Positions 1 through 64,000 of a stretch of DNA of 64,000 bases are shown here, piece by piece (positions within the stretch are counted from its first letter, which is position 1; each line of letters opens with the position of its first letter). Source of the DNA: Branchiostoma floridae. Its lineage: Eukaryota > Chordata > Leptocardii > Amphioxiformes > Branchiostomatidae. A program made the translations under genes and the position numbers. Under the pieces are notes generated by a model. That model made no database searches, was not told where the DNA came from, and saw only the letters and a list, made by a program, of their open reading frames with translations. The DNA is taken from assembly GCF_000003815.2 (NCBI RefSeq), contig NC_049993.1, positions 12,389,189-12,453,188 on the forward strand. Direction: 5' to 3'.

Positions 1-557
1 GGAACTGTAGTAATGCCCATCAATTTACTAACTTGATGAAACTATTTCCGAAAACCTTTAAGTTAGCATATACTATGTAGCAAAGGATTTTCAGATGGTG
101 GTGTCAAGCCAGTGGCCACGTGTATGGAGGACCTTCAGATATATCCCTTTAGCATCAAACCTTTGCATTTAAAAGACCGCGCATGCAACACACTTATTGA
201 GAAGAGTAGAGGTGACCAGTGTTCTTGGTTGAAAATGTGAGGTGCATTACACTACTATCTGCTGGAAAAATCATCATGCTTCAAGTTCATTGGGGATAAC
301 AAAAGAAGAAGAATTATAGGAATTCTACAATAGATGTAGTACTGTAACAGTAACTACAAAATGCCTTTAAGTTTGTGGTGATTTGATTTTGCAGAAAGGA
401 AAAATTGGAGTGTGCGCGGCAGTTTTAAGTTCACGATATTGTCATAGTCGCATAGTGACAAATAATGGAAATAGCGGTGGCAAAGCGGTCAACTTGAAAA
501 ACGTGAACATAAAACCACTACAAAAATGTCAAGAAATACAGAAGTCTCTAGTCTAAC
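1..557. other. ERMP1 intron, left window edge
   Basis: Follows the donor site after the last visible ERMP1 exon (phase 2, so the gene must continue). No exon, RNA gene or clear repeat is seen in this stretch. Confidence 0.7.
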
Positions 558-3500
558 CTGATGAAGGACATGACAGGGAAGAAGTATGGCACCCCACAGT
601 ATGGCCCTGTACATGGGAACTTGACTGCCTGTCTGAACTCCGGGATCTCAGGCTTCAGGTATATCAGCCCTGTGTAGTCCATACTGATGAGACCTATCCA
701 ACAGTCATGACGGGTCACCTCCCCTGTTACACTGTGGGTCGTCCTACAGTAGTGCTGGATGGTCAAAACATCACAACTTGTAAAGTATTACAGCAATTGT
801 TCTGTACTAGTACTAGATTAGAAAGGCTATATGTTGATGATGTTTCCTTTGAAATGATAGGTCCTAAAATAAGTGTGTTTGATTTTTATTTAGCAAAAGC
901 ATAATGTATGTGCTGGAATTTGATTCTAGCAATGTCTACTAGGGTTTTGTGCAATTACTCGTTGAACAGGAAAGAAAGGACTGAGGATGTAGAAAGGTAC
1001 ATAGCGGCAGTTAATCGTGCCATGTTTCTTCCTGGCGGTAGAGCCCGTTCTTTGGGCAATTCCAAGGTGTATTACAATACAATTTTTAGCAGGAAAAGAG
1101 AGAGAAAAAAAAAATACACGGAAGAAGTTGCAAAGGAAAGCTGTATAACAGCAACATGTAACTGGAGAAAATGATGCCTTGATCATTCGTGAAATTACCA
1201 TAAAGTATCGCTTGAGAAATCACAGTTAGTTTAACGTGGTGGTCTTATGGTAATGGATGTTACTAGTATATAATTCCATGCCAAACTAAGGTATAAGGTA
1301 TCATACCTGCAATATGAGCCTCTTGGGTGTGGGGTTAGCCTTGTTACCAGAATAAGGAAACCCGTAACTGCTGAAGGCCAGGGCAAAGGTCACCACAATG
1401 ACTGCTCCCAGGCTGAAGGCTAACCTTTTCACTGACTTACTGATGTAAACTATACTCAGCTGTAAAAAAAAAAACTACATTGAAAATTCCCATTAAGATT
1501 TTCCAGAACATCTTCTGTACAATTATTGTAAATTGTAGTAAATACAGGAAAACAGTTACTATTCTTTCAGTTAACAGATAAGCAATGATAAATAAAGTTT
1601 TTGAATTTCGAACAAAAGGTGAGAGAAAAAGTATGAGTATCTGCCATACCATCTACCTGAGGCCAGAGGAAAGAAAATTTTAACAACAAGCAAGATTGAA
1701 AGTAACCATTCAGTATATTTGACAAATTTCTTCATCATCTAAAAATTGTCAATTACATTGTATGTTTGAAGCTTTCTGGCCTTTTATGACTGTTAAAATG
1801 TTTAACCATCTCATGGACAGTTGCATCAGAACTACTCAGTGACAGTAAGAAGTAGATAGACTCACTAGATAACAGGAGAGCACAATTGTAGAGAGTACAG
1901 CTATACTGGCCACGACAAAGTCTGGCGCGACTTCCGAGCCCGAGCGACCCATGATGGGGATGAAGAGGACAAAGACGTGCCAGACGCCATACACGGTCAT
2001 CACCATGGGAACAAACAGCCCCAGCAGGTGGTACAGGACAAAGGAGTCGCGGCCTGTGGGAGATGCAGCTTCACTTGTCAATCACGATTAGTTCATGATC
2101 TAACAACATTACAGAAAGTTTATGGTGTCCACCATTTTTATCAAGGAATGATTAATTGTAAGATATTGATTCATTCTTATAATCTCTTTGCCAAAAAGGC
2201 TGGTTCTTAAATGTCCAAGGTTTCAAGTGAGCATTACAGAGGCAGTAGATTGGTGGATGGTGTCAAAGTTTTGGTAAGTCCCATAAAAGTACATAGGTCC
2301 TGCTTTAGAATCTATTGCATTCTGTTAACGGTTTTATTCCTCTAATAACTTATATAATTGAAAAACAGTCAAGCCAATCCAGCTGCTTGTGTATCTAAAG
2401 CAACAGCCCTGGTCAGTGGTGTACTGGCAAATCAATCCATCATTCTTGCTGTGCTAATCAGATACTCCCCCTCTTCTTGTTGGAAGAAATATTACCAACC
2501 AATCACATTGCTGTGTACGATAAAGAAGCAAATTGTGATTGGCTGGAAAATTTCCCTCCAACAACAGGAGGGGTAGTATCTGATTGGCTGTGAGTTGGCC
2601 AGCACTAACGCAGTGAGAAGGATGGATCATAGAACCAGTATGCCAGGGCCAATGCTTCATAATATTATATACAATTAGCATGCCTAAGGTATGTAATGCA
2701 ACAAACCTTTGGTGTTTCCTCTCTGCTTTAGGGCAGGCCTCATGAGCGTGACCCTGACCAGCAGCGGACAGACCAACCACAGCAGGGTGTAGTAGGCAGA
2801 GCAAACACCGCGATAGGTCAGGACCCCCAGCAGACTCACCCAGAACAGCAGCACGGAGTCAAACACCAACTCTTCCAGCACCCAGCTGTCTTTTATATTC
2901 TTGAAAAAATAAAATACACTAAATAATGATTCACAAAAATGGACAGATGCTTAGCTTATATGTATTCACCTTGAGTATTCACCTTGAGCGACAGCCAGTA
3001 GGTACCCGTTAGAGTAATGAGGCTGTACATAGTTAAACTGCGGGGCTGTAGGGTTAAACTGCGGGGCTGTAGATTATTTAAGTACATTATTTAAGTACAT
3101 GTCCGTCATAATTTCATAGCCCATGTATCACACAGTTGTGAAAGCACTACAGCATGGGACTAGTCCACTTTAGTGGTGTGTGTGTTTAACTAACATATAC
3201 ACTTTCAAGGCTTTGGTCACCCTCACACTCAGGGTTGACATCGCGGCAAAGCCTAACGATATCACCCCTGACAATTCAGCCAGGGTATTTGGGGCGCCCT
3301 GCTTATGAATATTAATGAGCTTGCCTGATTTGTCGCGGGCCAATCAGCGACCGGATTGCAAGTTTAGAACAAACAGCGTACGGCGCGGCGTGTACAAAGA
3401 TCTGTTTATCTTTGCGTGATGGTAATGTTTTTTTGTTTCGTATGCTAGGTCGGTACATGTATACGGTGATACCGTGGTTACCCTATACCCACAGAACCGA

Positions 3501-6500
3501 CAAATGTTAAATTTGGTACCTGATAAACTTCATAAAGACGTCTGGACGCTGAAAGAACGTTACGCCGGTACTGTTATCTTGCTCTTGAATATTAATAAGT
3601 CGCCTTATATGGCACCTTTCCGAGCTTTCGACAACAAAAAGCCAGTTGGTTAGAAGCCACGCCCCAAATACCCAAATACCCTGGCTGAATTGTCAGGGGT
3701 GATATCGTTAGGCTTTAATTGCCGCGATGTCAACCCTGACTGTGAGGGTGGGCTTTGGTATGAGCCAACACCAAAGTTTGACCCTGTGACATCCTAAATG
3801 CAGCTGTAAAATGGTTTACAAACAAAAAAATTCATATTACTAGTACCTTGTAAAAGTAGTTTCTGGCTGCCCTGTGCAAGAGTACTTGTACAAGCACGGC
3901 TGGACATACGTATAGGCCCACGATCAGCTCTGTGTGTGTGAACCACGTCATGTGTCGCTCTAACCTGAAACACATTTAACACAAAAATTTCAAATTAAAT
4001 CTTGTATCAAAACACTAGAAACTCTTCTATTTCATAAGATACATAAATGGATTATACAGTTTTCTGTTCTTCAGTTATGCACTGTGATGGGTGGGATATA
4101 TTTTGTCAAGCTTAGTGCCATTTGGAACCACATTTTTCTCATTGCAGCGCCACCTAGCGATAAGTAGAATCTGGAAGGCAGCAGAAGCATTACTTGAACA
4201 TTGACAGTAAATCCTTTGCTTTAGCAACAAAGAAATGTATAATCCATTATAGATTACAGTCTTGTATCCCTAAGGGTTATTCTGTTTTCAAACTCAGAAC
4301 TTTAATGGTCTTAATGGTCTTGCCTTGTCATGAGAAAGGCCACAGCTATCACTGTGAAAACAGCTGAAATCCAGCCCAAGATCAGCACCAGAACAGCACA
4401 GAAAAGCTGTCTCAGGTACAGCAAACCTGAGGTTCCTGCAATATTAACAGCAAATTCAACACTATCATTCATCAACAACTAATTTTACTAAGATTGCAAA
4501 GCTACAAGGTACAATGTACAATGTATCGCTATGTGACACGTCCAATCTCCGAGACTGACATTTGGACAAAAATTACAAATATTTGGTTCCAATCTTGTTG
4601 GAGCAAAAAACAGTTTGGAACTAACCAAAACTCTCACACAGCATTGTAGACTTAGAATACACATGTTGTCATAAACACAAACATAATAAAAAAACAGCAC
4701 TGACTCAATATGACAAATATGAACAAAACCTAAGTCACTATCTCTCCAAATGTTTCACAGTTTGAAGGTATATTGACCACAGCAACAAAACAAGGTTTAA
4801 TAAATAATAAAACCATCAGCATACCTCCAGTTCTACTTGGCTTGAGCTTGTAACCAAAATACACGAGTGTAAACAGAACAGCCAAGGAGTTGATGATGAT
4901 GGCAACATGATGAGGATACACCACCATGAACAGACCAATCACGTCAAAGAACACTGTTTTGCCATGGCGATACTCTCCAGGGTACGCGAGGTAAGGAGAA
5001 TTGACCAGATGCTGTACGATGGAAAGCAAGTTTTCACCTGGAAATACAACAATGAGAAAGATGAGCCACAAGAACAAAGCTGAAGAACATTTATTGTTCA
5101 AAGGATTAAAGCTGTGAATTACATACCAAAACATGTTCCAGAAAAGATAATGTAAAGGTAAGGGAACAGTTTTACAAAAACTCAGTCCATCTGTATCTGA
5201 ATCTAATAGTTTTCAAAATGTCTGAACATCCCAAATATATAGTTTTCTTTTTCTCTTGATCACCACTTAGCTTTTGCAGTAGCTCAAATTTGAACACACT
5301 TGACATTAAAAAAAGACGCACCATATTGTATGTGTGAATGTGTAACTTCTGAATGTATACATTCTAGTGATGATCATTCACATCAAAAACAAAGGAAGAG
5401 ACCTCAATCAAGAATTCTAACAAGGAAACTAATTACAATGTATTGTATTTATTGTAAATGATGGTTTGGATAAAGCTGTTAAGGGATAGAAAGATATATA
5501 ACATCACTGAGTGGAAGAAAGCAGACTGGCCTTACCTGCTCTTTGCATGGAGCCAGGTGGGATCTGGTCAGGTGAGTCGTACTTCAGGTGGTAGACATAT
5601 CCATTGTCCATGTAGGCTATGTCAATACCTGGACAAAGAGGTCATCGACACTTAGACAAATATCCATTCTGGATATTAAGATGATAATTGTAATATATTC
5701 AGTAAAGCTGTAATATATACAGTAAAGCTGTTGTTTTGAAAGAACAAGTATGTTGCAAGCAAGCCTTAAGTAAAAGCATTTAAAGCCCCATATTGTACTA
5801 TCCGCAGTAGTGTAAGTACCTCACAGTTGTAGTGTCCGTACCCTTAAGTGTCTGTATCCCAGTAGTGTCCGGTACCCCCAGTGGTGTCAGTACCCCAAGA
5901 AGTGTCTGTATCCCCAGTAGTGTCCTTACCCCCAGTAGTGTCAGTACCCCCCAGTAGAGTTAGTACCCCCCCAGTAGTGTCCATACCCCCAGTAATGTCT
6001 ATAGTCCCACTATTGTCCATACCTCCAGTAGTGTGAGTAGCCCAAGTAGTGACAATGCACCCATTAGTTAGTGTCCATACCCCCAGTGTCAGTATCCCCA
6101 GTAGTGCCTGTACCCCCAGTAGTGCTTGTACCCCCAGTAGAGTCTGTACCGCCATAATGTCTGTATCCTCAGTAGTGTCCGTACAATGAAGGGTCATCAG
6201 AAGCAAATAATTTGTCTTTTCCAGGCCATTTCTATGAACAACAATTTATGACTATGTAGTAACACAAACCTGGCAGGTTGCCATAGTCGCGGTAGATGCG
6301 AAAGTCTGTGTCAGAAGGAATGACATTGCTCTGGAACAGCTCCTGAGCAGTTACGGAGGCAAACGGATATTTCGCTGCCTCAGCATACGCTCGAACCAAC
6401 CATGGATGGTCAGGGCCTTTAGATAGAAAAATACAGAGTTGAAACTCGGGGGCACAATGCATGCAACTAGTGCATATAAATCTAAAGTGAAAAACATGGC

Positions 6501-9500
6501 GAGTGTGATATGTTCTTGCAAATGAGTACGTAGTCATGAATCAATTTTCTTGACTTCTCTCTGCAATGACCTGAAGGAAAAAATGATGAAGATTTAGGGG
6601 TTTAAATTACTATCAAGGAGCCATGTTGAGGTTTCTTATTAAAACTGTTGCCAGATGGATAAAATGCTGACCCCCATGTAACCTTCTCTTTGACGAGGAC
6701 AGTTCAATGAAAGTCTTGCAACTTCCAGCCACAGTTTAAGGATGAAATTTCACATGTAATAGTATAAAAATGACTCTGTATATCATGTATCTACATGTAT
6801 TTTCCTCAAATGGATTCAAACGGTTCCACCATAAAACCTCATTCCACCCAAGGAGCTATGAAACAGAAACTGATAGGAGGTCAGAAATCAAATTTGGAAT
6901 GTGACCAATCGAAACAATTGTAATAACATTTTGATGTACAATTAAGTCAACATTTTGATGTACAATTTCAGCCTTTTCAGTTTTATAATATCTGGAAGTG
7001 GGTCAAGCAAAATCTTCAGATATTGAATATAGGTGGTGGGGCAGCTGGCATAGGAAGATTTAATTACCATGGTGACCTATTATCATTGATAATAGGTCAC
7101 CATGGTGATTAATATCAATTTATCATGTGGATTAATGTCCGCATTGTAGGCGGTAAGCACTGCATTGCAGGTGGTAAGCACTGCATTGTACATGTAGGTG
7201 GTAACCCCTGCATTGTATGTGGTAAGCCATCACTCATAGTGCTCCTACATTGTACTTTTTTACTATAGTTTTACTTGAACTGTAGGCACAACACAAACAC
7301 AACAAACAACACCTGTTTGGAAGACGACTTCCCGTCCCCCTGCACCCGCGGACTCCAAGTTGACGAAAGCACGGATGTCCCCTGCCCAGGGATGCTGGGT
7401 AATGAAACCGTGACTCGCCTGCAGAAAAAGACCATGACATTATTGAACTGATAATTTTCCCTCCTGTCACAACTCTATGCAGATATAGTGTGCATAGTGC
7501 AGTGGTTAGCGGCCCTGCCTTTGGAACTAGAAGCCAAGAGTTCTATTCTGGCTTTGTTGCTTATCCAAAATGCACGCTACCAAAAAGGGGTGCAGTTCTT
7601 TGGATGGGACGTTGAGCCGTGGGTCAATGTTCATTGTACTTGTCGAGCTAGGGGAATTTCCCCGGTACAATAATCCTGTAACAACTGAGAGAATAGCTCT
7701 TCAGTGAGGTTAACTGGATCAATGTCCCTTTTTTCACTTCACGGTTGTCTGTCTAAAAATCACCATGAAAACCAGAATGGGTACATCGAAAGATATAGGA
7801 AAGGATTTCACTGAATAACAAATTTATTTGTTGACAACCAAGTGATTCATTCAACCTTATTCTATACTTGGTTGCATTCAAGTACAATACATCATGTACA
7901 GTTTGTATTTGCATTTGTATTGATTTATAGATTTTTTTACCTGAAGGATATTTTCCTCTGCTCCGTTCAAAACAAAGATGATGGAGTTTTTGAGTGGTGT
8001 GTCGGTCTGTGACAGTACACGCAGAACCTCCAACATGGACGCACAACTAGCTGCATCGTCACTGGCACCTGTAGGAAATGAAAATAAAAGTCTACAATCA
8101 GAATTTTAGACTAGGTTTTGAACAGTTCAAACCTACTAAGCTCCTAACTTAATGCAAGACATATCTTTTTACATTTTTACAATCCTTGTACTGGATGTTA
8201 CTGGTATGAAAATTTGTGAGCTTTCTTTGTTTGAAAGGTTTGAAGCAGCTACAATGTAGATCTGACATGCAGAACTTACCTGCTTTAACATCTACACATA
8301 ATGGTTTCTTGAAATTTGTTTTTATAACAGGATGGAATTCTAGTTGCCTGCACGATGTTTTTCGTCATTTCTCAACACAAATTTCTCGATCTTTGGAAGG
8401 TTTTAGATGATCTGCAAGTGTAGATGAAGAAGATCTACAAGTGTACAGCAACATAAAAAAGAATATATACAAGTGCATTTTTTTTGCAAGTCCAAGAAAC
8501 GTTTCCTGCTGTTCCGGTTTTGACAGGACTTGAACCGAAACTTTTTACAAGTCTAACGTTAGTGCCGGTTTGGCGCGGCGTACCGTACGCAGCGCGCAGC
8601 AATTACCAAAACTTCCTTGTAATTGTTTTGTTTTTCTTGCAACAATTAAATTTAATTTTCGCGATTTACAATCAAATTTAATTTTTACGGTTTTATAATA
8701 AAATTCAATTTTTGCGTTTTTCGCGACACTCTGTTCCCAAGTGGACGGCCTCTCAGCTGAGGTCTGGCGGAAATGCTGGCATGGATATTAAAAACTATGT
8801 GCATGGATAATGCTGAAATGTTTTATAATGTTATCAATGTTTTCCTTACCTGGTCCTCCCATGGTAGAGTCAAAGTGGGCGTTGATCATCAGACTGTGTC
8901 TTGTCTGCTTCTTGGGCGACAGACGCACCACGATGTTGGTGATGTTGTCATAGTAGTGAGTGAACGAAGACAGGAAATCCAAAGTAAAGTAACCTGAAAC
9001 ATACTGTAAATCTTGAAATGTTCCAGGAACATCTATTTTAAATTTGTGTTTTTTTGTGTGTGTTTCGTGTTCTGTTCCACACCAGCGAAATGACCAAGTC
9101 AAAGCCTTGCAAGTTGTAACCAGTTTATTGTGGGCACTTTGTTGGGAACAGATGTGCTGGACTACCGCTTGTTTTAATCTAAATTCCCTTTTGTGATATC
9201 AGACATTTTTATGCAACAAAGTTTAAAAATCTGTTTTGGTTATACATGCTGTGTACAAATGTATATACATTAAATCATTCAGTATTATAGCACTAAGTGC
9301 ATTTTTGTGGCATTACTTGATGGATCCTTGACAAGCACACAGTATGGCTGTTTATACAACCTGGAATTTCTGGAAGTGCATACCTGGCACTGATGATTGT
9401 TCATTAAATAAAAAAAACAAGCTATTTGATACTCCTCTCTGTGTACTGTCACCCTCAGCAAGGTTCAAGGACAGACAGGTGACAATATTCAACAATTAGT

Positions 9501-10495
9501 CCCCAACTCTGCCAAAAAGGACCTTTTGCATACATGTACATGACTTTGTATATTCCCGAGACCCAAGTGGCATTTGATTTGGCCCTGTGCTTCCACCGAC
9601 AGTCTGTAAGGGTTCGGGTGTTTCCGCTGTATTACATTAAATTTTTTGTACTTTTGTATTGTTTAATCACATGAAAACTTACAACAAGTTGCAAAAATCT
9701 CCTTTCCCCTCCTACTGTTAAACTACAAACATAAATATACAAAAATATCAACTAGTAGCAACATTTGCAAGCAAATGCAGCATATTTCACTCAAAGTTGT
9801 AGCAGGATTTGTTTTTGCATTTTTTTGCGACCAAACACCGGTACCCTTAATGATCCTACTAGGCTATAGTGCAAATGGAGTTGGCTATTAAACTGGGTTG
9901 ATATAATTTGCTAGGCCCCGCGGTGGTTGCCCCTGTAGCTAGGGATATTTTGGAAGATGTTACATCATCTGGCACTGTCGTCAGGCTCCAATGCTGAGGT
10001 CTGGCAACTTGATATTCTCCCTTACTCATAGTGGAATTCCTCCCACCGATTTTTCGCCCCTATCACTTTACCTGTTGGCCTTTGTACATCCACTTCTATC
10101 CTGTGACTAGGCTTGGCAGCTTGCTGAATTTTGTCGATCTCTCCCAGCAGGTACCTCACCGTCAGGACTTCATTCTGGTAGGTGCCGGCAACTCTCGGCC
10201 CGAACCCGGTGATGGCATCCAGGTGTCGCCGGGCCCTCTCCTCCGAGAACTGGGTCGGGGGAGTCCCGGCATCGGTACGGGCAGGTGGGAGCTGCTTGGC
10301 TGCGAGAAAGACGATGAGCAAAACTGCGGTGAAAAACACAGCGATGACCACATAAACCTGCTCGCCTAACGTAGCTTTTGGTTCCGCAGCACCGTGATAT
10401 TTTGGATCGATGCCGCCGTTGTTCTGCAGGGATGTATACGAGTTGGAATGGGAGCCGGCATTCGCCGGTCCTCTTTGCCTCATGTTGACAGCCAT
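558..10495 (-). CDS. ERMP1: ERMP1, endoplasmic reticulum metallopeptidase 1 (3' end outside window)
   Basis: Zinc M28-family peptidase anchored in the ER membrane. Coding exons in order: 10072-10495, 8850-8993, 7941-8068, 7313-7418, 6270-6416, 5536-5628, 4825-5037, 4324-4435, 3847-3964, 2707-2899, 1866-2053, 1307-1459, 558-754. All junctions keep phase and give about 738 residues; human ERMP1 has about 900, so the last exons lie left of base 1. Seen: cytosolic N-terminus, a membrane segment near residues 48-66, then M28 motifs: NAHFDS (His181), ASDD (Asp193), NGAEEN (Glu227/228), NLES (Glu254) and a late YHLKYD. Several hydrophobic segments follow from exon 7 on. The start is the first ATG of an open exon and has no signal peptide, as expected for a type II anchor. 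The intron between 4324 and 3964 uses a GC donor. Introns hold a SINE, a MULE-like element and a minisatellite. Confidence 0.93.
2965..3095. repeat. Short local direct duplications
   Basis: Three adjacent small duplications in an ERMP1 intron: CACCTTGAG twice, GTTAAACTGCGGGGCTGTAG twice (about 3032-3072), and ATTATTTAAGTACAT twice. They look like replication slippage; no function is inferred. Confidence 0.75.
3209..3759. mobile_element. Non-autonomous DNA transposon with long inverted repeats and 9-bp target duplication
   Basis: Two inverted arms, 3218-3295 and 3661-3750, match over about 80 bases with a few indels; both start CACCCTCACA and contain TTGACATCGCGGC. The direct repeat GGCTTTGGT flanks the element exactly (3209-3217 and 3751-3759). 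Long arms plus a 9-bp duplication fit the Mutator-like (MULE) group. No transposase frame is present in the roughly 365-bp core. It lies in an ERMP1 intron. Confidence 0.8.
5811..6187. repeat. Minisatellite, about 16-18 bp unit, in an ERMP1 intron
   Basis: Some twenty degenerate copies of a unit close to CCCCAGTAGTGTCCGTA, all in the intron between the exons at 6270-6416 and 5536-5628. Copies vary at the base after GTGT and in C-run length. The array is open in one minus-strand frame only because of its periodicity; it is not coding. Confidence 0.9.
7060..7114. repeat. Near-perfect palindrome (hairpin)
   Basis: Arms of about 25 bases (TTACCATGGTGACCTATTATCA and its inverse) meet with almost no loop. 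The 12-base core TCACCATGGTGA is itself palindromic. It is intronic in ERMP1. Confidence 0.8.
7141..7226. repeat. Short tandem repeat, unit about 22-30 bp
   Basis: Four degenerate copies of a unit like GCATTGTAGGTGGTAAGCACT follow the palindrome directly, in the same ERMP1 intron. Confidence 0.7.
7483..7677 (+). mobile_element. tRNA-derived SINE
   Basis: A pol III A box (TAGTGCAGTGG, about 7494) and a slightly decayed B box (GAGTTCTATTCT, about 7536) stand at tRNA-like spacing. A tRNA-unrelated body containing GGATGGGACGTTGAGCCG follows. It sits antisense to ERMP1 in an intron. The family is not named because no library could be searched. Confidence 0.6.
8994..10071. other. ERMP1 first intron
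   Basis: This 1.08-kb intron has a clean donor (CAG|GTAAAG on the minus strand at 10071) and acceptor (8994). I see no internal gene, only AT-rich unique-looking sequence. Confidence 0.7.
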
Positions 10496-11110
10496 CTTGT
10501 ATGGACTAGACTGTTAGGCCAGGTGTGTAGGGGAGGACTAAAATTTTGATGATTTTTTAAACACTCAATTGATGTTAAAGCCATTTTGTTTTACATTATT
10601 CTTCTTACAAATCAAATATAATGATAAAAATATCTTAGAGATGTATTATTATTACTATATGGTCTTAATGATATAAAATACTTTACAATTTGTCCCTAAA
10701 AGTGTAATGAAATATTCCGAAAAAGACAGAGAGATGCAATGACAGCAAACTAACGTAGTGGGCACTAAATATTACCAAAATATAGAGAAGACTTACAGAT
10801 GTATGAAAAAGCTAGTATAAGATGAAAAAAAATTATTCATTTGTAGTGATATTTTACATCTTAACACATTCTATCCAGAAATAATTTGATTTGTGTGACT
10901 TATATCAAAGTTATATGTGCGCTTCCATGCTTTAGTAGACAAGGAGGGCAGCTGTGACGTAACCAAAATCAATATGGCGTTGGTGGAGTCTGCTACGTGG
11001 AACCGGAACTGTCTTCAATTTTTACGGAAAATGGCTAAACCAAGGACTTTTTAGCCACGATGTCGTAACTAGAAGAAAACCAAGTACTTCCTGATCTTCC
11101 TTAGTGGACG
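10496..11110. promoter_or_regulatory. Intergenic region between divergent ERMP1 and EDEM3-like genes, probable shared promoter
   Basis: Only 615 bp separate the two start codons. On the EDEM3 side are TGACGTAA (10955-10962, CRE/ATF-like) and AATATGGCG (10971-10979, YY1-like). On the ERMP1 side, AAGATGGC overlaps the start codon, another YY1-like arrangement. No TATA box stands out. The middle (10,520-10,900) is AT-rich. Shared regulation is inferred from spacing only. Confidence 0.45.
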
Positions 11111-13579
11111 ATGTATGGTGGAACGGCAGGATGGGCGACGCCGGGGCTGGAACTCGGCGTCTTTGTGTGCGTCATTTTCCTACTAGCTGTTCAAGTGGAC
11201 AAAGCGGCCGGTGTGCAAGTCATGACTTCCAAGGAGAAACTGGAGGCCAAGAAACAAGTTTTAGAAATGTTCGACCACGCCTACAGTTCCTACCTGACTT
11301 ACGCCTACCCTGCGGACGAGCTGATGCCGCTCAGCTGCAAGGGACGGGTGCGGGGTGTCGACCCAAGCCGCGGGGATGTGGACGACATTCTGGGAGGTTA
11401 CTCTTTGACCCTTATAGACACACTAGACACACTCGCTGTACTAGGACATTTAGATAAGTTTGAAGACGCCGTTAAGATGATAATCTTGCAAGTCAGCCTG
11501 GACAACGACGTCGTTGTGTCGGTGTTTGAGACCAATATTCGAGTTCTAGGGGGACTTCTTGGAGGGCATGTTGTGGCCAGTCTTCTCAGGGACCAAGGTG
11601 AGCGTATGCAGTGGTATCGGGACGAACTGCTTACACTAGCGAAGGATTGCGGCTATCGACTGCTTCCTGCCTTCAACACTACCACGGGCATGCCGTACCC
11701 TCGCGTGAACCTACGCCACGGGATCGTCAAGGGACGGTCTCGCACAGGTACGGAGACGGACACCTGCACGGCTTGTGCTGGCACCATGATTCTGGAATTC
11801 GCTGCCCTTTCTCGCTTGACGGGCGACCCAATTTTTGAAGATAAGGCCCGCAAGGCCATGCAGTTCTTGTGGGAGCGCCGACAACGGTCCAGTGACCTGG
11901 TAGGAACCGTTATCAACATTCACACAGGAGACTGGGTCCGTCGGGAATCCGGGGTGGGGGCGGGGATAGACTCCTACTACGAGTACCTGTTCAAGGCCTA
12001 CATGTTACTGGGGGACGCGGCATTCCTGGAGAGATTCAACACACACTACGCTGCTGTAATGCGATACATTAGCCAAGGCCCATTGCTGCTGGATGTGCAC
12101 ATGCACAAGCCAAACGTCGTCTCGCGGAACTTCATGGACTCCCTCCTGGCATTCTGGCCAGGCCTGCAAGTCCTGACGGGCGACATCAAACCCGCCATCG
12201 AGACACACGAGATGCTGTACCAAGTCTTACAGAGGCACAGTTTCCTACCCGAAGCATTCACCACTGACTTTAAAGTACACTGGCCACAACATCCTCTCAG
12301 ACCAGAGCTCGTAGAAAGTACGTACTTCCTATACAAAGCAACAAACGATCCTTACTACCTCGGGGTGGGAAGGACCATCATGGAGAACATCCAGCGCCAT
12401 GCTCGGGTTCCCTGTGGGTTTGCAGGCTTGAAAGATGTAAGGACAGGAAGTCACGAGGACAGAATGGATTCCTACTTCCTTGCAGAAACATTCAAATACC
12501 TGTACCTGCTCTTCACAGAGGAGGAAGACCTGTGGTTGGATCTTGACGATTACGTGTTTACGACCGAAGCACACTTGCTTCCCCTCCGGCTCGCAACCTC
12601 GTTTGTGAACACCTCGCAGAGCGACTCTCCGACCGTTACCGTGACAACTTTTCCCACCGCGTCCGACCGCAAGTACCAACAGTCGTGTCCCAATGTCAAC
12701 TACCTCTTCCCCGGGCACAAGACATATGCGAAGACTATACGACATCCACTGAAAGACTTTGTAGAGCAACGATGCCCCCAGCCGACCTCTGCAAGACCAA
12801 GGGAGAAGATACAAGCGAGCAGGAAACCGGCTCTGCGGGCTCGTGATTTTATCGCTGATAATCCGGAGCACATCCAGGCCTTGCGTAAGATGGGGATACG
12901 ACTGGTTACAATGCAGGATGGTCGCGTGCAACTCCTCCACACGTCCACACAGGCCTTCTCCCCAGATGACGCGGAGGAAGGCATGCGCTTCATGCAGGAG
13001 ATGATCGAGTTGTCCAAAACGCAGGGGGAGAGCGATCTACAGCCACGCGTCGTACAGCTCACATCTCCGCCTTTCTTGGGCAGCGTAGTGCTGACAGCAG
13101 GACCGGCACAGTTCGGACCAGACTTGGTCGGCACCCCGGGCGTTTCCGGCACCGTCGTGATCGGAGAATCCATCAAAGGGTGCACTGACCTGACAAACGC
13201 AGCTCAAGTTCGCGACAAGATTGTCCTCATGGAGCGGGGCAGCTGCATGTTTATCGAGAAGGCACGCCGGGCGCAGGATGCAGGCGCGGCCGCGGCCATC
13301 GTGATCGACAACACCCAGGGCACGAGCAGCGACACCGCACCTGTTTTTGCCATGTCAGGGGATGGCGTGAAAGACGTATACATCCCAAGTGTCTTCTTGT
13401 TTCAAAAGGAAGGCAACCTTCTGCTGGAAGCCATCAGAGACCATGGCACGGTAGAAGTCCTACTTGTGGACAAGGCTCAACCCCCAGAGAAAATCATTCG
13501 CAAACATGCAGAGGAGGAAGAAGCGAGACTCCAAGAGATGGACATCAATGTCGAACTGAAGGTCAAAGATGAACTATGA
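11111..13579 (+). CDS. EDEM3: EDEM3-type ER degradation-enhancing alpha-mannosidase-like protein, intronless
   Basis: GH47-family protein of the ER lumen that trims mannose from misfolded glycoproteins and directs them to ER-associated degradation (family knowledge). It has 822 residues in one uninterrupted frame. Order seen: hydrophobic signal sequence (about 13-30), GH47 catalytic barrel (about 40-500) with [22 protein letters not shown] (the conserved acid is Glu140), [24 protein letters not shown] and [19 protein letters not shown] domain follows at about 650-780 ([18 protein letters not shown]), and the protein ends exactly in the ER-retention signal KDEL. PA plus KDEL marks EDEM3 rather than EDEM1 or EDEM2. 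Human EDEM3 is about 930 residues, so the linker and tail are shorter here. The start is the first in-frame ATG. The lack of introns is odd beside the multi-exon neighbours and suggests a functional retrocopy. Confidence 0.94.
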
Positions 13580-15550
13580 TTTAGGACTTGTAAACAGTGT
13601 CATCTAATGTCACAATCAGTGCAATGAGTGCTAATGATTCAGGCAGTGCAAAACACAGTATATCCTTGTTTGTGGTGGTAAATATTTGGTGAGAACTAGT
13701 GCAACATTTCTTCCATTAATTGGTACAAATTCTTCAGGTATGATTAGAAATCAGTGTTGGAAACATGTTAGAAATGATAATCACATGTGTGGTGTCTTTC
13801 CTGATACAGTATTCTTTCTCAAGAAGTAGAGGAATTACTGCTGTTTATTTAGAGCGAAATGAAAATGCAATGACAACTCTACTTTTGACATTTTTGTGGC
13901 ACAAGAATTCTGTGTATATTTTCCCATAATGAGGCAAAATGACTCAGTCCAATGGTTCCCCACATGTTCTAAAATTTTCATAACAGTATAGCTAAAGAAC
14001 AAGTCAGGGTGTATTTAATTTCATCAAGTATCATTCGGGTTAGATGATACATTGTACTACTACTAGTATGCAGTAATGTTAATGATACATACAAGACTTG
14101 AAATTGACAGGATGGATTTAAGTCTTACCAAGCTTATCTTTTATTGCGATAATTTGAAGACACAAAAAAAAGACCAGTGAAACATCCTCAACATTTCACT
14201 GCCATAGAATTTCTCTATTGACCCAGATATGTGATATTATTGTAATTAGTGCACAGACTACAGAAGTTCAAAATTTCTTTTGTTGGAATTGAAATCCAGT
14301 GAGTTTGGTTAGTAAAGATACTGTTTGTCAGAAATTAATATTCACCCATCCCTTTTATTAAATAGTTTGTGCTGTCATTTGTATATTTACTTTTTCCTGA
14401 AATGAAAAGTATTCAGACAGTATAATTCGTACACAGTCAATGATTCAGGATATGTAGAAATGTTGTGTCATAAAAAGATTGTGAAGAATTGAAAATGTTG
14501 TGAAGAGGGAATGCTTTGTGTTTTACCACTATTTCTGAGGTATAGTTTCCATAGTTGAAACAGATTTATGTATAAATACTGTTATACCTGTATGTTGGGG
14601 CCCATAGTCAGTAAAGGAACATTGTCATATATAATTATAATTCCCTAACTTTTGTTTTTGTCATATCACAGTCATGCATATAATTGTAAAATGCAATAGC
14701 GGTTGGATGTCAAGTTGAAGTTACAGTGATACAAATGTTGACAACTACATGTTGAAAATACCAGTAACACAGTACTTGTATATACTATATGAATAAAAGG
14801 TACAAAATTTCCAGTACTTGTCACATCTATTTCCTTCAGTTTTCAAACAGACCAAAATCAACATACTGTAAGTTCTGCAATTGCTTAATGACAAAACGAA
14901 TACAGATAGTTCTAAACATTAAAATGTCTTACATATAGCACTATTCCTGATAAGAAAGAAGGCATGGTTATACAATGTATAGTAATAAAGGTTATGTAAG
15001 GCTCTGACCTAGCTACCCTGCGGTCAATGACCTTTGACCAAAATGCTGTAACACTCCGTAGCGAACTCAGCGAAGCATGACTACTAGCAATCAGTATTGA
15101 ATAAATGCAAGGCAAGTATTTGATGAAGCAGATTTTGATGGACGAAGTAATAAAATGTTTGTAGTGAGGCCACACTGACTTAATTTTATGGATGGCATAC
15201 GCCGGAGACCCCAAAGCTAATGCGGAAGAGTGGGGAAAAATCCGGCAAGAAATGCTGCTCAACCACAGGACTAAAGATTCGGTCCATTATTTCCCAGGCT
15301 TGGTTCGAATTCACCTCTAGCAAGACTGTAAGAGGCAATCGTCGCCATGGCAATAATGATTTAACAAAGACGATGTGCTTCCATGCCCTGGCCATGTGCC
15401 CCCTTACCGTGGAGAGCAGACCCTCTGGCAAGCACAGAATTCTGATTGACCAGGGATGCTATTGGGTCACATGCTGCCACAGTATAACATCATGAATTGA
15501 AAAAAAGAAAATGCTATGTTACTAGTATTTAACAACAACAAAAAAAACAT
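13580..15550 (+). other. EDEM3 3'UTR and gene-free spacer
   Basis: AT-rich sequence without a supported gene. A canonical AATAAA at 14792-14797 is the likely poly(A) signal, giving a 3'UTR of about 1.2 kb. Nothing recognised from 14,830 to the tRNA at 15,551. Confidence 0.5.
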
Positions 15551-15623
15551 TGGAGATGCAGGGTATCGATCCCCGTACCTCTCGCATGCTAAGCGAGCGC
15601 TCTACCATCTGAGCTACATCCCC
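15551..15623 (-). tRNA. tRNA-Ala (AGC), copy 1
   Basis: A 73-base cloverleaf with no intron. Anticodon loop TTAGCAT gives AGC (Ala). The acceptor stem has the G3:U70 wobble pair that AlaRS recognises. D-arm, T-arm with ATCGATA loop, and discriminator A are all intact. A T-run follows on the minus strand as pol III terminator. CCA is not encoded. Confidence 0.97.
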
Positions 15624-15853
15624 TTCTCATGTCCAAGGCTTCAAACTAAGCCGCCTTTTTTGTGGCCACAGGCAGCGTCACAGCTAAGTATGAGTTGCAC
15701 CTGTTACTGTGCTTTGGGGATAAGGGTAATTTTCACACTGGAGATGGGTGTAGAATGGTCTATTTTTCTTCGACGTTTAAAATTGGGAAGAGGTAAAGGA
15801 AGGATCCATTCCCGTATGGGAATCATTTTGGCCTGGGATGATTTTTGAAGGGT

Positions 15854-16131
15854 AATTTGGGTAGTCTATACCAGACTGACTACGCGTAGAATTCGGCAAC
15901 AAATCGGCAAATTGGCTAGGGGAGCCAGTCCACACGTAGGCTCATGTTCCCCCAACTCTTTGGTAGCAAGGACCGGGTTAAAGAATTCTTTAACCTCCTT
16001 GTCTGGTAGCAATTTTTTTTCTCCCTAAGATAGCCAGCGTAGGCGTGAACTGGCTCGCCTGGCCAATTTGCCGATCCGAATTCTACGATCCCGGTACTCC
16101 CGTGGGAAGGCCTGGTGGAGGCTAATTTGGG
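15854..16131. mobile_element. MITE with inverted arms and 8-bp flanking repeat (hAT-like)
   Basis: AATTTGGG flanks at 15854-15861 and 16124-16131. Inside, inverted arms share GTAGAATTCGG, ATCGGCAAATTGGC and GAGCCAGT in mirrored order. The 8-bp duplication fits hAT elements. About 262 bp, non-coding. A related partial copy lies at 56,735-56,905. Confidence 0.65.
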
Positions 16132-18016
16132 AAACTCACATTATAATATCGCGCACGTGTAGACAACAACCAGTACCATAGTAACACAGGCAATAACACG
16201 TTCCTGTAGACAACCTAAGGCTTTTACGAAACAACAGTACGCTGAACACTAGTATTTACACCTACACATTTGTTTGATTGTTTTCAAACTTGTTTGCTTC
16301 ACACGTTTTTTGTCTATGGGATACACCCGTTCACCTGGAACGTAGGCATACGTAGAGGTAAGTTGATGTGATTATTTGCGAACTTGCAATCGTTTCGACT
16401 TTAGTTGCCTTTAAATTGAATTTCTGTGAATTGCCTTTTGTAGAACAATGAGAAGAACCACTCCTACTGCTCGAAGCAAATTATGTTTTGACGCTTTGTC
16501 TATCGTTACTTAACTTCGATACCATCGTAGACTTACTAGTAACCAAGCACATAAGGGGCATTTCGAAGACAAGCATACTAAATAGGACTTACAGGTTCAT
16601 TTGCTTCAAATTTCATTCACCTCATACGCTCATTCTCTATATTGAGGTATACTTCGGTCAGAAAAGGTAAACCGGCTAAGTATTTGCCACTTGGTGTATG
16701 TTGGAGTGCTGGATTTTGGTTCCTTGTCGCGGATGAACTGAACTGAACTGAACTGTCGCGCTTTGTTTGCTTGCCTTTTAAAACATAATAGGATTGATAT
16801 TCAATCAACAACTTTTTCATATGATGTTTGCTCTTGAGGCATATTTTGACATTTATTTCATGTTCTTTATCACAACATCGATGGATCCGTCAGTGGCCCC
16901 TTCACTCCATCTGATTTCAACAGATTCACCGCACGACACAGGCCATGAGACAGGTAAACCGTACCTACATGTATGTACGAAACCCTCGTTATAGATGGAA
17001 TTGACTTGGTACTTACAACAGAGATCTCACTATCTAAAGCTGTTGTATGTTGGTAGAGTCTCTGCCGTCCAAACGATTTGACAGAACAACGAATTTCGTC
17101 CATAGAAACGTAATATTTTCACACTTTGTGTGTTTTATTGTCTTGTTGGTCATACTTGTACGTTTTGTATGATATTCGAATATAAAAGATTCAATCATAG
17201 AACGCAGCGACGCCGCCAACGTAACGTAGTCCAATTATTAAAATTCTGGTGTCTTTGCGTGTCTTGGAGTCGGGTTATAGGTTATCTAACACACACACAC
17301 ACACACACACACGTGACGCCGCCACTGTTTTCACTAGGGAACGGTAATAATAAAGGCCAGTTAGAAAGAAAGGTTGTCAGAAAGGCCAACGTTTGTAGGA
17401 ACGGGGATGTAACATCCCAGGGCGGCATGGGGATTTAGTTACAAGGCTATATGTGATGACGAAAACAAGCCTTTCGAAAAACGACCCCTTCGAAAGTGCG
17501 TGGTTGAGCCACGCTAATGATTTTGCACCTTTACATCTATGTAGAAACTGCCATGCCCTACGGTATCTCCTACTACATGAAAAAGACAAGTCAATAGCTA
17601 TGACGCCAAATAATCATTCTGACACCGTCTGAGGAGAATAGATGACAGACTGAGAAGCGGAAGACATGGTCCTTTTTCATGGTAATTTCATTTAAGAAAT
17701 AGTGTAGCAGCTGTCTTATCATACATACTACTGAGGAGCTCTTTGACATTGCAGACATGACAGAATGGACAGCAGTAGCCAATACCCTCTTGCCCACGCA
17801 TTAGTCTAGATTAGAAGAACGGGAAAACAGACGACATCGTGGGATCAGCTGCACTCGAAAAGACGTAATTATGAACGCTTTGTTTTGTGACGTCCTTGGT
17901 CCTTGGTTTTACGAAGCGATATTGAGCCATGCGTACGTCATTGCATTTATAAGTGAAAAACATTTGACTCCAACGGTATTCTGCTTCTCAAGGACACCAC
18001 AACTCATGACGGAATA
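16132..18016. other. Spacer and upstream region of GPCR gene 1
   Basis: No supported gene. It contains an (AC)n microsatellite at 17289-17312. TTTATAAG (17946-17953) could be a TATA box for the GPCR gene at 18017. A splice-acceptor-like CTGCTTCTCAAG (17981-17992) lies 24 bases before the ATG. A block near 16,890-16,960 resembles one near 21,010-21,090 upstream of the second GPCR gene, possibly a duplicated 5' exon or enhancer. Confidence 0.4.
17289..17312. repeat. (AC)n microsatellite
   Basis: About twelve uninterrupted AC units in the GPCR upstream spacer. Confidence 0.95.
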
Positions 18017-19156
18017 ATGAAGTACGGAGGCATCTACATTTTGGCTGTGCTGGTGGTGCTCCTCGCCACAAGCCACTGCGCTGGGATAAAGGTGGATTCT
18101 GGATCGAACTTGAACGTTACGGGTGAATCAGGTGAGGAAACGGGTGCGTTCTCCAATTCATCACAGCGTAACACCGCCAGTTCCTTTAGAAGATGTCAAT
18201 TCGACAACAGGTCAACCTTAGTAGGAGATGTCACTCCATACGTCGATGAATGTCTGAACAAGGAGCCCCCAACGTCCTTTCCTCTTCAAAAGTACGTCTC
18301 TGACGATAATTTCGTGTACATAGGCATAACTATAAGTCTTGGTGCCTGGTCAGTCGTGGCAAACAGCCTTCCGCTAGCTGCCATCATCAAGCATGAACAG
18401 CTCCACACGCCCGTCTACATCCTCATGGCTAATATGGCAGCAGGCGACGTTTTGGCCGGAACAACTTTCGTGGTGGGAGTTGGTTTGCAGCTGTACGTCG
18501 TACTAACCGAGACCGTCCCCTCCAATGCCGTGTTAAACATTCGCCTCTCGTCTCTTCTACTCTCCGGGATGTCCTCCGCCTACAGCCTGGTGGCCCTGAC
18601 GACCGAGCGCTACTGGTTCATCGTGCACGGGATGAGCTACGTCAACAACGTCACCAACGGCAAGTGCAAGGTCATGATCGTTTTCGTGTGGATGTGGTCG
18701 CTGCTGCTGGCGGTACTGCCGCACGTTGACTCGAACTGCACAGGACGTTTTGAGGAAGGATGCGTCCCGTTAGGTGCGGGATTGTCCAAAAACTACGTGA
18801 TCGTTGTCCTCGTGTTCGTTTTCATCCCGATGTCGGCAATCTTCCTTCTCAACCTGGGCATCTTCTGGTGTCTGTGGAAGCACATGAACGCCATCGCCGC
18901 GCAAGAAGCCGCTGTGGGCGCCCCGCCGAGCGTCAGCAGAAAATCCGCCATCACCATCGTCATCATCACAGTCGTGTTCCTAGTGGGATGGATGCCATTC
19001 TTCGTCGAAATTTCCCAAATGTCTACAGACATGGTTGGCGTGTATAAAACGATGATCTTCATCAGCCTAAACTCTGCTATCAACCCCGTCATCTACGGAT
19101 TCCGCCTGAAGGAGGTTCGTCGCGGTGTTGCACGACTCTTCGTCAATAATCAGTAG
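18017..19156 (+). CDS. Rhodopsin-class GPCR, tandem copy 1 (EDG/cannabinoid/melanocortin-like group)
   Basis: Seven-transmembrane receptor of the plasma membrane, 379 residues, coding frame without introns. Seen: N-terminal signal-like segment (about 4-22) and an extracellular N-terminus of some 90 residues with several N-X-S/T sites. Helix 1 has VVANSLPL, helix 2 has ANMAAGDV (D2.50), and helix 3 ends TTERYWFIVHG (ERY in place of DRY). Helix 6 has VGWMPFF (G in place of the usual C of CWxP), and helix 7 has NPVIYGFRLKEVRRG. No cysteine is visible at the top of helix 3, and two cysteines lie within extracellular loop 2 (NCTGRFEEGC). That pattern is typical of the S1P/LPA, cannabinoid and melanocortin group. 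The ligand cannot be read from sequence. The start aligns with copy 2. Likely an amphioxus-type lineage expansion. Confidence 0.9.
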   Translation: MKYGGIYILAVLVVLLATSHCAGIKVDSGSNLNVTGESGEETGAFSNSSQRNTASSFRRCQFDNRSTLVGDVTPYVDECLNKEPPTSFPLQKYVSDDNFVYIGITISLGAWSVVANSLPLAAIIKHEQLHTPVYILMANMAAGDVLAGTTFVVGVGLQLYVVLTETVPSNAVLNIRLSSLLLSGMSSAYSLVALTTERYWFIVHGMSYVNNVTNGKCKVMIVFVWMWSLLLAVLPHVDSNCTGRFEEGCVPLGAGLSKNYVIVVLVFVFIPMSAIFLLNLGIFWCLWKHMNAIAAQEAAVGAPPSVSRKSAITIVIITVVFLVGWMPFFVEISQMSTDMVGVYKTMIFISLNSAINPVIYGFRLKEVRRGVARLFVNNQ

Positions 19157-19402
19157 CGGAGACGCCATAACGAGGAGTGGACTGGACAAAAAAAAGACTA
19201 CAATTTCAGAAATTGTACATCTCAAGACAAGTTACAGCCGAAAATCAAACACATAGGTAGATCAGAAGCAACAGCATAAAACAGCTCCACAGGGAATATC
19301 TTCCCTTTTGATAATGATATATTGAAACTATGGTAAACATGGTTTAAACAACAAGATGTGGACAATCTTAGCATGAAAGTTCATCTGTGTTGGTAGAATA
19401 CA

Positions 19403-19627
19403 TTATAGAAATAGCTAAACTTTCTTTCCAACACTGAATTAATATAGGGACTTACCCTAAATTTTCGGTCGAACTCCGTCAACCTTGTTCACAGAATGAC
19501 CCTTTCTATCTCCAGCAGTGACGTCAGGAACACGCCACTTTTGTAGGAGGGGGTCATAAGTATCAGAAAGTCTATGCCGCCCCTATATTAATTCAGTGTT
19601 GGAAAGAAAGTTTAGCTATTTCTATAA
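19403..19627. mobile_element. MITE with perfect 47-bp terminal inverted repeats
   Basis: Arms 19403-19449 and 19581-19627 are exact reverse complements over 47 bases (outer end TTATAGAAATAGCTAAACTT). About 130 bp of unrelated sequence lies between them. Flanks suggest a TA-type target. Perfect arms imply recent movement. Shorter relatives sharing GCTAAACTTTCTT lie at 24,268-24,317 and 40,392-40,487. Confidence 0.8.
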
Positions 19628-20701
19628 GATATGGACAAGTTAGAATGTGTGCCAAAATAGACCCTGATAACTGAGAGAAGTTAAGTCAATGATTACATTT
19701 ACGAAGCAAAATCTACCAAGAGCTTTTTGATGGCCGGGAGAGATGGACTGAAAGGGTCAAGAACACCAGAGCAACTTATTCAACCAGGTGATAATGACAA
19801 AGGACTGAATGTCAAATTTGTCATACCTATGGTTGCCAGGCGTAAACTTGAAGAAGAATGTAATTATCTATTTATTTTTTGCATTTGTGTAGATCATGTA
19901 GACTGATGGTGAATATATTTTGTGGTTTTGAAGGTTAAGAAGTCTAATCGTGCACGCTATATAGTAGTATGTATATAACGTTAGCATAATGTGTGTAGTA
20001 GTGCGTACGTCATATTCAGAATTTCAAACTCATCTACCAACTTGAAGAAAGAATAGGCTGTTTAATTCTACGAAAGGGAATAGAAATGATGTATCAAACA
20101 GAATTTGTCATTTTCAGAAATATATTTATGTACATGTATGCATCGTTGTTGAATGTTTTTGTAAGATGCCTATAACTATTTATCGTAGAAAGTGAACGTT
20201 TTTGTAGAGTTATCAAAGGTGATTTGATTGGCTTGAATGGGATAATTTCAAATACTGAGGATTAATGAATGAAGACCTTTATTGTACATACATACATACA
20301 TACCCACTGGGTTCCGAAGTACATGTCGCAACAAAAGATACATAAAATATATACAATGAATCTACAATCCTATTCTACTGCATGAATTCGACTTCTTCTC
20401 GTTTCTTTGTGATATTGAAAATGTAGGAACAGATATGCTTTAGAAGTAAAGGTTTGTCTAAATTCATAAGGAATATAAATTTGTCTATATTACTTAGTTG
20501 TATGAAGTTGGGAAACATGGGTTCTATCAGTCTATACAGTTCATGAAGTCCACTCTGTGTGGTTTAGGTTGAAGGATATCTTTCAATATATCCTGACTTG
20601 GGAATGTAATTGATAAAAAAAAAGAAAAAAGAAAAAAAACAAACAAAATTGGTGACAATCCCTTTTCTGAAGCCAAAACTGTAAAAGTTCAAAAAAAATA
20701 C
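19628..20701. other. Gene-free spacer after GPCR gene 1
   Basis: No gene supported. Around 20,280-20,310 a TTTATTGTACATACATACATACATACC run resembles the tail of a retroelement on the minus strand, but no coding part is visible. AT-rich simple sequence lies near 20,610-20,700. Confidence 0.4.
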
Positions 20702-20774
20702 TGGAGATGCAGGGTATCGATCCCCGTACCTCTCGCATGCTAAGCGAGCGCTCTACCATCTGAGCTACATCCCC
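20702..20774 (-). tRNA. tRNA-Ala (AGC), copy 2
   Basis: Same 73-base sequence as copy 1, with anticodon AGC and G3:U70. An eight-base T-run follows on the minus strand (terminator). Confidence 0.97.
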
Positions 20775-22131
20775 GTCCACACAATTACACTTAGCAGTCT
20801 TTGAAATAGCGGCATCAGAAAAGCTATCATCGTTATTGGCGCGTGTTATTCTATTTTAGTGTAATGATATCTATTTCCATGGGAACTTATAATTACCAGC
20901 TTGCCTTTCAATCGAGTTTTAGAGAAATGTCACACAATAATAACACAAATATGACTACGCCTATCAGACAGATTTATGCTTTGAATCTGCTTTTATTTCT
21001 ACCAGTGCCAGTGGATTCGTCTTGTCCCTTCGCCCAGATGATTTCAATAGACTCCAGTCCAGGGCAAACATATCAGATGAAATGCTTTCACTGTAAAATG
21101 GAATGGACTTTGTAATCCCAATAGTCGCTAGGGGTATTTACCTCACTTTGAGTTGAATGCGCGTGACACAGCGGATTTAGCATAAAAAAAATTCAGCCGT
21201 GTTCGCTTTAGTCCGCTCCAGATCATGAAGGTCATTACTTATACCCTGTGGGAGCTGACTATATGCGAACAAGGCTGCACTCCAGGCTACAACGGATTAT
21301 TATTTGTTTGCCGCTATAGCCTATCATGGTACATCATGATCATTCTAATATACGTATACGCCTGTAGTCAACCATTAAAATCAACACTCCGTGGAGAGAC
21401 AGGGAAACAGCTAATGAAACAAATATGAACTTCTGCTGATTCTCTGATGGTCTGATTGAAGCAATTGCAACGCAGACCACGAACTCTTTCGGGTGAGCTG
21501 AAACACATTGATGAGTATCGTGATTCTGAAGATTCAACTACTGCCCTAGCCTGGTATCCAGCCGTACTATGGCTCCCAAGTCCCCTCGAAGAGCATAATA
21601 CGGCTGGATACCAGGCTAAACCTCCCCGCCCTAAATCAGTGCAAATCTTGATGTCTCTCCTGCTAGATACAAATGACCAGACAATAACCATGATGTTACA
21701 AAATTAGGACAGGCGGGGATAGCTGTAATATGTTACAGTTGTCGTGCAATATATATTCTTCTTATATATACCATGATCTCGTTAGCTCTGCACTGAGCAG
21801 GCCAGAGAGCAGATTGTAAAGAGGCCATAATGTCCCAGACCAAGAAGACACATCTTGGCCGCGGGTAATTGAAATACGTACTTCAAAAAAGGTAATATTA
21901 CGTCCACCCAGGTGGCGCAAATGTCTCATTTTCAATATTCTAAAATGGAACAGGTCGGGAAATACGAAACATCCAAAGGCATCAGCTGGTGCAAAAAATG
22001 CAATTGCAAATCTTAAAAGGAAAGATAAAAATAGTTCCACTTAGGTGTCAGAAGCAGCATTAATTGAAAACGCCATTTATATGAGACGCCATCTTCTTTG
22101 TTTCAGATAGACTGTAGCTCACGGCGGAGCG
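20775..22131. other. Spacer upstream of GPCR gene 2
   Basis: No supported gene. It holds the small hairpin element at 21547-21618. A splice-acceptor-like TTTGTTTCAG ends about 27 bases before the GPCR ATG, matching the position of one before copy 1, so a 5'UTR intron is possible. Confidence 0.35.
21547..21618. repeat. 72-bp hairpin element, TAGCCTGGTATCCAG arms
   Basis: 25-base arms differ at a single base (GTACTATG versus GTATTATG) around a loop of about 22 bases. It has the size and form of a minimal MITE or an RNA hairpin. Outer TAGCCT resembles the end of the element at 15,862-16,123. Confidence 0.75.
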
Positions 22132-23247
22132 ATGATGTACAGAGGCAGCTACGTAATGGCGGTGTTGCTGGGTCTTCTCGTGACAAGTAGCAGCGTTGGA
22201 GTAAGTCCAGATTGTTGGTCGGACTTGAACGTTACAAACCAGGTCAGTGACAAAGCCAACAATTCAACTCTACGGATCCTGAATGGTTTGTCTCTCGACA
22301 ACAGCTCTGGTTTAAGAGAAGATGTAACTCCGGACGTCCCCGAATGTGTCGAACCTCCAACGTCCTTTCCTCTTCAAAAGTACGAATCTACCTGGTCTCT
22401 GTTCTTCGTAGGCGTCGCTCTTTGTCTGGGTGTCTGGTCAGCCGCGGCAAACAGCCTCCCGCTAGCTGCCATCATCAAGCATGAACAGCTCCACACGCCC
22501 GCCTACATTCTCATGGCTAATATGGCAGCAGGCGACGTTTTGACCGGCATAAGTTTCACGATCGGGAGTAGTGGGCTCATGTACGTGGCAGCAACGGATA
22601 CCGTCCCGTCTGATTTCATGTTGCGTCTCCGCTCGTCATCAATCCTACTCTCCGGGATGTCCTCCGCCTACAGCCTGGTGGCCCTGACGGCTGAGCGCTA
22701 CTGGTTCATCGTGCACGGGATGAGCTACGTCAACAACGTCACCAACGGCAAGTGCAAGGTCGTGATCGTTTTCGTGTGGATGTGGTCGCTGCTGCTGGCG
22801 GTAATGCCACACGTTGATTCGAACTGCACAGGACGTCGCTTTGAGGAAGGATGCGTCCCGTTAGGTTCGGGATTGTCCTCAAATATTGTAATCGTTGTCC
22901 TCGTGTTTGTTTTCATCCCGATGTCGGCAATCTTCCTTCTCAACCTGGGCATCTTCCGGTGTCTGTGGAAGCACATGAAAGCCATCGCTGCACAAGAAGC
23001 CGCTGTGGGCGCTCAGCCGAGCGTCAACAGGAAATCCGCCATCACCATCGTCATCATCACAGTCGTGTTCCTAGTGGGATGGATGCCAATCTTCGTCGAA
23101 CTGGCTCGGCTTTCAACAAACTTGCTTACCGTGTATGGCATGATGATGTTCATTATCTTGAACTCTGCTATCAACCCCATTATCTACGGGTTCCGTCTGA
23201 AGGAGGTTCGTCGCGGTGTTGCACGACTCTTCGTCAATAATCATTAG
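22132..23247 (+). CDS. Rhodopsin-class GPCR, tandem copy 2
   Basis: 371-residue paralogue of the receptor at 18017-19156, same strand, about 3 kb downstream, also without introns in the coding frame. It shares the signal-like start, ANMAAGDV in helix 2, TAERYWF after helix 3, GWMP in helix 6 and NPIIYGFRLKEVRRG in helix 7. The stretch MSYVNNVTNGKCKV plus helix 4 is nearly identical, even in DNA. The N-terminus, the loop between helices 2 and 3, and the outer ends of helices 6-7 differ clearly. The homology continues a few bases past the stop (GCGGAGACGCC). A poly(A) signal AATAAA lies at 24125-24130. Ligand unknown. Confidence 0.9.
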   Translation: MMYRGSYVMAVLLGLLVTSSSVGVSPDCWSDLNVTNQVSDKANNSTLRILNGLSLDNSSGLREDVTPDVPECVEPPTSFPLQKYESTWSLFFVGVALCLGVWSAAANSLPLAAIIKHEQLHTPAYILMANMAAGDVLTGISFTIGSSGLMYVAATDTVPSDFMLRLRSSSILLSGMSSAYSLVALTAERYWFIVHGMSYVNNVTNGKCKVVIVFVWMWSLLLAVMPHVDSNCTGRRFEEGCVPLGSGLSSNIVIVVLVFVFIPMSAIFLLNLGIFRCLWKHMKAIAAQEAAVGAQPSVNRKSAITIVIITVVFLVGWMPIFVELARLSTNLLTVYGMMMFIILNSAINPIIYGFRLKEVRRGVARLFVNNH

Positions 23248-24572
23248 CGGAGACGCCAATCTACTAGACTTGGTTGTCTCTTTATCTAGTTAAGACGAGA
23301 AAGTTTGTATGGAAAATCATGTTAAATTTTTTCCTCGTAGGGCAAACATATTGTTTTTCTGGTGTGTGATTCTGCTTTCTCCTTCTTCCGCCAGTAGCCA
23401 ATCAGACCTTAGGTTGGATATTAGCTGATATTGTAAATCTGTGCATTTGTTTGGAAACACAATACTATAGGGCGAGCCAAATTGTATAGTATTGTGTGAG
23501 AGAAAGTTGACAAAGGCTACAGGGAAACATGCTGCTTTTTCACGAAAATATTGCTTTCCTAATGTAGAAAAATGTTGCGTTCCTAATGTAGTTTAACTTG
23601 CAGTTACATATCTATTTTCATGTGTTGTTATTTTGCTGGAATGTTCTGTTACTAGAGAATCACCCAACTATTTCACTTTAAGAAGTTAATCTCCTCTTAG
23701 TTGAGAATCGATGAGATAAGATGTCGTTTTCGCATTAATTTTACATAAGAAGGATTCATTCGTATAGAGAATTAATGACATTGAGGCATTACATCTCATC
23801 ATTGTCGGTAAAAGATGATTTGAAATCTTCTTATGTATAGAATTAATGAGATAAAGGAGTACTTTGCGAAAATGTGTTCTCCGTAATTTCCGGCAGTGTC
23901 TTATCATGAAGTATGGTTCTGTAAATTTGAATATTTTTGTTTGAGTGTAGTGGTTGCATTGGCGCAGGACTCTGATAGTTATATGCAGTTAAGGATAGTC
24001 TTGTTGTATTTTGAAGAGTAACACCGGTAATTTTCGGCATGGCTAACAGTTTTTACCTATTACAGTGTACTGTTGTGCAGGTAAGACTATAGGGGATGCG
24101 TTGGAAGTATATTGAATATCGTACAATAAATAGATAAATAAATATATATGTATATGTATAAAACGTGACTTATTGTGACTATCTTGTGATTATAGGAATT
24201 GTTAAATTTGATACAATAAGTATGTACATTAAGGAAGCTTATCTTTGTTGGTAGTAACGACAGTACAACGCTAAACTTTCTTCCGACACAAAGGTAGTGT
24301 TGGAAGGAAGTTTAGCATATTGTGCGAACAATATTGAACATGTACATGTAGTAGACTGACTTCAATTGCATGGATTTAGTTGGATTGGATTGCAGGAAAA
24401 TATCAATGGTCTCTGGCCTGTGTGGAATAGTCAGAGTATTGTGGTTCTGTTGAAAAGTATCTTAATATAGGAAAGTGTGAAAACACGGCTACCTTCACTG
24501 AAGCCCGAAACTACAAAATACAGGGACAAAAGCGTCTGGAAATCCTAAAACGTGCAACAGTTAAAAGTATAT
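23248..24572. other. GPCR 2 3' region and spacer
   Basis: AT-rich; AATAAA at 24125-24130. A short inverted repeat (GCTAAACTTTCTTCC / GGAAGGAAGTTTAGC) at about 24,268-24,317 is related to the MITE at 19,403. No gene seen. Confidence 0.5.
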
Positions 24573-24645
24573 TGGAAATGCAGGGTATCGATCCCCGTAC
24601 CTCTCGCATGCTAAGCGAGCGCTCTACCATCTGAGCTACATCCCC
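24573..24645 (-). tRNA. tRNA-Ala (AGC), copy 3 (acceptor-stem variant)
   Basis: As the other copies, except for one base in the 3' acceptor strand (CATTTCC instead of CATCTCC). That makes a second wobble, G4:U69, beside G3:U70. The stem is still fully paired. A minus-strand TTTT lies within ten bases. Confidence 0.93.
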
Positions 24646-24883
24646 ATTCACGTTAAGCTACCCAGAAAGCTAAGCAACTTGATAGCTATCTATGACGAGT
24701 TTGTTCGGATTACATGCACAGCAAACGTGTGGGCGAAAGACGGGCACTGTTGTACTCTTTAGAGTATCATAACATTGAAATGTGCATAACTATATATTTA
24801 TGCAAATTGGAATACAAAAAAATACCATAATGGCAAAATGTAGGCTTTCCGAAAGCTAAAACTGCACAAATAAAATAAACATC

Positions 24884-24956
24884 TGGAGATGCAGGGTATC
24901 GATCCCCGTACCTCTCGCATGCTAAGCGAGCGCTCTACCATCTGAGCTACATCCCC
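24884..24956 (-). tRNA. tRNA-Ala (AGC), copy 4
   Basis: Identical in its 73 bases to copy 1. The downstream T-run is weaker (GATGTTTATTTTA). It lies 238 bp from copy 3. Confidence 0.96.
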
Positions 24957-25711
24957 GTCCACACAAGCCATCGGAAAACCAAGCTCTTAGCTGCATTTGA
25001 CGTGTGACAACAGCTGCAGGTGATGAAACTTGATCGATATTTTCGTTATATATGATGACGACTGGAATAACAATGGAACAGAGGGCGAAGGGGACATTTT
25101 AAAAATGATGTTCAAGATCGGTATCAGTACGTATACTTGACCACCGGCAATTCTATATTGAATTTGCTCCTTTTTGTTTATGTCTGTTCAGGATTTTTTC
25201 AGTCTGAACAGTTTTTGGTCTAAAAGCATATCTTCGTTTGTTAATCACATATGATAAATAGCCAAACTGTTTTTTTTGCCCAATCCGTCTCAAGATTGAT
25301 GACCATTTCTTCGGTCACGTGACTTCGTAATGGTTATGGTGCACAAAACATTGACATTCCATATCACATTGACAACACAATACAAAAACAACGAAAACAA
25401 AAACCAATACATCAATTTGCTGCTCGGTTTTATCTTTTCATCTTAAATTTTAGCTGATATCTTGCTTAAATCGTTTTCGAATTGATGAATCAGGCATGTA
25501 AAATAAAAAGCCAGCAATTCCATTTTCAAACTCCATATTATATTGCCTTTGATGTAAAGATGCTTATATCAGCACGAATACACACTTGGAACAATGCATG
25601 ATGCTAATCATGGGAGCAAAGTTTAAGTGGACCAAGCTGGGTTGTTTACCAGCTATTCTAATCTTTGAACGAAGCCGTGCGACAGTGTACGTGTTACAGA
25701 AGCTGTGCACT
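24957..25711. other. Spacer and upstream region of the PNGase F-like gene
   Basis: AT-rich, without a recognised gene. It should contain the promoter of the gene starting at 25712, but no clear core element is visible. An upstream in-frame ATG at 25586 would add 42 residues before the signal peptide and is disfavoured. Confidence 0.4.
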
Positions 25712-28700
25712 ATGATGGCAACGGCAGCCTCTGTTCTGGCCATTCTGGTCTTCACGAGTTCCCAAGCCTTTGGCCATGAGAATGTAGCTAAAGTATTTGT
25801 CTCGAACGCCCTGGAAGATGCAGAGAAAGTATGGCTAGAAGAGAGTGAGGATGGTCCCGATAATTCGAACGACGTGCTGCCGTCCAAAGGTCATCAGCAG
25901 GCCGCTTCATGGACGGCGGCGGATCTCGAGCCGGACCGCCCGGCACCACCGTTCAAGCTCTGGACTCTGGACGGGGTCCTCACCGACGATGATCTGAAGG
26001 GTAACCCCGTCATCTTCCACGGTTATAACAGCCACTCAGGCTTCCTGGAGTGCCTGTGGACGTCCAACGCGTCACGGGTGTCGCTGATTGACAGGACGCC
26101 CAACAACACGCACTACGTCTTCATGACGAGGTCAGAGAACGCCTACGAAGACGCGCGCTGGATGAAAGGGCTTATGGAGGCAGCCACTCAGCTAAGCACC
26201 AGGTAGGGAAGTGATATCGAACGCCAAATGTGTAATCTAGATGAGAAATAAAAGGATATTATAGACATAATATGCAATAAAACAATGATCATTGTCATCC
26301 AACGTTAACAGATCACTGAACAATTCGTCATTGAGACCAGCCGGGGATGTAGCTCAGATGGTAGAGCGCTCGCTTAGCATGCGAGAGGTACGGGGATCGA
26401 TACCCTGCATCTCCAGTATATGTTTTTTCTTTCAATAACATTTACAATATGTTATCTCTGAAAAAACGATTCCTACAATACGTTTATGAAGATTAGACAT
26501 TAACCTCTACAATTGGATTTGGAAATTACTTCCAGACGTTTCGAGTGATATCCATCACTCTTCTTTAGCGTCACTAGAATTAACTACATGTAGTTAGAAT
26601 GCTACACTCCAAACATGTCTAACATGTTGACCGCACCTTTCTCCAGGCCAGACGGCGAGAAGAAGGCCCTGATGTCCCGCCTACACTACGTGGTGACCCC
26701 GGTACACCAGCTGGGGAACTGGATGCCTGCCCTGATGAACAGGTGGAGCTGTGAGGACCACGGGTGTGGCCTGCCGCAGGTTCTTTTCACATCATCAGGT
26801 TAACAGCAATCATTGTCATTAGTTTTGTTGAAACATTTTCTGTATCTGTAATACACCAGCACTGTCTTTAATGAACAATGGAGTAATGTAGAGCCCCCTG
26901 TTATAAAAACGCCATGGGCCTACTACATTTTCTGGAACTTTCCCCTCCTAACTTTTATACATATTTGCAACTGATGAAGGTCACACCTCCTCACAAAGGA
27001 AAAACACACGTGGCAACCATCCGTCTAACGCAGTCAGTTCTACATAGTTTGAAAAGGAATATTAGGTTGCGTTTGACTACATGTGCTTAACGAAAGGCCA
27101 TTTGCCATTAAACAATCTTAATCCACTATTTTGTCCTCACAGTGTCTCCGCTGCCCCTCATCCTCAAACGACTGGACGCGCGCTATGATTGGCTGATGGG
27201 ATCCTTCCCAGCGGCCTCCACGAGACTTGCTGACGGAGGAAACGGTTGCGCAGGCGCACCTGCTGTGGAGAACTCCATCGCATGGGTGTCTGCCGCGGGC
27301 AACTGTTCTTTCTTCACTAAGGTTGGTCTGCGTTTACTAACCTAACAAAGTAAAGTAATGTGAGTCTCCATGGTCTAAATACCAGATACCTGGTTGACCT
27401 TTTTAACGACAAAGTTTTAGCGCCGCCAATAAGCATTAAGGCAAGTACACATACATCTTAAAAGTGGGTTTGTAATGTATAGAGTATGTATGTATCTTCT
27501 TGAATCGCTTTTAAATAACACTACATTTCAGTCAATAAAGGCTGATACTCTGTGTAGTTTCATAACAGCGTAATAAAACATTCGTTAATCCATTCATCCA
27601 TTTGAATACACTGATTACAATGGAAAGAGCTAGAAATCACAGAAGAATGATTTCAACAAAGTGTTAAAACGGCAATATAGTGACTATATCACAGTTTTAA
27701 AGGACACCATTGAACTTGAGAAAAGAAAAGAAAATTTTCCCCCTGTAGGTTCGTAACATGATGAATTCGAAGGCGCTTGGTGTGCTAGTGTACGCACCGC
27801 CCGGGACCCCCCTCCAGGACATGAACTGTGAGGGGGACGAGTGCGGCCACCCCCTCAACATCCGGGCAACCATGGTGCACTGGGATGTCAACATACAGGA
27901 CGCACTCAAGTAAGCTATGGGTTAAGGGTCAGTCACAACTGTGCGTATGTTCAAGTCCGAATCATCGAATAAGTTGCGTATTGCAAGTTTTTCAGCTCAT
28001 GCAAATTAAGTTTGAGGGCGATGAAGCAGTTTTTAATAATAAATAAAATCAGATAACCAGACTGAACAGCGGTGGTTCAAAGTAAAGAATAAATTCTTCC
28101 CACAATCTTTATTTAAAGCAATAAGATATCAATATAAAACTCATATAGACGAACTTGTGTGACTGGTACTTTTTTTGATACTAGAGCCCATCTAACAACA
28201 TTTTACTTTATTTCCATGTCTTAATGTGTCTCAAGGTTAATAAATCTTAGCAAACTGGTGCAATTGATTTATGTAAAATCACAACGAATTTGAAAATTGA
28301 ACTATCATTGAAGCTAAACGCGTTTACTTATATCATCATGAATTTTTGTTTGTTTATCATAGAAACGGCGCCGTCAATGTAACATTTCAGACGACCCCTT
28401 CGGACAACTTTTACTTCGCTATCGACACCCAGGGCAAGCTGGCCGAGATAGGCTGGCTTCTTTATCCGTCATTCCTCTTCTTTACATGGCAGGCACAATG
28501 GTACGTGCGATTAATCATTATTTACAAAGCCTGGAAACCAAGACTCGTGGGATGTTTTTTAGTGTTTGTGCACTAGGTTTGTGCAGAGTTGATGAGTGTC
28601 GAAGTGCCTTGTTTCGAGGCTAATTATAATGTAAAGCCATATGATTTCAGTAAAATCTAAATTCATATCAATGTGTCTGCGTCTATGGAACAGCTTCATT

Positions 28701-31700
28701 GAAATGGATGTTTTATATCTTATGAGTTCTATGGATACTAACTATTACCATTCACATAAGTACACATGCAAGCATACAGACCGTTAAATAAACGTTATTT
28801 TTTTTTAAATTTGAAAGGTTTAACTACAAGACAGACCTGTATCACAACCTTGCAAGTGAGGCAAAGGTCATCAACGTGTTTAACCGCACCGTCATGCAGG
28901 GAGACAAGGGTGTGGTGGCCACTGTCAAGCTGCCTTCAGTTAAAGGTTTGTGTCCAAAAATGCCTTAAAGTAGTTTCACGAATCAGCCAAAGCCTTAACA
29001 GTAGGTCTTGAAACAATAGCATACAAAAACTAAAATGCACGGAAACTATTTTTTTTAAAGCATTGTAGTAAATTAAATATGGAATGACAAACTAATCTAA
29101 TTTACTGTCATTAAAATCATGTGACAGTTCGACTATGCTATCTACATTCTGAATAAAGTAAAAGTCAACGTCAAATTAAATGAAAACAATTTAGTTTGGA
29201 TGTGTGACTGTTTGGGGGACGTGTGACTGTTTTGGGGTTTGATAACGTTTGCTTGACAAAGGTTGGGTTTTCGCTTCGTAATGCACAAGGTAGTCGACAA
29301 TTGACATGATCAAACAAAGAAGCGGAACAACTGGGATGACTGGCTTATTTTCGATATTTGAAACAGATAAGGGGATGTAGCTCAGATGGTAGAGCGCTCG
29401 CTTAGCATGCGAGAGGTACGGGGATCGATACCCTGCATCTCCAATATGTTTTGTCTCATAGATTTATTTTGCAGTTTAATGTTGCGCTTCAGTGAGGGGA
29501 GCTACATTTCTTTTTTATCGTGTATCTCCATTTTTCTATTAACATTTTCTTATAAGCATTGACGTTTACAGATTTCATATTTATTTTTGTTTCTTTCTAA
29601 GTGCAGACTGTTAGTTATTTTTTATCACTGCCATTATATTATCATTCAGAATCGATTACCAAAAAACAACAACACAGGACCCTGGGCTTGTGATTTTGAC
29701 AAAGTTTACGCTGTCTGCTGCAACACTGGGCAATATGACCGTATACACATTGCCACCTCTATATCTAGCCGTCAAATGTTCATATTGCGAAGCATATACC
29801 ATACCGTGACTGTATCAGTACACGTTTCGGCAACACAACATCTCCCTCCAAAAACAATTAACAATCTACGACTTTCCATTGGTCAGAAATGTTGGAGTAT
29901 TCTAACGTTGAGCTGGACATGTCCCTGTCTTGCCCGGGTACGAGAGACGACACGTGCCCCCACTGGGACCACACCATCCAGCTGTACGTGTGCTGTGACG
30001 AGGGGCACCCGCTCTGTGGTATGGAGCTGGGCCGCTGGATCACGTCATTTAGAAGGTATAAAAAGAAACACAAAAAGAAATCTAATGCTAAACAGTACAA
30101 TCCTTAAATGTCTTCCAATACAAAGGTATACACGGATCAAATTTTCAACGACCACTGCCGATTCTTCTTCCACTTGCTAGGTGGCGCTGCAGTAGAAAGA
30201 ATGTGGTCCCGAACGTGACTGAGTTTGAATTGCCCCTCACCACGGTTAACGTTCATGACTGAACGTTGTACACTTTGATTTCGATATGAGTTGGTCCTGT
30301 TTTGTGTTCAAACGTTTGAAATACGCATGCATTACTAAGGCATTATGTGTAGATATTTTCTATGTATAGTTTATGCGCTTCTGTAAATCGTTGTTTTTTT
30401 TCTTTCAGGCGTATCGGGAGATGGCTGACACCGATCACGCCCCTCCTCCCACTCTTCACGTCTAACGTGTGCACCTTCACCATGAAGACTGTCCCCTGGG
30501 CCATGCCGTGGGTTCCCAGTCTCAACGTGCGCTTCAGCGGGCTCATGGGGAAACAAGGTGACACTTTCATCCAGCTATTTAAAGTATCATTGTCATTATT
30601 CCGTACAATAGAAGAATCAATGTCTTTTATCCCAACTATTAGTTTTTATCCCAACTATTCAAAATATAATTGCTCCAAGTATTCGTAGTATCGTTTATCT
30701 CACACTCATGTTTTTTATCCCACACATTCGAAAAACTGTTGTCTTTGTCCAAGATATTCCAAGTATCATTGCTATTTTCCAAAATATTTGAAGTATCTTT
30801 GTCATTATTTCAAATATTCCAAGTATCATTGTTATTTCCAGAAATATTTGAAGAATGTATTTTTGTATTTATAAAAAATATTCGAAGTTTCCATTCCTTT
30901 TCTTTATCCCGACTTTTAAGTATCGTAATTTGTTTAATCCGAAATACTAAGTTTCAGTGGATTTAGTAGGATATATATATATATATAATAAAGTAAAATC
31001 ATCGATCATGGTATATTTGTAAATAATACTTTATCTACAGTGTAGAAATATTTTTATATTTCAATCAATCAAGTCGACAACATGTAACTTTCAAATCAAA
31101 GGAAAGGATTGTCACGAATGATGGACACAAGCTTAAGATATAACAATGAATTATGCTCAGGGACAGACAATGAGTGATTTAGTTTCATTGCTCGAGGCAG
31201 ACAAGGGGATGTAGCTCAGATGGTAGAGCGCTCGCTTAGCATGCGAGAGGTACGGGGATCGATACCCTGCATCTCCAATATGTTTTATCTGTCTTTTATC
31301 TAATCTTTTTGGCCTTGTTATTTCACGCTACATTTCCCGTTGCGACGTTTTTCCCTTTCTGAGTCTTGTAGAAGTTGTTATATGATAACGCCAGACGCAG
31401 AACTAACCTTGTTACCAATATCTAGAACTTTTAAAGGCATACATCAACTTTAAGGTCTATCTATAAAAAAACACCATCCCAAGTTTGTCTTTAATTATGG
31501 ACAATTTTTCGGTCACATTTCAAGTTTTCGGATATTGCCAATAGAAGTGCTAACGGTCAACTGTGTAAACCTGCCACACAACAGAACTGCACTGCACTAT
31601 GTCCCTAGCTTTTCTCTTTATTTGTTTTGCATTGTTTGTATTCCAAGATAACAAGCGTAACATTCATACTCATTCAATAATCTTTAACGAAATACCTTTT

Positions 31701-33772
31701 ACTGCTCCCCTATGCCCTGTGTGTTCTTTAAGAATGGAATCATCCAAACTCGGATATCTATTAACAGTAACTGACGTAACAAGAAACGTAATACGACCTT
31801 GGGCAAAGGATCGTGATACTATGTCAACATCAATGGGCATAATCAAACAAATGGCGGTACAACTGGAATGACTGGTTTATTTTCGGCCTCGGTGCCAGAC
31901 AAGGGGATGTAGCTCAGATGGTAGAGCGCTCGCTTAGCATGCGAGAGGTACGGGGATCGATACCCCGCATCTCCAGGAGGTTTTTTTGCCACAAATTAAC
32001 CATTTTTATTCAAGTCCAGACAATGTTTTGTTCGTATCATTGAATATTATCTAAGAATCTAATCTTCACAATTAATGTAAAAGTGTCCTCTATAATGGTA
32101 ATGCCCTACTCATGGTGACATATTTTCAAATTTAAAAAAAAGTTAGTTTAAGGGGGTATGAGGTCTCCAAACTCTTGATTTATGCGTGCAGATGTAAGTT
32201 TTAGGACCAATGGTTTCCAACTTTCCAATGTTTCTATGTAGCTTTTTATAGTAAAGCTATTGATTTTTTTTTGTTTCTTGTAGGCCACCATAGCGCCAAC
32301 ACACAGCCCTACTCCATCATCCCCCTGTTCCGCGGAGGAACGTTCAACAAGACGTACAACACGAAGTACAAGCCCCAACAGTTCGTCGTACCAAAGGGAG
32401 CAACACAGGTCAAGGACCTTTCACAGCCAATTTCTTACCTATACAATTAGAATTATAGGAATTTGGGCAAATCCAGCCCTCTTTATTATTATTATTTCTT
32501 TAAATCAGGGGTTCAAAAGTTTTTTTTTTCTTAATTACAAGACGACCTTCAGGGAAAGCTTTAGAATTATCCTCTATTGGGCAAAGAGATTCTAGTAGTC
32601 TGTTTCTTCTATGTCTATCATTTTTTATATTCATAGAATTACAAGCTACTTTTGACGAGTGTGTGCTTTATTTCTTTATCCTAGAAAAGGTACGTAATAG
32701 GAATTTAAGTAATTCCACTAGCAAAAGTGATCAGGGCAGGGTTTTCCAAAGTATAAGACTAACAACCCTAACGATCGGACAAAGAGGTACCACTGCGTGT
32801 AATACATGTATCATATTTCACAGGTGAAAGTTGTGTCTGTCATCACCGGACACGGAAGTGACGAGAACGGGTGTGGAGAGTTCTGTGTGACGTCACATCA
32901 CTTTGTCGTCAATAATCACACCAACGTTAGGGTCTTCAAGATAGCTGGTATGAACATTTTCTATTGAATGTCAGAAACTAGACCCTCGCCAAAGATAGCA
33001 CTAGCATCATAATGAAAAAAATATTTCCAAAAGTTGGTGCGATTAACAATTTCTTTTCAGACTTTGCTTTATATTTCAAAGGTCTATCTTTTTGATTCTT
33101 AAGATATCTTTGTAATTGTCTTACATAGGAACGCCTCTAGGATGTGCGGACCGTGTGCCGGAGGGTGTGACGCCTAACGAACACGGCACGTGGCTGTACG
33201 GACGGGACGGGTGGTGTGATGGACAGGAGGTTGGTTGTTCTTTCTCACGTTTGAACTATTCTATCCCTATTATCTAACTATCTAATGCCCCAGTTACAAA
33301 CCAATAAGTGTGCATGTAGCCAATATAGGCCGCAGGCTGGATTTGAAAATAAGGGGACAGTGTGCCAGTGGCTTTGAGTTTGTAGTACATTTGTACTATT
33401 GCAATCAATTTCAATGTTGGAAATTTAACTCGAGACCCAACAGTCACTGAAAGTCGCTTTTCCCCCAACAGCCCTTAAACTCCCAGGGGGGGCATTAGTT
33501 TGGAAATGCAATCATTTGTTATGAGCAAGTTGGCACGAGCACTGGACGGAAGCAAATACATTGTTACATGTATACCTGTATAATGTTTTTTCCCTCTTAA
33601 TTTTACCTTCTAGATCAACCCATGGGTGGTGGATGTGACAAGTCAGGTGTCCTTCACCAAACCCAACAATGTCAGTTACTATGGCTGGTACAACGGTGGT
33701 GACCCCAACCCACAACAGAACCCAGGCTACATCATCATGTACTCCTATCTGGTCTTCTATAGGGATATGTGA
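25712..33772 (+). CDS. Secreted PNGase F-like protein with PA-type insert
   Basis: Twelve exons: 25712-26202, 26647-26798, 27143-27321, 27749-27909, 28363-28500, 28818-28945, 29887-30055, 30409-30557, 32284-32408, 32824-32947, 33129-33229, 33614-33772. Phases agree throughout and give about 691 residues. Seen: signal peptide (MATAASVLAILVFTSSQAFG), an unrecognised N-terminal region, and a PA-like segment (about 250-300). The C-terminal half (about 417-690) aligns with both domains of bacterial peptide-N-glycosidase F: CPHWDH (Asp444, matching catalytic Asp60 of the Flavobacterium enzyme), LGRWIT, GCGEFC (Glu583, matching Glu206), and GTWLYGRDGWCDG. The known reaction is cleavage of the N-glycan-asparagine bond. 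The residue matching Glu118 is not visible. Many N-glycosylation sites support secretion. Exon 2's donor was chosen because only it keeps phase with exon 3. Confidence 0.85.
26343..26415 (+). tRNA. tRNA-Ala (AGC), copy 5, in intron 1 of the PNGase F-like gene
   Basis: 73 bases as the consensus, anticodon AGC, G3:U70; TTTTTT follows 7 bases downstream. Same strand as the host gene. Confidence 0.97.
29371..29443 (+). tRNA. tRNA-Ala (AGC), copy 6, in intron 6 of the PNGase F-like gene
   Basis: Consensus sequence with TTTT about 7 bases downstream. Its upstream flank resembles that of copy 8 (both contain a form of ACAACTGGGATGACTGGCTT), so the flank was duplicated with the gene. Confidence 0.97.
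30560..30965. repeat. Degenerate AT-rich tandem repeat in intron 8
   Basis: Loose copies of a 30-40 bp unit like CCAAGTATCATTGTTATTTCC alternate with AAATATTTGAAGTATC and similar blocks. It ends at a (TA)n run at 30,973-30,985. Non-coding. Confidence 0.65.
31205..31277 (+). tRNA. tRNA-Ala (AGC), copy 7, in intron 8 of the PNGase F-like gene
   Basis: Consensus sequence. The downstream AATATGTTTT matches that of copy 6. Confidence 0.97.
31903..31975 (+). tRNA. tRNA-Ala (AGC), copy 8, in intron 8 of the PNGase F-like gene
   Basis: As the others, but the T-arm 3' strand is CCCCG rather than CCCTG. That turns the G50:U64 wobble into a Watson-Crick pair. TTTTTTT follows within 8 bases. Confidence 0.97.
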
Positions 33773-34160
33773 TGATTGTTAATGACCCACACAGAACCCA
33801 GGCTACATCATCATGTGCTCCTATCTGGTCTTCTATAGGGTTATGTGATGATTATTAATGACCCACACAGAACCCAGGCTACATCATCATGTCCTCCTAT
33901 TTGGTCTTCTATAGGGATATGTGATGATTGTTAATGACCCACACAGAACCCAGGCTACATCATCATGTGCTCCTATCTGGTCTTCTATAGGGTTATGTGA
34001 TGATTATTAATGACCCACACAGAACCCAGGCTACATCATCATGTCCTCCTATTTGGTCTTCTATAGGGATATGTGATGATTGTTAATGACCCACACAACC
34101 CACACAGAACCCAGGATACATCATCATGTACTCCTACCTTGTCTTCTACAGGGACATGTG
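33717..34160 (+). repeat. 75-bp tandem repeat built from the end of the PNGase F-like coding sequence
   Basis: The last coding bases (from CAGAACCCAGGCTACATCAT through AGGGATATG and the stop TGA) recur five more times in the 3' flank. Copies begin near 33,793, 33,868, 33,943, 34,018 and 34,104. Copies 2+3 and 4+5 form two nearly identical 150-bp pairs. The last copy is the most diverged (CAGGATACATC, TACAGGGACATG). Confidence 0.92.
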
Positions 34161-35105
34161 ATGATTGTGAACGGCCCAAGAAATCCACATGAAAACTCAC
34201 CTGGTCTTCTACAAGGGCATGTGATTATTAATGAAGAAAGCATGGCAACTGCATCATATCATAACATAGGGATATGATGATATCATAACCCATAATCTAT
34301 CACATGTGCTACTCTGTAATTCTTGAAGTGGTAATGACCACTGATCCACAGCAAAACAGCCATAGATGACTAATTAAACACATCTCTTAAATAAATCTTG
34401 ACCAATTCCATACAGATGCCATTGGCAGTGTTATTGATAGGTTTATTCCGTTGTTAAAGGTGTGGAAGGCAACTTGTAATCATTATGGTGTTTTTTTTTT
34501 CTCCACGGTATCAATGGTAAGTAGGTACGTAATAAACAAACAATAAATGGAATAAGCAAATCTGTTATTTCATCTGACAAGGTTCTTCCATAAACATTAC
34601 AATATCTAACAAAACTTAACCATGGCAAACCATGTGGCTGTCCTTGGTGCTGATGTACCATCACTCAGAAGGTTGTACTTTGGGTGTATCTTTCTTCATA
34701 CCTAGAAAGAAGTACATGTACCAGTATTTCATTGCAATATCATCTATGTTAACATTCATCTACATACTCAAGGATTGGACCTTTCTTACGTATCCCTACC
34801 AACACATAAATACACTAGCTCTCCTCCTAACTATTTGAAATGTTACATGATGGACAGAAATTAGACACCAGGTCCATACCACAGCCCTTGGTGAAGCAAA
34901 GGTCATGCTGTAAGAAAAAGGGGACTGAAATGTGTGATAAACTTGCGAATTTATCTTTTCCTCTGTTTTTCAATTCATTTATGTAAATGAGAAGCATTGA
35001 ATGATTGATACATTAAGTACATTATACTTTTAACATTGACACTAGATTTTACCTTAAAACTAGTTTATACACACTGTGACATTTGACTGCCATGAATAAC
35101 ATCTG
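34161..35105. other. 3' flank between PNGase F-like gene and SDHAF3
   Basis: No gene seen. AATAAA at 34390-34395 may be the poly(A) signal of the PNGase F-like gene. The two genes converge here. Confidence 0.5.
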
Positions 35106-35978
35106 CTATCTCTTCTTGTCATCCTCAATAAGGTCTTGTAGTTCCTCAGATATTGGCTTGGTGGTTTCTTGTTGAAGCTCAAACAATTGTCCTAGCTGCT
35201 CATCTGTGAAGTTTTCTATCTTCTCTGGGGGAAGACTCTCCCCAACAGGGGCAGCCTCATCCTTAGCTAGCTGTTCCTGTAACATCTTTGCATAGTTCTG
35301 GGGGAAAAAGATAAGAAATTTCAATGACATTGTATTTGGGGTCCATCGTTTGGGGTCGCTTTGCGGTTACCAAAGGGTTCGCTTAGCGGTTACCCCAGGC
35401 GAACCTTCCTTCGCTTTCAAGTCTTTTTTCATCCATGTTTACCTGAAGTATTGCTGTACTTGTAGATGGCAGGGTGGTCCATTGCTCACTTCCTGTCACT
35501 CTAAAGTCTAAGGTGAACGTAACAAGAATATGGAAAAGATATACCTACAAAAACATAAACAACGAGACCAAAAGCAATACATCCCTGTTGACTAGAAAGT
35601 TTCATTGACCTCATGACCTGGAATGTCTGCGAGTAATGTCATACAAAGTTGATGAAATACTCAACTCAGACCTTTGCTTCCTGTCACGTCACTCTGAGTT
35701 GAACGAGACTAGCAGAAAGAAAATCCAAATTACAGAAACACAAACACACCCAAAACAGTACCTATTGTAAACGTTTCATGAAGGTAATGAATGAAATGTA
35801 CCTTCCATTCTCTCATGAATGTTTGGACCTCGGCTGCCCCGGCTTTCTTGTGTCTGTGAAACTCGTCCTTGGTGTACTGATCCCCGATGGCTCGGAAGTG
35901 TGTGGGGAGGCGGCGGTGCAGGCGGAGGATCTGCCGGTACAGGGTTTGAACCTCTCGCACATGGCGGACTGACGACAT
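35106..35978 (-). CDS. SDHAF3: SDHAF3, succinate dehydrogenase assembly factor 3
   Basis: Small mitochondrial matrix LYR-family factor that helps mature the iron-sulfur subunit of complex II (family knowledge). Two exons, 35802-35978 and 35106-35297, joined in phase 0, give 122 residues against 125 in human. Seen: the LYR motif in TLYRQILRLHR near the start, then DQYTKDEFHRHK, EWK at the exon end, and NFTDEQLGQLFELQQETTKP near the C-terminus. All are hallmarks of the ACN9/SDHAF3 family. An in-frame ATG six codons upstream (35996) is possible; the inner start is preferred because human SDHAF3 likewise starts only a few residues before the conserved RHV. It is head-to-head with the dynein intermediate chain gene. 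Confidence 0.93.
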
Positions 35979-36240
35979 CGTGAGCTGTGGATCCAATCAC
36001 TAGGAACAAGATTTGCAAGTGGTGATGTATACCTGCCCTCCTTCAGGTGATAGCTATATGGTATATAAAACACAAATCAATTTATGGTCAAGGGCAAGTA
36101 CAGATGTTGAGTAGAATAGAGTATTTGGTCTCCATGATATACTTTTTTCCAAAAAATAAATCTACATTTCCAGTCATGAAAAATTTATGTAAACTGCCCT
36201 AAAAGTTACCCATTACACATATTCATTTGAGCTTACCACA

Positions 36241-36282
<42 letters not shown>

Positions 36283-36759
36283 TACACACACACACAAATA
36301 CACACACACACACAACTATGCTGGGGAAGGTTTACATTTTGATATTCCAGCAGACCTTCACACTTCTAAACGATAGAAACATACCTACCCTTCAGAGAAG
36401 ACCCTTTCTCTTGAATCTAAAGAGGAATGGACCTTCAAGAGCCAACTACAAAGATGTAAAACTGCGGAGAATTTGTGGAGGACAGTGAGCACTTTTTACG
36501 CAACCAACAACAAAAGTTCATAGGTCACACTCAGAATATTCCAAACTTATATGTAGGTAAGTTCGTTCTGTTTTTAAGAAAAAGGTGTCATGACTCAAAA
36601 AGACACCAAAGTCCTAAAATATGTATATTTAATATGTCTATAGCTCAGTCCTATGATATTTATGACATGAAAAGTGGAACCATCAAGAATATATTTGATC
36701 TTAGGGTTTACCCTATTTATAAAGTGGAAGAGTCCTTAGCCCCCGCCATCTTGATTCCC
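35979..36759. promoter_or_regulatory. Spacer between divergent SDHAF3 and dynein intermediate chain genes
   Basis: It contains an (AC)n microsatellite (36242-36314) and, near the dynein side, CCGCCATCTT (36743-36752). The reverse of that motif, AAGATGGCGG, is a textbook YY1 site usually found at transcription starts. Confidence 0.5.
36242..36314. repeat. (AC)n microsatellite with AAT-type interruptions
   Basis: Long AC run broken twice by AAATAC. Confidence 0.95.
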
Positions 36760-36844
36760 GTCTGACAACCAGAAAGAAATTTTCGTCCGCTTTTTCTCGC
36801 CAACGGTCTGTGACGTGAACGTGTGATAGTTGTCACAAGTACAA
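36760..36844 (+). other. Probable 5'UTR exon of the dynein intermediate chain gene
   Basis: It follows the YY1-like site and ends at a perfect donor, CAA|GTAAGT (36845). The matching acceptor is TTGAATCCCAG (ending 37480), one base before the ATG at 37482. The transcription start is inferred, not seen. Confidence 0.4.
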
Positions 36845-37481
36845 GTAAGTAGAAAAGCGTCATATGTCTCTCAGAATTGTCGGAATTTAGTGACAGATTT
36901 CTTGTAGTCTTCGAAGAAAGTGTATCCGCCCAAATAGAGGGGGGGGGGGGCGAAATCTATGACATCACCGTTCATGTCAAGTATTTTAGTACATTGCACA
37001 AAGTTAGAGATAGAGTTGACAACTGACGATCTGTTTAAAGGCTCCTAAACCCCCTTTGAAGCCGGGGTGACTGTACAGCCCTTGGCAGATTCATAGCGTT
37101 AAAAGAATATCTTTGCCAAAATGGTTTACAATCATGACAAACTTGCACTCTATAAACTGGGAGTGGCAAGAAGCACTTACAAATTTACTTATCTTTATAT
37201 ATCACGGATTCGATGAGTGTCATGACTTAAGTGCAAAAACCAAGGTGTCATAATTATTTCCCATATTTTCTACATTGCAAATGTATTGTTGACATCTTGT
37301 TTTAACTCGGGTATTTTTGTATGGAACTTGAATGTGCTAGAAGAAAGTTCTACTCTACTCTGCTCTGCTGTATTATATTTTGTGAAGTTAGACTCATTCA
37401 CTTGACAAGACTGAATGATCTCAGATGAATTGTCACAGAGTTTGCACATTGTTAGAACTTGCACAAATTTTGAATCCCAGG

Positions 37482-46643
<9,162 letters not shown>

Positions 46644-49461
46644 AACACCGTACACCGTCAACACACGAATCACTAACTTCCAATATTCCTCACACATTTA
46701 TGGAGTTTCGTTGATAGGTTGATATTAATCTACTAGAAGTTTACTGGTTATGTTCAAGTTACTTCTGTTCAAGTTCTTACTATTATGAATAACCGCCGCT
46801 TCTGTGATAGATTGTTTGCCATAATCCTCTTGGATTCGAATCTCAATGCACAATGGTTGATGGATGGATGATGGAGCCAAATATTGGGGAGGGGGGCAAA
46901 GCGAAGGATGGTTGAAGGATGGTTGGCAGGTTGAATGATGAAATGTGGTCAGAGATGATGGAGGCAGTTGGCAAAATTGCTAAAGCAAGCCTTGCAAGAA
47001 TAACACAAATCGCTTGCTAAAGCTGGTTGCTTGGATATCATTGCAGATAAATCAAAGGATGCAATACAAGCAAAACAGGTTTGAAATTAGCTTTTACTCA
47101 TAATTCAGTGTTTATGGTATGGCCATGTGGACAAAGATTCAGGTTGACATACACCTTGAACCTTTCTGCAAGGATGACAGATATGTCAATATGTGTGAAA
47201 TAGATGAAATATTATCATAAAAAGGTTATGATCATATAGAATCTGAATAGACACAGTTGATGTACCCGAAGAAGTTTTGGTAATGTCCAAGACACGTCAT
47301 CATAAAATGACAAAAAATCCTAACCTCAGATATTTAATGTAATGGCAACTAATGCTTGCATACAATGCTGAAATAATTGTGTGCTAACAAAGCTACATTG
47401 TTAGCAGAAAAGTCTAAATCTATCAAGTATAAGTACTTGTAGGTTGTATGGTGGGCAATTCAAGGAAAATTCTTGTCAGTAATGGCAAGCCTGAATCATG
47501 TTTGAAACAAAATCTTTTTTTTTATATGTACAATAAAGCTGTGATATGTTGCTGCCAGTATTCATTTACTAGTGCTTCATCCTATAACCATGACCATGGC
47601 CTCCCAAGCCTTTTCCAGACCATGGATTGGTATTAGTCAAAGTAACATAGTCGTGATCAAGGTCAAGTAGCACTTTCTCAAGCAATTGGGTATGATTTTG
47701 GAAACAGTTTACCATTTCCAAAATCATATCAAGTTGCTTGAGTACCGGTAACTGCTGTTAGACATGTCATATCACCTGGATATCTAACCTTCTTCGATCC
47801 AGTCATTGAAAATTGTGTACACTAAAACTCCAAGTCAACAAAGACATATTCTGCTTGGATGCTATCACTGGAGTGAACTGGAATGGTCAATGGATTCAAA
47901 GCTACTCCCAACCCAGCACTGACCTGTGTTGGGGATTGGTCTGGATGAAAGTCGGTGGAAGGCTTGATTGTGCGACAGGCTTCATCAGTTCTACTGGTGA
48001 TGTGCAGGCAAGACTTAACCAGTTGGCCACAGACCATTATTTGGACCTAGTCGTAGAAGTCAAGATGTATAGGTTCTGGCCAGGGCACACCTGGATTTAC
48101 CTTACTCTTTCTGATAAGTGTGTTGTGTTCTTAAACATACTCAAGGTGTAGCATGCTTTCTCTTAGCAGGTATGACTGACTGACAGCAGTTGGACTAATT
48201 CAGTCCGATTGTAATTTATGATTTAAGTATGTCTCAATTAATTATATGAAGATAGCTCATTTATACAATTAGTAGTATTATAATTAAGAGTAACTAGAGT
48301 AAAAGATTTCAACTTTGCTTCAGACTGACTTCTATCAACACAGATGAAGTTTCAAGTTAATACAAATTACAATACCATGGTGGCCCGCACAGATAAACTC
48401 CTTCAGATCTATTTGCCTATAAGTAGTTAGAAGTCATGACATCAAAAACACACCATATGATAGAGTTGGTATCAACTTTATTTGTTCCATCATGAGGAAA
48501 AGATAATTCCTAATATTTGTCATGTACGTCCTGACCTATGTAAATATCAATAACATCAAAAGCAGCATACTGCAATGTAATCTCTAATAGCCTTTCTAAT
48601 TATATCAAAATTTTTCAAGTCCAGAGCATTGTCTTCAAAAGGCTTCTAACAACTCATCATCACATAAAAACATTTTGATGATGCTAGCTAGAACACAATG
48701 TAAGACAAAACCTTAAAAGACTTAAGTCTATAAAACTCTCGTGCGCTTAAAGCGAATAGACTATTGAGGTATTCTAGAAATACTTCTTTTTACCTGCCCC
48801 TTAAACCACGTACGCTAGAAACATTGTTTACGGAGATTTTCGTTTTTGTTGTTTTAGGTCAGTTTTATTTGCTGTTTTTCTAGAGATGCGAGTGCAAAAT
48901 GGCATTGTTGTTGCCTACACGGTTGGATGTTGTTTCCTAAGGAATAACTCAAGCCTTAACCTGATTTTCAGCAAAACAAAAGGTTAGGGTAGACCTTTGC
49001 CTAGTTTCGAGACCCTTTATTGTTCAGTCGCCAGGGCATCGGCCGACCCTTGCCGAGTTGTGATACAGTGTCCCGGGTCCCGTTACCCCCGCCCGGCGTC
49101 CAAAACAGATCGGGTGGCCCTGTTCGTATTGACGCGGGGGGTAATGTTACTCCTTGTTTACAGGACCACCACTGAAAGCTGCGCAGGTGAAGCGCAGGAC
49201 GATGAAAGAGCCATGATTTTTAAAGTGACAACTTAAGTGCCACTGATGAATCTCATTATGTGTGGCTTGGCCAACCCTTCACTTTTGCGTTGGTGGTTCG
49301 GAAATTGAATCAGTCTCTAAGTAACAAGAACAAGAACGAATACTTAAGTTCTTAGTCATAATTTACACAAATTTTGCGTTTTGTTTGTGCGTTAAGTACT
49401 GCTATAATGGAGATGCTTTGCCCAAATGGTTAGATTTTTTAAATATATGTTACCAGTAGGG
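46644..49461. other. 3'UTR of the dynein gene and gene-free spacer
   Basis: AATAAA at 47532-47537 may end the dynein transcript. A repeat with strong hairpin lies at 47,653-47,805. A 112-codon open frame at 47,813-48,151 has no ATG start I trust and resembles no family I know. The rest is AT-rich, with a GC-richer patch near 49,050-49,150. No gene is called. Confidence 0.5.
47653..47805. repeat. Dispersed repeat with internal hairpin
   Basis: Imperfect inverted arms at 47677-47704 and 47715-47742 (CTCAAGCAA...GATTTTGGAAA and its reverse). These are followed by TCACCTGGATATCTAACCTT, shared with the dispersed copy in the dynein intron at 37.6 kb. Confidence 0.6.
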
Positions 49462-50968
49462 TTAATATGCCGCACATTGAATTTTTACACCTAGAATAGT
49501 ATAGTGTTTCGGGACGCTAGTTGGAGGGTGGCGGAGATATCTACAGTTCATTAAAGTCTTATACTCGGTTACAAACTCTGCTGCAGCCTCTGCCTCTTCG
49601 TCTTCTGACGTTTCCGACTTCTGTCTCCGCGCCTTTACCCGTGCCTCGTACTCCAGCCGCATCTTCTGCCGCAGCTGCGACTTCGTCGTCCGCGTGGTCC
49701 TCGTGGTCTTCGCGCCGATACTCTCCGCGTCGTCGTCTTCCGAATCTCTGTCGCTGGCGTCCTTCTTAGTCCAGCGGTCTTGTAGAAATCTCAGTTTTGA
49801 AAGCGGGTCTTTGGATTTTGTAGCAGGTTTCTTGCCTTGCCCTTGTAGATCAACCTCTTCGTCTTCTGGAACCATATAGATAGTTGAACCGTCTCCTTGT
49901 GGGGGGATTGCTCCGATGGTCTTCGGGGTGTTGACGTGCGGACCCCGGCTGTGCATACGGGGAAGACTGGGGGTCGGCGCCGTAAGAGTTACCCGCATGC
50001 CTGCGGTAGGGTCTGCGACTACAAAATCACCGCCGCCATTTGCTGCGGCTTTTTGCGCTGCAGCCAAGGCGGCAGGGTTAGGTGCGATCATCGGTAGAGA
50101 AGCCTTGCGTTGGTCAACCCTCCTCTGAGCCTGAGCAGGGTTCTTCTTCTTCTTCTTGGTGACGGGAACAGAGACGCGAACCCCGGCGAGTCCGCCCGTG
50201 CCGTACCTGTCCGTGACGCCCGGGCTGTCCACCACGAACTTGGGCGGGGGGATCGAGTCCCAGGGCCAGTTGGGAGACACGTAGTTGGTCCAATAGTGGG
50301 TCCCCTCTCGCAGGAAGGTCTGAAAACAAGCAGAGAATGCAGCGTTTACGTTCGTGAAAGGTATGAAGTATTCAAAGAAGTATAGAACGCTAGGAACATT
50401 TCTCAGTCATGGTGGAGTAAATTTTGTCCTTTTGAAAATCGTGATACACTTTACCACCGATAGGTCTTGCCTCTAACATATACATTCACGATTTCTACGA
50501 GCATACACATGTGCATGGGTTTTCATCATCACCTAACTCTCCGTTTCTACATCTTTGAGGGTTCCCTTTTCCTTTACTCTAAAGTTAATGACATTTAAGA
50601 TGGTCTTAATCAGTTGCCGCCATATTGGTTACCAGATTGACCAAACGTGCATTATTTTACGTTTCCGATGCATGCAATAGCAGCCAATATTCATAGCTAA
50701 CGGTCTTGCTCCCAGAGACACAATTTTTGAACTTTCAAAATGTACTACAACATTCAGTCCCCTGTATACGTACCTGCATGCTATGAGACATGGTGTTGAG
50801 AGACTGTTTGTACTTGTTGAGTTCCTGTGACTCCTGGCGGTGCATCTGATCCATGGCGTCTAACTTCTGCCTTAGCTCCTTCTCCTGCCACGCGTTCAGC
50901 GCGCACGCGTTCTTCATGGACACCGACGTCTCCATGTACTTCGGCGTCACTCCTCTTTGCATCCGCAT
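49462..50968 (-). CDS. Uncharacterised protein with N-terminal coiled coil and charged low-complexity tail
   Basis: I do not recognise this gene. Two exons, 50774-50968 and 49462-50319, join in phase 0 at good splice sites (CAG|GTACGT; TTTTCAG|ACC) and give about 350 residues. Seen: a heptad-like helix at about 25-62 (WQEKELRQKLDAMDQMHRQE), and a distinctive aromatic motif GTHYWTNYVSPNWPWDSIPP across 71-90. A lysine run sits near 120. A Pro/Ala/Gly-rich middle follows, then acidic (DRDSEDDDAES, ETSEDEEAE) and basic helical stretches. No signal peptide or membrane segment. The GC-rich, codon-like composition and conserved-looking N-terminal third support a real gene. The last 30 residues may instead be removed by splicing. 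A YY1-like ACAATGGCGGG at about 51,320 could mark its transcription start. Confidence 0.7.
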
Positions 50969-53900
50969 GGCGAAATATGAATATAGACGTCCCTTGAAAA
51001 CGCTACCAAAAGGTTACTCCAATCAAGTCTGTTGCTAGCAGTGCAACTCCGGTATCCGCAAAGCCCACAATTGTAGTCCCTTTGGGTTACGTGCACGTGG
51101 TTTTGCAAACAGTTACAAACGGTCACTTCCTACGGGTAAAAATCCAAACACATCGCTGCCCACATGTTGCAGACAGACATTGCAGAGATAGTAGTATACG
51201 TAGAGGTCTGGTACACTCTCCAGTGTGTGTGTGTGCGCGTACATAACCGTAGGACGAGTCTGAAGACTGTTTACTGTAGCACAACGGGTCCCTGTTGGTA
51301 ACAATGTGGATCGGGTTTCCCGCCATTGTGTCTGAGCAAAGTATCGTTTGCAAAATGACGTCAGTGACCTTGTTCTCTTGCCTTACCTTGCGTGTGTTTC
51401 ACTCAGTCACATACTAGTAAGTGTTTATTTTCGTTAAATGATTTCTGTTTAATTACCTATTGTTGAAATTTATAAAATGCAAATTGTCAGCACAAAAGAA
51501 AATGATCTACAATCTTCAACATCTACAATGTAGATGGAATTGCAGTATTGGGAAATTGTCACACAATCGATATCTAGATCAAGTTGTATTAATCACCTTT
51601 ACTTCAAGTCATAAGTTACGATTCTACTTATAAACGACTTGCAACAGTGTTTTGAACAAGACACAAAGGTAACTCATAGCAAACTCATTGACAAAGGAAA
51701 ATGTGTACTTCTCGTTTGAAAGGCTTGCCGCCATGGCCCTGCTACTGAAAAGCATTGCAGTTAATAGATACAGACTATACCGATGCTATATCCATCTTAC
51801 CTTTCCAGGTCACGGACCATTTCTAACGTGTGGTAACAGATACTGATGTGATTGTAGTTGCCCTTTTTCCATGGGCTATTCTTAGATGGGCGGTCATGGA
51901 TGAAATCTTACTTTTAAAAGTGCGATCTTCTGTTCGATAACTTTCACTATACATTTGGGCACTGGAACGGAGTTAAAAAGCGGTGTCGCTTACTTCTTGC
52001 AATTATACCAAAAATGTGGAAGAGAGGTAAAATATACCTAACAGACACTGGGAATGTAGTTGGGACTTGCACAAATATTTATATCAAATATGTTTGCCGG
52101 GCAAGAACTTTGAATAAGACCGAAGAAGAAGAGGAAGAATGGACCGTTTAAGTACAATTCAGTTGCAGTTCCTTATTACCTTGCTAGGAGTCGTACATGC
52201 TCTGCGCATGACAAACCAATGAGGTAATCCCTACCTGACTACTTAAGTCTGTTTATAAATCTGATATTTCAAAGCTATTAGTTCATGTATACAATGACAC
52301 ACGGGAGTTGTTTTCGCCCCGAGGCTAGATTGATTACTCATATTGCAGTCGATTTAAACACAAAACAGTTGCCCTTGCTTTGGCACCACGGAGTTGAATA
52401 GAAAGTTTGATCAATCATTCTCTAGTTTCATAATAATCCACAGCCCGCGTCGCCAAGAGTCAAAACGGGACAATTACCTATAGGTAGCTACATAGGCGAA
52501 ATGAATCATTCTATTATGTGTGCTCAGCGCTTAACGTGCACAATAGTGCAAAGATCGCTTTCAGGCCATTATGTATACCTTCTGGCATATTTTTCATTCA
52601 CGTTGCATACTTTTCATCGTGTATGGAAAATATCAGGCGATGTTTCCGCATACGGAATACGCAAGCATTTAAAACATTGTGTCTTCTTTTAAATGCTGTA
52701 TGATATCTACAAATATCCTTTATCATCGCAACATTTTATTACCTGAAATATCATATCACGGCGGGCGTTTAAAAAAAGTTCGCAATCTCAAAGTGTTGGT
52801 CATCTTTATATAAACTATAATCTTCATACCTACAATCAATGGCCACCAAAACTCAAATCATTGATCATTTCCTTGCAGGCTCGACACCCTTTGGACATAC
52901 CCCATACAGCAAATGTACAAATTACCCACTTTAAAGCGTCAAGAACATAAAAAAATGAGTGACATCATGATATTTAAATGCACTGCCATTGCATACTGCG
53001 ACCTACTCCACAAAGTGTTTAAAAGGAACAGTCACGATTCTATGTACGTTGGTTTAATGCGCCTCTAAAAATCAACTGTGACTCGCAAATATGCTGTCAT
53101 TCTTCATACCTGCCCCCCTCCCCCTTACCGTCATCCGGTCACTGCCCTACAAATCCCCGGCCAGCAATTGGGAATCGTTCCAATCGATTTGGGTCATCAT
53201 CACGTTCCAAATAAAACTCTCCCCGGACTAAATCCGATGATCCGACAATTGATGACACTTAGAGAGGGTATCAAAGAAAATCTGTTCCTGTCTTCACAAG
53301 TTTGAGCCATTGCCTAATCGTTCCCCGGGGAACACAAAAGGCCACTCCGAGCTGTCCCGTTTCGGTGTAAAGATATACGTTTGAACATAAATGATGCATT
53401 ATTATCGACTTTGAGCGCTAGTTTTACTGATAAGGGTCTTTACGGGTTTTATAGGTCGCGCGCCTTGCCTTTGAAGTCCCAAATGTCTGTGCCTTGTTGT
53501 GAATATAAAACGGGAATTCGAGTTTTGTACATGTATTGTAAACCCAGCCGTATATCCAAGGCAGATGTTTTTTAAAGGTTGTAAATTTTGAACTTTTCAA
53601 TGTCAGTTATCGTACAGAGAACTGCAATTTTATATACAAGAGAACTGCAATTTTATATACAATTTGCTTATGGTGTGAAACCTTTATTTCTTTAAAATTA
53701 ATGTAACGTTCAAAGTTCTATACCGGTTCCCAGTTGATACACGTATTGCTACCACAAGCTTTGCATGGAACCTTTTCATCCCATTCATGTATGCTTGTGG
53801 CACGAAACCTTTATTTGTCATGTCCGTTGTAACGTTCAAAGTTCTTCCAATTTCCATACTGGTTCCCAGTTGACGTAGTGAAAACGACTACAAGGCCTAT

Positions 53901-55619
53901 AGGGAACCATTCGATCTCAATCAATTTGATGCTTGACGGCATTGAACTTTAATTTCTTGCCGACGACAACACTTTTCTTCAACTAGCAATTGACATGACT
54001 GAATTTTATTCAAGTCTTTCTATGAAGTTGTTGTAAAAGGATGCTATTAGGATTTGCTGTAAAAGGTATAAAAAACACACACAACAGGTTTCATGTATTT
54101 GTTTAGGTGAAAATGCTTAGTTCCTAAACAAGACTTAAATGTGAAGTAATCTGCATAGGCGATTACATGATTATATATTGTTCCCTTTGCCTTCTGGCCT
54201 TTGTATTTTAATGTGGTGATGAGGTGATTTGCTTCCACCTTTTTTTTACTTTCCTTTATTCTTTCATTTATTTATGATACTTTAGGGTGGGCCCTTCAGT
54301 TAACTGAGTAACTCATTACCAAGGGACTTCTTACAAAATGAAATCAAAAGTAAGCAGGGTAGTTTAAGAACAATAACAACTCAACATCATTGTACCTGTC
54401 CACACCAAACTTTATGCACGACCTAGAATTCCAATTGGATTACCTGTTCATTGCTCCCTTGTACCAGTTCCAATTCCTCCTTTGTATTTTCAACGAGCTG
54501 ATGCAAAGATCTATAGCCAACACTACAAAAGGGAACGGGGTAATAAAAGAGGTATCATTTCTGTGTCCCGTGAAGCCGGAAATCATTCGGACAGCTAACA
54601 GCGTTGTCCTACTTTCCCCCGTAGTGCTGACGAAGACGAATTGTCGGATTTCCCATCTCAAAGCCACTTTAATTTGAACAATGCCGTTAAAACTGTGTAT
54701 TTATTGACGCGCATCTGGAAAAGAAACCTAAGCCGACCATTAGCTGGTCTATAAATCACTTAATCCAGCGTGATCTATATGGGAGACGTAGGCGAAGGCA
54801 AAAGACTATGTGATGAATGTCTACATCATTGGCAAGTCTAACCAGAGGCTATAGTATATAATACACACAAGACAAACACACAGGAAAGAGACGTTTTCTG
54901 TAATACTCTGTCTCTGTGACAAACGATGTCGGATTTCTACGATTTATTGAATAGATTTAACACGTTTTTCATCACTAGCGTTAAAAGAATGACGGATTTC
55001 ATCTCGAAAATTTGGGACAATTACTTCGCGTATCAAACTCATCGTTGAGACTAAAGCGGCAATGTTTTGTCAAGTGCGCTGCAGTATCATAATGACCCGC
55101 CAGTCGGCACTGTCACCAGTTGCACCTACGTCCAGGGCAGCTGATGATGAAAGTACGTAACACAGCCACACACATAGGTCTAAAAATATGTCAGCTATTG
55201 CTATGATCTAAGACATAAAATCTGCAGTGATGTTTTTTTCAGGAATTATAAGTGATACGCGCACCAACCTTTAGAGAAAATGTTTTATTATGAAATATAT
55301 TAAGCTAGTTCGCGGTTCAAACCACACATGCGCAACGACTGCATTGTAGATAACGTGCATTATAGTGTCAAAGGTGAAGGCCCCTGCAAGATAAGCGAGC
55401 ATACTTATTATCCACAGTACTTCTCGCTACGTATGTGTAGCTTGAAATGTCAACTGGCCTATTTTCGTATCCCCTTTTTAAGTAGTATCGCAAAAATGCC
55501 TCTCGTCTTTGTACCCATTTTATGATCTCCTGTATCAAAACCTTTCATGCAACACTGACGTAACGCTATACACATATTTTCTGTCACCCTTTCTGCAAGT
55601 CAACGAGAGTTACAATTAA
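50969..55619. other. Gene-poor spacer
   Basis: No gene is supported over 4.6 kb. It contains a YY1-like CCGCCATTGT near 51,322, a 127-bp-period local duplication at 53,616-53,877, a TATA-like block plus a 40-codon ORF at 54,850-55,048, and otherwise unique-looking sequence. Confidence 0.5.
53616..53877. repeat. Local direct duplications
   Basis: AGAGAACTGCAATTTTATAT occurs twice in a row (about 53,616 and 53,640). A larger unit (GTGAAACCTTTATTT ... GTTCAAAGTTCT ... TGGTTCCCAGTTGA) at 53,664-53,743 recurs at 53,791-53,877, diverged. Confidence 0.75.
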
Positions 55620-55824
55620 GGGTTAATGACCCGCCCCGAGGTGTATATGGTGTCATAANNNNNNNNNNNNNNNNNNNNNNNNNNNNNNNNNNNNNNNNNN
55701 NNNNNNNNNNNNNNNNNNNNNNNNNNNNNNNNNNNNNNNNNNNNNNNNNNNNNNNNNNTGGTTATAGCAAAGGACCAGGCGTTATGACACCATATATACC
55801 GAGAAACAGGTGGGTCATTAACCC
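55620..55824. mobile_element. Palindromic inverted-repeat element interrupted by an assembly gap
   Basis: The left arm (55620-55658) starts GGGTTAATGACCC and ends TATGGTGTCATAA. The right arm (55782-55824) is its imperfect reverse complement. The 100 N at 55659-55758 lie between them, with TGGTTATAGCAAAGGACCAGG on the right inner side. The gap probably arose because the hairpin collapsed in sequencing or assembly. Confidence 0.75.
55659..55758. other. Assembly gap (100 N)
   Basis: Exactly 100 N, the conventional gap of unknown size. Confidence 0.99.
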
Positions 55825-55925
55825 TATTATCATATAACCTACCCACACTGACCCATTTAAGAGTAGATTAGAGTAGAGTTTCCAGTTGAGTAGGAGCGAC
55901 AAATTCTTTTCTTAAACATACATCT

Positions 55926-55931
55926 TTTATT
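55926..55931 (-). terminator. Poly(A) signal AATAAA of the small gene at 56.0-56.2 kb
   Basis: Minus-strand AATAAA about 105 bases past the stop codon at 56034-56036. Confidence 0.4.
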
Positions 55932-56033
55932 CAGTACATACATTTGAACAGTGAATTTGAACAACATAAAACTTGTACGTGAAATGTATTTCTGTTCCAA
56001 GGCTTAAAATAACAACAAAATCGATTCATTATG

Positions 56034-56218
56034 TTACAAACTGTTGCACGCTCCGTATTTCTCCACTCGCCCATTCTCCAGTTTGTCGAGTTCGTTCGTA
56101 TCAGGCGCTAAATCTCTGCCGGCTTTCCTGAGGTATTCCGGGATCCCTGTGCTTCACAGCTCTTGAGAATCTCGTTCACTACGAACCCAGACACGACTTC
56201 TACGAAGAAAGGTAGCAT
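56034..56218 (-). pseudogene. Possible small single-exon gene, about 61 residues, with one frame break
   Basis: I do not recognise the family. From ATG at 56216-56218 the first 24 codons read MLPFFVEVVSGFVVNEILKS and end CEAQ. One base would have to be missing from the G-run at 56145-56147 for the frame to continue as GIPEYLRKAGRDLAPDTNEL and on to KYGACNSL and a stop. Both halves look like real protein (hydrophobic then amphipathic, non-repetitive). A canonical AATAAA lies about 105 bases downstream, and a YY1-like CCGCCATTG about 35 bases upstream. In the other frame the upstream ATG (56236) gives MALEDQNATFLRRSR and stops just before the break. It is either a base-calling error in a live gene or a young pseudogene. 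Confidence 0.4.
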
Positions 56219-56734
56219 TTTGGTCCTCCAGCGCCATGACCGCTACTCAATGGCGGACCGTGGTGTTATTATCGTCTGAACTTGAATGGGCGGGGGTGCA
56301 AATAATTTTATTTTCCATTTGCAGTTTAAATTAGACATGACTTGAAATAGATTTTATTGTCTTAAATATTATAGGTAATTCAATGTTGTTTTAAGACGGC
56401 AAATGTTTTCTTTGAACAAAGAAACACGCACTACCGATGTTAATAGAGGGAGCCATCCCCCCTGCCATGCCTGTACTTATTCCCCTATCTTGGCAGATGG
56501 ACGATTCCTGGATATCTCATTCTGATTGGCTAGCGTCCTGTTTGTCTGTCCTCCTGATTGGTTTAAACTTTCAAAAGTTTTATCACATATGTGATAATCA
56601 AAAATTTAATGCACGGCTGTTACGGCGTCATAACCAGCATGAAATGGGGCCTTCTGATTGGCCCACGTCCCCTGGCTATATGATAATGTGGATTAAAGTA
56701 GTCTCTACCAAACTGCGCGCCTACGATGGTTAAT

Positions 56735-56905
56735 ATAGAGAGAATAATTTGGCAGGGGAGTTTTGCTAGGAGTTGGTCGGCCGCGCAGCTGAAAGAGAAC
56801 ATGAATATGAGCGTGGACTGTCTCCCCTAGCCAATTTGCGATTTTCTTTTTTGCCGAATTCTACGATCTCCGTATACGCTGGAATGTCTGGCGGAGGCTA
56901 GGATT
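56735..56905. repeat. Diverged relative of the hAT-like MITE at 15.9 kb
   Basis: CTAGCCAATTTGC, GCCGAATTCTACGATC and GGCGGAGGCTAG occur in the same order as at 16,055-16,124. Confidence 0.55.
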
Positions 56906-59900
56906 AAAGAGGCATGCGACAGTTTACAGCTAACGATTCCTGTGGTCAAAAATGTTCTAAGTTATCTGGAAGGTGGCTTTCATGCATTTTTATGTTAGCG
57001 TCCCAATCAGAACCGCAACAATCGATCAAGCCTTAATCAAAGTTTATCTGTGTTTGTAGAGTTCATTCATTATTCATCTTACGGAAATTTCCAACAAGAT
57101 ATTCGTACCCAGTTTATCTTGCCCCACAGCTTTGACTACACAGTGACATTTTGAACGTTTTTGAAGACATGTGGAAATCCATCGTTTCAATGATGTTACT
57201 TTATTTAGAACAAACACGTGATTACCTCGGTGATCAGTGGATAAAGAATGCACAGAAAGCTTAACAAAGACTGGTGCGCGAAAATTTGGACAAGTCCAAC
57301 TTTTCCCTGTGCTGAAAATTACAGTAAATGCTTCTTCAGACACTGGATCAACAAGTGTTGGTTTTAGATTCTATGGCTGAATAATTCGTACAACGTAAAC
57401 CTTTGTGACATGACAGTCGTTATCATATAGGACCTTGAAAGCAGATCTTGAGTTATTGCTAGTCTCCAAACCTCGAAAAGAAGAAGTCTTGAATATACTC
57501 GATGCCATACATCAGTGTCACGCGCGTCCTCACGAGAGCCCACGTGAAATTCCATTACCGTGAAGTGCGGAGAAGAAGCGGCGGGTTTTAACGCCCAAAT
57601 CGACCACGAGTGGAGCTCAACAATTACCGGACTAATGGACCAAAGTCGGCAGGCGCTCCGTGCCGACCCATTTCGTGGCCTTCAGAGTCTTAAAACATCC
57701 ATCAAGCCCGCTAGATTGTACGTCTTGTGCAGCAAATTGCATCCTGGAGAGAAAAAGCGCTGTTATTTTCTTACGCGAAGTTAAACGAAGAGCTTCTATG
57801 ACCGGGGAAACTTTGTAACAGTCTTGAACAAACTGCATTAGATGGCGATATCATAAAAAAAGGATGCTAATTATGCCAAATTGCTGCGTCTGTTACCGAC
57901 TTAACAGTGTCTATGCTGTTTTAAATTGTATCGCTGTGGCCAGTAACGATGCGGAGAAATGTATGGTGTTTTCTTAAAAGTACCCGGCGAAGACTACTGC
58001 TTCTTTGCAACATGCGACTTTACCCATGACATAGACATATTATCAGGTACATCCATTTCAGCAAAGGGGTCGAAATAGACAAAAGAAATTAGTGGTTTTA
58101 GAATTAGAATGGGTCTGGCACTTCTGGGTTTGCAATGTAACTGTCTGAGCAAGTATGCGCAGAGTTCAAAGACGTGATATATATACAAAGGCAATACTAA
58201 ATTTCTTGCTTTCTTTTTCTTGGGTTTTATGCATTTTGTAATAGCATGTGGCTGTTAGAAAAATCAGCTTAAGCGAGGCGTTGTGCTTAAATGGCCTTAT
58301 CACTCACCTCAGCAGCTGAAGTACAGTATATATGTAAAATAAAGGCGTTAAAGGACAAGAAGTTCGCACCCGATAAAGCTAAGCCATTTACTTGGTCTGC
58401 ATGTACGTTACTAGTGCAGGCGTACGCGTGTGATCCATCCGGGCCATCAAGAAGTTCATTACCAATCCGTCTGAAAAGCTGTTCCCTTCTCTCTTTTTCT
58501 TTCTTATCGCTTCCCGGGTCTCACCGCCAGCCAAACCTGCTAACAAAGGCGAGGATTACAAATATGGAAATGGCGACGCGTCTGCACGATTACGACCTGA
58601 CTGGAGGCTGCCAGATTCACGGTTGGTTATTAAGATAAGGCGCTTTGGCGTCTCCAATATATACTAATCGGGGAAGAAACATGACTTTGTCGTTACGGAC
58701 ATGGAGTATTGCGTAAGTCCAAAATGTATGGGGAAGATCTCATTTCTGATTTCTTCTACCTGTTAACACATTCTATGAATGTCTTTTTTCTGGGGTTGAG
58801 GGTGTAAGTGGACTTTTTTAAAAGAAAGTTGATTTTCAGCTATCTCGAATGCTTCTAAAGTTTATTATCCAAAACAAATGACAAATCGCCACACTTTGAG
58901 GACCTATCCAATGGCCTTCAAATCGGAATTTGTTCCACTTAAATTTCGTGACGCGCACTAATCATTTAGATGTTTGGCGTCAGGAAAGGGTTAGAGGCGC
59001 CCGTAAGTCGATACCTGTCACCGTCCCAGTATGTACTGTATGAGATTTTATTCCAAGTCATATCTGATACGTTTTGTCACTTCATGAGTTGGGCAGTTTA
59101 TAGAAATTATCAATAATCCCTAGTCTTCAATATTCTGCAAACGTCTAAAACTTGGATAACTTGTATATGTTTTCGTGTTCTCACAACCCTGTATCCTTAG
59201 TTCAACTTCACCTCACTGCACTTCACAGCTTTCGCGAATGATGACAGGAGTCTGAAATGGACATATCCTTGGAGGTATGGCGAAGCGAAATCTCTCAAAT
59301 GTTCTGTAGAAGACGTATGGGTCCTTGAAAGTTGCAGTGAGCTATGAGGGGGAGTTTGATGCCCGCACAGGATTTACTGTGGCTTTTAGATAACGGTAAA
59401 TGTTCCTTGTAGCGTGTGAATAGATGTTATGCCGTTTGTAACGTAACACACCAGACTGAAACAATTCCTCCTTAGAGCTTCAAATTTTGTGGACCTTGAA
59501 AGTTCTATCCATCGTGATATCCATAAGTACAGCTAGAAAGGCGCTCATTACGGTAGACTTACTACGAGGATCAAGTGGAGAGTACACTCAAACTTAAGCG
59601 CCACGGGTGCGTCAATTTTAGCCTTCGTTTGCCGCATAGCGCCCCACGCACGACCCATGGTGACCCCAAGCTCGTCAAGGGTTAGCATCGTAAAAGTGGA
59701 CCGTATTAGCCAAATTTATCTTATATCCACAGCGCCTGCAGTTAACCATCGCCGGCCTTTAACAGAGTTTCGTTCACAAAGTGGAGCCTTGAAGCTCTGG
59801 CGCCAGAATTCAAGTTATACGGTTTCCAGCGCCTTAGTTTTATGCTTTTAACTTCTGGAGAGGCTACCGTCTCTTTCAGGGCGTACCGACAGCAACAGCC

Positions 59901-61902
59901 GGTACAAATTTAGCTCCTTACGGTTACCTGACGAGAGTATAATGGACACAAATCTCCGCACAGTGATAGAAAGAGGCAGGGCAAATGAAAGGAAAAACGG
60001 GACAGAAAATTGGAGAGAGGGTTAGAGCGGATGTGGGAATAATTGAAGTCCGGATGAGTGGAGAGTGATCGGCTTACCATCCAGACAGTGTGCTTCCTAC
60101 ATCTTCTGATAAAGATGAGTCTTGGGTGGGATTTGACGCATTTCCTCCGATTTAAAGAAGACATTGATGGAGCCGGTCGACTTTGCGTCTCAGACAGGCT
60201 TCCACTATGTTGTAAAAAAGTATACAGAGCCCCCCAAAATTACTGAAATGTGAAAAGTTGGGCTGTCGTGATCAACCCTACAACACGACATAACCCGCCA
60301 TATCAAATGAAACAAAACATTATTTCACGGTCACTGAGGGAAAATGTGTACGTTCAAGTGGTATACCGTTGATGCCTCAAATTCCACTTGTTTTCATGAA
60401 GAACAAAACGTGATAAGCATAAAATTCAAGCTGTGCTTGCGAGAAGTATATTAGTTGTTCTCAACTTTTAACTTGGAACCTTTTACTGTGTAGCTCTTGT
60501 TCCCTATGTAATAACGCACTAATGAAAGCTTTGGGTTTTCTGTCTCCCGATCACAATATGGGGTCAAAGGTGCCAGGGTGCTTGTACAGAATATTATTGA
60601 AGTTTCGTCTCAACAAATTCAGATGCTTCTTCATGGTTTGCTACATACTTAAGTTTGAAAGTTTGAGGGATGTAGACATGTCAACCGAAAAGTGTTAGTT
60701 CCAAAAATGCTAACGTTTGAATTCCCCTCTACCGGGTATTTCTAAAGAAAGGTTTTTGGATCATTGCGCAGGAACGATAACCTTTCCTCTTGGCGGAATA
60801 AAGTCTGTCATTCCAGCCTTGTCCTGTCAGTTTGGGCGCCCCGCCGTCTAGAGTCGTAAGCTCTCGGCTTTATACTCTGATACAGGTGGACGCGACCTGT
60901 ACATGGCTGTGCCCGATAAGTCGCGTTTCACGCTAACTTCCAAAGACACGGGCACGGAAGGTTACCTGCTTTAACCAAATTGGACCGAAACGCCGCACGA
61001 CAGTAAAATCGAGATGAGACTTATGGATTTTCCAATCCGAGAAAGTTACGACCCTGGCGTTCCCCGGTCGCTGCCTTGTTCATTAGAGAAGACTCATAAC
61101 ACGAAGCTTTAGGGCAATGTCAGGTTTGGGGGCATGGGTGCCGTTAGGTTCAATCCAATTCAGAGAAATCTGTGTGGGTGTGTGCTTTGATTTGTACAGA
61201 TTGAACGGTGAGTGGTGGATTTGAAACGTAGGAGATCCGGCGTCGGATCTCAGGTTAACCACCTTTGGATTAATGCCAAGTCACTCAACCCTTCCTAATA
61301 TGGTACATACCTGCAAGTGTGGTGGAACGTAGGAGGGGGGGGGGTACACTTTGTGGTCTTTCACAGACGTACTTGTATCAAAGGAACAAGGATCGATGAT
61401 ATGTATCGTGTGTATGGATACCACGAATAAGATAGACAGATGGTCATTCACAGTTACTAATGAAAGGCTGTGAATGCTGTTTGAAACATATGACTCATAG
61501 ACCTTATCCAGTTGTTTGATTAATTTTGTATAGTGTATTGTATTATATGTATACTTGGATGTCTATCCTTCATCGACCTACAAATGTATACTGAAGAATA
61601 GACGGACGAATTAATGGTTGGGACTTGGAAGTCAGAGAATGCTGTAGAATGCTATGTACTTTAATTTGTGTTGTCTGTTGTGTATTTCACATTTTTAAAA
61701 TTTTCATATCATTATAGAAAATATTGCAAAATAAAGATATAAATACAGCTATGCAGTTATTACATGGCTCATATAAGAAAGATAGCCCACTCTATCCGAG
61801 TGTGTTATAAGTAACGTGGCCATGTTGCTTTCATGGACGTTATGACTAATGCAAATAATTACTGACAGCTTTCAAGTAACATACGGCAATGTGCCCATAC
61901 CG

Positions 61903-61942
61903 TCTGAGGTCAAGATCGTGCAACTGAGGTCAAGATCGTGCA
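61903..61942. repeat. 20-bp direct repeat
   Basis: CTGAGGTCAAGATCGTGCAA twice in tandem, each with one AGGTCA half-site. This is too little to call a receptor element. Confidence 0.8.
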
Positions 61943-64000
61943 AGTTATTAGTCAAACATCAATAGAAATCTCCCAGGTCCACAAATCCCCAAAGGAACGG
62001 GGGTACAATAACCTGTGCACCATCGCTGAGAAACGGGGAGTGTGACTTTGTTTCTAAAGATTTCTACACTTGTCACTCCAATGGGGGAAATGATCTCTTA
62101 CTGTTTCTTTTGATCGATATATACTATGTTGAGCAGAGACGCACACAATATGGAAGGGCAACGCAGTGTTCGAAGAAAATATGTTTAGAGTCAAAAACCA
62201 TAACAGCATTTCGCGTCTGTGTATATGTCTATGTATTTGTCTGTATGTCTGTCGCTCTTTCGCTCTGTCTCTCTCTGTATATGTGTGTTTATGTTTTGGC
62301 AGAGAGCACTGGTTATCTAGCAACACTTCGTCTTTGTTGGACTATCCAAGCTTTGCCGTGAAACCATGACATTACGTGATCCTAACGGAACACAGGAGAT
62401 AGCTTTCTGATGAAAGATAGATTAGTACTTGATGGCCCCGATGCCGACTCATCTCCAAGCATGTGTTGTACCTTTTCCCCTTGGAAAAGCACGATCGATA
62501 TAAAAGAATGGTCTACCAGACAACATCAAAGGAAGGACTTCATTACTTCCTACGGGCGTAGAACCTCAGTTGTTCATTATCAAGGTGAGCCCCTGGGCTA
62601 TGTAATTTCTTTTTCATGTCCCTGTCGTGCGCTGGGTAGTAGACCAAGGTCATGGCTACAAGAATCACGGGCAGTTTGGGGCTTTTAAAAAATTGTTTCT
62701 CCTAACAGACTTGGCATACAAGTTAGTTGTCACTAAAACAACTTGTAATGGGAGATATCTTTTAGGAATTGTTTGGTTGGCCGTTGGCATTTTGAGTTCA
62801 TCCTCCCCAATTGCTGTACCGCTGTATGTAACTGCCCATTTGAGCACATTGTTGTTCCATTGGGCATGCTGTGTTATACACGCTTTACAGGAATATTGCG
62901 CGCAATGGTTCTCGCTATCATCTTACTGCTTTGGACATTCCCTGCAAAGACACTCGAGTAGCTGTGTCTCGGTGGCTATTATTGTGTTATAACCGATAAC
63001 ATCTGATTACAAAGGCGTCGAATTTCCAGGAAAACGATGTTAAAACTGGTCGCATTATGTTCGTGAACACTGCAGGAGTAATATGCGGCCATAACAGTAC
63101 GAACATTTGTATGGTCTTCTATAATGTTAGCAACAAGTCCGAATTGTTTTTGAACTTAGAATTTGTTCTAAAAACTGGTTTTAACTGCGAGGATCTCTTA
63201 TAAAACCAATGGCATTACGTTTTGAATGGTCCTCCAACAAGCAAAGTCCAGACTCTTGGGTGTATGCCCTCATTACTTAAGATAGCGCAAGTTAGCCTTG
63301 TCATCAATAACTGGGCGTATCGCTGTAAAATCTCCGGCAGTTCTAATTAAGGGAAACCCAGACTTTAAAACCCCAATCAGTATGCATGGCAGGCCGGTAA
63401 TTTACGTAATTGTAGTCCACTAGACTGCTTACTCACTGTCAAAAAACGTTGTTTGTTACCATTCGTAAATTCCAACTTTAAAGGCCTCAGCTAGCAAACC
63501 GTAGTGCACAAGAAGAAAATGCGTCGCACGAGTAGCTTTCATCACTCAGGGATATGTTAGGGTTTATCAGATTATCATCAGCGGAATCGGGCTACATTTG
63601 AAAGGAACAAAACAGAGTGATAGCTTTTGATGTGAATCTTTTACGACTTTTACGACCCGTTGATGTTTTACGTCCTTGTTATGAAGCAATGGTCGTAAAC
63701 AGCTTAATGAGGCGCATGCGCTGCAACAAAGGTTGCCGGGTAAGTAGGGTTGCTCCGGGATATCAAGAACTACTAGTATGTCACGATATTCTGCTTAGAT
63801 TCGATAATGTTGGATGTCAGACAATATCTTACTGTCAAAACAGATTGACATCCTCCGTCTTTCAGGGCTTCTTCACTAATTACTGCCCTTTTCCGTACGC
63901 GTTTGTACATTTTACAAAACCACTGCCTTGTTCAACAGTTTGGCGCTGTAAGCTTCTACCCTCACCAGATCAACTATTGCCGATTTTTTGCTGGCTTGAA

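Follow-up and report, generated by a model that had tools for sequence, protein, structure and literature searches.

NGLY1 (Png1) carries out the same reaction as peptide:N-glycanase (PNGase) F, is cytosolic and has a transglutaminase fold. For PNGase F of Elizabethkingia, Glu118 is known as an important residue. The closest described system is zebrafish Ngly2 (PDB 9LWG), the acid PNGase found in fish eggs; the study that presents it, from November 2025, reports activity assays, mutants of the catalytic residues, a cryo-EM structure and a knockout (PMC12753239). According to that study, Ngly2 is a three-domain homodimer in which a PA domain is inserted into a thioredoxin-like domain without a Cys-X-X-Cys motif and is joined to a PNGase domain (PMC12753239). 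The enzyme is described as active at pH 3.5 and almost inactive at pH 6; activity is abolished in the D421A and E555A mutants and nearly gone in W480A (PMC12753239). Ngly2 co-localizes with Lamp1, its expression is almost confined to the ovary, and free glycans almost vanish from the eggs of knockout fish (PMC12753239). Besides 58 ray-finned fishes and other fish-like vertebrates, the study lists orthologs in 16 further classes of animals, Leptocardii included; tetrapods are reported to have no ortholog, which is read as a loss (PMC12753239). That animals, Leptocardii among them, have an enzyme of the PNGase F type is already known from this work.

To compare an invertebrate copy with these enzymes, we analyzed a window of 64,000 nucleotides of the Branchiostoma floridae genome (positions 12,389,189-12,453,188 of contig 15; genome of 513,431,437 bases in 431 contigs). 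Splicing at consensus sites from 25712 to 33772 on the plus strand yields 12 exons and 11 introns, all 11 with GT-AG bounds and with phases that fit throughout (Table 1). The original prediction had counted twelve introns, one too many, and had the coordinates, strand, exon content and motifs right. The spliced sequence is a single open frame of 691 codons, followed by a TGA stop at 33770-33772. No 15-mer of the 691-residue protein is more hydrophobic than residues 1-15 (mean Kyte-Doolittle value 2.14), and the N-terminus is signal-like in sequence; the start codon of the model is a presumed one, since further in-frame ATGs lie upstream. When the protein was compared with the window by tblastn, the matches were the 12 exons plus five additional copies of the C-terminal codons, which lie in a tandem array; we found no second Ngly2-like gene within the window.

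Table 1. Features of the Ngly2-like gene and its surroundings (positions within the window).
Feature	Position	Strand	Content	Basis
Exon 1	25712..26202	+	Signal-like N-terminus, codons from 25712; thioredoxin-like domain begins	Spliced frame
Exon 2	26647..26798	+	Thioredoxin-like domain	GT-AG bounds, consistent phase; alignment with zebrafish Ngly2
Exon 3	27143..27321	+	PA domain	Weak Pfam PA match and zebrafish alignment
Exon 4	27749..27909	+	PA domain	Spliced frame, zebrafish alignment
Exon 5	28363..28500	+	End of thioredoxin-like domain and linker	Zebrafish alignment; domain limits as given in PMC12753239
Exon 6	28818..28945	+	Linker and start of PNGase domain	Zebrafish alignment
Exon 7	29887..30055	+	N-terminal jelly roll; CPHWDH with predicted catalytic Asp444, and LGRWIT	Pfam and alignments
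Codons of Asp444 and His445 (zebrafish Asp421, His422)	29967..29972	+		16-sequence alignment
Exon 8	30409..30557	+	N-terminal jelly roll; Trp503 (zebrafish Trp480)	Spliced frame, zebrafish alignment
Exon 9	32284..32408	+	C-terminal jelly roll	Spliced frame, Pfam
Exon 10	32824..32947	+	C-terminal jelly roll; GHGSDENGCGEFC with His574 and predicted catalytic Glu583	Pfam, alignments
Codon of Glu583, predicted catalytic (zebrafish Glu555, PNGase F Glu206)	32878..32880	+		16-sequence alignment
Exon 11	33129..33229	+	C-terminal jelly roll; GTWLYGRDGWCDG	Spliced frame, Pfam
Exon 12	33614..33772	+	End of C-terminal jelly roll and stop codon	Spliced frame, Pfam
76-bp tandem array, 5.9 copies	33708..34168	+	Begins in exon 12	Tandem Repeats Finder, checked copy by copy
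GH47 and PA protein	11105-13579		Neighbour; one open frame	

The protein matched three Pfam families at E values up to 1: N-glycanase_N (PF09112; E 1.6e-18, 67.6 bits against a curated cut-off of 22.4), N-glycanase_C (PF09113; E 1.1e-33, 116.4 bits against 25) and PA at residues 247-297 (E 7.7e-4, 20 bits, below the cut-off of 23.9). Both halves of PNGase F are present, as had been claimed, and a transglutaminase domain, the catalytic fold of NGLY1/Png1, is not among these three families. The best match among solved structures was zebrafish Si:dkey-256h2.1, which is Ngly2 (phmmer; PDB 9LWG, E 4.7e-210, residues 67-689). Because the two N-glycanase scores exceed their curated cut-offs and the zebrafish match is this strong, membership in the PNGase family is not a chance result. 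In pairwise alignment, 308 of 609 aligned residues are identical to zebrafish Ngly2 (50.6%), and all 17 cysteines of the amphioxus protein correspond to cysteines there. The two proteins differ in the first 66 residues, for which there is no alignment, in an insert (GLMGK) after residue 516, and in one extra cysteine within the aligned part of the fish protein, opposite which amphioxus has His624. With about 51% identity to a protein of solved structure, the amphioxus protein is predicted to adopt the PNGase fold. The PA domain, sub-threshold by Pfam alone, is present ahead of the PNGase domain in the zebrafish alignment. No Pfam model matched the thioredoxin-like part (E up to 1); this part aligns with the zebrafish domain, has cysteines at 114, 199 and 204 and hence no CXXC, and would have a thioredoxin-like fold by homology. 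The label "bacterial type" in the original prediction thus suits the C-terminal part of the protein only; that the N-terminal part corresponds to two other domains of the fish enzyme, the thioredoxin-like one and PA, had been overlooked.

To examine the active site, we compared the protein with the zebrafish enzyme and with bacterial relatives. All six functional residues named for zebrafish are kept (Trp420, Asp421, His422, Trp480, His546 and Glu555 are Trp443, Asp444, His445, Trp503, His574 and Glu583 here), with the zebrafish chain numbered by the one of four offsets tried that fits all six. As originally numbered, Asp444 and Glu583 align with Asp60 and Glu206 of PNGase F (1PNF). In an alignment of 16 sequences (two animals, 13 bacterial relatives and PNGase F (1PNF)), all 16 share Asp444, Glu583, Trp443, Arg631 and Trp634, although the conservation of Glu583 in loci found through the pattern [ED]N[GN]CGEFC, like that of His574 in the locus found through VITGHGSD, is partly a search artefact, since the scan used both patterns. 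The former pattern is carried by 10 of the 13 bacterial loci; Asp444 and His445 fall outside both. The position of PNGase F Glu118 is not conserved: it is Val501 here, Ala in the active zebrafish enzyme and Asp in 8 of the 16 sequences, with Glu in PNGase F alone. This difference could suggest a relative that has the fold but no catalytic or no glycanase activity, with a lectin-like or carrier role. However, the active zebrafish enzyme has the same catalytic Asp and Glu and the same Trp that was tested by mutation, and the frame is intact across 12 exons, and we regard such a role as highly improbable.

With the gene model, the domains and the conservation of the six functional residues observed here, we consider the gene to be an ortholog of zebrafish ngly2 encoding an acid PNGase that would act as the fish enzyme does (rough probability 0.93). 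By analogy with zebrafish Ngly2, the product would enter the secretory pathway, dimerize through the thioredoxin-like domain and reside in acidic vesicles, either lysosomes or vesicles of the yolk type; the amphioxus copy may share the activity of the fish enzyme, its acid pH optimum, its location and its role in eggs. There it would release intact N-glycans from loosely folded glycopeptides by cleaving the amide linkage that joins Asn to the first GlcNAc, which leaves Asp in place of Asn. The catalytic pair would consist of Asp444 and Glu583, Trp503, Trp443, His445 and His574 would line the chitobiose site, and the PA domain would border the substrate cleft. Alternatively, the same chemistry could be secreted to the gut or mucus for digestion or defense, with food or microbial surface proteins as targets instead of lysosomal yolk glycoproteins. 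The signal-like N-terminus would suit such a role, as would the retention of the gene in filter-feeding aquatic animals and its absence from tetrapods, a distribution that does not in itself point to eggs (PMC12753239). However, zebrafish Ngly2 is described as working at acidic pH only, as lysosomal and as almost restricted to the ovary (PMC12753239), and the acid-site histidines are kept in the amphioxus protein, which makes a digestive or defensive enzyme rather unlikely. For the ngly2 ortholog that we favor, de-N-glycosylation would probably take place in the lysosome or otherwise outside the cytosol. The earlier reading as an animal secretory protein of the PNGase F type therefore holds insofar as the gene is an ordinary animal one whose product retains the catalytic Asp and Glu, but not in its novelty, zebrafish Ngly2 having already been published. 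Animals have a second, non-cytosolic N-glycanase of the PNGase F kind. As none of the active-site residues tested is altered in this invertebrate copy, it allows a comparison of the enzyme among early chordates; two questions remain, how the pH switch arose and where the gene came from.

To address the origin, we searched for relatives outside animals. A scan of genome contigs with the C-terminal part matched 43 stretches, of which 11 were relatives: one from Myxococcales and ten from metagenome-assembled genomes of the Bacteroidetes group. An earlier scan of genome contigs, which used animal-specific patterns from the whole-protein alignment, yielded none among 43. Two further relatives, from Deinococcus radiodurans and Hymenobacter, came from a plasmid collection, and none of 16 matched stretches in viral contigs was a relative. 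Searching the genome that contains the window for PF09112 gave no match, nor did any of 14 controls; as the gene does lie in that genome, the method evidently misses split exons and the negative result is uninformative. The nearest non-animal relatives among those found are the Deinococcus and Myxococcales proteins. This proximity, and the fact that bacteria are otherwise the best-known carriers of the PNGase F domain pair, might raise the suspicion of bacterial contamination or a recent bacterial insertion. However, the gene has 11 GT-AG introns, with four tRNA-Ala genes inside introns, shares 51% identity with a fish protein and sits among neighbours of animal type in a contig of a 513-Mb genome. 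The introns and the genomic location refute a bacterial source, which we therefore reject as next to impossible, in agreement with the original prediction.

The D. radiodurans protein (WP_010889584.1, a peptide-N-glycosidase F-related protein) contains PA (E 1.8e-12), N-glycanase_N and N-glycanase_C in the same order as the amphioxus protein. By hhalign, its alignment with the amphioxus protein spans residues 80-690 (E 5.3e-41) but is weak in the N-terminal 130 residues, and 93 of 266 PNGase-domain columns are identical; it differs in having Tyr, not His, after the catalytic Asp and a gene without introns. For the Myxococcales protein, hhalign aligned residues 389-689 only, so the thioredoxin-like region that it seems to have was judged by eye and does not count as a result. 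PNGase F of Elizabethkingia (PDB 1PNF, 1PGS, 3PMS) has in common with the amphioxus protein the paired PNGase domain and Asp60, Glu206, Trp59, Trp120, Arg248 and Trp251, with 49 of 258 columns identical. It lacks the thioredoxin-like and PA domains, and its Arg61, Trp191 and Glu118 are His445, His574 and Val501 in amphioxus. In an unrooted maximum-likelihood tree of two animal and 14 bacterial sequences including PNGase F, a phylogeny being one of the checks proposed earlier, the Deinococcus protein adjoins the animals (support 99), followed by Myxococcales and then by Bacteroidetes with PNGase F. As the tree is unrooted and sets two animals against 14 bacterial sequences, the direction of gene transfer cannot be told from it.

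The pH switch can be approached through the two histidines, His422 and His546, that have been proposed to cause the acid activity of Ngly2 and are described as uniquely present near its active site (PMC12753239). We found that the second of these, the GHG histidine (His574 here), is shared by 15 of the 16 aligned sequences, the exception being PNGase F with Trp191, and the bacterial structures 4QHB and 3KS7 likewise have GHG at this position. The residue after the catalytic Asp (His445 here), by contrast, is His in the two animals only; it is Tyr in all 13 bacterial relatives and Arg61 in PNGase F. Because it occurs in the two animals only, whereas the GHG histidine is common to nearly all of the aligned sequences, His422/His445 is the better candidate for acid-pH activity. 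This near-universality of the GHG histidine in the aligned family and the animal-only occurrence of the other are what our alignment adds; it splits the two proposed residues and leaves one animal-specific candidate, a question that mutagenesis can address directly. Our sequence alignment pairs zebrafish Trp420, His422 and His546 with PNGase F Trp59, Arg61 and Trp191, respectively, whereas the published text pairs Trp420 with Trp191 and both histidines with Trp59 and Arg61 (PMC12753239); structural superposition could differ from our pairing. We speculate that a single ancient bacterial gene, already encoding the thioredoxin-PA-PNGase order that Deinococcus shows today, gave rise to animal Ngly2, and that the shift to a lysosomal, acid-only enzyme accompanied the change from Tyr to His after the catalytic Asp and did not involve the GHG histidine, which nearly all of the bacterial relatives share; we consider this scenario rather unlikely.

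The 76-bp array at the 3' end of the gene repeats the last 17 codons, the stop codon and some 3' sequence. The window also contains eight tRNA-Ala(AGC) genes detected by ARAGORN, four in introns 1, 6, 8 and 8 of the Ngly2-like gene and four upstream on the other strand. We considered a tRNA-derived repeat (SINE) as their source and rejected it: the copies look like real tRNA genes, because their bodies are nearly identical while most of their flanks differ. Further neighbours in the window are two rhodopsin-type GPCR frames, an ERMP1-like gene on the minus strand and an exon with an LYR motif.

A gene with a glycosidase domain lies about 12 kb from Ngly2, the 12-exon gene orthologous to zebrafish ngly2 (acid PNGase). 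Its frame matches both a GH47 mannosidase (E 6.8e-120) and a PA domain (E 3.1e-19), and the encoded protein, which we take to be EDEM3-like, ends in KDEL at its C-terminus. The gene has no introns and is perhaps a retrogene. On the opposite strand, an ERMP1-like gene was recognized by an ERMP1_C match (560-763, minus strand, E 1.2e-13), together with an M28 match that fell below threshold (8788-9198, minus strand). Codon scores alone suggested a first exon near 10133-10501, and the two genes would be arranged head-to-head.

Features in the window other than the Ngly2 gene itself
Feature	Position	Strand	Basis or description
ERMP1-like ER metallopeptidase exons	560-10513	-	domain matches and codon scores
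GH47 + PA gene	11105-13579	+	one unbroken frame, 824 codons
tRNA-Ala(AGC) genes (n=8)	15551-31975	4 minus, 4 plus	
Rhodopsin-type GPCR frames (n=2)	17957-19156 and 22111-23247	+	
76-bp tandem array, 5.9 copies	33708-34168		start within last exon of Ngly2
LYR-motif exon	35814-35987	-	Complex1_LYR_2, E 1.4e-12
Exon-like frames	37482-46628	+	WD40 match at 45217-45381, E 3.9e-6

We found that each unit of the tandem array at the 3' end of Ngly2 comprises the final 17 codons of the gene, the stop codon and 3' sequence. When the copies were compared one by one with copy 1, copy 6 differed by five synonymous and no non-synonymous changes, whereas copies 2-5 each carried one or two non-synonymous changes. 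This pattern may reflect unequal crossover between two haplotypes, each of them coding.

The minus-strand tRNA-Ala(AGC) genes lie upstream of Ngly2 and the plus-strand ones inside its introns. All eight have near-identical bodies and flanks that differ for the most part, with a few upstream bases common to three of the intronic genes.

Among the other neighbours, the two GPCR frames are related to each other, lack introns and both begin with a hydrophobic N-terminus. Downstream of Ngly2 lie the LYR-motif exon and the exon-like frames, the latter presumably resembling a cytoplasmic dynein intermediate chain. On a plasmid of Hymenobacter sp. NBH84, the bacterial PNGase F-related gene is flanked by GH27 and alpha-L-fucosidase genes, with a sulfatase gene nearby, a neighbourhood that looks like a glycan-use cluster.
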